Shown: in pieces, positions 1 to 64,000 of the stretch
How positions within the stretch are numbered: position 1 is the stretch's first letter
Layout: every line of letters starts with the position of its first letter
Assembly (NCBI GenBank): GCA_963971425.1
Contig: OZ020514.1
Location: forward strand, 41,887,158 to 41,951,157
Direction: 5' to 3'
DNA: 64,000 bases
Source: Bryoerythrophyllum caledonicum
Taxonomy: Eukaryota > Streptophyta > Bryopsida > Pottiales > Pottiaceae
Notes under the pieces: model-generated
Told to the model about the DNA's origin: nothing
Database searches by the model: none
Seen by the model: the letters and a program-made list of their open reading frames with translations, nothing else
Translations under genes and position numbers: made by a program

Positions 1-2677
1 TACCTGCAAGTTTAAAGTGGAAGGATCAGATACCGCTTCTTGATGATCATCTCGTTGATTGTGGATTGCCGCCTATCTCAACCTCAAGCTTGAGTAAGAT
101 TCGGCGAGTGAGCTTCCCTGAGTACTATGCCAAGAAAGGTGGAGACAACTTTGCCTGTTGTTCTACGTGTGACAAATACCAGGATCAGAAGAAGCTTACT
201 TGTAGTTATCGTTTTGGTTGGATTGGAAATAAATCCAAAGCACCAAATCAGTATAGGTGGATTCGTTCGCGGGGAAAGACTGTTTATATGAATGCCACTA
301 TGTTATTGTCACGATTGATTACACACTTGCTTGCTAATTTCTCTTAACAATTATCAACACTCAATCACTCTCTCTTGCATCATTCTAAACCTAAATATTC
401 TCCAATCCTCTTTCCTTCATGATCTCATAATCATGTCAATTTCTCTTTTCTTCATTGTAATCACAGTACAGTGAACTCAATAATACATGATTATCTTCCG
501 TAATCACTTTCAATAACCAATTCTTTCACAGAGATTACAATCTCTTTACATCCATAATTCCATTCTCTAACTTTCTATCTTCACAATTCTCATACAATCC
601 TCATAAGCTTCACTTCCAATCTCGCAATCACACTTTCTTAACTCCAATTCCATTCATACTTCATCTTAATCACAATCCTACAAAAGAAAATAGAAAAATT
701 CAAAGAAAACAAAGAGGTAGCACCAAGCTTGCCCCGGCTTACGACTATCACAATCTGGCCTCAAATCCATCTTCCACAAAGTCTTTATCCAAAAACTGAA
801 CCTAACTTCCAGATTCCAAACGTCACATTTGCTTCTTAACCAACTTTTCACGTAACTTCCCAATCTTACTACTGAACTACAAAACTAACTCGCTAACTTC
901 CGAAACTAACCAATTCTAATCCGCATGTGAACACAAAAACTAATTACACATTCTACATTACTCAACCTGGAACACAAGAATCTCTGCTATAACAAAAGAA
1001 GATGTAGGCTCACATCAATTCTGCTTTCGCACATCGAGACTTGTACTACGTGAACCGATTTTGATCAAAGTCGTCGCCCCAGGAGGTTCTAACCATCATG
1101 CATGATAAGATGGATCACTCAAAGACCGCCTCCCCGGTTTTTTCACATAAAACAAAACACTTAGATGGGCTTATGAAGTTGCCTCTTGCAGTCACAGGCA
1201 TGCTTGCCCATGGACATGTGGACCAGCGTTACGTCCATTACGGCCTTGATTTATACTCCCATGATGCTTATTACACGGTCAGGTCGTTCGCAAAACTATT
1301 GCGTGACCTGGAGGCGCCTCCGAAGTCATCGTCCCGGCAACTCTTTCCAGAATCTTGCTCTCATCCATTGTATGCGGCGGTGTTACGGGGTGCAGAGATG
1401 TGTTTGGATCCATTACGGCAGATTCCAGATATCCTAGTTCCTGGAAAGCCTTTGCCACCAATATTGAACGTGCAAATGGACAATGTTGTTGGTGATAACA
1501 AAAATCGATTTGTTTTCTGTTTTTGGTCTCTCCTTGTTGCAAAGCGCATCTTCCGCGAGGTTTATGTCAATTTTATGCTAGTTGGTCATACACATGATGA
1601 TATAGATGCATAATTTGGACATCGGAGTATGGCATTGAGGAAGGAGAGTTTTCCAACCATTCCTTTGCTCTCTCAGAGAAATGAGAGTGTTTCCACAATC
1701 TCGCATCTCATCCAAGAGGTTCTTGACTTTAAGAAGTTCATTGGGGATATGATTGCGGACGGTGATGAAGCTTTGCACGGTCATACAAAGGCTCATCAGT
1801 TCAAGTTCTATGTGGACTCAAGTGGTTGTCCGGTAATGAAGTATAAAATTCTTTGTCATGATGAGGATTGGCTTCCTAAGGGAGGAGAAGGTAGTGGCAT
1901 CAAATTGTGGAAGGAGGATTCTCAAGGAAGATCTTTATGGCCTCGCGGAGAACCTGATGCATTGAAGCCTTCTACAATGCGGCATCTTTATGAGGTGGTG
2001 AAGGGACTTTCAGGATTCATTGATCACTAGGAGCAATCATCGCGGGAGTCTGTTGAAGCCCGTTCGCGTTTTGAGCCGCTATCGTATTATTGGCGCGATG
2101 TTAGAGATGCTTTGATAATTCCAATGGATATGCCAATATTATTGGAAGACGGCTTTTGGCCATCGACGCGAATTGCCCATGCCATTGAAGATGAGTTTTC
2201 AGCGGAGGGTGAGGTTTGCGAGGAGTACCGTGAAGATGAGCATTTTGTTGGCCAGAGATGCGATAGCCCACCTCCTTCTTTTAGAGTTGGTCGTGATTTT
2301 TTTTCTAGTTATTTTGTTGCATTGCGGCCTTGTGATGGAGACGAGCGTCCATTTTGGATTGCTCAAGCAATTTCAGATCCTAATTCTAACCCGGATATGC
2401 CAAACACCATGCATATCCATTCTACCGCCCTATATCGCGCGATCGGGATGTTCTGAAGTTCTATAAAGATTGGGATACAGATTGCAACCTTCGCTGGACA
2501 ATTGAAAAGGGGATAGCCATAACGTGGGAGAGTACCAATTCAATCTTGACTGCCTGGAAACCTAGGTCTTCAAAGAGGGATGGAGGTCATGTGCAAGATT
2601 CAACCACAAAAATTCCGAAGGGACAAGTAGCGATTATCAAGGCCTCCTTGGAAGCACTTGCCAGGTCCGAATCATAA
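1..2677 (+). pseudogene. DUF7869-domain transposase-like protein, copy 1, broken
   Basis: Reading past the LTR insertion, the frame runs from before base 1 to a stop at 2675-2677 (end ARSES). The core at about 1450-1640 carries LNVQMDN, NKNRFVF and VGHTHDDIDA, the conserved signature of DUF7869 proteins, which are common in plants, algae, oomycetes and some animals and are suspected transposases. The aspartates and HTHDDID block could form an RNase H-like acidic site; this is inference. An upstream CSTCDKY stretch may bind metal. The frame is interrupted by stops at 1611 and 2028 and a frameshift near 2430, but is otherwise readable, so the copy is fairly young. Compared with copy 2 it has a single version of the segment that copy 2 repeats three times. 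Confidence 0.75.
201..957. mobile_element. Solo LTR, 757 bp, inserted in DUF7869 copy 1
   Basis: The insertion starts TGTAG and ends CTACA, the TG...CA inverted ends of an LTR, and is flanked by a 5-bp duplication TTACT (196-200 and 958-962). The uninterrupted copy 2 reads straight through the same point (ACT then CAACCT), which fixes both borders. No internal retroelement coding lies between the ends, so this is a solo LTR left by recombination between two LTRs. As an LTR it looks whole. It is younger than the element it interrupts. The family (Copia or Gypsy) cannot be told from the LTR alone. Orientation is not assigned. The interior is AT-rich with runs of TC-rich sequence. Confidence 0.88.
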
Positions 2678-3300
2678 TAGACTTGGATAAATGGAATTTC
2701 CTTTTCCTAGATTTTGGATTTTGATGCGTAATACTTCATGTAGTGGAACTAAAGTGTGTGGAATTGCCTTTTTGAGTTCATTGCACCTCTAAGTGATGGG
2801 GACACTTTAGTTTGAAGAGACCTAGTGTGTGTGCAATTTTTTTTCCACTTCTGAGCACCATCATTTAAAACTCGTTATATATATTTTTAGCCAATGTGTA
2901 TTCCACAAAGAGAATTGAAATTCTTTTAAATCAATAAAGGCTCATCAAAATGTGTTTAGCTAATTCTCTTACAAGTGGATATTTGTCCATCATTTATTTC
3001 ACTTTTAGCTAAATTGGAGCATGGAGTTAATCCGGGTTAGTAGGATCGAGTGTGAATATTTAGCTATTCATATTCAATGAACACATGTAGTATAAAAGAA
3101 GTGTCGAGTAATGTGTTCTTCTTTCAATATTATAGTTACATTTGTAATGTGATGTTATCCGTAGTACTTATTTTTCTAGGGGTTTTTGTAGTGAACATTA
3201 TCTCCCAATTTAATGGAAACTCATATCCCTCCATATTGTAGAATTTAGATGTGCACTTTAGCTCTTATGATCTACATGTGTTAATTTGGGAGTCGCTAAA

Positions 3301-3326
3301 TCTCCCAATATAACGAATATGGTGTT
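3301..3326 (+). repeat. 3' terminal repeat of DUF7869 copy 1
   Basis: TCTCCCAATATAACGAATAT followed by GGTGTT. It differs at one position from the right terminal repeat of the MITE (48,211-48,236) and matches the end of DUF7869 copy 2 (49,934-49,959) at about 22 of 26 positions. A related subterminal TCTCCCAATTTAATGG lies near 3200, and copy 2 has the counterpart near 49,815. Confidence 0.75.
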
Positions 3327-3353
3327 ATTGTCAGATTTTGGTTTTCATGTTTG

Positions 3354-3670
3354 GTTTACAAGGTGCGTAGTAAGTTATGAAGGAAAACAAAGATTCAAGT
3401 GTTCGTGTTAGGTTTACAAGGTGCGTAGTATGTTATGAATGATTGTTAGATTGAGGTTTTCATGTTAGGTTTATAAGGTGCGTAGTATGTGCTGAATGTT
3501 TTCAACTTAAGGTTTCAGGTAAAGTTTGTTGGATCTGTACAATCTTTTGAATGATTTTCTAGTAAGGCTTTCCAAGTTCTGGTTTACAAGCTCTGTTGAA
3601 TGATGTGAATGGTATTCTAGCTTTGGTACTTATACTCAGGTTTACAAGGTTTATAGTATGTGATGAATGT
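3354..3670 (+). repeat. Diverged tandem repeat, about 57-60 bp unit
   Basis: The phrase GGTTTACAAGGTGCGTAGTA recurs at about 3354, 3412 and 3468, and in decayed form near 3582 and 3641, each followed by a variant of TGTTATGAATG. The unit is about 57-60 bp. It begins just after the DUF7869 copy 1 terminus. I see no coding here. Confidence 0.7.
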
Positions 3671-3851
3671 CAAAACACTCATCGAATTTTTCTGAATCGT
3701 ATATTAATCCCTTGTAATATGATATGCAATTTAGGGTTATTGTATATGGTATGCAAAATTTTCACGATAGATAGAATGTAGATCTATAGTACAATATTGA
3801 CACATGAAGGTAATAGAAGTTGTACATTGGTTCTGAAGTGCACCTGAAGAT

Positions 3852-4275
3852 CATACAATCCTCATGGGGATCGTAAGATCCTACCATTGTCATGAGGATG
3901 GTAGGATCTTACAATCCCCATGAGGATTGTAAGATCATACGATCCCTCAAGGGGGTTGTTAGATCCTACGATCCCATTCTGGATCGTAAGATCTTACGAT
4001 CCCATTCAGGATCGTTAGATTTTACGATCCCGTTTAGAATCGTAAGATCTTACGGACCCCTTGAGGGATCATATGATCTTTTGCAATCCCTCAAGTCTGC
4101 TTGAACCAAAGGTCCCCTCGATGATAGTAAGATCCTACGATCCCTTTCACAGTGTACTCTAGTTATCACAACTTCTTCTGTATCCATTGTAGAATCCCAC
4201 CGTAAGATCTTACGATCCCCCTAAGGTTTGTATGAACTAACCATACCTTTTTGGATGGTAGGATCTTACGATCCT
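3852..4275. repeat. Cluster of GGATCGTAAGATCTTACGATCC-type palindromes
   Basis: About ten copies and half-copies of a near-perfect palindrome built on GGATCGTA(A/G)GATC and its complement lie within 420 bp, e.g. near 3868-3886, 3940-3960, 3981-4003 and 4005-4030. Spacing is irregular (about 20-40 bp) and the intervening text varies, so this is not a simple satellite. The same motif recurs across E1 and I did not see it elsewhere in the window. It lies upstream of gene A, where a regulatory or protein-binding role would make sense. Confidence 0.8.
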
Positions 4276-4529
4276 CGGTTTGATGATTGCCCGTGATTTG
4301 GAAGGAAACCGTTGACACTTGAGTTTCTTTTATGAGTACTAAATATATGCATTGGTATGGTCAGGGAAAACATCATCGAACTTGAAGACGTTCCAGGGTG
4401 TATGGCTTAGTCATTGACAAAGTAGGTTTGGTCCCTGCACTAAACGAATCGGTCAAGGATCGGGGAATCATTATATCGAATTTTAATCTCGACGCTTGAA
4501 GGATTGTCCAAGGCTAGAAGGAGCTGTAG

Positions 4530-7500
4530 GCGAATCGAGATTTGTACAGTAGAGACGGACAAAAATCAGCTCCGCCTGCACCTTCTAAGAAGAAGCGGTT
4601 GTCTTCACTTCTTGCGGTGGAGGGGCCGCCAAAGAAGAAGTCACAGAGGAAGAAGTTCGACCCCAAGGTGGACGAACTAACACTAGCCAAGGCAGTGGGG
4701 ATGACAAGCAAGACCGTGGCAAGGAAAACCACAAAAGAGCTGTAGCTTGTGAGGACTCTGTACGAAAGAGAGTTCTTGAAACTCCATATTTTTGGTAAAA
4801 AGCCAATGAAGGTGTCCCCGCAGGACCCCGCTGATCTGGTAGTCGACATTGACTGCCTTCACCGAGCTCCTGCCAATACTGTCGTTTATCGACCATTGGA
4901 TAAGAAGCGAGTTTTACAGCTCATTGACCAGAAGCGCACGATGCCATTTCAGGCATCACTGCAACATCTGTAGGTGATGCCAGTGAAGGGTAATTATCCA
5001 GTCCGGAAAGAAGATTTCAAAGACATGCCGCACGATGCATACGAGTTTTTCAAGGAGCAACCAACATTGAAGGACATCGGCCCAAACACACACTATGTGG
5101 TTATAGGCGAGCAACATTGCGTGGCTGCGCACAGAGTCCTCATTGGGGAGGGTAGTCTCTCGGAAGAAGATGAGAGAGATGCCAAGAGCTTCATCGTAAC
5201 AATCGTCTGGCATGATCCCAAGGACTGGAACTTGATGTTATACTACTCAAGGGTCCTCAACCAAGATCCTGTTGGCGTTAGATCAGAGGGCAACTTTCTA
5301 ACCCTGCTGGGTCTTGCGCGTAAGAGCTGGGTATCAGCCGGTAGTCCACCTCCATCCAAGAATGGATTGGCACACTTCAATGAGTTCAAGGTGAGTCACT
5401 GAAACATTATCCATCACGTTAATGTTTGAGTTACCGATTCATATACAAGGTATGGACGGAAAGTAGGATCTTACGATCCCAACTTAAATAACCACATGGT
5501 TGTCAGGATCGTAGGATCCTACTATCTCCAAATTTCTTTGTTTAACTTCTGACTCCCCATTTCCTTGTAGGCCTGGTCTGATAAACTTCCGGCATTGTTT
5601 TCCAACTTGGATTCAAAGATCGTTGAAGACAGCAACACAGGAACTCCAAAATATCCACTGCTATTTGTTTTGGAGCCTATTTTCCAGATTTGGTTACAGA
5701 TCGAGGAGAGCTCGGTACTTGGACTTCTTCCCAATGCATTCGGGGTAACTTCGAGCTTTATCTCAGGTATTGACGAGGACTCTGCAAATGACGTCGAGGA
5801 CAACAAGGATAGGTCGAGGAAGGAGCGTTTGAAGCAGAAGCAATACCTGGCGAGGGCTCTAAAGGAGAACGACTTGATGCCACTTTATTTCATGTGGGAT
5901 AGTGACATCGAGAAGATGGCCAAGTTGGAGATGGCGAAGAAAGTCTTGGTAAAGTCGACAAAGTCGGCGAAGAAGGCACCCATCCTTCAAGGCCTCAAGA
6001 ACGCGTGTCAGACTGAGAAGAAGCATAGACTCATCAAGAATGAGTTCATGCACTACTTCTTTAAGAAGCCCCTGAGGTGTAAGACATTGAAGGAAGCCTC
6101 GTATTCTGAGGATGATTATCTTAAGGCTGGAGTTGAGTACAAGGTCACCGAAGCCACCATCAAAACGTAGTTTGAGAAGGCTATTAAGGACCCTACTCGA
6201 GAGCGCTTCTTCTTGAAGCGAGGATATGCCTTAGCCCTCTCAAACAAGGAGGATGACTTTCCAACTATTCTGAAGATGCTCTTTGATCACTAGAAGGCCA
6301 TCAAGTAGAATCGAGTTGACAGCGCTCCAACCTCATCCGGATCGTTGCTTTCAGCAAAATATAAATCCACTTGGATGAACAAGAAATCTGGAGACCTGGC
6401 AAAGATTCTACAGTTGGGCAATGACCAGATGCTGCAATGGACAAAGAAGGACGCAATGGTGGTTATGGTGTACTGCTTTGTCAATCGCAAAGAGAAAGGA
6501 AAACCTGATTTTTCAATCATGGAACAAGTTTTGCGAACTTTGCAGGCCATGGAGCAAAAGGATGATAACCAGTTCAGGAGGGTCCATGTGTATTTATCAC
6601 AGATTGGGCTGGAATGGTGGAGGTTGCCAATGTTGTATCTGAGAGGGGCACGGTCGCTACACAAACGCTACCCTGGTTTCACACCCCCACTTTATATATT
6701 ACCTAGGGGACAAAGGGCTTTGTGAGTCCTTCATCTCCTGAACCGACGTTGCCCTTGTACTTCAACTTTGTGTAAGGGAACGACTTGAGTTCGGCTAAAG
6801 TAGTGTGCTTTTGATCAGCTTTTGGGAATGAGATGCCGTTCTAGACAGTGATATCTGCAGTAGATTTTGAGGATGCTTCCAAACAATGGGCTCAACATTC
6901 TTATGCTAATTTCAATATCCACACGGTTAGCAAGTTGCTTGGCACATTGGGGGCTCCAAACAATGTTATTGTCAACATCGGTGGGGGTCCTTTGATTACC
7001 TGGATTGGCATGGTAAGATGACCGTAGGATCCTACCATCTCTTTACCTCATCCCTCAGTTCATTCAAGTCCTCTCTTCAACACTATCTTTACATCATATG
7101 AATTTGTTTTCTGTCAACTAATATAGCCTACTATTCTGTGTTGCAGACTTAAAGAGCACAAGTCATCGAAGTCGTCTTCTCTAGGGATGAAGTGACAAGA
7201 GCCGATGAGACAGCGAACGATATATGAGCGACTCGGACGCTGGCAATAGCGGTACCTGCCATGGCGGACTTAACTATGAGCGTGAGGAAGAAAAAGAAGA
7301 TCGCAAGAGGCAAGAAGAAGGTCATACCCTTATCCAGCTCCAAGAGTAACACCTCCAGCGACTCGGAAAAGGCCCCCTCCGAGAAGGGCACTGAAGTGGA
7401 GGAGGAGGAGATCGAAGAGCCGGATCAACCTTTGGACGACAGGCGCAAAGGCAAGTCCAAGACTCATCGAAGATTGCCGTTGGATAACCAAGAGCAGATC

Positions 7501-7557
7501 AACTTGACTCCTCTCTCTTCTACACAACCTTGTGCCCATGAGGCGACCATTGTATGA
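4530..7557 (+). pseudogene. E1 gene A: ParB/sulfiredoxin-like domain protein, broken
   Basis: It begins with a lysine-rich leader (KKKRLSS, PPKKKSQRKK), possibly a nuclear signal. Next comes VVYRPLDKKRVLQLID, then at about 5104-5140 VVIGEQHCVAAHRVL. This resembles the G-E-x-x-R-x-A box of ParB/Srx-fold proteins, which in ParB binds CTP. Later exons give an unrecognised region (5573-7014) and a charged linker (7148-7557) with KKKKKIARGKKK and acidic runs. Introns fit GT-AG: about 5391-5572 and 7015-7147, the second ending in TTGCAG. In-frame stops at 4743, 4971, 6168, 6291 and 6306 are all TAG. E2 gene A aligns across both the ParB-like box and the charged linker. No ATG opens the first frame, so the start is uncertain. 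Confidence 0.55.
5459..5525. repeat. E1 palindromes inside a gene A intron
   Basis: AGGATCTTACGATCC and AGGATCGTAGGATCCTACTAT lie within the probable first intron. Another copy (CCGTAGGATCCTACCATC) sits at about 7022-7039 at the start of a later intron, just after its GT donor. One more (GATTGTAAGATCGTACTATC) sits near 7873. Confidence 0.75.
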
Positions 7558-8049
7558 TACACACGCTAAATTTTATCTCTGTCAACGGACAAACTGTTTC
7601 TCGGACTATTGTATACAACAAGAACCATGTGAACTGATCAGCAATGTACTGTGGTTAATTTTTTGTTTGCATATTCGTTGTATTCATCATCATATCCCAA
7701 CTCCATGCAAGGAACTACGGAAGTTCATCATCGGCATCTGCGTACTTCATCTTCGGAGCCGCCGGTATGAATAACATTGCTCTACCTGTAGTTTATACAA
7801 CTTGGAATATATGTATCGATGGATCCATTTTACGCAATATAGTCATCAGTTACAACTCGATGAGTGCTTTAGGATTGTAAGATCGTACTATCCCTGCTCG
7901 TCTTTCCTTGTAGAGATTTATTCTTACCTCGTTCTGATTGTTGTTGTTATGCATAGATGCTTCGGTGTACAAAGCACTTTGTCCTTCACCCCCTTTCATC
8001 CATCTTGATCTTCAATTTTTCATTAGTAGTTCCCGACTAGGACAACAAC

Positions 8050-9956
8050 TTGACTGACCTTATTTCATGGCCGCAGCATCTCCAAATTGCTCATGACGAT
8101 CATTTGCCGTCTACTTCAACAGCGGCGGAGCATGTCTACGCTCACGGCGATTCACCTATGCATGATATCGACCATGTCAATGCCAGCACAATTTATGAAG
8201 AGGAAGATAGTAGCCTTCAGGCTCTAGTTAACAACTTGCCCAATGAGTGCCATGAGGACCTGAGTTGTCGAGAAGGTGAACTTCTGGAGGTGAGTTCTAT
8301 TCCAGATCAGGAGAGGACAAGAAGAGAAGAAGAGGCGTCGTTGCTCGCGGAGGAAGAGTTACTTGCTCCTCGAACTAAAATGACCGTTAGGAATGAACCA
8401 CCTTTAAAGCCGAGAAGATCGGACGTGCTCATCCCCCGTCGTTTGGACCTACACCGATGGAGTTCGAACCATCTTCTCATCCTTCCTCCAGCCAAGACAT
8501 GGAGACTACAACGGATCCTGAGCAACACTTTGCCACGAATACACTTGCTAGGTTACAGGACATTGATTCGAGTGTTTCACCCCCAGTAAGTAAAGCGTCG
8601 TTCGATAGGGAGCTTACCATAGGCATATTCAAGGAGGCTAGTCAATCGCTACAGGCCTTCAGCCCTCCTAGGAATGTTTTGAATGCACCTATTGTTGAGG
8701 ACTACTTGGATGACCCTTTGAATTTCACTCAAGAAATTCAGCCAACAACCTTTAGGATCGTCCAAGACCTGATGTTGAGGTTGATGCTACTTAAAAGGGT
8801 CCTCCATCCGCACAACATACTGATGCAGGACCCTTTGCCGAAGGTATGTGGCTATTAAATTCTACCATCTTGTTGTAATTTGTGTATCTTTTATGTCCTA
8901 TGTTCACACTATTATCCTTAGGGGATATCAGGATCGGCGATCCTAACGGCCATGGTAGGATCTTACAATCCCTTTAGAGAGGGTAGGATCTTACATTCCC
9001 ATTGGGATGGTAGGATCCTAGTACCCTCGAGCATTGTTGTCTCGAATGCTGGTAATGTATAAGCAATTTGAATGGCTTATGGGTCGTGTATTCTTCACTA
9101 ATGACCTTTTTTTTTGGGCAGGGGAGATGTCGGGGACTGCTCAACGTCGTGAAAAGGTTGCACATAAGGGCTCTGGTTCCTCTAGAGAAGGTATGATTCT
9201 AGACAATTCTACTGCTTATTATTAGTTTTCTGTATTGGAGACTTATTCTTGCAACGTTGGTTTTCTGCAGGAAAACTCAGTGCACCCGCCATTAAATGAG
9301 CCCCTAGATCAGCAAAGGTAAGGCAACCTCGGTACACTGTTGTGCTAGACTTGAATGGATTTCTGATTCACAGATCGTACGATAAGGGGCAAAAAATTGT
9401 CGCTAGACCTGAGTGTGCAAATTTTCTGAAGGTGCTGACAAATAAGGCTACTCTCGTGGTATGGAGTTGCGCCATGAGGAAAAATGTCAATAGCATGTTA
9501 CAGGTGGCTTTGGGTAGTTCTACTGTAAAGCTAGATGACCTAACAGTTATGTCACAATCTGATATTACGGAGTCGAGCTTTCCGAGATCGGGGAACAACG
9601 TTGAGAAGAAGTACATGCTTAAGGACCTCAAAAACATTAGGAAATATGTTGACCACGTAGACCTCAGTCTGACATTGCTCATTGACGACAACCCAGAGAA
9701 GAACATCCTCAACAATGAGTTCAGTGCGATTCATCCTCAAACGTGGACAGGTGACCTGAAAGACAAGTTCCTCATGAACACTATGCTTCCATGGCTCGAG
9801 AATATGTTTTTCTCAAATCTCTATGTGGCCGAATATGTCCATAACCATCCCCTTCCCAGATGTCCGGTTCTCGGAGAATTTAGGTCCACTACGTTGGCTC
9901 AGAACATTGTAATTGGGTGTTCTCGAAAATGGAATTCCAAAGTCGGGGCATTTCAA
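8050..9956 (+). pseudogene. E1 gene B: FCP1/NIF-like HAD phosphatase domain protein
   Basis: The first exon (8050-8850) is acidic and serine-rich and ends at a GTATGT donor. Short exons follow near 9120-9200 and 9271-9320. At 9321-9956 is an FCP1 homology (NIF) domain: VVLDLNGFLIHR holds motif I (nucleophile Asp codon 9348-9350), WSCAMRKNV a middle motif, and LLIDDNPEKN (9681-9710) motif III. Plant members of this family often have DLNG rather than the DLDET of true FCP1/SCP, so phosphatase activity is uncertain because the second Asp is Asn. This domain is open over about 205 codons and may be intact. E2 gene B (19.0-20.0 kb) and E2' (21.4-21.7 kb) carry the same domain. The palindrome block 8924-9023 lies in an intron. 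Confidence 0.65.
8924..9023. repeat. E1 palindromes inside a gene B intron
   Basis: Four half- or full copies (ATGGTAGGATCTTACAATCC, GGTAGGATCTTACATTCC, ATGGTAGGATCCTAGTACCC and a decayed one) lie between the exon ending at about 8846 and the exon starting near 9120. Confidence 0.75.
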
Positions 9957-10117
9957 TGACTACTCACTCGTATCAGTGATGTGTATATTTTGTATATTTT
10001 GTTTCAATATAAACTTGTAGGATGTACCTCTACTTTATCAGACACTCTTTAGTAGTGAGGCCATCATCTTATTTTGAATATTATAAATTGCAATATCTCC
10101 CATGTATTATCCTTAGG

Positions 10118-10220
10118 GTGGTAGGATCCTACGACCCTCATGGATAGAGTAGTTAAGGATCTTGTATGGATGATTTGTTTGTAGTATGGATGGCAGTGTG
10201 ATCGGATCCTACGATCCATG
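10118..10220. repeat. E1 palindromes between the two HAD domains
   Basis: GGTAGGATCCTACGACCC near 10,120 and GATCGGATCCTACGATCC near 10,200 flank a 60-bp spacer between the exon ending at 9956 and the second HAD-like exon. Confidence 0.7.
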
Positions 10221-10273
10221 ATGTTGTTTATAACTTCTATCTTTCTCTATGATCATAGCGACGCGACAACTCG

Positions 10274-10777
10274 ACAAAAGTTATCGTGTTGTCTGTCAAC
10301 GGATTGCTTTGTTTCGAGCATTACGATAACTGCTCCCCACAACGCTTCAATCGGAACAACATCATTGTTCGGCCTGGTCTCCTAGAGTTCTTCAGTATAC
10401 TTCTGAGGTCCTTCCAAGTTGGAATATGGTCATCAATGGTGCCCGCGCGCCTAAAGAAGGTCCTTGAAGTCCTCCTCCCCGAAGACATAAGGTCAAGACT
10501 TCTTTTTTGTTATGGACAAAACAAGTGTTCAAGGCCACAATTGTATCCTTTCTGTGACAAGGTTCTTCAGAGACTCGCAACAGACCGGAAGACGAAGCAG
10601 TTCTGTCTTCCTGACAAAATGTTGATAGTTAATGACCATCCAATGCGTCATGTCTTCAACGGAGACCGCGCTTGCTACTTTCCAAAGTCATGGCATGGTG
10701 AAATGACCTTACCCAACACATCCAATGTTATACCTAATATTGGCACAACATTGCTTCCGTTCATCCTTCCGCTGTAA
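10274..10777 (+). pseudogene. Second FCP1/NIF-like HAD domain of E1, nucleophile lost
   Basis: A second FCP1-type domain, open over about 165 codons: VIVLSVNGLLCF at motif I, RPGLLEFF and GIWSSMVPARL in the middle, IVNDHP in the place of motif III, and PKSWHGE near the end. Motif I reads SVNG (Ser codon 10,292-10,294) where the first domain has DLNG, so the catalytic Asp is missing and any surviving product would be a pseudo-phosphatase. It may be a later exon of gene B, giving a two-domain protein, or a separate tandem copy. Its stop is followed by readable but interrupted text to about 10,880. Confidence 0.6.
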
Positions 10778-10861
10778 TCTTACGCCTGGATGAAGGAGTA
10801 TCTGCGGGGGCACCCGATGGATGTAAAGTTAAATCGTAGATTGCTTGAACCATGGCACTTT

Positions 10862-11287
10862 GAGCGAGTGTTACGAAGTATGTAGTCGGTTCCCTACATT
10901 GAGTTCTGTTGGCGTTGGCTTTCATCCAGTTTATTCTATGAATATATTTTTTTGATTTTCATTACCCCCATTTTCCACGCCTATTTGGTTGCTTATTTTT
11001 GTGACTTGTACTACATTGATTGCCCTACATGTATTGTTAAACCAAAGAATCTTCCTATGTACGCTATGTATCTTGAGCGAGTATTACAAAGTATATAGCC
11101 GCTTCTCTACATTCAGTTCTTCAGCGACTTACTTTTATTCAGTGTACTCTATGAGTGAAGTTGTCAGTGGTTCTTACCTCCATTCTCCGCGCCTAATTGA
11201 ATGCTTCTTTGTTTGATGTGTACTACATTGATTGCCCTACATGTGTCGTTAGATCGTAGGATCCCACTATGTAAGCTATGTATCTTG
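10862..11287 (+). repeat. Tandem duplication, about 212-bp unit, two copies
   Basis: GAGCGAGTGTTACGAAGTAT at 10,862 recurs as GAGCGAGTATTACAAAGTAT at 11,075. TGTACTACATTGATTGCCCT recurs about 211 bases apart (11,008 and 11,219). The second copy carries an E1-type AGATCGTAGGATCC motif near 11,251. Confidence 0.75.
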
Positions 11288-11497
11288 GATCGCCAGATCC
11301 CACTACATTGTTTGATGCCTTTTTATACTTCATCCCTAAGTGAATGTTGCAGTTACCCCTAATCTATAGGCTCAATCCTATATTTATTGAAATATTCCTG
11401 ATGCCAATGGTAATATCGTATGATCTCATGATCTTGCTTCCTATATCAAGAACTGATCCAAAGTCCGGAATTCATCTTAAAGTCCACATTTACTTAA

Positions 11498-12172
11498 ATG
11501 TCACATCCATTTGAAACCGTCGATTCAAAGGCAAATCGAGCGGCTTCGAGCAACTCTATCCTTTTAGCTTCATACATTTCGGCGGATAATACTGTACAAA
11601 TCTTAGCCTTTCGGAAGAATAGAGCAAGACTTGCTTGGGCTTTGATGTGCACCATGGCCGAAGTCCACAAGGCAAATGTCATTCACAATGACAGCGCTCC
11701 CACAAACGTGCTTCTCCACTTTCCTCCAGAGAAACCAAGGTCATTGGCGTTTGTGATTGTGGAATTGCGAGCCAAATATCGCACAAAGAGCCATCAAAAT
11801 ATGGATTCTGGACTGAGACGGAGCTTGACAATCAACGCGGTAGACGACATTGGGTAGCTCCAGAGTTGTTTTACAAATTCGGCCCACAAGATTCGAAAAC
11901 GGCATTGAATGTGATGTAGCGGCGACACCAATACACCCAGCTCGCCGATTCGTACTCCGTTGGATGGATGGCTAGAGCGATTTGGGAGAAAGAATTTGAC
12001 TCAGCATTCTTCAAATCAGTCGTCAACTACGCAGCTTTTCAAGTGAAGATTGAGAAGTAATTAGAGCGAGATCCAATCAAACGTCCAACACTCTCCAAAG
12101 TGGTCGACGAGCTAATGGCTAAACCATTCAACTTTGAAGTTCCGGACGTTTGCTTCCGCTATGAGATATAGC
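11498..12172 (+). pseudogene. K1: decayed protein-kinase-like gene
   Basis: VIHNDSAPTNVLLHF matches a kinase catalytic loop (HxDxxxxN form HND...N), a following frame reads CDCGIAS where DFG is expected, and RRHWVAPELFYKFGPQDS fits the APE segment. The downstream text (ADSYSVGWMARAIWEKEF, RDPIKRPTLSKVVDEL) fits the C-lobe and aligns with K2 at 27.2-28.8 kb, showing the two are one family. The N-lobe is not readable. Frame changes and in-frame stops (TAG after NVM, TAA after KIEK) break it. It lies just past E1 with no visible partner. No GACGTC array, which accompanies K2, is present here. Confidence 0.6.
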
Positions 12173-12340
12173 AATTTTGACTTAGCGTATTGATAGTGAA
12201 GGCAAATTGTTGATCATTTTGCAATATGTACTAGCATTGTGATGTGACGGTGTGTTTTGCCCATCTCGTGATAAATAAAAGATTAACATTTTTCATACGC
12301 ATTGCGACATGAAGCTCATGCATGTTAAGCAGTGAGAGAG
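12173..12340. other. Short spacer, nothing recognised
   Basis: AT-rich sequence between the kinase remnant and the GC-rich minisatellite. No gene or repeat seen. Confidence 0.5.
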
Positions 12341-12690
12341 CGTGCGCGACCCCTGAATTCAATACTAGTACACGCGTGCCCCCAGACGCCACGTGCCCGG
12401 CCCAACCCCCTCCACGAACGCACCCAACCCTCAGCTTGCGCGCGCGACCTTGGTCGGACTCGCCAGCCCCTCCAAGTATGCGCTTGGCCATTCACCGCGT
12501 GCGCTCGGCCCCTTGCGGTACGTGCCCGATCCCTCCCTGTATGCGCCCGACTTATTACTGTACGCGCCCAGTCCTACCCTATATGCGCCCGGCCCCTTAA
12601 GTACGCGCATGACCCATCTCTGTACGCGCCTGCCCCCTTCACATGCCCGCCCCCGTGTCTGCACGCGCGCGACCTTGTTGTCGACGTGTC
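12340..12690. repeat. GC-rich minisatellite of GTACGCGCC / TATGCGCCC units
   Basis: Repeated TGCGCCCGGCCCC, GTACGCGCCCAG and similar phrases recur every 23-27 bp, very rich in CG dinucleotides compared with both flanks. Long open frames on both strands here follow from the periodic, stop-poor composition and are not genes. Confidence 0.75.
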
Positions 12691-12726
12691 AGCCACGTAG
12701 TCGCCTTTGTGGTAGTGGGTAAATTG

Positions 12727-12832
12727 ATTTACCTCGAGTCATGGTCAAACCAGGGTTGACTTTTATCGGACGGACAACAACCTCTACCGGACGGATAGCC
12801 AGACGGACGGACGGACGGCCGAACAACCTTGT
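12727..12832 (+). mobile_element. Orphan end of the E3/MULE family
   Basis: GGTCAAACCAGGGTTGAC (12,743-12,760) followed by TTTTATCGGACGGACAA matches, read inward, the right end of E3 (complement of about 26,545-26,586: AGTCAACCCTGTGTTGAC then TATCGGACGGGCAA). A GACG microsatellite follows. The rest of the element is absent; the Copia remnant begins immediately after. Confidence 0.55.
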
Positions 12833-15800
12833 AAGTAACATGACGCTTGGCAAATACGAGTCATCTATGCCATTTTGTGAAGGGTGTGGGCAAGGCAAGC
12901 AGCATAGGGCACTTTTTCTAAAGGAAAGAGGGACTTGTGCCACAATGCTTTTGGAGATTGTACATTCGGATGTTTGTGGCCCGATGAGGACCCCATCTAT
13001 TGGCAGTGCAAGGAACTTTGTAACCTTCATTGATGACTTTTCAAGGAAGGTGTGATTGTACACATTGAAGACGAAGGGGGAGTGCCTTGAGAAGTTCAAA
13101 GAGTTTAAAACGCTTGCCGAGAAGCAATTGGAGCACAAGATCAAGGTGTTCGGTCCAACAATGGTGGAGAGTCCGTCTCAAAGGCATTTCAAGGCTAATT
13201 AAAGCATCATGGCATCATCAGACAACCATCAATATCGTACACGCCTGAGCAAAACGGAGTGGCCGAGCAAGCAAATCGCACCATTTTGGAGATGACAACA
13301 AGCATAATCCATGCTCAACGGCTCAAGCTTGCTTTTTGGACGGAAGCGGTGACAAATGCGGTGTTCATTTACAATCAATGTCCAAAAGGGCAGTTGTCAC
13401 TATCACACCAGAAGACTCAAGAAGCTTGGAGCGGCTGCAAGCCATCCATTGCACACATGTGTGTGTTTTGGATGGATTGCACTTGTGATGGTGCCGAATG
13501 CAAAGAGGGATAAACTCGATGCAAAAAGCACAAAGTGTTTGTTTCTTGGCTATTGCAAGGGCACCAAGGTATATCGCCTCATATGTATTAAGACGAAGAA
13601 GACCATTCAGAGTCGTGATGTGGTGTTTGTTGAAGATAGCTCAAGTGTTGGAAATGGTTTGGAGATGAGTCCAAGTGTGAGTAGTAAGACGCCTTTGTTG
13701 TTTTGGGAAGACGAATCTTTCAACCAAGTACCACAGGTGATAGTAATCTCAAGAAGGAGAAGATAGTGGATGGTAAAGAAGAAGGTGCAACCGTGGGGCC
13801 TTCAACAACAGATACATCAATACCAAGTGGTGATGAGGGTAGTGGGAGCACTCAAGAGCCACAATATCCAAGATGGGAGTCGCAGCCGCCTAGAGAGTGG
13901 TTGATGAACCACATCTTTCCGCAACATGAAGAAGAGGGGGCCAATGTGACCACTCTCGAGAATGCATTGAACGTGTATGAAGCCATGCGATCCAAGGATG
14001 CAAGCAAGTGGGAGGCGGCCATGCAAGTGGAGTATGACTCACTCATGGCAAATGAAACTTGGAAGATGGCTCCCCTTCCAAGGGCTCAGAAAAGTGTCGG
14101 ATGCAAGTGGGTGTTTTGCACAAAGAAGGATGTTTGGAGTCTAGTTGTGCACCACAAGGCACGGTTGGTGGCAAAGGGATACTCTTAAGATGAAGGAGTG
14201 GACTTTCTTGAGACCTTTGCTCCCATTGCAAAGTTCAACAACATTTGATGTAACCTTTTGCTTCAAGCCGGGTTGGATTTGATGATCCATCAAATGGATG
14301 TGAAGACCGCATTTTTGAAAGGCGACTTGGATGAGGACATCTACATGAGCCAACGACAAGGTTTTGAGAAGAGAGACTTTGAGCATCTTGTGTCCATGCT
14401 CAAGAAGTTGTTGTACGGACGCAAGTAATCACCAAGGGCTTGGTACTAACGGATCGACTCATTTTTCATCAAAGAGGGTTTTATAAGAAGTAAAACGGAT
14501 CACTCATTGTGCATCAAGCAAATGGGTGAGTACTTGTTGATAGTGCTCATCTATGTAAATGACTTGATCACCTTGGCTAGCCTTTTGGCCAAATTTACGT
14601 GGTTCAAAGGCAAGCTGGATGCGGAGTTTGACATGATTGATCTTGGAGAGTTGAAGTATTGTCTTCGTGTAGAATTTTTGAGGGACCGCAAGGCACACAC
14701 CATCATTGTGAGCCAAAAGAAGTACATTGAGGAGGTGCTCAAGGGATTCAACATGGAAGAGTGCAAGCCTATTGAAACACCACTTGATATGAATGTCGAG
14801 TTGTTGAAGATCTTAGAGGAAGAGTTTCAAGCCATTCAAGGTGAGATGGAAGTCGTGCCATACAAGAGTGGAGTTGGATCATTAACATATGCCATGGTGG
14901 CCACACAAACTAACCTTTCTTTTGCCGTGAGCATGGTAAGCCCATTCATGTTTAGGGTTGGTCTATGTCATTGGAGTGTGGTGAAGCGCATCATGCGGTA
15001 CTTGCAAGGTACCAAGGACAACAATTGTGGGTTGGCACAAAGGACATGCTTTGAGGGGCTATTGCGATGCAAATTGGGCTGGAGATATGAGCGTTGTACA
15101 ACAACTGGGTATGTGTTTTTTGTTGGAGGTGGTGCCATCTCTTAGAATTGCAAGAGGCAACCCACAATTGCCTTGTCCACAACGGAGACGGAGTACATGG
15201 CAACTAGCCAAGGTACAAAGGAGGCCATTTGGCTTTGCAAGCTCTTTGCGGATGTGGGGTTTGTTCAAGGAGCAACAACCATTGTGTGTGACAACCAAGG
15301 GTGTATCGCCCTTGAAAAGAACCCCACACACGGCTTCACATGAAGTATATTAATATGCAATATCACTTCATTTGCGAGAAGTTGAAAAGCGGCAAGATTA
15401 GCATGAAGTATTGCTCAACGAAAGACATGGTGGCCAATGTAATGACAAAGGTACTTGCAAGGGAGCGACATCAAAGGTTGGCTTTGGCAATGGGATTGCA
15501 AGATGGAAACTACTTGCAAAGTGAGAGTGTTGGAGTTAAAAGTTGCTCATAGTTATTACAGCATTGTCCATAGTTATTGGGGTAGATTTAGAAGGAAAAG
15601 TAAATGAGGAGAAAAGGTAGAGAGGTGAAAGGAACTTGAGAGGTACACGTATGGCGCAAGGTTAAAGAGGTAAGACCAACCTACGTGTTAAAGAGGTAAG
15701 ACCAACCTACGTGCATGTAATAAGCAAGGACAAGTGGGTGGTCATGAGTTGGCATAGAGGGACTTTCAAGTTGCTTGAGAAGCCACTTGTAAGATACTGT

Positions 15801-15907
15801 AGGCGCAACTAAGTGTAGTATAAGTAAAGGCCTTTGAAAGACGGCAACATCTCACTCAAAACATTGTTTATACTACCTTGTGTGTCTTTCACTTGCTTGT
15901 ACAACCA
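12833..15907 (+). mobile_element. Ty1/Copia retrotransposon fossil, 5'-truncated
   Basis: Parts in Copia order: the end of the pre-integrase zinc region (CEGCGQGKQH), integrase core (IVHSDVCGPM, FVTFIDDFSR, a following AEQANRTILEMT), reverse transcriptase (KWVFCTKKD, ARLVAKGYS, LIVLIYVNDLI) and RNase H near the end, then a purine-rich tract and a 3' LTR. The gag region and 5' LTR are missing. It is clearly broken, with roughly ten interruptions across about 3 kb, so it is an old, inactive copy. It lies between a MULE end and element E2. Confidence 0.9.
15528..15907 (+). repeat. 3' LTR of the Copia fossil
   Basis: It begins TGTTGGAGTTAAAAG directly after the purine-rich tract AAAGTGAGAG, as in many Copia LTRs, and runs to about ACAACCA at 15,907, where text resembling E2 gene A begins. 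It contains a 26-bp tandem duplication (GTTAAAGAGGTAAGACCAAC..., 15,661-15,713). The right border is approximate because no 5' LTR is available to compare. Confidence 0.65.
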
Positions 15908-16613
15908 TCTCTCTACTTCTCTAAACATCAATAGCTTTGTCTATGAAGACAGAGAGAAGAAGGTCAAGCTTGACGTTATGAGGCTCTTTAATGCACCCCC
16001 GGAGTAGACGATCCATGCATACAAACCTAGGGGAATGGAGGAATTGATGCATTATTACATTGAAATGCCCAACAAGTTGCAGCAACCGACTCTCTCTCAT
16101 GACCAAGCTTTATGAGATGCCACCAAAGATTGAGGACATTGGTGATTGTGACTTTTGTATCATCAATAGCCAACATAGCATTGCAACATCAAAGGCGATG
16201 ATAAACAACAACATCATTGAGCAAATCACGAAGCACTTCCAAACCTGGTAGTATTTCATTGTCTGGACGCGTGATTCAGACAAGCTAAGAAAGATTTTTG
16301 CGTACAATAATCGCGTAAATCACTAAATCCGGTTCAAATCAACATGGGCAACTAATGTCCTCAATACTCGGGCTTTGGGGATTCACGTTGTGAGACCAAT
16401 GCCAAAGCACTCCGCGGCGGACGTTAGAGGGTCACACAAATTAGGGCAAAGAACAACATTGGACTCTGTAAATGACCAGAAATACGAGGTAAGATTTTTA
16501 AATCAAGCTCAGGCACTTTTGCTCAATTGTTGATAACGTGCAAGAGTACTCCATTTTTGTAATTTTTTAAATATAGATTTGAACCATTTTCATTGAATTT
16601 TCTCTGGTTGCAC

Positions 16614-16634
16614 TTTAGCTCAACCTGAGCTAAA
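16614..16634. repeat. E2 palindrome TTTAGCTCAACCTGAGCTAAA-type
   Basis: A 21-bp palindrome with 7-base arms (TTTAGCT / AGCTAAA) in a probable intron of gene A. Further copies in E2 sit at 17,608-17,628, 18,853-18,873 and 20,622-20,642, with a decayed one at 22,082-22,102 in E2'. All are outside recognised exons. Confidence 0.8.
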
Positions 16635-17607
16635 TTTCAGTAATCGAGTTTTCATTGATTTGATACTTAGCATACTATTATGATCAACTTGTTTAACCGC
16701 TTTTTATTATTTGCAGTCATTTTTTAGCGCTATTTGTGAACGGTTTGCCATAATGGCGTTGCAAATAGCCAAGCAGATCTCAAAAAAGTGGGAAAGGCTA
16801 AGGGGCTCTTGCAAACGAACGAGGTGAAAATCATCACCGCATCGGAGGATACCTTTAAGCTTTGGCAGGAGGTTATCTCTTTGGTGGTAAACGACAACTT
16901 CATTGACGTTGATGGCTAGTTCAAGGACGCGAAGTCTTGGGCCCTGTAGAAGAAAGGTATGCTGTCGGGTGGGTTCTTCAAGATTCTCGGCAACATGACT
17001 GAGGCTGATGACGCAAAAATGTGTAGACACATTCTCAATCAATTAGAGCCAATGTGGAAACTGCCTTAATCCAAAGAGGTTGTGAAGCAACCACTATGTG
17101 TGCTACACCGCTTGGGACAGGGTTAATTGGAGGAAGAAAAAAGAGGTTGCTCAAATAGAGCTTCACATCATCAAGACAGAGTTGGGTTCATTCAACAATG
17201 TTTGAGCATACAGTCGGTCCAACTACATGAATTTTAAGAAGGTTTACAACGTCAGCAAGGCTTCAAAGCATGTCCTCTTGGATTGGGGTCCATCGGGTTT
17301 GTACTAACCAACGCAAAGCAAACCCAGCTTTGCAACTGCAAATGTGAGGATCTTTCTTCGTATGCAAAGAAATTCTTTAAAGTCCTCCTCCAAAATTGGT
17401 TGCAATTTGTTCCACCATATGGGGCCTTGCACTTTTGTATGTATAAGGCGCAGACAAATTTGCTCAGGACTTGGCTCTCTGATTCTTGGCCCAATCAAGG
17501 CTATAACGCAAAGCTCGGGATCATCGACTTCCGGAAGATTCTTGGCTTCTCTAGGAAGGCAATGTCGTCTTTGTGAGCACCTTCTTCTACTATTCGTAGA
17601 GTAGTAC

Positions 17608-17628
17608 TTTAGCTTGCCTCGAGCTAAA
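17608..17628. repeat. E2 palindrome, second copy
   Basis: TTTAGCTTGCCTCGAGCTAA plus one A, just downstream of an exon ending near 17,575, in the intron before the 17,788 exon. Confidence 0.78.
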
Positions 17629-18852
17629 GTATCAGTTGAGTCATGTATGCTATTTGTATAGCAGTCAACAATCGCATTGTATGCCATACATTTCCAATTG
17701 TTGTTTGTGTGGTATTTGTATGCCTTTATCCTTGCTTTAGCTCGATTCAACGTATGGTCTGACTCGTCTAAATTCATTCGTATGTAAATGTTGGATCTGG
17801 AGGCATTTTGCCTCTTGCACAATTCAGATGAAACGGATTTCAACAAAGCCGTAGAAATTGCATTGATGATAGACAAGGCCAATTTTGTCCTCGATGGATA
17901 TCACTTCAATGAGGAGATTTTTTCGCATCTTGACAAGGTCGTTGCAAAGAGGAAGGGAAAATCGAGTGTTGACCTTGTCGATGAAGAGGAAGATTTGGAT
18001 TGAAGCTCCATGGGTGTGGGCCTAAGCTCTAATATGGTCAATGTGGACGACGAACCTTTTGACGGCTTTGATGACACCACCCTGCCGCAGCTTGAGAGTG
18101 GCACTTATTTCGAAGCTCGTGACACAATTGATATCTCACGGCAGCGGTTGTCATCTCAGAAACTAGACTTCCCGAAGTCGGATTAGCTAGATATAATAGA
18201 CAGTCCTCATTCAACTTCCACCTTGGGAAGGTCATCTGCTCGGCCTCAGTCCAAGGGGAGGAAAGTCGCCAATGGAAGCGGCTGCTCTCCGTCGGCTTCG
18301 GCAAGCATCGCTTAGGATGTGGGTTGGTTAATCATACTCGAGAAGAAGCTTGAAGAGGAGGTCATCCAGTGGAGATTGATGGAGCAACAATTAGCGGAGC
18401 GTGACCAAGAGTTGAGAAGCCTATAGGAGAGGCGTGACAAAGAGGTGAAGAGGGACCAAGAGCACAGACATGCCGACATGAAGCTCATGCTAGAGAGATT
18501 TATAGCAGCTATGTTGCTTGTTGTTGCCACAACACTACCCACGATAAATGCTGCAAACTTTGAGCCTCCCTTCTCAGCAGAAGAAAGGAGCGGGAGTCAG
18601 TTCCACGGTTCTCTTCTGCCGTCGTCGGTTATTTCCTTGCCCTTCTCCATGGGGCCTCAATGAATTCATGTTCCCCCATCCACATTGAACCCCCTCTAAA
18701 AGTTGCCCGCTTGGATGTTGTCTATCAAAGATGTCCCAAGCTCATTGTCTGATTAATGCGACGTAGTTCCGATTGTACATAGACAAATTTTTTTGTAAAT
18801 ATCCAATTTTGTACATTCATTTTTTGTAAGTATTATGGTGCTTGATGAGCAC

Positions 18853-18873
18853 TTTAGCTTGCCTTGAGCTAAA
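18853..18873. repeat. E2 palindrome, third copy, between genes A and B
   Basis: TTTAGCTTGCCTTGAGCTAA plus one A. The surrounding 130 bp (about 18,740-18,880) aligns with the complement of 22,080-22,210 in E2', so the site is a conserved part of the element and not a later insertion. Confidence 0.8.
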
Positions 18874-18959
18874 ATGTTTGACACTTGACAACTCTGCCAT
18901 GTATCACACTCCTATGTGTTCACCAGCTTACAGTTTGAAATTGTTTTGAATTTTTCAGA

Positions 18960-20045
18960 TTTAAATTTCATTGATGACGGGATCGCTCACCTAGTCATAA
19001 AAAAATATCGTCGAAACCGTAGTCCTAGTCATTGAAGAGGTTGTCCAAACTTTGATCGTGCACATAAAAGAGGTCATTCATGATTTCGCTGTCCCAAAGA
19101 CACCTCTTCTTGTCTCGGAGTCGGGCCTCTAAATGGTTAGAAGACACTTAGATCACCTTGGCAAGATGCAGGGTTCTTTGGAATCAATGGGGGTCGGAGA
19201 CGAATTCCTGCAAGAAGATGAAGTTCTTGAGGTATTTTTCTAACACTTTTTACACTCCACCTCCCCTCAACGCCCCCACTACCGTTTTGCCATTTTTGTT
19301 CTACGTTTTGTTAAACCGTTGTTTTTAATGAATCAGTAGTAATATTGTTCGTTCTCTTGGCATTTTCTAACCAGGTTTGCAAGCATTAATAAGTGGTGCC
19401 ACTAATGTAAAAGAAATACCATCAATCCTATCAGAATTCCAAGGCAGGTAATAGAATGATGTCCTCGACCTCAATGGGATTCTATGCACGTATGAGCCTC
19501 CATGGTAAGCCAATGGATTCATTAACCCTGACGTGTCCAAACATTTGGCTACGCTCCCGACTGAAGTAAGCCCTAAACTAGTTTGAGTGCGCCTAGGGTG
19601 TGCTTAATTCCTCACAAAATTGTTTAAGTTTGCCATCATTACGATCTGGAGTTTGATGATGACATCTACAACCTTGCAGATATGCAAATATTTTTTTCAG
19701 CATTATCCTATGTACCCTCTAAGGATCTTTTGTCAAAAGAATTGCGATAGGGCTCCCGAGCGTAGAGTCGGTACCAAAACAATCTACACTCAGAAAGACG
19801 TCTTCTTGAAGACGTTATCAAACCATCTCTTCAATAGGTTGGGTCATGAATATACTCCGGCGAATACTCTTGTCATTGACAATAGCTTGATTAAGCCCAT
19901 GCTCAATTTGCTGGAAAACGTCCTTTTACTTCTATCATGGTCGCACAATTATGATGGCGCAAGAGAGGATTCGGTACAACTGGAGAGATTGTTGCCATAT
20001 CGCTCTGACCTTCAATTGTTTAAAGGAGGGCTAGTGCAATATTGA
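18960..20045 (+). pseudogene. E2 gene B: FCP1/NIF-like HAD protein, broken
   Basis: The first exon gives VIEEVVQTLIVHIKEVIHDF and DEFLQEDEVLE, ending at a GTATTT donor as in E1. After a 150-bp intron, VLDLNGILCTY (Asp codon 19,467-19,469) is motif I of an FCP1-like domain. NTLVIDNSLIKPMLN (about 19,870-19,915) fits the region of motif III, and VRLERLLPY-like text ends the domain at 20,045. Stops and frame changes occur between motif I and 19,620. The homologous minus-strand E2' segment preserves VVLDLNEILC and the following 300 bases. Readable text with frame changes continues to about 20,550 (PLPQWPCTVLGCPHLNPENC). Confidence 0.55.
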
Positions 20046-20560
20046 GCTGAACATCCCTCGAATCAGGAGATGTTCTATAATGATCTAAAGATTTGTTGTG
20101 CGGATTGGAATTCTATTGCTGATGGAATGTCCAATTGTTTTGAATGATTTGAATTTTCATCTATAGTTCTAAGGTATGTAGGCGTCACTTTGATTGAAAA
20201 TTCTACAAGACTATGATTGTCGAGCGTTAGTGGATACCTTGCTAGATCCGGAGGAGTACGCTCTATCTCTTCAAAGTAAAAGGCTTTTATTGCACTCTAT
20301 AGCAATTGCGCAGTCACCATGGAATATTTGACAATGGCATTGGACGACGGAGTTGTTGAAAGCCATGTTGGTCAAGAGCCAATTCATGATAGGGTCAACT
20401 CTCCTTTGCCACAGTGGCCTTGTACAGTTCTAGGGTGTCCGCATTTGAATCCGGAGAATTGTACTCTTACATAGCGTATTCTTTATGACACTTTGATGAA
20501 TGCTCCCTACTCCCGCTCGTTGACGGTGCATTTTATGCTCACCTCCTAGTTATTGCACTA

Positions 20561-21420
20561 TTGAGTCATTTTTTGCCTAGGCACTTTTGGTTCGATGTTG
20601 AGTTGCATTGCACTCATGTAATTTAGCTTCATTCAAGCTAATTTTTATTTGGATGGATGGTAAATGTGCTCTATGAATGTACCCTTGAGCATTTTAACTC
20701 CATTCAACCTAAAGTGCACTTGGGGGGATCTTAATGTTATAGACTTTATGTGTGTTGTATAGGGGTATTTATCCTAAAAGTGAGTTTGTTTCGATTGTAT
20801 GTGGCACCCGTTGTATAGGAGCCCTATGCGAAATGTCTCCGCCCTTGCATCCTCTTGGAAAATACTGTTGGAAACATATTGTCTCCTTTAGATCCTACCC
20901 GCCGCCACTCGCTGCCCAAATTCAACGTTGAAAGGGTGCGTATTTGGGGGTTGCAGAGTCTTCTAGACAGTCCATTAATGCAAGAGAATAGAGCAACGTG
21001 GACTCGTCAACGTTGAAGGGCTTTTTTGAAGATGTGTACAGAGGCTTATTGAGTATTTCCCAAGACGATTTTATTAGTGATAATACCATTGTGTTTTGCC
21101 TAGGGGTAAATGAATGTTGTCCGTGATTTTCTTTCATGAAGTTTTAAATAAATTTTGGATTTATGGAATATTACCGTTACCAATTTTTTGGACGTTTGGC
21201 TAATTTGGTCCTTCCATAGAATAAAATATAGTATTCTAGGTACATTGTCTTTATGCTTTGCACCTACAAATGTCTGTGAAAATTGATATTTCAAAGAGCA
21301 TATATCTTCAAAGTCGTGGAAATCTTCCAATATAATGAACATTGTGTTTATATGTTGTAGCATCCTATTGCAATTCTTTGGACCTATGATCTTGATAGGG
21401 TACGTTGGACATTGCTGAAA
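20561..21420. other. Spacer between E2 and E2', no gene
   Basis: It contains the palindrome at 20,622-20,642 and a related decayed pair near 20,690-20,720. TCTTCCAATATAATGAACAT at about 21,328-21,347 resembles the DUF7869/MITE terminal repeat, so a worn piece of that family may end here. No coding region is convincing. Confidence 0.45.
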
Positions 21421-21423
21421 AAG

Positions 21424-22605
21424 TTATTCACATATCTGCAAGGTTGTTGATGCCAATATCAAACTCCACATCGTGGTGGTGGCAAACTTAGACAACTTTG
21501 TTAGGAATCCAGGATACCCTAGCCGCACTTTGACTAATTTAGGCCATACTTCACTTGATAGCGTAGCCGAGTGTCTACAATAGTCAGGGTTTCTGAGTTC
21601 TTTGGCTTGCCACACACTCACACATGCATAGAATTTCATTGAGGTCGAGCACAACATTCAACCACTTGTAAGAGGAATTTGATGGGACTCTAGGTATTTC
21701 TTCTACATTACAGGCACCACTTATTGATGGCTTGCAAACCAGGTTAGAAAATGCCAGGAGATAAAAAATATCACTATAGATTGTATAGCAATGTTTTTTC
21801 AACAAAACGTAGAACGGAAGACGTAAAAAGTGAGGGAGAGTGTGGAACATAAGACGTATTGGGAAGAATACCTCAAGGACTTCATTGTCTTGGAGGAATT
21901 CGTCTCAGGACCTCATTGATCTCAATGACCCCTATATGTTGCCAAGGTCATGCAAGTGTCGTCCAACAATTTGGAGGCATTGCTCTCAAACAAGAATTTA
22001 TAAACTCAAAAAAACTTCAAATTATCAAGTGATGTACACAAAGGACACTAATGCAAGGCAGAGTCATCAAAAGTTGAGCAATTTTGCTCAGGCCAAACTA
22101 AGGTGCTCAGCAAGCACTGTAATACTTATAAAAAAATATTTGTACAAAATTGGACATTTACAAAATGTTTTGCCTGTATATAAATTGGAACTACATGACA
22201 CTATATCACACTAACTTAACGATGGGCCTGGAACATCACAGATAGATAATGGGCAGGCAGACAATTTTGAAGTAGAAGAGATGGAATCCTATGTGGAAAG
22301 GTGAATAGGAAGTGATGGAGGCTCCATCAAGTAGGGCAAGGAATCAACAAACAACTACACAAAAGAACCATGGGATTGATTCTGCTCCCTTCTCCCGTTG
22401 ATAGTGGAGGTTGGAAGATCACAGCATTTGCCACATGCGGTATCGTGGCAAGCACAGTTGACTTAGTCACCATGAATCTCTCTAGCATGAGTATCATGTT
22501 GGCATGTCTCTGCTCTTGGTTCCCCTTCATCTCCGTGTCCCGCCTTTCTTGCCGCCTCTTCAACTCTTGGTTAGGCTTTAAACAAATGCATAATTGAATG
22601 ATCAT
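21424..22605 (-). pseudogene. E2': inverted partial copy of E2 (end of gene A, start of gene B)
   Basis: On the minus strand, 22,605-22,330 reads RRQERRDTEMKGNQEQRHAN and MILMLERFM, matching the E2 coiled-coil tail. 22,210-22,080 matches the E2 intergenic palindrome region. 21,733-21,425 matches E2 19,378-19,685 closely at nucleotide level, including VVLDLNEILC and the shared CTCGACCTCAATG and GAGTTTGATATTGGCATCAA stretches. The copy is truncated at both ends and frame-broken. It lies tail-to-tail with E2, so the two form an imperfect inverted repeat about 0.9 kb apart. Confidence 0.7.
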
Positions 22606-23350
22606 ATACTTATTACCTTATAACATTGAATTATCAACCATAAAAGAGTTAACTCCAACTATCCGTTCATTTCATAATTATAAGATAACCCTAGTTATTA
22701 GATAATAGATTACTGAGAGCTATACAAATGATTTGAAATCCATAAAATGTGGCATTGCAAAATGAATACTATAAATATAGGCATTAAAAATGAAATAATA
22801 TACATTGTAAACTTCTCATATACCACTAACAATGTTGCTATACAACATATTGAAGTTCAATAATTCTAGATTGGTTACCAATTTGTAAGTACACTATACA
22901 ATTGTAAAGTATTTCAACATATTTGACTGCAACTTGCCTTTCAATACTACAAAAATGAGCCCTATGAAAATTGCAATACAAAAATTGTGCATAATTTCTT
23001 AGTATTTTAATTTACAACTTTAACACCTCAATTGTATTGTCACGATCATATTGATACCTTGTGGAAAATCATTAGAAGGTTAACACTTGGACCCCAAATC
23101 CAAATTTTAGTCATAAACCTTAAATTCTAAAACCTAAACCCAATATTAAGGTATAGGAAGATGTTGATTACCACATCTTCTTTTTCTACAGTCTACATAG
23201 ATGGCTCCTTGTTCAATAAAGGAATGGAGCATATGCAAGCAATTGTTACGCGGACTAACTCAAAAATGGCTACAACTACCTAATTCTATCGATGGCTATT
23301 AAGAAAATAAACAAAAAGGCAATTTCAATCCCTTGGAAAGGATGTACAAC
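22606..23350. other. AT-rich spacer, no gene seen
   Basis: AT-rich sequence with short open frames only. TCTAAAACCTAAACCC near 23,125 looks like a worn telomere-type repeat but is too short to count. The region ends at the E3 terminus. Confidence 0.5.
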
Positions 23351-23719
23351 ACCCGGTCACTATAGTCAATCCGGGTTCGCGGTGTCAAGGCTCGATTTTA
23401 GGCGTGACACTGCGAAGAGCAGCCCTTCTCCCCGCGCGCCTTTTCACCTCCATGGGCCCTTCTTCCCATGATTACGTCCTCTTTCGCCCACATTTTTTTT
23501 GTGCTGCCCGTATCTCTTATCGGCATTCTCGCCGATAGCCCCTTCTCCCCCTGCCTTCCTCGGATCACCGAAAGCCCGTTCTCGCCCCGACACGTATACT
23601 CCAGAATGACCCGTCCTTCTCGCCGGCTATGAAGTGCCATCCACATCGTTTCGTACGGCGCCGTCTTTGGCACGATCATTGTGCCATGTAGTACACTGTC
23701 CGAAGGGGAGTGCTTGTCT

Positions 23720-24035
23720 ACGTGTAAATGGAGTTCCTCGATCTCAATCTCCCCATGCATAACAGGTTTGATGGGAATTCTAGCGAGACGGCGTCACCAA
23801 CCGTTGCCGATAATGGGGCAGTAGGGAGGAAATGGAGGCGTCAAGGGAGAAAGAAACCAACTGGCGTGCATGAGAAGGGGGTGGAGGACCTTGATGCCAC
23901 GTTTAGGGTTGGCCCGCATGCAGACTATCTGAAAAAACACGCTTGGAGGGTTCTTTGAATGCCCGATTCGAAGAGGAAGCAATCCAACCTTATCGCCTAC
24001 ATTCTCAGGGATAGAAAGAGGCGGCTACTCGGTTT
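23720..24035 (+). pseudogene. Fragment of MULE transposase N-terminus in E3
   Basis: MEFLDLNLPM opens the frame, followed by GAVGRKWRRQGRKK and VEDLDATFRVGPHADYLKKH, closely matching the start of the minus-strand transposase at 43.25-42.9 kb. Relative to that gene, about 35 codons between the KKH region and SKRKQSNLIAYI are deleted, and the reading stops at about 24,030. Only the first 80 or so residues survive, with no catalytic core. Confidence 0.75.
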
Positions 24036-24228
24036 AGGGTAGGTTAGGCGTTCATCATCACCATCAACACGAAACCCATATACAGTCATAGCAAAGTTTT
24101 GTGTGGCGGCACCATTTCCCGCACCTTCGAACTGTGTTTTTTGCCGTCTAGCGACATATCCAGGAAGTCCAAGCTCTGCGTCAGTGATCGCTGCTTCAAA
24201 ACCTTGAAATCGCCGACTGAACTATTCG

Positions 24229-24345
24229 GTAAGTTCCCTGCCCTTCTTTCATTCTATTTCATTCCATTTTGGTAAGTTCTCTGTCATTCTTTCTTTCCAT
24301 TTCTTTTCGGTAAGTTCCCTATCCTTCTTTCATTTCATTTCAAAT
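24229..24345 (+). repeat. Three-copy tandem repeat GGTAAGTTCCCT...
   Basis: GGTAAGTTCCCTGCCCTTCT and variants start at about 24,229, 24,271 and 24,309, each followed by CATT/TTTC-rich text. Each repeat starts with a GT donor-like GGTAAGT, just upstream of the E3 gene, so it may lie in a 5' intron. Confidence 0.65.
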
Positions 24346-24473
24346 GTGGGGCGTTGGAAAGTAAGCTGTGTAAAGATGTAGGAAATTTTGCAAAGCGTCT
24401 AGGTTAAGGATTTCAAGGTTTTAGGGTTCCCGATAATCGTTTCAGGCGATAAGGCTTCATGTTCGGTAATGTC

Positions 24474-26468
24474 CTCCCTCGCAGGACCATAAAAATGCCG
24501 AAGCGGCCAGGGTGTTTCTGCAAGACACTATTTGATGAGATCCCGGTGGAGAACAGGAAAGGGATTCCGCCCATCTACAACGAGGAAACGGGGAGAATCG
24601 AGCAGCTATTTGTCATTGAGAAGGACCACATTTGGCGCGATAGCTGGAAGGTGATGGGGGCAAGGGCCTTTATCCTGGAGCTGCATGGACCGGACTCGCC
24701 CATTATACCGGTTGGACAAATTGGCCCCAAGCAGATATTGTGCATACATTGCAACACGACGCACCAGAAGCACAAATTCAACCTCCACCGCAACCATGCA
24801 TTGTGCGAAGGGAAGGGGAAGGTGGGCGTGAAGATGCCGTCGTATCCCAATTTGGGCGTCAAGGATGTGGCAAACTTTGTGGCACGACTTCGGAATTGCG
24901 GGTCGGTGAAAGAAGCCATTGAGGTTTTTGCCACCACAAAGCCGATAGCCACGAAGAGGAGGCCTCGGAAGGCCACCGATAATGAGAAGGAATTGATCAG
25001 TCAAGTCCCAATTAAGCGCGGCAAGAGGGTGGCACAAGCAACAGAGGAAGGCCGTCCACAGAAGCGTACTGCTATGCCTTCTTGGAAAAGACCTCCGCCC
25101 CCGAAAGCGGAGTCCAGTGACAATACTTCATTGTCGGCAGAGTCGAGAGGAGATCACAACACAGATTATGAGGCCGATAACGTAGGCACTCTGGCAGTTT
25201 TCATCGAGAAGGACGGTCTTCGGTCCGGAGATGATGCCTCCAGGAATTCCGGTGCCGGGAACCCGATATTCAGGGTCCGGAAGCCCGCACTTGCGCTGGC
25301 GCTCAAGAGCGATTCCTCCATCGTGCTCCGGAAGATCGAGCCTGCGATGTAGGCTGAACCGAAGAAGAAGGTGGCAAAGTTGAAAAGGCCACCAAGAAAG
25401 CAAGATTTGAAGAGTCCACGAAGAAGACAAAAGCTCTCAATCCCCCATCAATGGCGAAAAGGCTTACGGGAATGTCTGTGGAAGAGACCGCTATGGCGAG
25501 AAGGACTCGAGCCCCGCCAGCTTTACAACGGTTGAGAGAGACGAGTATTGCCGAGAGACCCTCCGACTCTGACATTGGCCCGCCGATAACCTCGGGTAAT
25601 GCCTCCCGACCTCGGCCCAGATGGAATTTTGTCAGCGGCTGACAATGGCCACGATACTTCGGGCAGGCTCTGATGAAGGTGCGAATCCCGATAAGCGCTT
25701 CATTTTGTCAGACAAAGGTAGTAGGGAGCAAGGTTTGGAGTTGGAGAGGGCCGAAATGATATGGCAGGGGCAGGAGGACGCTGAGCGCCTTTTCCCCCTT
25801 CGGAGGGTGTTCTCCCTCGAAAGAAAGGTATCGATAACGCCATTGTACCTATTCCTCAAGCATGGTCTGCTCGACAGTATCACGATGGACAGTTTAAAGT
25901 CCGAAGATGAGCTATTGAATTACGTCTTGTGTATGGTGGAGTCTGGAGGCCACTAGGGCAGGTTCCACCAGGCTCTTGGTGCCTGCATTTCCGAAGGGGT
26001 CAGCTTTGCCAATAACGAGGTTTCGCTTCCACAGCTGACAACCCTTTACAATCTCGTAAAGAATCCCGATGGCGATACTGCGCAAGAGGTCTGGAAAGAG
26101 GCAGTGATTGGAACGTCGGCATACAAGACGCACGAGAAGGAGTGCGTCGAGTATGTAGCTAGGCATATAGCCGATGTGGAGAGCACAAAGCGGTTAAGAG
26201 AGAACTTAGTCGAAGTCGAGATTCAGAAATTTTATGCCGAAAGGGCGGTGTGGAGAGAGGCTATTTGATGGGACTTCAACAACCTCTTTGGGTATTGGGC
26301 GAGGAACAAAATTCTTCGACCATTGCTGCACCCACTGCCATGGACGCACAACATTTACGAGGCTCGAGAGGTCGTGCACCGTCTAGCGCGGATCAGAATC
26401 GAGAGTGTCCCGTTGCCGGCTCCAGCTATGTTGTTGAAGTGTTACTTCGTTTGCAACGGGCTCTCTTA
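24474..26468 (+). pseudogene. E3 gene: unrecognised protein of about 650 residues, lightly broken
   Basis: I do not recognise this protein. It starts MPKRPGCFCKTLFDEIP, and residues about 80-110 read CIHCNTTHQKHKFNLHRNH, a C-x2-C then H-rich stretch that could be a BED- or C2H2-like zinc finger. A long basic and serine-rich middle (KRGKRVAQ, PSWKRPPPPK) follows, then a helical C-terminal part (LPQLTTLYNLVKNPDGDTAQ, VEYVARHIADVESTKRL). The first frame is open for nearly 300 codons. In-frame TAGs near 25,350 and 25,954, a TGA near 26,265 and frameshifts around 25,400 and 25,630 interrupt the rest. It lies in the transposase orientation within MULE ends. A DNA-binding accessory role is possible but unproved. 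Confidence 0.5.
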
Positions 26469-26586
26469 AGTGTAAGTATTTCCTTCTTGCCAGGGTTGTC
26501 ATACTGGGCGGACATCCCGTTCGCCCATCCAGTAGAGCTCTTGCCCGTCCGATACAGTCAACACAGGGTTGACTTACCCGCAAGGT

Positions 26587-26639
26587 AAAAAACAGGCGAC
26601 GTGGCAGCCATGTTGGCACCACATGGCTGCCACGTAGGA
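26587..26639. repeat. Short inverted repeat GTGGCAGCCATG / CATGGCTGCCAC
   Basis: GTGGCAGCCATG and CATGGCTGCCAC, separated by TTGGCACCA, form a 12-bp-arm hairpin at about 26,600-26,632, just after the E3 end and before GC array A. Confidence 0.75.
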
Positions 26640-26812
26640 CATGGTCATGTTTGAGTAGGGGCGGGGACTAATGCCAAGAGGGAGGTGGGGCGGAGACGTC
26701 CCCACCCCACACGGGCAGGGGCGAAGACGTCCCCGCCCCTGCCCGTAAACGGCAGGGACGTCTCCGCCTCTACAAGTGCAGGGGCAGGGACGTCCCCGCC
26801 TCTTCATGAGTT
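26640..26812. repeat. GC-rich GACGTC array A
   Basis: Four GACGTC hexamers in GC-rich context (GGGGCGGAGACGTCCCC, GGCGAAGACGTCCCCGCCCC and variants), alternating strand about every 35-40 bp. GACGTC is a C-box, a known plant bZIP site. The array lies 3' of kinase K2 and is one of four similar arrays at the edges or promoters of the K2/coiled-coil and hAT1 units. Confidence 0.8.
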
Positions 26813-26824
26813 AGATTATAGTGT

Positions 26825-27030
26825 TTAAAGTTACAATATGTTGGTACACTAAAATTTATGTTTAGTGTAGTATACACTAAATGTGAACCCATACACCAAT
26901 TGCAATTGAGGCACTTAGTGTAGTGACATAACCGTACACTAAATGCGATTTACTACACTATTAGTCAATTTTGGTAAAAACAATAAAATGATTTCTTTTA
27001 CTTGTGCACATTAAGTGTATCATAAGTGTA
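26825..27030. repeat. AT-rich segment with repeated TAGTGTA / TACACTA
   Basis: GTACACTAAAATTTA, TTTAGTGTAGTATACACTAA, CTTAGTGTAGTGAC, GTACACTAAATGCG and TACTACACTATTAG occur within about 130 bp, then AAGTGTATC twice. The centre (TTTAGTGTA GTA TACACTAAA) is a near-perfect palindrome. It is downstream of K2. Confidence 0.7.
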
Positions 27031-27212
27031 TCAATAATTATTTGTGCTTGAACAAATGCAAATCTCGGACTGAAAATTTAAGATTTGGACGTATCCAATA
27101 TTGATTAAATGAGACGTATGGCAATTGCCAAGTACACATATTCTTCTACGAAGATGCCGTATTGTGTACTTAACCACCACATGCAAAACTAATGCAGCTA
27201 ATTAACAAAAAA

Positions 27213-28788
27213 CTATTGTTGGTAACAATATAGAGGCATAGTCCAGTTGTGGGGGGGTTTCATTAATGTGTCTAAAACATCTCGCACAGAAGACCGTTCT
27301 TCGAGCAGTTGTTTTTGCAACGCTGTAAATTTTAGCTTCAGGTTTACATATTGCTCCGTGTTTTTGGTGGTGAAATACAAAGTGTCCCAATCTTCTTTCC
27401 AAATTTTCTCACAACTCCAACCCACCACAAATGCATCTGCTACCTTGGAGTAGAGGTGTGACCATTGCATGACTTCAAGCGAGTTGGTGGAGTCCCGCGG
27501 CCCAAAAACATAGAACAGTTTTAGTGCCACAAACCGTCGCCGCTCTCTCTCTTGTTGAAGCTCCTCCTTGAATTGATAACCATACCTGGATGGCTCATTC
27601 TCCACAACCCGGCTAGAAAGCCCCCAATCGCAAATTCCGATGTACACCGTATCGGGTTTCCACTCATCATAAAGGAGCAAAACATTCGATGGAGAGATGT
27701 CATTGTGTATATAATTCGCGTCGTGGCATTTTCCCACAATGACAAGCAACGATAGCGCGAGCTTCAGTCAATTTTTGCGGTAAGTTTTTACCCACCGAAG
27801 CTCTTCAATAGACAACCCGGTATTTGGATGCATCTCTATATGTTCAAACTGCAATGATTCGCCTACTTTTGAGTCATACTTGGACCAAAAAGAAGCCAAG
27901 GATCCCCCATTCCACCAGAGCGTGTACCCTTCCATAGTTTTCGGATGGATGTACGCAAGTCCAATGACCCCTGGATGCACTACCGGACACCTTCCAGCCT
28001 TGTTGATGATGTCTCGGCGCTTCTCCCTCTCGTTGGTGTTGATTAGAGTCTTTCTAGCAAAGTAAATCCAACTTGGGATGTTTTCCAATTTGGTTATCAT
28101 CACCTTCCGTACAGCCCCATAGCCACCCACCGCTTTTTGTCCTGGCATTGGAATCACCTTAGTGCAACTTTCAAGCCACTTGAAAGTTCCACCGACGCAG
28201 TGAGCCAAAATTTGCTCTTCAATAGTCGCTTTCCAAGGAGCTAGTTTCTTCTTTCGGGAAGAAGAGTACTGTTGAACGAAGCCCTGGATCATCTTCATCT
28301 TTGCCACTAGTGCGTGCTCCTCCAGGTTCCAGTTTCTTTCATCCTCCTTCCCCGTGACATAACACCAGTTCGCAACAATATTGGTGGTCAGTGCGGTCAC
28401 TTGTGTGTCCAACCACTCCGAATGCAACCAATAATCTGAGAAATTATTAAATATCTCATATTTATCAAAGTTTGACATTAATTCGTGTCGCATATCAACG
28501 GTCAACTTGTAGTATCCCTCTTCGTTGTGGTTCAAATAGCTCCTCATCAACGCCCCTCGTTTGGTGGTTGTAAAACTTGACGGCAATCCCTCTACATTCA
28601 ACCATGTATTCGTGCGAGGGCATGTCCGGATTTGGTGTCTTCTTCCGCCTCTTTCCGCTCGATGACGACGGATTCAAGGATCCCGAAGTCAACTCAGTGT
28701 TGGTCGACAAAAGCACCGTCTCACCAACATCATCCAAATCCATAAATTGGAGGCGCTTCTCCATTGACCTACTTCCTTCTCCCGCCAT
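27213..28788 (-). pseudogene. K2: protein-kinase-like gene, nearly intact
   Basis: The gene encodes about 525 residues. A Ser/Lys-rich head (SSSSGKRRKKTP) precedes an unrecognised N-terminal domain. AVGGYGAVRKVMI resembles a glycine-rich loop (residues about 240) and FARKTLI the VAIK lysine. YIHNDISPSNVLLL (HND codons at 27,698-27,706) is the catalytic loop, with HND where HRD is usual, and ICDWGLSS (27,621-27,629) replaces DFG. RFVALKLFYVFGP replaces the APE motif, with VAPEL in K1. The Asp residues for catalysis and Mg binding are present. One frameshift near 28,590 and one in-frame TGA near 27,766 break it. It is divergent from the coiled-coil gene across GACGTC array B. Whether it phosphorylates anything is unknown. 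Confidence 0.7.
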
Positions 28789-28984
28789 ATGTGATAGTCC
28801 ACTCCCTACCGTGGTCGAAATTCCAAGTTGATGGTTTTAAAAAAAACCGCAAAGAGTTTGGGTGCAATAAATGGGCCAAGCCCGACCACCCACCAAACTC
28901 ACTTTCAGGCCGCAAAGAAAACTGACACGTGAGGCCTAGGGAGTGGACTTGGCAGAGAATAAGGACAAAAGTCCCCTATTTATG

Positions 28985-29190
28985 TTGTTTAGGGTTTTTT
29001 TGCGAAGACGTCCCAGCCTCACCCGGGTAGGGGCGGGGACGTCTCCGCCCTGCCCGGTAGGGAGCAGAGACGTCCCCGCCCTACCTGGGGAGGGGCGGAG
29101 ACGTCCAGGTCCTACCAAAAGCAGGGGCAGGGACGTCTCCGCCCTACCCGAGGTGGGGCGGAGACGTCCCCGCCCCTGCCCGGGGACCCT
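28985..29190. repeat. GC-rich GACGTC array B in a divergent promoter
   Basis: Six GACGTC hexamers in GGGGCGGAGACGTCCCCGCC-type units, alternating strand, fill most of the space between the divergent starts of K2 (28,788, minus) and the coiled-coil gene (29,354, plus). The position suits a shared bidirectional control region. Confidence 0.8.
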
Positions 29191-29213
29191 AGACCGGTGC
29201 TTCGTCTATCAGC

Positions 29214-29220
29214 TATATAA
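29214..29220 (+). promoter_or_regulatory. Possible TATA box of the coiled-coil gene
   Basis: TATATAA lies 25 bp after GACGTC array B and about 135 bp before the first ATG. The same order (array, TATA, ATG) is seen upstream of hAT1. Confidence 0.45.
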
Positions 29221-29353
29221 TATCGTGCACACCCGTAATTGTCCCCGCCTTACATACTCCCTCTTCATCCACCTCTTAATTGAGTTGGTTGTGGGCGTCG
29301 TGTGAGGACTTCATCTATTTGCATCACATACATTATTCAGATTTTTCCCACCC

Positions 29354-31101
29354 ATGGCCACGCCGGTAAAAATGAATAAAGAAGAACAAGACAAGAGTCG
29401 ACTACGATCGGGAAATAAAGAGCGGAAGAGGTTGCATGTGCTTCGAAATCCTGTTAAATTGGCTTTTAAAGGTTGGGAAAAAGTTCCAGAGCCATGGAGT
29501 TTTGACGATTGTGGAAACTTCATGGAGTGGTGCCATATCAAAAAGGCTTTCCCAGAGGAGCGACACAATTATCACCGACGCTTTTGCAAGGCAAATTTAT
29601 GGAAGTGCATCGACGAGGCCTTCAAAAATCGGTGCATTGAAGTATACCAGGTCTTGTACGACATCCCTTATATCATACGCAATGAAGTAAATCTCTTCCT
29701 TGCGGGAGGTGTCCACGCGGAGGTAAAGTTGGGCAAGAGGGTGGATTGGTCCACCTTGAAAGCCATGGAAGATAGCATAAAAGTTCCTTCTCCGGCGAAT
29801 GGATTGATTCCAATGGAGACACGAAGGTATCCAGATGGCGAAGACTGAAACGGTCGACACGTACGAGACCAATCCCTCAAACACGGATACAGACTCTGAC
29901 GGATCCTACGTTCCAATCATAAGGAGCCAAAGGACACAAGCGCGCACCAAACAAAGGAGGGCGGAACAGACGGTTAATGTAGTTGTTAACGATACCATTA
30001 ATGAAGTTGTAGCTCAGGTGCAATCCCCTGCGGTTGTTGATCGAACGTTAGAAGCCTCTATTGGTGTTATTTTTGCCAGCACTATCCAAACCTTGCTGAA
30101 CCAATTGGAAGAGAAGACGACAAAACTATTGTCATTGCGCGATGAGGTTCGCAAGTTGAGAGTTGAAGTCAATGATAAAAACATTGTTATTGACCAGCAA
30201 CAACGTGATATGGAGGAGCTCCAACTTGCCCTACAAGCTAGTGCAATGACCACAGAAGATCGGAATCCACGACGGGAGGAGGAAGGGCTCGTACACGTGT
30301 CAACCCAAGACGGTTCATTGTCGTTTGATGAGGCCCCTACCAACGCAGACAAAGCTATGGTCAACAAAGAAGAGGGTGCGGTGGGTGACGGCGACAAGAG
30401 CTCGCTAAAGCGCTTGAAGAGAATTCAAGACTACAAAGTCGCTTGGATGTGTTGGTAGAACATTACTATCAATGGAAGTTGGCATGTGTCTTCACGGTCG
30501 ATCGGTCCCGACAATTGGTGGCGGAATTCCAAAAAATCGACAACAACTATATTGAAAACAACCAGGAGAGGGTGTTTGGTTTGACGTCATGGGCCCTCGT
30601 AGATGATCTTTTCAGGATGGATGAAATGGCGATGGTGAAAACCGCCGGTGGGCAAACAACCATCGATTGGTCCCGTTACAAATGGGATTTCAAAAAGGAG
30701 GTTTCATCCACCCTCGATCATTGGGGCAACCCCATGTTATTGTGGCCACAACCTTCGAGCTTTGTATCCGATGGTACGACTTGCTCAATTTGTCTAAACC
30801 CATTTGGTCTCACGACGTTGACCAACCGGACCCGCAAGAACTAAGGCAATTATCGGAATCAAAGTGGAAAGAAATTTTCCGAAATGACGGAATCGACTTC
30901 TTGCTTGATGTACACAGTCCAGGGACACGGCAAGCGCTCGACCACCTCATGTAATCTTAAATCCTAAGGGCCGTGTTGGATGAAGATGGACCAGCGAGGA
31001 GAACACGATCGGCGTCTCGTAGACTTGTATTGGGCTCAGATGAAGACTTTCCGATGCACGTAGGGGCACACGACAACGAGGCAGGGGAGTGGCACTACTA
31101 A
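29354..31101 (+). pseudogene. Coiled-coil protein divergent from kinase K2, broken
   Basis: I do not recognise the family. The first 160 codons start MATPVKMNKEEQDK and include WSFDDCGNFMEWCHIKKAFP and IEVYQVLYDIPYIIRNEVN. After a frameshift at about 29,840 comes an acidic stretch (NPSNTDTDSDGSYVP). Then a heptad-like coiled coil reads LLNQLEEKTTKLLSLRDEVR and KLRVEVNDKNIVIDQQQRDM (about 30,085-30,225). A later frame reads VEHYYQWKLACVFTVDRSRQ and KWKEIFRNDGIDFLLDVHSP, ending in a basic then acidic tail with stop at 31,099. Frame changes near 30,440 and 30,790 indicate decay. With K2 it forms a two-gene unit; the coiled coil suggests self-association or partner binding. Confidence 0.5.
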
Positions 31102-32029
31102 TAGCCCGATGAATATTGACTAGGTGTATTTTTTGTTCTTGCGGTACCAAGAGACATTTTTCTTACAATGCTTCATCTTTTACCGTTTAATGTATTTTCC
31201 CATTTTCGTACTACATTATGCATTCTAAATAAATATGAATAGTAGTGTCTACATTTTACTTGATAATAGTGGTCTGATTATGGATGTACTTAAGCCTCAT
31301 AAGGATTTGTGCGTTTGTATAAAAAAAAATGTTGTGGACCAAGTTTTAAACCTCCAAACATTTTTAATCCCTAAAGGACCAAGGCATTTTTGCACCAAAA
31401 ACACTTCAAAATTGCCCGGCTATAGTATAATGCCTAAGAAGGTAGACAAAACCTTTTTATTTCTACATCTAACCATAGGATCTCAATAAATACTTCTTTG
31501 TTAATGTCCCCACAAAATTTCATAAATTTTAACCGCACGGATTGAAAGGCTTGCATAGCTCCCATGCTATTCACTACTTGGTATCAATTTTTGCACTAGA
31601 TAAGGCCTAAATCCATTACTAATGGTAGTTTAGGATGATGTTAGTTCCTTATACACCAATTGTTAGAGGTAGAAAAAGGGTGTAGATTATTCAAGTCAAC
31701 TATGCTAGTAGTGGAAGCTCAAAAATGGGCAATTAACGTTTTAGTATTAAGATACTTGATATGTTTTAGATTGTTGATCCAAACGGTCAATATGAAGGTC
31801 TACACCACATATTGTTGTGGAAAAATCAAAAGTATAAAAAGTTAAAATCTCTAAGTTTTATGTGGTAAGACGTTTTTGTTTTTGGTACCTTGCCCGTTTT
31901 ATTTTTGGCAATATGTGAAAATCTTTGACTTGAGTTGAAGCGTTATTTTCCACTAAAGACAAGGAATTTTTTTATGAATTTGAAAGGAAATAATTTTCTA
32001 CACTCTTGTGTTTGCTCCAAAACTAATAG
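31102..32029. other. AT-rich stretch without a gene
   Basis: No coding or RNA gene is seen. GCTTGCATAGCTCCCATGCT at 31,549 is a stray copy of the unit that is tandemly repeated at 32.25-32.62 kb. Confidence 0.55.
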
Positions 32030-32803
32030 TAAGCTAATAAAGGTGTTCCTTATTGGAGAGCATGACGTCAAAATACAAAAGTTGTACTTTCCATTTCGCC
32101 TTCCTTCCTAGAACTAGGGAAAGACATATTCTGCGTGTTATTTTAAGTGCATTAGGATCTTGTTGGAACCAAAAATAATGCACCCCATACTTAATTGTGC
32201 ACCCGCCTCATGGAGATGAGGAGTGTACAAGTTTACCAAGTGTTGTATGACTTGCATAGCTCCCATGCTATTCACTACTTGATTTCTTTTTTTCTTAAAT
32301 GGTATGTGGTACAATCCTTTTCGTTTGTGGGGCAATTGTGTTTATATTATTTATTTAGAGAACTTGCACATTACATTCTACTAGAGGCTTATACTACCCG
32401 TTATGGATGGGGACTTGCATAGCTCCCATGCTATTCACTACTTGATTTCTTTTCTTCTTTAATGGTATGTGGTACATTCCTAATCTTTTGTGGGCAATTG
32501 TGTTTAAATTATTTATTTAGAGAACTTGCACATTACATTCTACTAGAGGCTTATACTACCCCTTATGGATGGAGCCTTGCATAGCTCTCATGCTATTCAC
32601 CACTTGATCTAAAAGGGAGCTAATAAAGGTGTTCATTATTGGAGAGCATGCGGTCAAAGGACAAATGTAGTACTTTATCAAAAGCCTTCCTTCGTAGACA
32701 TAATCTGCTTCTTATTTTAAGAGCATCGCAATCTTGTTGGAACCAAAAATCAGGCACCCTATATTAAAACCTCCACCCTTCTCATGGAGAGGAGGAGTGC
32801 CTA
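32030..32803. repeat. Long direct repeat, about 190 bp, 585 bp apart
   Basis: 32,030-32,222 (GCTAATAAAGGTGTTCCTTA ... TCATGGAGATGAGGAGTG) recurs at 32,617-32,803 with scattered differences, including TCTTGTTGGAACCAAAAAT in both. The space between is filled by the 163-bp tandem repeat, so a segmental duplication and a tandem expansion are combined. Confidence 0.8.
32249..32622 (+). repeat. 163-bp tandem repeat, 2.3 copies
   Basis: GACTTGCATAGCTCCCATGC starts at 32,249 and 32,412, and a third, partial copy starts near 32,575. The two full units are nearly identical (both contain TTATTTATTTAGAGAACTTG), so the expansion is recent. Confidence 0.85.
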
Positions 32804-32844
32804 AACACCCAAAATGCCCTAAAGGCCCCCTTCTCGTGGGTTGG

Positions 32845-33010
32845 GGAGACGTCTCTATCCTTACCTGGGCAGGGGCGGAGACGTCCTCGCCCTTACACGG
32901 GCATGGGTGGAGACGTCTCCGCACAACAGGGCTGGGCCAAGACGTCCCCGCCATTGCCCGGGTAAGGGCGAGGACGTCTGCGCCCCTGCACGGAGACGTC
33001 CCCGCCCTTG
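32845..33010. repeat. GC-rich GACGTC array C, upstream of hAT1
   Basis: Six GACGTC hexamers in GC-rich, strand-alternating units (e.g. GGGGCGGAGACGTCCTCGCC). It ends 33 bp before a TATA box and about 290 bp before the hAT1 start. Confidence 0.8.
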
Positions 33011-33042
33011 GCGCGTCAGGTCCCACATGTTCTTGGCTCATG

Positions 33043-33050
33043 TATAAAAG
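33043..33050 (+). promoter_or_regulatory. TATA box of hAT1
   Basis: TATAAAAG lies directly after GACGTC array C and 250 bp before the first plausible start codon of the hAT transposase. The sequence and position fit a core promoter. Confidence 0.55.
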
Positions 33051-33297
33051 GTTTGAGGAGGGCTGATTGTCCTCACGCTTGTCACCTTGGCCTCTATCCC
33101 TTGGACCTCAATTTAGTTTGAGCTCCTTGCGAGTCTGCTTGGATGGTAGGCAGCACTGGTGTGCGGCTGAGGTGATGTAAAAATTGGTTCAAGCAGTGCA
33201 CCAGCGCTATCTGACCTCATATTTTCACCCAATTCTATACTATAACTAGCCCCGTATTTTGGCTTAGACGCGACTTGCACATTATTTGGCATAAGCC

Positions 33298-36200
33298 GTG
33301 AATGCAATGGAAAGTCAAAGGAAGCAAAGAAAAGAATGGGAACCTTGGTACAATCTTGGTGACAACGGGGGCAAAGTGAGTTGTATTTTCTGTAACTATA
33401 CTTTTAGCTACAAACGTGAGCGTGCGTTCGCTCACTTTGAATATGGCGCCAAGTCAGAGAGGTCGATATGTCGTAGCCTACCTCCCTGTATGCGAAGTCG
33501 ATTTGCCAATTGTGGAAACATTGTTCCGCAACGAATGACGGCCGGGGACACGTATGGCGGAAATTCAGGCCCGAGTGGTCCATCGAGGGCACCAACTATT
33601 GACACTTCAAGCCAATCCGACGCTCAAATTAATGTGGCAGGTGGGGTAACAAGTGGGCCTCAAGAAGGAGTGCCTAATCTCTCTGAAGGAAACGACCCTT
33701 CACATATGTCGGGTGGTCTTGCCGCCTAAAATTCCACTAGATCTGGGCAACTACATCAACAACGGATGCTTGATGCTTTTAACATTGCAAAGAGGAAGGA
33801 ACTTGATGAGAAGTTGACAACATTTTTCTATCAGGCAAGTGTGCCTTTTAATGTGGCGCAAAATCAGGCGTTCATCGATGCAGTGGGGGCAACATCCGTG
33901 GCAAAGTTTGAGTACACTCCTCCTTCATATCACCAGTTGAGGACTAGATTGATTGAACCTAAGAGGTTGCAAATTGAGAAAGAGATTGAAGCCAAAGTTG
34001 GTTTTGCAATCAAGAATTATAGGGTGTCGATAAGCACGGATGGTTGGAATGATGCCCATCGGAGGCCCCTCATGAATTTAATGATGTCGTGCCCCACTGG
34101 TGACGTATTCTTGGGGAGCATAGACACCAGTGGTGAGAAGAAGTCCATGCGGTACATAGTGGACCAAGTGAAAGTTTACATTGAGAAGGTGGGTTCCAAG
34201 AATGTGACACAGATTTGTACAAACAATGCTCCCAACATGCTTGGAGCAATGGATGATATTATTCTCACATACCCGCACATTCACAAGCAAGGATGCATGG
34301 CACATGCATTGGATCTCATGTTGGAAGATTGGGCGAAGGTCCAAGAATTTAAAGATTTAATAGAGAGGGCAAAGAAATTGTGCAAATATATTAGAAACCA
34401 TCATTCGACAATGGGGACACTTCGTGAGTTGAGTCCAAACCTGCATATTGTAGTGCCCACTGAAACCCTCTTTGCTTGTAATTTCCTTATGTTGAATCGA
34501 TTGGTGAGACTAAAGGAGTGTTGGAGCAGTTGAAAGACCACCCCCGTGTTGTAAACTACTTTGCAATCCTACGGAATAGATAGAATGGAGAGCAAGCAGC
34601 AATCCCAGCGCGTAATGTGGTACTCACCATCGAAGATGTGGCCTTTTGGCAACGATGTCAGAATTACATGCACATGACTAGGGATGTTTTGAAGGCATTG
34701 CGTGTGTTTGATGGCCGCAAACCAGCCATGGGTCGAGCCCCGGCATAGCTCTTGCAAACGAAAGTGAAGTATGTACTCGTTTGTCCACAACAAGAGCCGA
34801 AATCAGTTAGCGGTGGAAAAGGCTGCGTCATTGGTGTATATTTATACCAATAGCCAATGCCTTCAACAAAGACCAGGGGCCGATCCTGTTCGATGGTACA
34901 ATGCGAATATTCACTCGGAGGATTCCGACCTAGATGCCCTGTGGCCGATCCCGGTGGGTGAACCTAATCGTGAATTTGATGTGTTGATAGCCGAGGAAGA
35001 GAAGGAGCACAATATGGCAGCTCTTTGCTCTCCGCTGGAGTACAAGGGATACCCTAATCTTTGGGGAGAAGGCGCCGATCACCTTGAGGAAACGAGAAAC
35101 TATTACAGAGATGATGACGATGTGGAAGAAGCATTGGCTCAAGGTCGTTGGGGACCTTGGAATCAAAGTCCTCGTCGCAGTCCTTTGCCTCAAATTCCTC
35201 AAAATGAGGGCATTCATGAAATGCAACCTTTGTCTACTTCCTTAGAAAGCGACATCCCAGATGTGACTAACCTTGAAGAGCCTGAAACGGAGGGGGGGGC
35301 AATGTTGGGAATGTTCGCGACGATGACAATTCCCCATCAGACTACGGAGGTGAAAATGGAGATGCCGACAACAACGGAGCGGGAGAGAACGCAGTAAATA
35401 CTGCGACTCAAAACAACCAAGGATCGGTTGAAAACCGGTATGGCCAGGAGAGCCCTATTGGAATGGGTGCATCATTTCATAGCACTGGAGTCGTTCAAGG
35501 AGACTCTAACGCAAATGTTGTAAACACAATAATTGTAGGGTCGACTCGAAGAAATGAAAGGGTTGTTGATCAGCGTCGGCGTTTTGACCCGGAATATGTA
35601 GACCCCGATGATGCTTTTGCATTCACAGAGGACCTTGAGCCACAACCATCTCCGGTTGTGGTGTTGCCTACGGTTATTAATGACCAGAATGTACCAGCGC
35701 CGCCTTCCCGGAATTCCTCTTCTCCTAGAACGGCGAATGCCATGTATGGACCTTTCCAACGAAGTGTAGGCCTTGAGGGGATGGGTCTAAACACTTCCGC
35801 TACTACTACCAGAAATGGCAGACCCCATTTGGCCGCTACAAGGCGCCTCTTCATCCAGTGGGTCAATATATACAATCGAGTGGAAGGACTAATGCTCGTG
35901 GAGGGTCTAGAGGCCGTGAAGGAAGAAACAACGGCGAAGCATCCTCCTCAAGGCATCGTAGACGTCCCCTCCTTGGAATAGGGGCACGAGATCTGAACGT
36001 GGTTGTACAACCGTTTTTGGACACGTATGTTCCAGGACGCTTTTCAACAATTCCGGCGTTTGTTGTTCCGATTCGAGCAGTTTGTCCTATCAGCGGCCCA
36101 ACCATAAATTTCGACGGCGATGATCCACACGTACATCGACAAAAGAGATTCAGATGCTCGCGTTGCGATGGTGAAACAGTCGTAGAGCTTCGCAATGACA

Positions 36201-36397
36201 ACTCTGAAATAGAGGGCTTTTGGACAAAGGATGGTAGCAATGGAGAATTTGAAGATGAGAGTGATGAAGGAGCTGATGATGACAACCGTCCAGACTGCGA
36301 TGAGGCACCAGATGATGATGATATCATCCTTCGAGATGCAGTTATGGGTGGCCCGTCCACCGAAGGAGTGCGCAGATCGGGCCGTTTGAATAATTAA
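33298..36397 (+). pseudogene. hAT element 1 transposase (BED, DUF659, hAT C-terminal), broken
   Basis: A BED-type zinc finger (VSCIFCNYTFSYKRERAFAH, about 33,379-33,440) precedes a DUF659 domain (33,766-34,533) with RVSISTDGWNDAHRRPLMN, in which the D of STDGW is the first catalytic Asp of hAT transposases, and ICTNNAPNMLGAM. The hAT dimerisation region appears as FVHNKSRNQLAVEKAASLVY (about 34,780). Beyond it lies an unusually long low-complexity, acidic extension (35,000-36,397) with DPDDAFAFTEDLE, a CSRCDGETVV knuckle, an Asp/Glu run and a final RRSGRLNN. Stops near 33,727 and 34,531 and several frame changes break it, though some may be unrecognised introns. Arrays C and D bracket it. Terminal repeats were not identified. 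Confidence 0.8.
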
Positions 36398-36599
36398 ACG
36401 ACAAGAAAAGTAACTACGTATATGTATGCGAAATCAAGAGAGTTGTGATATTTCATAGAAGAAGCTAGGAGAGAAAAAGGTTTCTTAGATAACTAGCCTC
36501 GATATTACTTCATTTGGAAGTATGAGATTAGAAAATTGTTGTTATATCGTGAAACGATTTAATGTAATAAATATATTTTGCTTCCACACATTAAGGTCT

Positions 36600-36775
36600 C
36601 TCCGCTCAATGATGCAGGGGCGGGGACGCCTACATTAGGGGCAGGGACGTCTACGCCCCTGAGGCGGAGACATCCCCGCCCCTAGGGCGAGGATGTCTCT
36701 GCCATAGGGTAGGTGTCCCCGCCCCTAGGCGCGGACGTCTCCGCCCCTCATGGAGACGTCCCCGCCCTAGTGCCA
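36600..36775. repeat. GC-rich GACGTC array D, 3' of hAT1
   Basis: Three exact GACGTC hexamers and three decayed ones (GACGCC, GACATC, GATGTC) in GC-rich units. It ends 70 bp before the left end of the MULE. The C-to-T type decay in the hexamers fits loss by methylation. Confidence 0.75.
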
Positions 36776-36947
36776 TGGTGGCGTGACACGTCCGAATGTG
36801 ATGTGGCCATCACAGTAAAAATTTCTTACTTGCAAAAAATTACTAGGCGCACTTCAGGCAATCCGTCTGAACTGTCCGTCCTTCCGGTCCGATCATCTCA
36901 ACTCGTATATTATGACAACCCTACTTCTCGCCACGGACTTGTCCCTT

Positions 36948-37015
36948 ATCGTCTCTTCTCGTCCTTTATCATCTCTTATCGTCTCTTATCGTCTCTTATC
37001 GTCCCTTATCGGCTG
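36948..37015. repeat. Decamer repeat TCTTATCGTC near the MULE left end
   Basis: TTATCGTC-type decamers occur about six times in 65 bp, ending CCCTTATCGGCTGACGTG. Each holds the TTATCG core found throughout this element. The location, upstream of the Ulp1 gene, suits a promoter-proximal binding array. Confidence 0.75.
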
Positions 37016-37049
37016 ACGTGACTCTGTTGTTTTTCAGGGGGCGGAATAT

Positions 37050-39827
37050 GTGCAACCCTAGCATAATCTCCGGGCCTGCCAGCATTGCAATGTACGTGGA
37101 CGCTCCGGAGACAATTTGAGATGGGCCGTCTTTAATGTACGAAGTCCTGAGTCCCTTCCTCTTTGGAAGGGATGCATCCGAATAGCACCTCCCCATATCG
37201 TAGGCGTTCTCGCGGCTCCGTGACAATAAGCACGGCGGGCGAGATTCGGTGTTACGCTTCATTGCAATGGTCCATGCTCGCACTGTCGTGGACACGTCAA
37301 TGAGTCACCCAGAGGATTTTGTTCGTTAGTGGTGTGCTACAAACATAGGGATACCTTGGACGAGAACTGTTTGGCGAGGGAGGATCTGGACTTCATGTAA
37401 GCCGGCTTTGTTCCACGTAAGATTTATCCGATAACCTCGTCATTCATCTAATTGTTTTCTTCCTCATTCTTGGTATCTTCGTTATTTCCCTGTGACAAAA
37501 CGATAAGCCTTGTGTAGGCACTGTAGATTCTACCAGGGCACGCGAAAGGGAACTTGCAGAGGTAGATTGCAAGAACGGTGTGTCGCGTCTGGTGACGACA
37601 GAGTGGGATTGACGAGAAAGGCATCTAGTGACTTCACATGACGAAATTTGGCGGGAGACATCTATCCAAACAAGGGACCGCGAGGGTGCAAATGCCCTTC
37701 TTCACATGGACGAGGGAACCTCAAATGTATTCCGCGTCCAAAATCAATACCCGAAGATTAACGACGACGAAGGATTCTCCGATAAGTCGCTGGATGAAGT
37801 TACAGAGGAAGCACAAGAAGGTGCTTGCGATGAAATACCTCAAGGAGGTGTTCCCGAATTGCCCAAGGAAGAGCCTGCTACTACAGCGGTGAAGTCACCG
37901 CTGAGTCTTGCCGATAACCCAGCTCACATGGAGTTTTCTTCGACACAAGCAATGAATGACCCTACCCTCGGCATTGCAGAGTCTTCACAGTGGCCGGTGG
38001 GGCCATCTCAATTCGAGACCCCTTGTCATCATGTTGTGTTTGGGGGTACGGAGGAGACGGAACGTAGCCTGAAACCCTAGCTTCTATCGTTCCCTCTGTC
38101 GAGTCAAGGTATTGAAAACCTGGACTCTACTGACAGTCCCCCGGTGGTTCTCGAGGAGCCTTGCGTCGCACCCTTGGAGGATCATCCAATCCCCGAGAAT
38201 CCTCCCTCTTCGGAGTCCGATAACGCTTCTCTGCTAGAGCCCGATAACCCTGCTCCTCCGCCAGAGCCCGATAACCCTGCTCCTCCGCTAGAACCCGTTA
38301 AGCCTACTCCTCCGCCAGAGCCCGATAACCTTGCTCCTCCGCCTGAACCCGTTAAGCCTGCTCCTTCGCCAGAGCCCAAAAGCCCTGCTCCAAAGGGGGA
38401 TGGACCTCGAGGATATCAGACTGGCTTTGCGCTTTATCAAGGAAGCACATGAATCTCGCTTGACCAGTGTTTGGGTTTATCCTGGACTCGAAGAGCATGT
38501 TCAGAACGAAAGGGAAGGACAGAAGGCGGCGTATACGTGCATGTTGTCGGAGAATTGCGGAGTATGTACGTCAGACTGTGTATCTTGGGAGAAAGAGCCC
38601 TTGCTCTGTTACGAAGCGGAGGAGCATGATGCATCCACGATAGAGAAGAACCACGGTATTATTGTGGAGGTCCTAAAACAAAGGTGAGTGTCGTCGTATA
38701 TGTTATCGTGTTCTCCGACACCTGTTGTTTATCGGCACCTGTTGTCTAACATCCCCTTTCTTCTGAATTGCAGGCCTCGTTTTATTCACCCGAAGGACCT
38801 GACTGGACGTATGAGGTTTTTCGGTCCAGACCTTTGGCAAGCTGTGGATGTCTCGATTGTACTACAGGACTGGCATTGCGTGCTAAAGGACAAGCAAGAA
38901 ATGGAAGGCACATTTGTGGATTTTCTCCTTAGGCATGTCGTCTACTGTGCGAAGGAGCATGTTCGAATCCAGTATCATCACACTCACAGCTGGTTATCGG
39001 CGACGTTGCAATGCTATCTGGCGGATGAAGAGAAAGACTGGGATGACATTGTGAGCTTTCTCAGCCGCTCGTTTCGTACCACCACCAAGTCGCCCAATAC
39101 CCTTATCGTCCTTTACCACGATAAGGGTCACTAGAGCGTTTTTGTCCTAGAGCAAAGGCGAACGTATCACCTGGACCCAGCAAAAGGTATGCACAAGGGT
39201 TGGGAAGTGGACAACTTTCTATTCCTTGTGCACATGGGATGGGCAAACGCGAAGGGCGTGAAGGTCAGATCCAAAAGTTGGCGAGAATGGCAGAGTCAAG
39301 AGCCGATAAGGTTGTCTTTGCCTAATCAGCGAGAAAGCTAGGAGTGTGGTTTCATGGCATGCTTGGCCTTGTGGCAGTACCTTATCGCACGTGGTGGGCG
39401 TAAAGAGGCGGAGGAGAAGACCGTTACAATGGGGACACAATATTTGGACTGGGACGGGAAGAAGGCGTACCGATGGTTCATGCAAGCGCTGTACACGGAG
39501 ATTGTCGCACCGCTTCTGTTCCACGATGCTCTCAATCTATGTGGACAGGATACGGTGGAGTTCGGAAGCGAAAGTCCGGACGTTGTTTTTGTGGAAGCCG
39601 GTACAAGGACGGCGAAGAAGAAGGAAGTCCCAGTTCTTGGTATTTCGGAGACAGTGGGGAAATGTGATCTTCAGGGCTTCAACGTGCTCACAAACCCACC
39701 AGTGACTCGAGGAAGGCGGAAGAAGGAAATAGCACAAGAAGGGGCAAAAAAATGGAGAAAACCGAAGGGCACTACCAAGACGAAGAAGTGGGCGATAAGG
39801 GGGGGGGCTACTGTACACAGCCAATAG
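37050..39827 (+). pseudogene. Ulp1-like (C48) cysteine protease gene of the MULE, broken
   Basis: An upstream region readable from about 37,050 (GPASIAMYVDAPETI) leads to an acidic domain (37,628-38,080). A proline-rich repeat follows (PEPDNPAPP units, 38,230-38,390), then the protease. The Ulp1 fold is shown by LIVLYHDKGH (His codon 39,129-39,131), YHLDP (Asp near 39,170), LPNQ, and ECGFMACLALWQYL (Cys codon 39,345-39,347), so the His-Asp-Gln/Asn-Cys set is complete. A GT-AG intron fits 38,682-38,773. Ulp1 proteases remove SUMO or SUMO-like modifiers; in MULEs the role is unknown. In-frame TAGs at 38,079, 39,132 and 39,339 occupy positions where relatives have Trp or other residues. A basic tail (RKKEIAQEGAKKWRKPK) ends at 39,827. 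Confidence 0.75.
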
Positions 39828-40176
39828 ACTCCAGGAATTTGTACAGATTAGTGAGATGCCGAGGTTGTACATTTCATTCATTGTAAATGACAAATTTTTT
39901 GATAATATACTCGAACGGAATTTAATATCCACTTGAGGACTGTAAGCGGAACTTAAAATTCAGTCTTTGCCGATTATATTGAAGGTTGAGTTTTAACTTC
40001 ATAACTAAAGACTTAGCCAATATACATCTTCACTGGAAATATTAGGAGCTGCATGGAACTTAATCTAGGGGCATCTTATCAGCAGTATTCTTTCAAGAGA
40101 TTACTAGTGGTTATCGGCGCAATTAACCACCAAAAATCCTTTGCCCTTTATCCTCAACCACATCAAAACCGATAAC
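39828..40176. other. Spacer between the convergent MULE genes
   Basis: AT-rich non-coding DNA between the two stops. It holds two copies of the family core (GTTATCGGCG near 40,110, ACCGATAACC near 40,168). Confidence 0.6.
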
Positions 40177-43100
40177 CTAAGCCGTTTCTTGAGTTTGTCT
40201 TTTGCTAGCTGGAACGGACCTCACCCGAAAACCTCTGGAATCCAGGAAGTCATGCAATCTTCGGAGCTTCATTCCAAGACCGTCTTCATATGTGGGAAGT
40301 CGTGCTGTTATCTCCTGGAGTGGATGAAGCATTCCAGCTTCGATTTCAGTCTCCAACCTTGAGAGGGTGGCGTCGGTGTTGCGCAAAGTTGCATCCAAGT
40401 GCCTTGCCAGCAACGGTTGCCGATAAGCCTTGTTGAGTAGCTTCACGACACGCTCATACATACGATCAAAGTTGCATATCCATGTCTCGTCTAATTCTCG
40501 AAGGTTGGAAGCCACTGGGATTACATCTCCGATTTCGGTGTTGGAGGAGACATCATTATTGGGGAAGCCCTCGGTATTCGGATGTCGACCATTGCCTTGG
40601 CGGAGGAGATTCGTCATTCCACCTTGGATTGTGCCACGAAGGGAGCCCAGATATCTTGTAATTTTTCCCTCCGCCAGGTCAGGCCTTGTCATTTTCAGGA
40701 CCTTAACCTAGTGCTTACAGATGTTTCCATTCTAGGAATGAACACATTGGCAGACGGCCCATTCGGTGCATGGTTTGTATACCGCATACGTAAGGTGTCC
40801 CCTATTCGAGGATTTAACGTATGCAAGACCTCTCGACCACTCGGGCAGGGTGACCACATTATCGGGAATTGTATTTGCTTCGTTGATTGCATTGACCATG
40901 ATTTGCCGCTGCCTCTTGTTCTTTACAAAATCGTTCAGCTTACACCAGTGATTGTAATCATACTTCTCGATGACAAATCCAGTGAGCTCATAAATAAGCT
41001 AGTCCATCCTTCGGCCGATAAGCTTCCTTTTGGATTGCTGAAGCACTGCTTTCATGTTAGAATGGTATGATTCGATAGCTGTAGTGGTGTCCTGGCCAGC
41101 ATGGGGGATTTTCCGGTCTTCCACAACCCACATTTTGATTTTCGGGAGCCATTCCTTGTCGAAGTACTTCCAGTATGCATTAGCAGCTGGCAAGAGAGCC
41201 TTGGCTTTGCCGTAGACATGTTGCACCCACTCTACCAAATTCTACACCTTATCGCCGGGAGCTCTCGTCGAAGGGTCTTGGAAGTCACTTGGTGTCTCCG
41301 ATACGTACATAAGTGAGCCCACAATTCGCAAGGCTCCGGCCCTCGTCTCCATGTCTTTCAACTTAGCACATGCATTCTTCTGCCACGCTCAACAAACATG
41401 CCAGAGACATAGAAATAGATGTGAGTGCGGCCAAACCTCCCTACGATAACCCGACAAGCCGATAAGTACAACTCGCCGAAGGCTTGTCACCCGATAACGT
41501 AAGAATGCTAAATCGCTTACCGAAGAGAGTTGATCTCATTATTGGCGTCATCAAAAACAAAGGCACTGGGTCTCTAGTCCGGCCTTATCTACACCAACTT
41601 CTGCTTTAGAGCGCGCATCCAAGGCATGAGATCTGTTTGTTTGGATTTTACAGTGATCACGAAAGCCACTGGAACCCCGTTTCTCCATTCATCGAATACC
41701 ATCATCGTGAAGAGCGGATACTAGACACGCAAGCAAGAAATTAATCGGTAGGGGAGTGAGTGCTCCTAAATTCTAGAAGGACCCTAAATGGACCACAGTA
41801 TAGGTATGAGTACCTTTTTGTTGTTCATTGCGAATGTCCCGTCTATTGCAATGATGCTTTCGTGACTGTATTTCAACATCATGTGCGTCTGAAATGGGGT
41901 TTGAATCCCAATTAGGAATGGTACGTTATCGGCATTGAGTACTCCGTCAACCTTGTTGCCCGGGTCTTGGAAGTAAAAAATCGTACCTCGGTTTTCTCTT
42001 ACCCACATTCTCACACTCTGAGCGTCATTGTCATGTTTCTTGTATAGTTCCTGCGCATAAACTCCCCATATGTTGCGGATGTCCTCCATGCTAAGGAAAC
42101 AATCCCGAGAAGGCGTAAGAGTGCCCTCATCGCGTGCCTTCAGTACCAGCTTCTGGTGCTTCTATATTATAGCTCCCATCGGAACTTGCTCCTCAAACTG
42201 CCTGAGAACCCAAAGCCTTACTTCTTCCGACATGTACTTCCAAAAGCGGAGCTTTCTCCTCTGCACATTGTCCTTATCGTGGACAATGAGGCCCTGTGTG
42301 TCGACATGTTCCGAGCAAAAGTACCCTATCTCGGCGATATATGGGAGGAAATAGTACCTCTTTACGTAGAATTGACATTGGCAGCCCACCTTCATAGACC
42401 CCCCCTCCTTCGCATCAGTGGCACAAGGGCCTTTCGGGCCAGCGCCGAAAGTAACTTATTTCCCTTTGTAATTGTATTTCGATGGCGTTGGTGTCATTTT
42501 GGGCGTGATTGCTTGGATCTTGTCCCTGTTGTCAAGTTCGGGACCGTATTGACACCGCCATCTACAATCGGCTATGACCATTAGAGATACGTGCAGTATT
42601 GAAGAGATATTACGGCACAGCCGATAAGCAGATCCACCGTGCATATCGTGATATCTTCTGTCGAGATTCACTTACCGCTGGTACTTAATGTGGCAGTTCC
42701 ACCGATAGTGCGTCTTCTTGCCGACGTTTGTGGGATCGTTCTTGTCGCGGATGAAGGTAGTCTCTACATCCTTTTGGCCAGACTACTTACCAAGTTACTC
42801 TCTACGAAATCCAAGATCCTATCCCTGGGAATATAGGCCATAAGCTTGGACTGCTTCCTCTTCGATGATTGCAGGTCCTCTACGAATCTCGTATCATTCT
42901 CGGCCTCCATGTTCCACCTAAGACATTTCCATGTCAAAATTCTTGGAGGAGGGTTCTGTAATGAATCGCGCATCCGAAGAACCTTATCACCGTGTTTCTT
43001 CAGGTAGTCTGCATGCGGGCCTTCCCGGAACGCGGCATCAAGGTCCTCCACCCCCTTCTCACGTACGCCAGCCCATTTCTTTCTCCCTTGACGCCTCCAT

Positions 43101-43250
43101 TTCCTCCCTACTGCCCCGTTATCAACAACGGTTGGTGGCGCCGCCTCGCCAGAATTCCCATTCGGCCTGTCCTGTATGGGGAGATTGAGATCGAGGAACT
43201 CTATTCACGTGGGAACAAGCACTCCCCTTCCGGCAGGGTACTACATTGCA
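40177..43250 (-). pseudogene. MULE (Mutator-like) transposase, broken
   Basis: Minus-strand order: MEFLDLNL-like start near 43,200; VEDLDAAFREGPHADYLKKH (42,990-43,051); a FAR1-like zinc region (MKVGCQCQFYVKR, YFCSEH); the DDE core with IIAIDGTFAMNNKK (Asp codon at 41,841-41,843), FVFDDANNEIN near 41,550 as the second acidic site and TAIESYHSNMKAVLQ near 41,070; then a SWIM finger, VCQC then ICKH (about 40,720-40,765); and a C-terminal coil (LSRLETEIEAGML). This order is standard for MULE transposases. Introns are likely between blocks. In-frame TAGs lie in the SWIM region, and frame changes are scattered. It supplies cut-and-paste activity for its own family, and possibly for E3. Confidence 0.8.
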
Positions 43251-43589
43251 CAATGGATCGTGCCAAAGACGGCGCCAACCGCAAACGATGGGGATGACAC
43301 TTCGCGCCGGCAGCCGCTGAGAAGGACGGGTCATTCTGGAGTACACGTGTTGGGGCGTGAAGGGGCTTTCGCTGATCTGAAGAAGGCGGGGGGAGAAGGG
43401 GCTATCGGCGAGAATGCCGATAAGGGATACGGGCAGCGCGAAAAAAATGTGGGCGAAAGTGGACGATATCGTGGGAAGAAGGGCACATGGAGGCGAAAAG
43501 GCGCTTTGGGAGAAGGGTCGCTCTTCGCGGTGTCAGGCCTAAAATCGGGCCCTGACACCGCAAACCCGGATTGACTGTAGTGATCGGGT

Positions 43590-45500
43590 GGACAACATGA
43601 CGATTTTGGTGCAGCCTGGTCAACCAACGACTAGCCACCACATGGTGACTAGATTAGCAAATTAACTACAACAAGTAAGGATAGCCTACTCGACATCATC
43701 TCTAGTAAGACGGCACAATACAAGCTGAGGGTGGACTCATACTGATCTCAAAATTTTCTACATAGTGCGACGAAGCTACAATTGCGGTGTAGTCGCATTA
43801 GTGCACAAGAAGCTGATCATGAATGCTTAGATCCATGCACTAATCATTGGACTGATCAATTCGTGTTGACGCCGAAGTTGGACTCATTGTTTTTAGAGTT
43901 CTCTAGATAGCATACTATGAACACAATTGCAGTGTAGTCACACTGGTGCATAGTTTTCAGGTTCTTTACTTGAAGTTGTATTAACAAGATGATCTGTGAA
44001 AGTTGTATCTGTGTTTGTTTTCAAATGAGTATACTTAAGGTGACAACAATCGCAAGCCGATGTGGTATGTAGAGACGTGTTGTATCCTCACTAATCTCGC
44101 ATTTGGTGGTTTGCTTGTGTTTTTGGATGGGTACAAGTGTGGGCAATATTCTCTTGTAGTAACTTTTTTTCACAAGGCGGCCACTTCAACTGTAACAAGT
44201 TATCTCTGTGGCACTTCAACTTTGTTTCTTTTTGTAACCTGATTTATGTACAATATTGTATGCTTTGAATGTGATGTTTGTAATACACCAAATATGACTT
44301 TTATGATTAGAAGCTATGATCTTAGGTCGTGAGTTGTAGAAAGAGTTATTGAAACACTCCACAATGCATATGAAAACGATATCTCTAGTCATTGATGGCT
44401 GCCCAAAACAATATATAACAGCATGGGTAGGTAGAAGAGCATGCCATGATTAGCGATGCTACCGTAGGTTGTGGTTTGTGATTTTATTTTTATTCTTAAA
44501 ATTGCTCTTCATTTCTTTTTACTTTATCTCTTTCACTTTATGCACATGTCTAGGTTAGCATGATTGCATGACAAAACAACCTTTAAGCAAAGTAGTATAC
44601 TTTAAAAGGTTTTCTACGTGTATGACAACGCAATTGCATAGTAACAGCTTTCTATATGTTCTATACTTTAAAGGGCTTTTTAAAAAAAAAACTATGTAAA
44701 CAACTTTGTCGTTTGGAAACAGATTTAACTTGGCCAAGGACTGACACTGTATTGAGCACCAAGATTAAATGTATATTGCTTGATCTTAAACAACCAATAG
44801 TATTATAGACTTGAAACATACAATTTAAGTAAGATACTGCATAATAATGAGATGTAGAAGTAATGGGCCCTAAACCTAAACCTAAATCTGCCAGTCACCA
44901 TGAGTAGAACGTCCATACGATGTACAATCATTTATTAGAACTATCCTTGAGTATTTTGCACGAAATGCTAATTGGCATATTTGTTCGAAAAGTAGTTGTG
45001 GGATATTGCCACCAGAATGCTCAAATCCAACTATATAAGGGACCACCAAATATTGCGACCCCGCCCATTTTCAAACTCAACATCAACTTGGAAAAAGGCA
45101 TGCATGCAATTTGATTGTCTATGCATGCGGCTGGTGGGAAGCTCACGGGACGATGAAGTGCGCAAGGTTCGGTAGATCAAGGTTGAGAATAGATTGAGAC
45201 TGTCCAAAGCACATGCCCTTACAAAAATTTCAACATTTCTTTAATCAATCACGTACAGGAAATTTTGTTCACATAATCTTGTAGTTTTTGTGAATTTTCT
45301 CAGTAAGATTGACTTCATGCTTCTCTGTGAAATTCTAGTTCCTACTTCACTTGTGTAATCGTAGAGACGCTTGGTCAAAATAGTTCTGTAAGGATTTGGG
45401 TTTGAGCAAAATGTAAAGCAATAGCAAACTTATATCATTTTTACTGCACTGAATGGAAGGAGGATGTTTATCATTGTAAATGCCTCCAAAATTTTCAAAC
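43590..45500. other. AT-rich interval, no gene
   Basis: Only short open frames. CCCTAAACCTAAACCTAAAT at about 44,870 resembles degenerate plant telomere repeat (CCCTAAA) but has fewer than three units. Nothing else is recognised. Confidence 0.5.
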
Positions 45501-45506
45501 ATACAG

Positions 45507-45911
45507 TTTAGCTCAACTGAAGCTAAACCGTTAATCTATTCAAAGGTCTCATTTTAGCTCGAGTGGAGCTAAACTGTGAGCCATGAACAATCTAATAATT
45601 TAGCTTGACTCAGCTCAATGATCAACTTTGAATGGGATCATGACATTTACTCTCGTCTCAATCTTTGCTGTCATTATTTTTCTGTAGCAGATCGCCACGC
45701 CCTAGTCTTAATAAATTGTCATGTTCGATGTTGCTTATATAGTTTAGCTCAATTCAAGCTAAATTTTGAACCGCAAAATCAGATTGAGGGTATTATTTAA
45801 GACATGGTAAACTACCCTAGTGAAACTAAAGTTCATATTAAAACCAAAATAGTTGGGATTTTATTTCAAACCATTTTAAAATGACTATAGTTTAGCTCAA
45901 CTTGAGCTAAA
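45507..45911. repeat. Cluster of 21-bp TTTAGCTC...GAGCTAAA palindromes upstream of DUF7869 copy 2
   Basis: Four clear copies, each exactly 21 bp with TTTAGCT and AGCTAAA arms and a variable 7-base centre: 45,507-45,527, 45,553-45,573, 45,743-45,763 and 45,891-45,911, plus a decayed one near 45,600. The conserved arms and length with a changing centre suggest selection on or spread of the site itself. The same palindrome is scattered through E2. Confidence 0.85.
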
Positions 45912-47893
45912 CTGTTTGGCTGAAAATGATAATTTCTAATATCTCCATTTCCAATCTTGTCTAATATCTCTGTTGTAATAGATATGAATCTCCGACTTTG
46001 ATTTCAGCTCACTAGACATACATTTTGCCATCCTAATCATGTTGAAATATGGTCTTTTCTTTTGATATTGCAATCCAAGATGTCTTCTTTCGAGGAGGAC
46101 AAAGTTTGTGTTGGTGTTGCTTTTAACACATATCTACTTGAGTTTGATGTTGTTTCTTGTCGCCTTTGGGTTGGGACTACTATCGTTCTATAGAATACAA
46201 ATGGTGTCTGCGTCGTAGAGGGTTTAGTTTTATATTTAAGGCCAAGTGCAAATGTAGGTTCTTTTTGTCCCGCCTCGAATCACATGTCGTGGTCCAAGTG
46301 CCCAGTACGTTTGTTGAGGAAGAAGCTCCTGATGAATGGAGGTACCTGTTTAAAACTTGGCCTATTCAACAACTCTACCTAACTGAGGATACTAGTCTCT
46401 TGCATCACAACCTTGGAGACTATTATCACACTTGAATGAGTGAGCAAAACAAACCATTAGGTGAAACACTTGCTCCTATAAGAACTCTTCCAGAAATAAC
46501 CGTCCTCATGTTTCTAGGAAAGCTCAATTCCTCATGATCCATGAGTCCATCAATGTTGTAGCCGGCAATAACTGCTACCGCCAAAAATTGTGTCCAGCAC
46601 TATCCTAGGGCAAAAATTAAAGTTCCGCGGGCGTGCATGTGCGATGAGATTTTCGTTGAGTTTAGATATCCTATCAGATTTGACATTCATAGAGAGTTTT
46701 ATAGAAACCTTGCAGGTTGGAAGGTTGTGACTCTAAAGGAGGTAGGCGTTTGCTCGTTTACGTTGATGAAAACTATGGAAGTGAGTTTGAATACATTTTA
46801 TAGCAATGCCAACAATGTCGCTGCTCGATACGCAACTCAACACCACAAAAACATTGGTTTGCGTAAGCCTAGAAGTCATATCAATGTAGCTACTGCTACG
46901 CTTTGGGCCATCCATGATAGGTTGCCGACCACATGCCCCTTAAGTCTTGTTTTCCCCCCGTCTGGCAAAATGGTTATTGCAAAGGTCCTTCGAGCAAGTT
47001 TAAAGTGGACAAGTCAATTACCGCTACTTGAAAAACACCTCATAGATTGTGGGTTGCCTCCAATCTCAACCTCAAACTTGACTATGATACGGCAATTGAG
47101 CTTCTATAAGTTCTCTTTGAAGAAAGGAGAAGACAATTTTGCCAGATTTTCTACTTGTGACAAATATGAGAACCAAAAGAAACTGACTCAACCTCAAATA
47201 CATGCATTATTTTTGTGGCAAAAAAAGATTCAACATCACATCGATTCTACTTTTTCACATCAAGACTTGTACTATCTAAACAGATTTGAATCAAAATGAT
47301 TGCTCTAAGAGGTTGTAACCATTATGCATGATAAGACAGCTTCATCCATTTTTCCACATAAGATGAAACACTTAGACGGTCTTATGAAGTTGCTTCTTGC
47401 AATTATTGGCATGCTCGCACATGGTCCTGAAAATGTGCATTATGGTCTCGATCTATAGTCTCACAATGTCAATTACATGGTCAGGTTGTTTGCAAAACTT
47501 TTGCGCGACCTTGAGGCGCCTTCCAAATTGTCGTCTTGGACACTCTTTCTAAATTTTAGTTCTCATCTATTGTAAGAGCAGTGCTACGTTGCACAGGGGT
47601 TTGTTTGATCCTTTAGGCCAAATTCCAAATATATCGGTTCAGAGGAGGCCTTTGCTTCCAATTTTGAATGTGCAAATGGACATCGTAGTAGGTGATAACA
47701 AGAATAGGTATGTTTTTTAATTTTTGGTATCTTCTATTGCAAAATGCATCTTCGGCAAGGTACATGCTAATTTCATGCTAGTTGGTTATAGGCACAATGA
47801 TGTAGATGCATTGTGTGGTCATTGGAGCATGGCATTAAGGAAGGAGAGTTTTCCAACCATTCCTCTTCTTATGAAGTCCTTTATGACAAATGA

Positions 47894-48000
47894 GCTAGTT
47901 TCCACAATCCTACACTTCATCCATCTGAGACAGTTTCCACAATCCTACACTTCATCCATCTGAGACAGTTTCCACAATCCTACACTTCATTCATCCTAAA
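47894..48000 (+). repeat. 35-bp tandem repeat within DUF7869 copy 2, three copies
   Basis: AGTTTCCACAATCCTACACT with TCATCCATCTGAGAC repeats at about 47,895, 47,931 and 47,966. Copy 1 has this segment once (about 1687-1722), so the expansion arose in copy 2. The units are almost identical, so it is recent. Confidence 0.88.
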
Positions 48001-48073
48001 CCATCTGGATGCATCTAGATGCTCAATGAGTAAGTATAAATTGTCATGTCATGACAACAACTTGCTTCCAAAG

Positions 48074-48236
48074 AACACCATATTCATTATATTGGGAGAT
48101 TTCCATGATTTTGATTTAGTGCACATTCAGCTCGAGTAGGGCTGAATGTGCATAGTGGGTATATTTTAGAGCTCAAGAGCAACATACGTATTAAATTGGG
48201 AGGCTCACAATCTCCCAATATAATGAATATGGTGTT
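48074..48236. mobile_element. 163-bp MITE with perfect 26-bp terminal inverted repeats
   Basis: The left repeat is 48,074-48,099 and the right 48,211-48,236, exact complements of each other (right end ...GAATATGGTGTT). It is flanked by a 4-bp duplication AAAG (48,070-48,073 and 48,237-48,240). Copy 1 reads CTTCCTAAGGGAGG at the empty site, confirming the insertion. The right half and terminus match the 3' ends of both DUF7869 copies. An internal hairpin with 11-bp arms (GCACATTCAGC / GCTGAATGTGC, 48,121-48,151) resembles the dispersed TTTAGCTC palindrome. It has no coding capacity and would move only with help from a full element. Confidence 0.92.
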
Positions 48237-49933
48237 AAAGGGAGGAGAAGGCAATGACATTAAAATTGTGGAAGGAGTATTCTAAAGGGAGGTCATTATG
48301 ACCTCATGGAGAACCCAATGCATTCCAGCCTTCTGCAATGCGACATCTCCCGAAGGAGCTAAAGGGACTGCTAGGATTCATTGATGATTGGTAGCGATGA
48401 TGGCGGGAGTCGATTGAAGCCTACAGACGTTTTGAGCCTCTATTATACTATTGGAAAGGTGTTAGAGATGCTCTTACTTTTCCCATGGAAACCCCCATAT
48501 CAATGCAAGAGGACTTTTGGCCAACGACAATAATGGCCCATGCCGTCAAAGATGAGTTAACAATAGAGGGTGATATTTGCAAAGAGTATGTTGAAGATGA
48601 CCATTTTGTTGAGTAGAGGCGTGGTCGTCTCCCCCTTCATTTTGAATTCAATATGATATTTTTGCAGGGTAATTGTCGCGTTGTGGCCCTGTGACAAAGA
48701 CAAACAAGTTTGGATTGCACAAACAATGTTAGATCTAAACTTAAATCGTGTTAGGCCAAACATAGTCCTCATCCAATTATTTTCTCCTATATCGAGCGAT
48801 CTACATGTTAAACCTTCCTGTAAAGATTGGAATGTAGATGACAACTTTTGATGGACGGTTGAAAATGAAATAGCCATGAAATGGAAGAGTATTGGTTCTC
48901 TTTTGACTACTTGGAAATGAAAGACCAAAAATAAAGATGGAGGTTGTGGTAAAGGTAAATAATCAACCACAAAAATTTCAAGGAGGTAAATAGAGATCAT
49001 AAAGGACTCATTGGCAACACTAGTTGCGTCCGGATAATAATAGCAGTAAATCTATAAACTTTGATTTTAGAAGATTGCAAATTGTGATGAGTAGTGCTTC
49101 TTATAGTATGGTTAGGTCTTTTGGTGTTAATTTGATAGATAACAACATTCCAATCATTAATATTTAGGTTGCTAATCATTCTCGTATAGTATAAATTAGT
49201 TTACCGTATAGGTCAATACATGCTAAATTGTTGGCATGGTGTTCATTCAATTGTGTTTTGAGTATCGGTCAATAAGTTAAGTTTGATTCTCGTCTTTCAA
49301 TAGTACAATGTCATAAACAACCTCCTCTACTAGGGCGTATTATCTAAATCTTTCCTTCACAATTTGTAATATGAATCAAATGGCCGTGCCCACTTTAGCT
49401 CAAATCAAGTTTATGTGAGTACGAGGTACTATTTTTTTACTGCTGCATCAGATAGTGCACACTTTAGCTCGAACCAAGTTGAAGTGTGTCGAGTGCAGTC
49501 ACCTAATTTTCTACTAGTATGTTGTGGAACTCATATCTTTGGTATGTACGTAATGTAAAGCACAAAGGGAATTGCGATCATTGAATTGCTAATTTGAATT
49601 TCTAATGATGTATTTGTTACTTGGTTACGATGTGACATTTGTTCAATCTTTTACCACTACCAAGCCAAATTGTGGGGACAGTGTTATTTGAAAATCTTCA
49701 ATAAACACTCAAATATGTGATTAAAAGTAATCATCTTTCCAACTATTATCAAAGTATGATATGTGATATAATGTCTACTCTAATGCCTATAACATTAAGG
49801 CTTTTCATTGTCGAACACAATCTACCAATTAAATAGAAACTCTTTTATACAAAAATAAGATATTTCATAGTATAGGGTTTAGATAGACACTTTATCCCTA
49901 ATGCACAATTATATAAATTTGTAAGACAATAAA

Positions 49934-49959
49934 TCTTCCAATATAAGCAATATGGTTTT
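49934..49959 (+). repeat. 3' terminal repeat of DUF7869 copy 2
   Basis: TCTTCCAATATAAGCAATAT then GGTTTT, about 22 of 26 identical to the MITE right end. Confidence 0.65.
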
Positions 49960-52860
49960 TTGAATTTGAGTGAAGTAAATTTTATTTAAGCAAGAATGAA
50001 TTAAAGTTACCAATGTTAAATCATTGTTTAACCTAGGTAAAAGTAAAAGAACAAGGTATAAATGATTTAACTTTTAACCAAACGATGAACTTCTATTTAT
50101 ATTAGGGTAATTGAAAATAAACTCTAAATTAAAAGATTAATCCAAAAAGGACAATAACTTGTCACCATTATCCTAAATTATTGCCTTTAACTGTCACCAT
50201 TATCCTAAATTACCTTTACTTCAAAGATTACTTAAATTGAATCAACTCAACTTAAATTTTTCTTTTTTTTCTTTTTTACCTCTCATCATGCCTCATGGTA
50301 ATCTCACGAGTTACTGGACCTCACAAATGTATCCAACCTCACCAACTTAGACCTAAGGTAAAATACGTTTATCATATACACTTCCAATGATGATGCAATC
50401 TTTAATAATAACAATCGTATTCTAATATACAACAAGATGATTTCAAAGCTCTGCCATTAAGGTTGAGGCTTTTATATGCCTACTATCACATGAACACAAT
50501 ACCATTGCTCAACACACCACTTATAACGATAGGAACAACACAGTTACTTGCAATTAAGGGGATTCAGAACATTCACAAGACACAAATTTCAACATGACTA
50601 TACCCAGGCGGCTCCACCATGCCAAATTCCGCCAATTGATCCTAGAGTGCATTTATTTGCCTTCACTACTACAAGCTTGCTACCACTGTTGTTGACTACA
50701 CCGCGCTATGATGATTTTTTGTTGCCGTAATGTCGTTCCTACACCGCAAAAATCACCTCCGCCTGCCGTGCTTCTCCCTTGAATACGTTGCTTAGCAGTG
50801 CCTCCTCTTGCCCTTGCTCTTCTCAAGGTTTTTGAACTCAGCGTGTCCACGACTGCGCAACTGTGGCAACCACGATTCCTCATGCGCATCGCCCTCACCA
50901 TAGCTTGGTTCTAAGTGGAGAAAAAAATCAAAACCCACGAAACATTGGATAACCTTCAAAGCTTGTCCTCACCTTAACTATATGAACCGTTGTTCACACG
51001 TCATTGCCCTGCTCACACCATGACTTTCTACTCTCACCATGGCAAGCCCCTTTGCTACGCCTAGTCCACTTTCAACATCGAACTCTTTCTCAGCACCCCG
51101 GCCAGATCACTTGTACTTCTTCCATAAAACACACACACACTCTAGAGATTGAGACCTCACTCATTCACATCAACTATCAGTGCAACTCTAGTGCCCACTC
51201 CTCACCCCGTGCCTAAAGACACAATCACCATGCGCCCACCACATTACTCTACATGCGGTCTCTACCTAATCATTTCAACACGCACCTTTTGTTGACTTGT
51301 GCACGTCGTGCACGCATAATCCTCATAATTCTTTGTATTTTTTTCCCTTGCATTGATCTCCTCCAATCCTTCGTGCTCTATGCACTTGCAATCAATCACA
51401 AATTATGGACAACGCTTGCAAGCACGTAGACCTTTTTTAAATTCCCTTGTCGTACAACCTTCATTTAGCAACGTCGGTGCGGCCATAGCCAACCAGCCCT
51501 TCACAACCAGCCTCGCCCTTGACAATCCGCACCGCAAGATCCTCAACATGTAGCTTGTTTTTTCCGTCGCCATTGTGGCACGCAGCCATCACGACTTCCT
51601 CGATATTGTTGCTCCTACAACGTACACAAGCCTCAAACCCTATTTTGAGAATCTACTTAGCTTTGTATCCTTTTCTATCCTTTACCATGTCATAATTGAT
51701 ACATTTGCTCTCAATATCTAACACCTAACCAAGTAAAGACCCACTATAGCTCATATCTGGTCTCCCAGCCATGGCTCGGTTCTACCTAGATGCCATAGCC
51801 ATATCCAATGAAGTCATGGCTAGCCATAGCCACTTTTCCGTTCATAAATTTTATTTTCTCTCTTTTATCTTTTTTCTGCATCAAATGCTTCTTCTAACTC
51901 ATCTTCCACAATTTGTATTCCTCAACTTCTAATCCTTCACAAATTTATTTTTCTTCTAAACCTTAATACTTTTCTACTTTTAATAATTTTTTGTGTGTTA
52001 AAACTCCTGATTAATTCTTTAAAGCCGATGAGCTTTCCTAGCCTCTGGAAGTCTACAGGTGTATTAGATGATGCAAAATTACATCTACATCTTGGGTACA
52101 ATTTGGCACAAAAAATCTACACACTCAGTTCACGGCAATCACTAGAGCTTGTTGATGTTTACACGGATTAACATATCCATGGTCCCCATAGATGCCCATC
52201 TTCATCTACCTCTAAATCATAATCTGCACTACAATTCTATTATCTTTCGAGGTGGCTAGTAGCACTTGCTACAAGGTTCTTGTGCTAAAATGAACCATAA
52301 TTAATTTATCGGTCTCAAAGGTTAACACCTAACTTTCATACTCCTACTTTGATTAATTCATCCCCAATCTCCACCGTAAGTACCAATTTTTCTTGCTTCT
52401 TCTACTTGCACTACATCTTATTTCCATTTTCTCTTTTGCTTCTTGCAAGGATAAGTTTTTCTTCTACACCCAATCTCTCATCTAACACTAATTCAATGAT
52501 TACTTTTGGAGCTCCACCACAGCTACATAAACCTATCACTTGTTTTTGTCAATAACCACTATTTTTAACAATTTAGTCTAAAATCAAATGGAAGCCAATT
52601 TTTGGGCTCACAGCCCTCTTAACGAGGTGCTAACATTGAGACCCCTTTTTTGAATGCCACCCGCTGCCAGCAATTTTTTTTGGGCAAATTTTTGCCAGAA
52701 ACTTACTTAATAAACTAGTGGGGTACCCGTGTCCTTTGGACACTTTTCTTGCACCCTCTTAATTTTTGTTGGATGAGTTTATTTACTGGGAACAAACGGA
52801 CCAACATCAAGCTTAGCATATTGTATGGTTGTTATTACCGCGGCAAGGACAATCATTAAT
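49960..52860. other. AT- and pyrimidine-rich interval, no gene
   Basis: I see no convincing gene, RNA or element. A small direct repeat (TGTCACCATTATCCTAAATT) occurs twice at about 50,161 and 50,191. Open frames here are short, lack family motifs and sit in low-complexity C/T-rich sequence. Confidence 0.5.
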
Positions 52861-53439
52861 ATCTAGGTTTGCAAGGTACAATTGAGGTTAATGGGCGATT
52901 ATACATACGTTCACATAATTTACTCTTGAAGCACAAAAAATATATTAAAGTGAAGCAAAATAAACTTTTTAAAATAGAAGTACCACACCATACATGTCGA
53001 CACAATATAAGACCATTTTACAAAAAAATTATAGACCGCATGGAGCACTTGCTGGAGAGCATCCAGCGCGACATGAAGAGCTAGCTAGTCGGTACTACTC
53101 CTCCTCTCTTCTTTGTAATATAACCTTATGGTGAATGAAATCAGTGACGTTTTATTATATCAGAAAGGGTAAACTATACAATGAGGTATTTCCCCCCCTA
53201 CAAAGAGCGTCTACTTCTTACTGCAGAATGTTCAACTCAATACATACAGTATTAACACTTTAGAAACAACACACCATTTGTAGCTAAGCTGTAATCAAGA
53301 ATAGCCCATAAAAATGAAGCTCCTCAAAAATACAGGTTAATAGTTTCTGATATGAGAACCTACTAATTTATTCCTCCCTCAGGCATAAGAAACTCAAAAT
53401 CCTTGGGCTATTTCTCGAGCTCATACACATTCTAAGTAA

Positions 53440-54170
53440 AGCGTTTCTTGAAGAGCGTGTTGCGAGGTTTGTTTGGGTCTCGCACTTTCGCCTTGCTTCC
53501 TCTCCCACGACTACCAGTGCTGTACATCAAACGAAGTTGTTAGGACTATTCATGAGTACATACTTAGTTCATGTGACACTAATATTCCGTGAGAGAATTT
53601 GAGGCGCCCACTTGTACTCCATGTAAACCCGGCCATCAGCTCCCGAAATACTGCTCATGTTGCCATGCCTTTGAATAGCCCTGTTTCGTGTGATGTCATC
53701 CACATCCTCGTCCAACGGCTCGATTCTCATCGCCTCCCCTCCAGCATGAAGCACCTGAAAACAGATCAATTGGTTGATGAAATGAACCTAGGTTGGGCAA
53801 CCCTAAAAGAAAGAAGAAGATGAAGATGAAGAGGTACCCTAGTTAGCAGGCCCATCTCGTCATCAAGGCTGTGGTAGCTCAACTCTGCCCAGATGCTAAC
53901 GTTGCCTGTCCACAAAGGTCGACCTGCAGATCAAACTGATGCAATCAAAAGTTTCAAATTGAGGTTTTCTGCGTTAACTCTCTACCAAATCACCACGTAA
54001 CCATCCGCGTCCGTCTCGACCTGTCCGCCGAGAAACTTGGACGCCGGCTCGTGCCCAATTGCAAAGAACAGCCCGCTCACCTCCAGCATCGTCTCCTCCC
54101 TGCTCATCAAGTTCTTGACCTTCAACTCCGACAACAACCCGCCCTTGTTTCCCTTCGCCTCCGTCATTGT
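53440..54170 (-). pseudogene. Exon-like fragments of host origin, including a thioredoxin reductase piece
   Basis: Minus strand, 54,170-53,986: [20 protein letters not shown] then [20 protein letters not shown] and DADGYVVI closely match the C-terminal half of plant NADPH-thioredoxin reductase, ending at a GT donor. The next exon-like block (53,932-53,838) begins after CTGCAG and reads GRPLWTGNVSIWAELSYHSL then DDEMGLLTR. A clean GT-AG intron of about 80 bp joins it to VLHAGGEAMRIEPLDEDVDD... (53,757-53,575). A further block (53,520-53,400) reads GRGSKAKVRDPNKPRN. The later blocks are not thioredoxin reductase and I cannot name them. No FAD/NADPH domains or CxxC site are present, so the set is a partial or chimeric pseudogene, perhaps gathered by a transposon. 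Confidence 0.6.
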
Positions 54171-54257
54171 GCCAATAATCAGCGTCACCGTGATTGCAGC
54201 CAATAAGATTAAAAGTTTGTTGTTGATTTTTGGTGAGTTTGGGTATACAAGCTGTAG

Positions 54258-54297
54258 TTTTGAGGCGTTTTGAGGCGTTTTGAGGCGTTTTGAGGAT
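54258..54297 (+). repeat. 10-bp tandem repeat GAGGCGTTTT, four copies
   Basis: TTTTGAGGCG-type units repeat perfectly about four times. Too short and regular to be a gene. Confidence 0.9.
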
Positions 54298-54299
54298 GC

Positions 54300-55520
54300 T
54301 CGTTTAGAAGGCGCCGAGCCACAAGGTCGTCCTGTTCGAGTGCTGCGTTGTGCGCGACGTTGATTTTGTTGGGATTCGTCAAGCAGCCAAAGGAGCCGAA
54401 GGACTTTTGGTCTGCTACCGAAGATGTACAAACCCTAACTGATCATGGCGATCGGGATCCACCTTGCAAAACCCCTGCACTCGACTCATCAATCAAACTA
54501 GGCCTAGCAGCAATCCCACTCAAAATCACCATCGCTCCTCCGCCATCGCTCCTCCACTTCACTTACATAGGTGTTGAACTGCCGCACAAAGCTTGGTTTT
54601 CGATGACGTACCACTTTTTCATCCAATCTCGACGCGTTCATCCATCGACGTATTCATCCACTTGACGTGTTCTTCATCATGTATTCTTTTATAGGATATA
54701 GATGACATGGCGATTTTGACATATTCAAAATGAATGGTTTTGGGGTTCCTAGGTGCCACTCACGGTTTAGAGTTGAAAGGATGTGAGCCTGTCTCCCGCC
54801 GTAGTGGAGCTGCTTGCAGCCGTCATGCGCCGCCTCCGTCGCGTCTCGGCAGCCTGTTCCCCTCCTTCTCTTGTCCTACGCGTGCTACACCCTACATATA
54901 CTTGCGCGCCATCGCCAGCAATAGCGCATTTAAGATTAGAACCAAGTTGCCAATCGAAGCACTTCGCTGTCCAAAGTTTGCCAAAAGCAAGACAATCCCA
55001 GAGTTTCTATCGCCAAATGAATCCGCTGTGAATGTGGTGATGGCGCGCATTGAAGCATTGCTGTGAATACTGTGACGGCGGTGATGGCAGCGAGTGTGGC
55101 GCGCATTGAACAAGAGCAGCGGGGGAGCTTCGCTGCTGGCAACAAGACAGTGTCACAAATTGTGGGCGTTCGTGATAGCGGCGTTTGTGGCACCATTGTC
55201 ATGATAAATCTCTTTGCAACCAGGGAGTTTCTAAACCTTGGTCTTTATTTTCTCGAATTGCATGTTCTAGTTGTATCTAAGGTTTATGCATGGCTCCCAA
55301 GCTGCACTCTTCTTTGTCTAAATTCTAGTATGATGGAAGAGTGCCGAGAGATAGTTTGGAGACTATGGTAGAAAGCTTAGAGGGTGTCCAGGTGTATAGT
55401 GAGGGTTCAGAGATTGCCTAGGCAGGGGAGGTCGCTCTGCAAACCGCGTGATTATTCTCACGAAGAAGGCTAAATCAACCGCCAGTTCAGACTCTGATGT
55501 GTAGATTCTTGACGCAGCCA
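54300..55520. other. Interval between exon fragments and hAT2, no gene identified
   Basis: Open frames on both strands lack family motifs. GTGATGGC(G/A) ... GGCGCGCATTGAA is duplicated at about 55,036-55,053 and 55,081-55,110. The segment probably includes the 5' non-coding part of hAT2, but no terminal inverted repeat was found. Confidence 0.4.
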
Positions 55521-55531
55521 TCGGGAGTCCC

Positions 55532-57503
55532 ATGACCCAGGCCGCGCGGCACAGGCAGCAAAGCTATAAACACAATCGCCATTTTCAAGATAGTTGGGCT
55601 GCACACCTACCGTGGGCGGAGTTGGTGCTGGGCCGTGACAAGCGTGTCTGCCAGGTGCGATGCAAGGTTTGCTCGGAGGTGGAGGGCCGGGAGAAGCTGT
55701 CTGTGACGAAGCTTCACTCCCTTTAGAAGCATGTTGGGAGGAGGAAGGCACTCATCGATTTTGGGAAAATCAAAAAAGGAGATCACTAAAATATGGCAAC
55801 CTGCCAGCATGTAAAAAATGAGCGCATAATTTTTGCAAGAGGAGGTACAGAGACTGTCGTCCAACAAATGATTGAAGGAGCGACTTGTGAAAAAAATAAA
55901 AATGTGCAATTCCGGGTTTTGTTTTGGCTTCTTAGCCAGGGACGACCAATGACGGACTTCGAGTCGTCTTGCATGTTGTTGAAGCAGCTAGCGGTGATTG
56001 ATTGCCCTCGCAAGCATTGGAGCACAACTGCGGGATGGGGCATGGCGGACAGCATGGCGTACGTACTTTCTAAGCACACAAAAAAAACCATACGTGAGGC
56101 TTTTTTTTTGCTTTTAGTAGACGAGGTAACCACTATCGACCATGAGAGTTGGCTCTTCGTTCATATGTATGTGGTGATTGAATTTACAAGAAGCAACATG
56201 TTATTGGCATTACAACGTCTAGCTCAAGGGAATGGTGCTCATGTTGTGAAGGAAGCTATTGTGTCTAATTTAACTTACCATGGTGGGCTGGATGTATAAG
56301 AAGTAGCAGAGAAATTTGTGTGCTTTGGCGCAGATGATCTTTCCATTTTCTAGGGATCTAGATCCGGCCTAACGACGTAGTTGAAGGAGCAAATCACTCC
56401 TTTCATGGTGGGAGTGCATTGCATGGCGCATCGCACCAATTTGGCAATGGAGCCGCTCTCCAATCTGCCAATTGTAGTTAAACTTGAATTGCTTTGCCAA
56501 TCCATGTACGCGTACTTCAGTACCAGTTCAAAGAAGCACTCTGAGTTTCAGAATCAAACTGACATTGTGGAAACAGAGGGTTTGAGAATGCTCAAAAACG
56601 TGAAAACACGTTGGATATCACTTCTTGAGCCACTTAGACAAGTGATGGAGGAATACAAAACCCTAGTAGTGAAGATGTGCAAAGATGGGGCATTGAAAGA
56701 GCCTGCCTTTACAGCAAAGCAGGCAACCGCGAGGGGGTCTGCAAAACTGAATTGTGACTTGTTGTGTGATGTCTCAACTTTGTTTGCTTTACCATGCATC
56801 ATGCCATTGCTAGAGTCTGTGAACACCTTGATGAAATTTGCTCAGTCATCTCATGTGTTTGTGAGTGATTATGTAGCGGCTGTGATGATCTACCAAGCGG
56901 AGCTGTACATGGTGTACGTAGATTCTGACTCATCGTACCAAAGGCAACATTTTCAGATGTTTTGTGATGTGATTGACAATCACTTGTACGCCATTGCGCA
57001 AGAGCGGGTGGTTGATTTGTATGACGGTTTGGAAAGCTTGGGAATCCAGATAAACGAGCATACTTATGTTGCACACATGTTGTGTGTTGTTTAAGGGAAT
57101 AGCTCTCTGTTAGTCGTTCTGATTTGTCTCAGGTGTTTACCTCGGTCAAGGTTCAATGTAAGGATGTTGCCGAAATTTGATACCCAAGTTGGAGAAGCGC
57201 TTTCTTGATTTCGATGTAATGAATGCTTTGTCTATTAGCTTTCCTCAGTTTTGGTTGCAGCAGAACTGTGATGAGCTTTTTGGTCTTCACATGAAGACCT
57301 TACGGTTGGGCAGCATGGATGATGAGCGGACATTTTCCACACTTGGCTTCATGAAGTCAAAAGTCCGCAGCCACTTGGACTATCATCTGGATGCGTGTAT
57401 TAAATTATTTGCTCAACCTTTCTATTTGCAGGATTCTTTTCCTCATGCGGCAGCAATCACACACTGGAGGGAGTCTTGTCAACGACTAGGTGTTGGATTG
57501 TAA
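55532..57503 (+). pseudogene. hAT element 2 transposase, broken
   Basis: A BED-like finger (CQVRCKVCSEVEG with HSL and KHVGRRKA, about 55,649-55,745) is followed by a central region: HWSTTAGWGMADSMAYVLSK, then GVHCMAHRTNLAMEPLSNLP and YFSTSSKKHSEF, typical of the DUF4371/ZNF862-like hAT group. The hAT C-terminal dimerisation block is DDERTFSTLGFMKSKVRSHL (about 57,320-57,380), with stop at 57,501. Stops at 55,723, 55,787, 56,297 and 57,092 and a frame change near 57,170 break it, but long open stretches (168 and 237 codons) show moderate age. It belongs to a different hAT lineage from hAT1. Confidence 0.8.
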
Positions 57504-58150
57504 TCTTAAGCTCTGTTTCCATGATGACAGCAAGTGTTTGATGCTCGAGATCTCTTGAACAAATATACTAATTGGTTGTGGAGTGGAGGGACTGGCTGCT
57601 ACAATGGGTAGGGCGTTCTTGGTCGGGGTTCAATTTCCCTAGACAAATAGTGATTATGTCATCTTTTTATACTTTGTTGTCTTTGTACATGTTGTGTTTG
57701 AGTGACTCTGAATTGTTGTGGATTGATTCATGTCTATCATGTTGTCGTGTTTGTCTTAGTATCATGCTTGGAATTATGTCATGTTTCATTTGTATCATGA
57801 ATGTATTGCATTATGTTTGCATCATGTTTCTAACAAGTTGCTACAATGGCACATCAATTTTCATAAACATCGCGTGAGAAGAGAACATGTGTCCATTGAA
57901 GCAACCAAAAGCAACGTCATGAAACAGTCAGGGAGCCAAATTCCTTACATGTTGCACAAGAATATGTAAAAAAAAATTGTCATTTCAGTTATTCCAAAAT
58001 CAATCTAGGAGCCATATTTTCTTACTACTATCAAGAAAAAATCGCTAAGATTCATTCCACACTTGAATGAATGGTAGCCACTCGCACTACCTTGGTTTAT
58101 CTTAAAAAAAATTGTTGCCCACAGCTCGTCAAGGTCACTCCAAAGAAGAT
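57504..58150. other. Interval 3' of hAT2, no gene
   Basis: AT-rich, with short T-rich open frames. It probably includes the 3' end of hAT2, but no terminal repeat was recognised. Confidence 0.5.
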
Positions 58151-58164
58151 GTCAATGATGCCAC

Positions 58165-59490
58165 CACTCAAAGGAGGTGCCAACATCAACACTCCCTTTG
58201 GAGTGCCACCTACTACACGTAGAAGAGACATCAAAGAGAATGCCGATGTTGGCATTACCTTAAAAGGGTGTTTAAGGTACTTCCTATGGACACCCCCTTA
58301 AAAGAGCGCCGAAATTTGCACCACCTTAAAGGGGTGTTTAAGGTATTCCCTTTGGACACCCCCTTAAGAGAGTGCCGACATTGGTACTCTCTTTAGAGTG
58401 TCATTTATAGCACGTAGGGTACACTCCAAAGAAGATGTCAATGTCGGCACCACCTTAAGGGAGAGCCCATGGTGCTCCCTTTGGATGCCATGTTAAGGAG
58501 GTGCTGACATCGACACTCCTTTTGAATTGCCATCCACATTGACACCATCATAAGAGGGTGCCTATGATGTTCTTTCTAGACGCCTCATTAAGGATAAGCA
58601 AACGTTGGCACTCCCTTTGAAATGCCACTCATAGTAAGAGGCCTCCCATAGGGAGGATGTTGCTATCAGCACCCCCTTGAAGTGCCTTCTAGATAGCACG
58701 GAAAATCTCTTAACCAATCGCCTATGACTCCGTCACAAACAATGCCGGCATTGACATCATCCCATGAATTTTTCATTGAGGAGACTTTAGAAGGGGTGCC
58801 AACAATGGTACCTCCTAGAAGGGATGTCTAAATCAATCTCGGAGGGCTCTATCCATTAGCACCCGCTGTAAAGTCCCTCCCAATGATCATAAAAAAGCCC
58901 CCAAGGGAGATTCCAATACTGGCACCCACTTGGAGACCCATTGCACAATATAGGATAATTTGAGTGTTTTCCGAAATGGTATTACACTTCATCATCCGAC
59001 ATTCTACGGATGAGATATTTGCGAATGAAGCTTTAGATTTTGATACTTCATCCACAAATAATTCATCCCCACAATGTTGGTTGATAAAATGAAATACCAT
59101 TCTGGAAAGCTATTGAAATATTTTAGAGCGTGGGAGGGATGTTCACAGGGGTGCCGATGTCGGCACCCCCCTTGGAAGCTCTACCATAGATATTAGGAGG
59201 GACTCCAAGTGAAGTGCCAATGGCGGAACCTCCTAAAAGGGAGCCCTAGGCCAATAGTTTAGGGCTCAAATCTTAGGGTGTCGCAATTGGCAACCCCCTA
59301 GAAGTTCTTCCATAAATAGTAGGAGGGACTCCAAGGGGAGGAGAACATGGAGATGGCGGCACCCATTGTAGTGCCTCCTACTCGATGTAAAAGACACCAC
59401 AAAGGGCGTGCTGATGTCAGCACCTCTTTAAAAGGCATCTCCAAGGAGTTCCCTTGGCACCCTTAAAAAAATGTTGATTTCGGCACCCCC
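58165..59490. repeat. Degenerate satellite of GTGCCGA(T/C)(A/G)TCGGCAC palindromes
   Basis: About eighteen copies of a GTGCCGATGTCGGCAC-type palindrome recur roughly every 55-70 bp (e.g. near 58,170, 58,243, 58,373, 58,438, 58,502, 59,153 and 59,408). They are separated by CCCTTTGGA / CCTTAAAAGG phrases. The best copy, GGGTGCCGATGTCGGCACCC at about 59,152-59,171, is nearly perfect. The spacers vary much more than the palindromes. It lies downstream (minus-strand sense) of the E5 gene. Confidence 0.8.
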
Positions 59491-59852
59491 AAAGGACGCA
59501 TCCTAGTGAAGCACACTAGACTTGCGTTTATTCAGGAAGATGTGAATTTTTTTTTACTTAAAATAGTATGCCAATGAAGCCATCCAACGTTGATGTGTAC
59601 AACATGTGATGCTTGGACTTCTTTTCCACTTCTACAAGTTCTTCTTTTGACACTTGGTGCTCAATATACTCTAGTGGCTGCACAACAATACTTTGGATGT
59701 GGTAGAGTTTGTGGACTAGGTTCACCTTTATATAGCATTTCTACTTCTTCTTGCACGTTAATTATGCAAACATCATTGAATGCTAAAAACAACAAAATCC
59801 AATTGTTCAAGTTAGACAAATTAAGAGTCTTACTAGTTCACTTGGTGAAGTA
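59491..59852. other. Spacer, no gene
   Basis: Short open frames without motifs, between the satellite and the E5 gene remnant. Confidence 0.4.
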
Positions 59853-60645
59853 CTATTAGAAGATGTCCAACTTGGACCGCAACCTCTAAGATGATAGACT
59901 CCACGGCATAATGCCATCTTAGGTCGTCACCATGGCCCTTGTTGATTATCGGTATGCACTCCGCTAATCTATGTTTGCCATCCAAAATATCTTCTTTGAG
60001 AATTGCTTCAAGGGGTCCACCTTCTGCAACTCCTTTTCAAACGCATCATTAATCTTTTATTCATTGGACTCCATGTATCATAATCCTTACTTGTGACAAG
60101 AGCAGTTATCTTCTTGTTATCTTGGAAGGCAACATAAATACTTCGTGGCCATCCATATATCTTGTGCTCACAGAGTATGTACCTAGAGCAATTACATCAT
60201 TTTTCAAGTTAGCCTAATGGCTGCAAAGGACTCCATTCTACACAAAAGAATATTTAGCTTTGTCTTATTCTTTGGCTAGAACCAAAGCTTCTCTAGCAAA
60301 ACATTTGTATTGGTAAACCTCTCATCACCAAGGCGTCTATTTCCTTTCTAAGTTCATTGGCGGACATCTCCGTAGGGTCCTCAAGCGCCACGTCTAGAAG
60401 CTAAGCAACCTAATACTCAGTTTCCAGTTCTTTGTCAAAATCGTTGTCATCTTCAAGATGAATCAATTCATTGAACAAGTACAATTGCTCAACTTGAATT
60501 TCATTGTCATGGACATGGTAACATACTTGAAGCAAGTATGTCCGGTTGGGACAACTCGGGCCGCTCTTCTGTGAGCACATTGCTACCCGTTGGAGGTTCA
60601 TTGTAGAAATCTGCATTGAAAGACTGGAAGGCGATTGCTTGGGAT
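59853..60645 (-). pseudogene. E5 gene remnant with a ParB-like DGKHR motif
   Basis: The minus strand reads in pieces: MQISTMNLQRV, then an acidic part (EDDNDFDKELE), then MSANELRKEIDALVMRGLPI, then YSVSTRYMDGHEVFMLPSKI. Last is AILKEDILDGKHRLAECIPI (complement of about 59,940-60,005), followed by YAVESIILEVA. The ILDGKHRLAE phrase resembles the conserved box of ParB/sulfiredoxin-fold proteins (compare GEQHCVAAH in E1 and NSQHSIATS in E2). The match is short and the rest does not clearly align with E1 or E2, so the assignment is tentative. Frameshifts and stops are frequent. The gene is flanked on both sides by the same palindromic satellite. Confidence 0.35.
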
Positions 60646-60819
60646 AGGTCTAGAAAAAAATGTCTACTCTGAACGGGCATGCCCCCCAGAGTCGGGCCTC
60701 CAATTGGGAGGTTATGTCAAAATAGACTAGACCTCGCGATTGATACGCCCTCACAAATTGCCGCTATAGTTGTCTAATTGCCACATGGCCTATCAGTCCA
60801 TACATGCCCCTGGGAAAGC

Positions 60820-61100
60820 AAGTGCCAATGTCAGCATCCCCAATATTGAAGTTGTGTTTGTACAGATTGGACCTTTTGATTTGAGGTGCTGACATTAGTA
60901 GGACCTCTTCGAGAGGCCTGACTATACTAGTAGGCCCTCTTGATTAGAAGTGCCAACATTGGCATCCCCTCTCCAAGAAACCCGTCGGTATTGAAAAAAC
61001 CTCCCAATTAGGGTTGACAACATTGGCAACTCCTCTTTGAAGGGCCTCTTTGTTTTATAAGGGCCTACCAAAAGATGGTGCCAATGTCGGCACCTCGGAC
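60820..61100. repeat. Second block of the GTGCCGATGTCGGCAC-type satellite
   Basis: Five copies (near 60,825, 60,885, 60,948, 61,012 and 61,078: GTGCCAATGTCAGCATC, GTGCCAACATTGGCATC, GTGCCAATGTCGGCACC and others), about 63 bp apart. The period and palindrome are those of the 58.2-59.5 kb block, but it lies on the other side of the E5 gene. Confidence 0.8.
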
Positions 61101-61129
61101 CTGGAGGTCTTATTAATACAATCAGACTT

Positions 61130-61453
61130 CTAACTTACCTCACCTCTCCCTCCTTTCTCTTCACTCTCTTCTTCCACTCCTTTCCTTTCGTCATTTACTA
61201 CTCGTCTCTCTTGTGTCTTTTCCTCTACTTTCAAATCAATGCTCATTTGTCCCACGACTCTTCTTTCACTCAATGCAAGGTTACCCCTTCTTCCTATTAT
61301 CTTCCTCACAACTCGATCAGAACAATCAACAAATGAAGAGAACAACATACCTTCCATGGTGTCTTTAATGCGTTCAAGGTAACTTCTGGGATTGAGCCCC
61401 TCCCCTATCTGGAGGCCCTCTTTCTCTATGAAATGTGAACAAAGAAAGGTCAA
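61130..61453 (-). CDS. Small unrecognised open frame upstream of E5
   Basis: A 107-codon minus-strand frame starting MTFLCSHFIEKEG and ending in an acid/base-rich tail (EEKTQERRVVNDERKGVEEE). It lies upstream of the E5 gene in the same direction and could be a first exon of that unit or chance coding in a C/T-rich strand. No family recognised. Confidence 0.2.
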   Translation of the reverse strand: MTFLCSHFIEKEGLQIGEGLNPRSYLERIKDTMEGMLFSSFVDCSDRVVRKIIGRRGNLALSERRVVGQMSIDLKVEEKTQERRVVNDERKGVEEESEEKGGRGEVS

Positions 61454-64000
61454 AAGCTTTTGATGATTCCTCTTGTTATTATTTGTAAGGGTAAAATCAA
61501 AACCAAAATCAACTACTTCCTACATCACCCTCATAGTAATTTGCAAATATCCTCAAGCTAAATTGCCTAGGAAGGAGTCCGCAACTTCCCACAACCAATA
61601 TTGCAATCTCCAACAATTTATTTTGCAATTGATTCTAAACCTAAATTGCAAGCGCGTACAACCTCGAAGGCAATCATGCAACACTCAAATCGCAAACACC
61701 CACATTGAAAATTTCAAACATCCACAACTCAACACTTAAAAACCCTTCAACCAATTTGCACACTTCTAGAATTGACTACCTAAAACTGCTATCTATATAT
61801 TGAGCATGGCACAAAATTGTCAAAGAATATACCAATGACAAACATTAAAAATGAAATAACAATGAATGGATGAGCCATATGACTAGAATGAAATGTTATT
61901 CCGCAAGTTGAACTCATAGGTTGGTAGAGGCACTCAATAGTCATGCAACTTCTGAGAAGACATTCTATGAACTAAGTAATGATTATATTCGATATTCAAT
62001 CAACTCAACAAATCACCTGATTAAGGAGATTTTTTCACAATTCTCTCATCTCCAAATATACTTGATGTCTCCTTAGCACTCGGCCGGGTGCAAAGTCAAT
62101 ACTCAACAAGTTAGATTATAATTCGATACAAATAGAGAATGTGGAATTTTTCCCTCCCAAATACAACGGAGATGTTATATTTGAACTTCCACCAATAAGG
62201 AAGTATCCATCCATCATCTAAAGTTAGGCAGTTGCAAGGTATAGATGAGAAGATGACGACCACACGGCAAAATCACATATTAAATCCAAGTTTCACCTGA
62301 CCTTTAGGATGCCAACGTGTTTGGGCCACCTAAAGTGCACCAATAATAATTGTGACTATCTCGAGCCTGTCCATTGAATGCGGCCAACAACTGAATCTGA
62401 ATAGGACGGTACAACTACAACTTGCTTCGTTTATGGTCGTGACCCTCTTCTTCATTCAAATGTCTTCTCCGCAATTTGTCATGTTCCAACCACGTGCTTA
62501 AAAGGTCGTCCTTCAAAGATCTACTAGGTATTTGGCCAATGTCATAAAACCCGAGCTTGCCTACATCTCGGCTTAAGGAAACAATAGCCAATAGTCATTC
62601 TGTAAGGAAGTGAAATTATAGAGACTCATTTGAGAAGCTCCGAACACTTATTTGCAAACAAGCCAAATGGACTTGGACCAAGCTATTTTGCGTGCCTAAT
62701 TTTGCGAGCTGCGAGCTGCGAGCCTAGAATTGCGAGCCTCGTTGGCAAAAATTGAGTTCTTAATTTGGAAAAGGCATTGAAAAGCAAAAGTTTTAAGGTC
62801 TTTTTAGAATGACATTGGTTAAATTCATTAAATTAATGGACCTATTACCGTGGAGGAGGGTGGAAAAATTGTATACAGGAAGGATCTAAAAAATGACAAT
62901 ATTGTTGATTTTCTTTTGAAAAAAGGGACTTATGACCGTGGAGTCTAGGGTCCTACACTAAAGGGAAGATAGGATTTCTAAAGTTATGAAGCTTTGGAGC
63001 ATGATTTAGGATATAAAAAGGGAGAGTAAGAGGGAGAGAGAGGAGTCACAGAGGAAAGAGTGGTGGAGAGGAAGGTTTCAGAATTTGGAGTGGTAGTGGT
63101 TATAGGAATCCGGAGACCTTAGGAAGTGGGATTAGTGCAATTTAAGGAGATGTCAAGTAGAGTACATAAGATTTTAAAGAGGGAGCATTTACGACAGTGA
63201 GAGTAACACACCCAAAAATATTGGTTGAATTTAGGGTACTGTTGAACAAAAGATTTAGAGTTAGAATTAGCGGCCTAGAAGGCTTGGGAGATTCTGATAG
63301 CAAGAGGCAAGATTTGGAGATAGATGACTAAATTTGGTGGATGATGACCCAAGACATGGTAAATTTGGGAGATTTAAAATGTGTACGGGCGATAAAGCTA
63401 GTGGGACAAAGAGCAAATGATTTAGAGTATGGAACTATGGGTAAAGGACAAATAGTAAGTGTTTAGAACTAAAGATAAGGGAGAGAAGTGGAGAGATATG
63501 AAGGATAGTTTGTGGACAATTGACGACCCGACAATGTAGTTTTTGGAACCGGAAAAATTAGAAAGAGTCTTGGAATGGGACATTGAATGAGTGAGATTTT
63601 AAACTCGACTTCTATATACTTGCAAGGGAAGTGTAAATCTCCAATCTGAGTCTCCCTATGTTCCATTATAGTCACTAAGTGTAGATTTGCGAGTGATGGA
63701 CAAGAACTAGTACAAACGGTAGAAGTGGTCCTTTTTGTCTCACCGCCTTCTATATAGAATTTAGAGTGACACTATACAAGGTCAAAATACTATAAATGAC
63801 AGCTATGCACCATAGTGTTTAAAAAGAAAAATCTATAAATTTTGCTTAATCATTTCCAGCAGAAACTAGATGTGTGAATGAATACAGATACCTCGAGATG
63901 TAAACCACAGACAACTTTGAAGATGTAACAGAGGTAGAAATAGTAAGCCTATGCACTCCTTTTGCCTAATGACTTCTTAGACATCTTTGTAAACGTTGGG
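61454..64000. other. AT-rich tail of the window, no gene
   Basis: No convincing gene or element. GCGAGCTGC repeats near 62,704-62,725 form a tiny tandem. Purine-rich stretches from 62.8 to 63.6 kb produce spurious frames. Confidence 0.5.

What the first reader, a model, noticed from the sequence alone, without database searches (positions are those of the whole stretch)
3852..22605. Related elements E1 and E2 pair a ParB-like protein gene with element-specific palindromes
E1 and E2 share two collinear genes, one with a ParB/sulfiredoxin-like box (GEQHCVAAH at about 5104 in E1, NSQHSIATS at about 16,165 in E2) and one with an FCP1/HAD-like domain. Their intron and intergenic palindromes differ completely: GGATCGTAGGATCC-type in E1, TTTAGCTC...GAGCTAAA-type in E2. 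Bacterial ParB binds palindromic parS sites and is a CTP-dependent clamp. I infer that gene A may recognise its own element's palindromes and that protein and site have changed together between families. I know of no described plant element with this layout.
Basis: partly seen in the sequence, partly recalled or inferred. Interest (0 to 1): 0.88.

Follow-up and report, generated by a model that had tools for sequence, protein, structure and literature searches.

The report
Transposons with private palindrome arrays
Two decayed, related mobile elements in this genome carry completely different short palindromes in their non-coding gaps, most likely docking sites for a protein the elements once made, but the proposed link to the bacterial DNA-clamp protein ParB found no support.

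Summary
The observation mostly holds; the ParB reading found no support. E1 and E2 share two collinear blocks: the first exon of gene A (z=7.5) and an FCP1-like (NIF) domain (z=8.7). The rest of gene A is not detectably related. Each element has its own 21-22 bp palindrome in introns and intergenic gaps. F1, GGATnGTARGA|TCYTACnATCC, has 21 sites at <=5 mismatches, all in E1; 0 of 10 merged sites in the E1 body lie in ORF-based coding sequence. F1 and F2 both occur in the first intron of gene A, at an equivalent place. F1 arms vary independently (157 symmetric matches, 156.7 by permutation), which argues for half-sites of a dimeric protein and against hairpins.

Pairing with a ParB gene fails: gene A scores no better than its own shuffles against a ParB_N profile. 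F2 is as frequent outside E2 (5 sites, beside a DUF7869 gene) as inside (5). A third family, F3, lies wholly in a 20-kb element with long inverted repeats where no gene A was detected.

Best reading: docking arrays for an element-encoded protein, working like VANC/VANDAL motifs; which gene encodes the binder is open. Selfish palindromes are the main rival.

The parts
3840..4275 (.). F1 palindromes upstream of gene A: seven sites 28-29 bp apart from 3868 to 4037, then sites at 4122, 4197, 4253
4590..5390 (+). E1 gene A, first exon as read from the frame (in-frame stops); carries the GEQHCVAAH box
5391..5570 (+). E1 gene A intron 1 (GT...AG, phase 0) with F1 sites at 5458 and 5506
5571..7012 (+). 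E1 gene A exon 2, several stops and a probable frame change
7013..7146 (+). E1 gene A intron 2 with F1 site at 7019
7872..7893 (.). F1 site in a non-coding gap
8950..9026 (.). three F1 sites between gene A and the HAD gene
9300..9956 (+). E1 FCP1/NIF-like domain 1; motif reads VLDLNG
   Evidence: Pfam NIF E=2.4e-16; sequence
10116..10217 (.). two F1 sites downstream of HAD domain 1
10259..10774 (+). E1 FCP1/NIF-like domain 2; motif reads VLSVNG, nucleophile Asp absent
   Evidence: Pfam NIF E=9.3e-7; sequence
11243..11272 (.). last two (overlapping, degenerate) F1 matches
15945..16488 (+). E2 gene A exon 1 in two frames, with NSQHSIATS box; the part before 16102 was placed by MAFFT only
16489..16716 (+). 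E2 gene A intron 1 (GT...AG, phase 0, equivalent place) with F2 site at 16614
17608..17628 (.). F2 site in a non-coding gap
18853..18873 (.). F2 site between E2 gene A and HAD gene
19461..20115 (+). E2 FCP1/NIF-like domain, broken; motif VLDLNG
   Evidence: (E=0.0015 for 19608-20042)
20622..20713 (.). two F2 sites (20622, 20693) downstream of the E2 HAD gene
21364..22577 (-). partial inverted second E2-type copy
45507..45911 (.). four F2 sites outside E2, upstream of the second DUF7869-type copy (46,994-49,107); a fifth at 49,463 is downstream of it

Best explanation
E1 and E2 are decayed copies of related multi-gene mobile elements. Their palindromes are docking sites for a dimeric DNA-binding protein made by the element family, placed in nearly every non-coding gap (promoter side, introns, between and after genes). 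Binding along the whole element would mark it as its own, probably to keep its genes expressed against host silencing, as VANC proteins do in VANDAL elements. When a lineage changed its binder, its sites changed too, so E1 and E2 now carry unrelated palindromes in equivalent places. Shown: homology of two gene blocks, site enrichment, absence of sites from ORF-based coding sequence, independent half-sites of F1, the equivalent intron. Inferred: mobility of E1 and E2, binding, the dimer, anti-silencing, and that any particular gene (gene A or another) encodes the binder.
For: F1: 21 sites in E1, 0 elsewhere, 0 in each of 20 shuffles; 0 of 10 merged sites in the E1 body fall in ORF-based coding sequence although that covers 67.5% of it (P=1.3e-5 if sites are independent); the best match inside any of six exons has 7 mismatches. 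F1 half-sites share a profile (core GTARGA nearly fixed, position 5 free), and the two arms of a site vary independently (157 of 209 symmetric against 156.7, P=0.51; 19 sites). Dispersed F1 cores recur with unrelated flanks (9 sites: core 0.76, 15-bp flanks 0.32 against 0.30 at random). Intron 1 of gene A is phase 0 at an equivalent place in E1 and E2 and holds F1 in one, F2 in the other. A third family shows the same habit: 17 of 17 F3 sites lie inside one 20.2-kb element with ~630-bp inverted repeats. Precedent: VANC motif arrays in introns, intergenic and terminal DNA that diverge between related elements (PMC5735166).
Against: F2 sites occur as often beside a DUF7869 copy as in E2 (5 and 5), so a site family is not tied to the gene A element. 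No gene A relative was detected in the F3 element (E1 and E2 exon 1, six frames, 5 to 35 of 40 shuffles as high; tblastn, which however also missed the E1-E2 pair). No DNA-binding domain was recognised in gene A. VANC motifs are 9 bp and arrayed in one direction, these are 21-22 bp and nearly palindromic. 5-bp flanks of F2 sites are more alike than random (0.52 and 0.58 against about 0.33), so for F2 a longer copied unit is possible. No intact copy or host genome was available, so joint change of site and protein rests on one pair.
Confidence: 0.4

Rival explanations
1. The palindromes are themselves selfish: short units that copy or jump into tolerated non-coding DNA, like the short palindromic repeats of Volvox organelles or MITE-like units, with no binding function.
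For: Presence in introns and gaps with unrelated F1 flanks is what insertion plus purging from exons gives; F2 is beside two different genes, its 5-bp flanks are partly shared, and an F2-like palindrome sits inside a 159-bp MITE-like insertion at 48,076-48,234. Volvox precedent: PMC2670323, passages incl. abstract read.
Against: F1 and F3 stay inside one element each in this window, which a freely moving unit need not do; F1 arms are not kept complementary, and F3 keeps an asymmetric A/G at position 8 (2 of 17 symmetric, P=0.004, one of 11 positions tested).
Confidence: 0.25
2. The sites are bound by the transposase (subterminal-type motifs spread inward) for synapsis or self-repression, and gene A is unrelated cargo.
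For: F2 lies upstream of a DUF7869 copy and F3 arrays lie on both sides of a DUF659 (hAT-type) gene; transposases that bind repeated short motifs are well known (En/Spm, Ac; recalled).
Against: Sites are not concentrated at two ends but lie in gaps and introns; no transposase was recognised among the E1 and E2 pieces scanned; no shared inverted 12-mers between the E1 and E2 flanks tried. That DUF7869 is a transposase is not shown (AlphaFold pLDDT 37.4).
Confidence: 0.2
3. Gene A is a ParB/sulfiredoxin-fold CTP clamp that loads at the palindromes as at parS sites.
For: VVIGEQHCVAA aligns in register with ParB box II (lvAGERRwRAa) and was the segment hhalign reported; ParB-like domains are reported in algal transposons (PMC12477816).
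Against: hhalign probability 0.4%, against up to 7.3% for 50 column-shuffled controls; profile score below many of its own shuffles; no Pfam hit for exon 1; AlphaFold pLDDT 36.5; F3 arrays without a detected gene A.
Confidence: 0.07
4. The palindromes act as hairpins (RNA processing signals or cruciforms).
For: They are inverted repeats inside introns and other non-coding gaps.
Against: No compensatory change between F1 arms; no Rfam family at gathering score in the window; arrays also upstream of genes.
Confidence: 0.04

Closest known systems
VANDAL21 / VANC21 (Arabidopsis elements with a sequence-specific anti-silencing protein; PMC5735166, PMC10398659)
   Same: Element-specific motif arrays in introns, intergenic and terminal non-coding DNA; related elements carry diverged motifs; arrays partly tandem; several element genes.
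   Different: The VANC21 motif is 9 bp and arrayed in one direction; VANC has DUF1985, which none of the E1/E2 pieces scanned matched; binder here unknown; sites here are 21-22 bp palindromes.
ParB-like plus DNA methyltransferase accessory protein of Sola1-1_Ec32 (Ectocarpus) and the green/red algal relatives which that paper mentions (PMC12477816)
   Same: A giant transposon with an accessory gene for which a self-binding role is proposed.
   Different: Gene A has no detectable ParB domain, and no methyltransferase domain was found in the pieces scanned.
Short palindromic repeats of Volvox carteri organelle genomes (PMC2670323)
   Same: Short palindromes in intergenic and intronic DNA.
   Different: Those are organelle hairpins with conserved loops spread over the genome; here F1 and F3 are each confined to one element in the window and F1 arms are not kept complementary.
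Bacterial ParB-parS
   Same: Palindromic sites in small clusters; a one-box resemblance.
   Different: No profile support; site 21-22 bp against 16 bp for parS (recalled); no ParA-like partner was looked for beyond the Pfam scans.

Membership tests
ParB/sulfiredoxin superfamily | ParB_N profile match | tested here: not met
   Pfam at E<=10: none for exon 1 of E1 or E2; own profiles from 71 loci (74 domains in the final one): E1 bits 0.8 and 0.5, E 40 and 49, behind shuffles of itself
ParB/sulfiredoxin superfamily | GERR/GCHR-type nucleotide box with basic residue (recalled) | tested here: inconclusive
   GEQH in E1, NSQH in E2; Arg replaced by His; G absent in E2
ParB/sulfiredoxin superfamily | Fold | tested here: inconclusive
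   AlphaFold mean pLDDT 36.5, so no fold search was made
ParB/sulfiredoxin superfamily | CTP binding, sliding clamp | not testable with these tools
   needs protein
FCP1/NIF HAD phosphatases | NIF domain | tested here: met
   E1 domain 1 E=2.4e-16 and domain 2 9.3e-7, over cut-off; E2 0.0015, under cut-off
FCP1/NIF HAD phosphatases | DxDx catalytic motif (recalled) | tested here: not met
   DLNG in E1 domain 1 and E2, SVNG in E1 domain 2
VANDAL/VANC-type anti-silencing | Element-specific motif arrays in non-coding DNA | tested here: inconclusive
   met for F1 (21 of 21 in E1; 0 of 10 in coding ORFs) and F3 (17 of 17 in E3); not for F2 (5 of 10 in E2)
VANDAL/VANC-type anti-silencing | VANC protein (DUF1985) | tested here: not met
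   no such Pfam match in the E1 and E2 pieces scanned; not every ORF was scanned
VANDAL/VANC-type anti-silencing | Loss of methylation on binding | not testable with these tools
   needs plants and methylomes
DNA transposon with terminal inverted repeats | TIRs for E1/E2 | tested here: inconclusive
   no shared inverted 12-mers between 3000-3845 and 11,260-12,700, or 15,300-16,000 and 20,500-23,000; shorter or lost ends not excluded; target duplications of E1/E2 not tested

The most novel reading that the evidence does not exclude
Giant plant-type elements carry a private DNA address: a 21-22 bp palindrome in nearly every non-coding gap, read by an element-encoded dimer related to the ParB/Srx fold that spreads along the element; binder and address are replaced together, giving several unrelated address systems side by side in one genome.
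Probability: 0.08. Interest if true: 0.85.

Novelty: new variant of a known kind. Interest (0 to 1): 0.5.

Why it matters
How a mobile element tells its own DNA from the host's is a live question; VANC/VANDAL is the one worked-out plant case that I found. Three separate site families in 64 kb, with one in place of another in an equivalent intron, would give a natural series for studying how a DNA-binding protein and its sites change together, with a direct binding test. If instead the palindromes are selfish units, they would be a nuclear counterpart of the Volvox organelle repeats.

Tried and rejected
ParB: Pfam, phmmer and a pair-profile search of the PDB, own ParB_N profiles with shuffles, hhalign and AlphaFold gave no support. 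The hhalign positives (L028, L031, L033-L036) came from the same loci as the profile and so are partly circular.

Relatives: none of gene A in IMG/VR or in the prokaryote genome contigs by the pattern-plus-tblastn search; exact F1, F3 and one F2 form gave 0 matches in IMG/VR. No eukaryotic collection and no host genome was available, so copies could not be compared; the host was not identified.

tblastn of E1 pieces at E<=1 missed the E1-E2 gene A and HAD pairs, so its silence about E3 says little; one search repeated the question with local alignment and shuffles, saw E1-E2 (0 of 40 shuffles as high) and not E3. In one search the E1 HAD domain against 44-50.2 kb gave 0 of 40 (z=3.2), one of 15 non-control comparisons (compare tblastn E=0.022); not followed up.

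DUF7869 as transposase: AlphaFold pLDDT 37.4, not usable. Hairpin function: disfavoured by the arm test.

Papers: seven searches, of which I saw the 8-12 best rows each, showed no plant element that pairs a ParB-like gene with palindromes; this is limited to the open PMC library and those terms. One search was aimed at VANC. Read: passages of PMC5735166 and its section 8 (63), passages of PMC12477816 and PMC2670323, outline and abstract of PMC10398659.

Rows dropped: the half-site test used 19 of the 21 F1 sites (11243 and 11251, overlapping, left out) and 17 of 17 F3; the flank test used 17 of 21 F1 (also without 8978, 9005), 15 of 17 F3 (without 32965, 32987) and 8 of 10 F2 (without 20693, 49463). 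The coding test merged sites starting less than 15 bp apart (10 left in 4290-11,300) and used exons read from ORFs, not transcripts.


Full report
What is there. The window holds nested and neighbouring mobile elements. From left to right: a DUF7869-type gene (1-2744; Pfam E=1.3e-29 for 1065-1610; extent by its second copy), E1, a Copia retrotransposon (RVT_2), E2, a partial inverted second E2-type copy (21,364-22,577), a 20.2-kb element with inverted repeats (E3), and a second DUF7869 copy (46,994-49,107). No host genome is held, so what follows rests on this one window plus public collections without eukaryotes.

Genes. E1 gene A exon 1 and E2 gene A exon 1 are homologous (BLASTP E=6e-5 for this pair; z=7.5 with 0 of 200 shuffles as high; 0 of 40 in a wider search). 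The FCP1-like (NIF) domains are homologous too (z=8.7). Order and orientation agree. The similarity is weak: tblastn at E<=1 listed neither pair. Other parts of gene A did not pass the shuffle test. Both copies are broken by stops and frame changes. The NIF motif reads DLNG in E1 domain 1 and in E2, and SVNG in E1 domain 2; compared with the DxDx motif as I recall it, phosphatase activity is doubtful.

Palindromes. F1 (22 bp) has 21 sites at up to 5 mismatches, all between 3868 and 11,251, and none in any of 20 dinucleotide-preserving shuffles of the whole window. With the free position masked, 24 sites lie within 3800-11,500 and none outside at up to 5 mismatches; five at 6 mismatches lie outside. 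In the E1 body 0 of 10 merged sites fall in ORF-based exons that make up 67.5% of it, and no exon of six holds a match better than 7 mismatches. By my reading of those coordinates, seven of eight non-coding stretches of E1 have at least one site (the short HAD intron has none). Upstream of gene A seven sites follow each other every 28-29 bp.

F2 (21 bp) has 10 sites at up to 2 mismatches: five in E2 (16,614 to 20,693) and five outside it (45,507 to 49,463), four of these upstream of the second DUF7869 copy. F3 (22 bp) has 17 sites, all inside E3 (23,350-43,590, inverted repeats of about 630 bp, 85.5% identical). Nine of 13 spacings within its four arrays are 31-32 bp. E3 has a DUF659 gene. No gene A relative was seen in E3: with E1 or E2 exon 1 against six frames, 5, 16, 34 and 35 of 40 shuffles scored as high, while the same test did see E1 against E2.

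What the sites look like. Over 19 F1 sites (38 half-sites) the core GTARGA is almost fixed, GGAT is well kept, and position 5 is free. Which variant one arm has does not predict the other arm: 157 of 209 symmetric matches against 156.7 in permutations (P=0.51). A hairpin kept by selection, or a palindrome copied by folding back, should show agreement. Half-sites read separately by two subunits need not. In F3 the arms even disagree at position 8 (2 of 17 symmetric, permutation mean 8.2, P=0.004, one of 11 positions tested), so F3 is slightly directional. Nine dispersed F1 sites have cores 76% alike with 15-bp flanks no more alike than random stretches (0.32 against 0.30), while the upstream array (0.55), F3 arrays (0.42) and F2 sites (0.38 and 0.43; 5-bp flanks 0.52 and 0.58 against about 0.33) have related flanks. 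So the clean picture of a bare recurring core holds for dispersed F1 only.

Equivalent place, different palindrome. Intron 1 of gene A follows exon 1 in phase 0 in both elements (E1 5391-5570, E2 16,489-16,716; GT and AG signals) and comes at the end of the aligned block; the last ten residues align poorly, so equivalence is to within a few codons. E1 has two F1 sites in it, E2 one F2 site. Sites also lie in both between gene A and the HAD gene, and after the HAD gene. This is the strongest hint that something re-supplies sites after a change of type.

ParB. The claim rests on one box. Pfam gave nothing for exon 1 at E<=10 and only chance-level matches for exon 2; the PDB gave nothing of note. 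I built ParB_N profiles from 71 bacterial loci (74 domains in the final one) and scored gene A with all filters off among 1083 targets (3 gene A pieces, 900 shuffles of them, 180 window ORFs): E1 came 60th of 801 and 71st of 816 scored, behind shuffles of itself; the E2 pieces were lower. hhalign aligned VVIGEQHCVAA with lvAGERRwRAa, in register, at 0.4% probability; 50 column-shuffled controls reached 7.3%. AlphaFold on three sequences gave pLDDT 36.5, so no fold search was made. A highly diverged ParB/Srx domain is not excluded, only unsupported.

How it most likely works. I read the palindromes as docking sites for an element-encoded dimer. The closest working model is VANC in VANDAL elements: VANC21 binds a 9-bp motif dense in non-coding regions (introns, intergenic, terminal) of its own family, motif arrays change by tandem repeat formation, and related VANC proteins act on different elements (PMC5735166); RNA-directed DNA methylation targets the same non-coding regions (PMC10398659, abstract). 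The anatomy here matches in site placement and in type change between relatives. It differs in site length and symmetry, and the binder is unknown: gene A, the DUF7869 gene or a lost gene. The sharing of F2 by E2 and a DUF7869 copy, and F3 without a detected gene A, speak against gene A as the general binder.

Main rival. Short selfish palindromes would also be found in introns and gaps with unrelated flanks, as in Volvox organelles (PMC2670323), and an F2-like palindrome lies in a 159-bp MITE-like insertion at 48,076-48,234. Confinement of F1 and F3 and the independence of F1 arms count against it. Comparing insertion places between copies in the host genome would decide.

Scores. I rate interest 0.5 and novelty as a new variant of a known kind.

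Noticed in passing
23350-43590: A 20.2-kb element (E3) bounded by inverted repeats of about 630 bp, 85.5% identical, with a DUF659 (hAT-type) gene and 17 of 17 F3 palindromes; target duplication not resolved (5-6 bp candidates).
   Followed up: partly
26687-26802, 29030-29176, 32872-33008, 36638-36747: F3 palindromes GGGGCGGRGACGTCYCCGCCCC in four arrays in E3; 9 of 13 spacings within arrays are 31-32 bp, about three helical turns.
   Followed up: partly
48076-48234: MITE-like 159-bp insertion with exact 23-bp inverted ends in the second DUF7869 copy; the first copy (about 1870) looks like the empty site; a possible relative near 3181-3324; F2-like palindrome at 48,126 with 3 mismatches.
   Followed up: partly
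11692-12057 and 27213-27767: Related protein-kinase-like fragments (48% over 62 aa; Pkinase E=3.8e-5 for the second, below cut-off), one right of E1 and one in E3.
   Followed up: no
46757-46903: Weak likeness of the E1 HAD domain to a stretch of the second DUF7869 gene's ORF (tblastn E=0.022; 0 of 40 shuffles for 44-50.2 kb); may be chance.
   Followed up: no
58234-59335: Further short repeated palindromes of other sequence (TACCTTAAA...TTTAAGGTA; GGGGTGCCGATGTCGGCACCCC), perhaps another site family.
   Followed up: no
10860-11287: Two tandem copies of about 215 bp, 76% alike, at the right side of E1.
   Followed up: no
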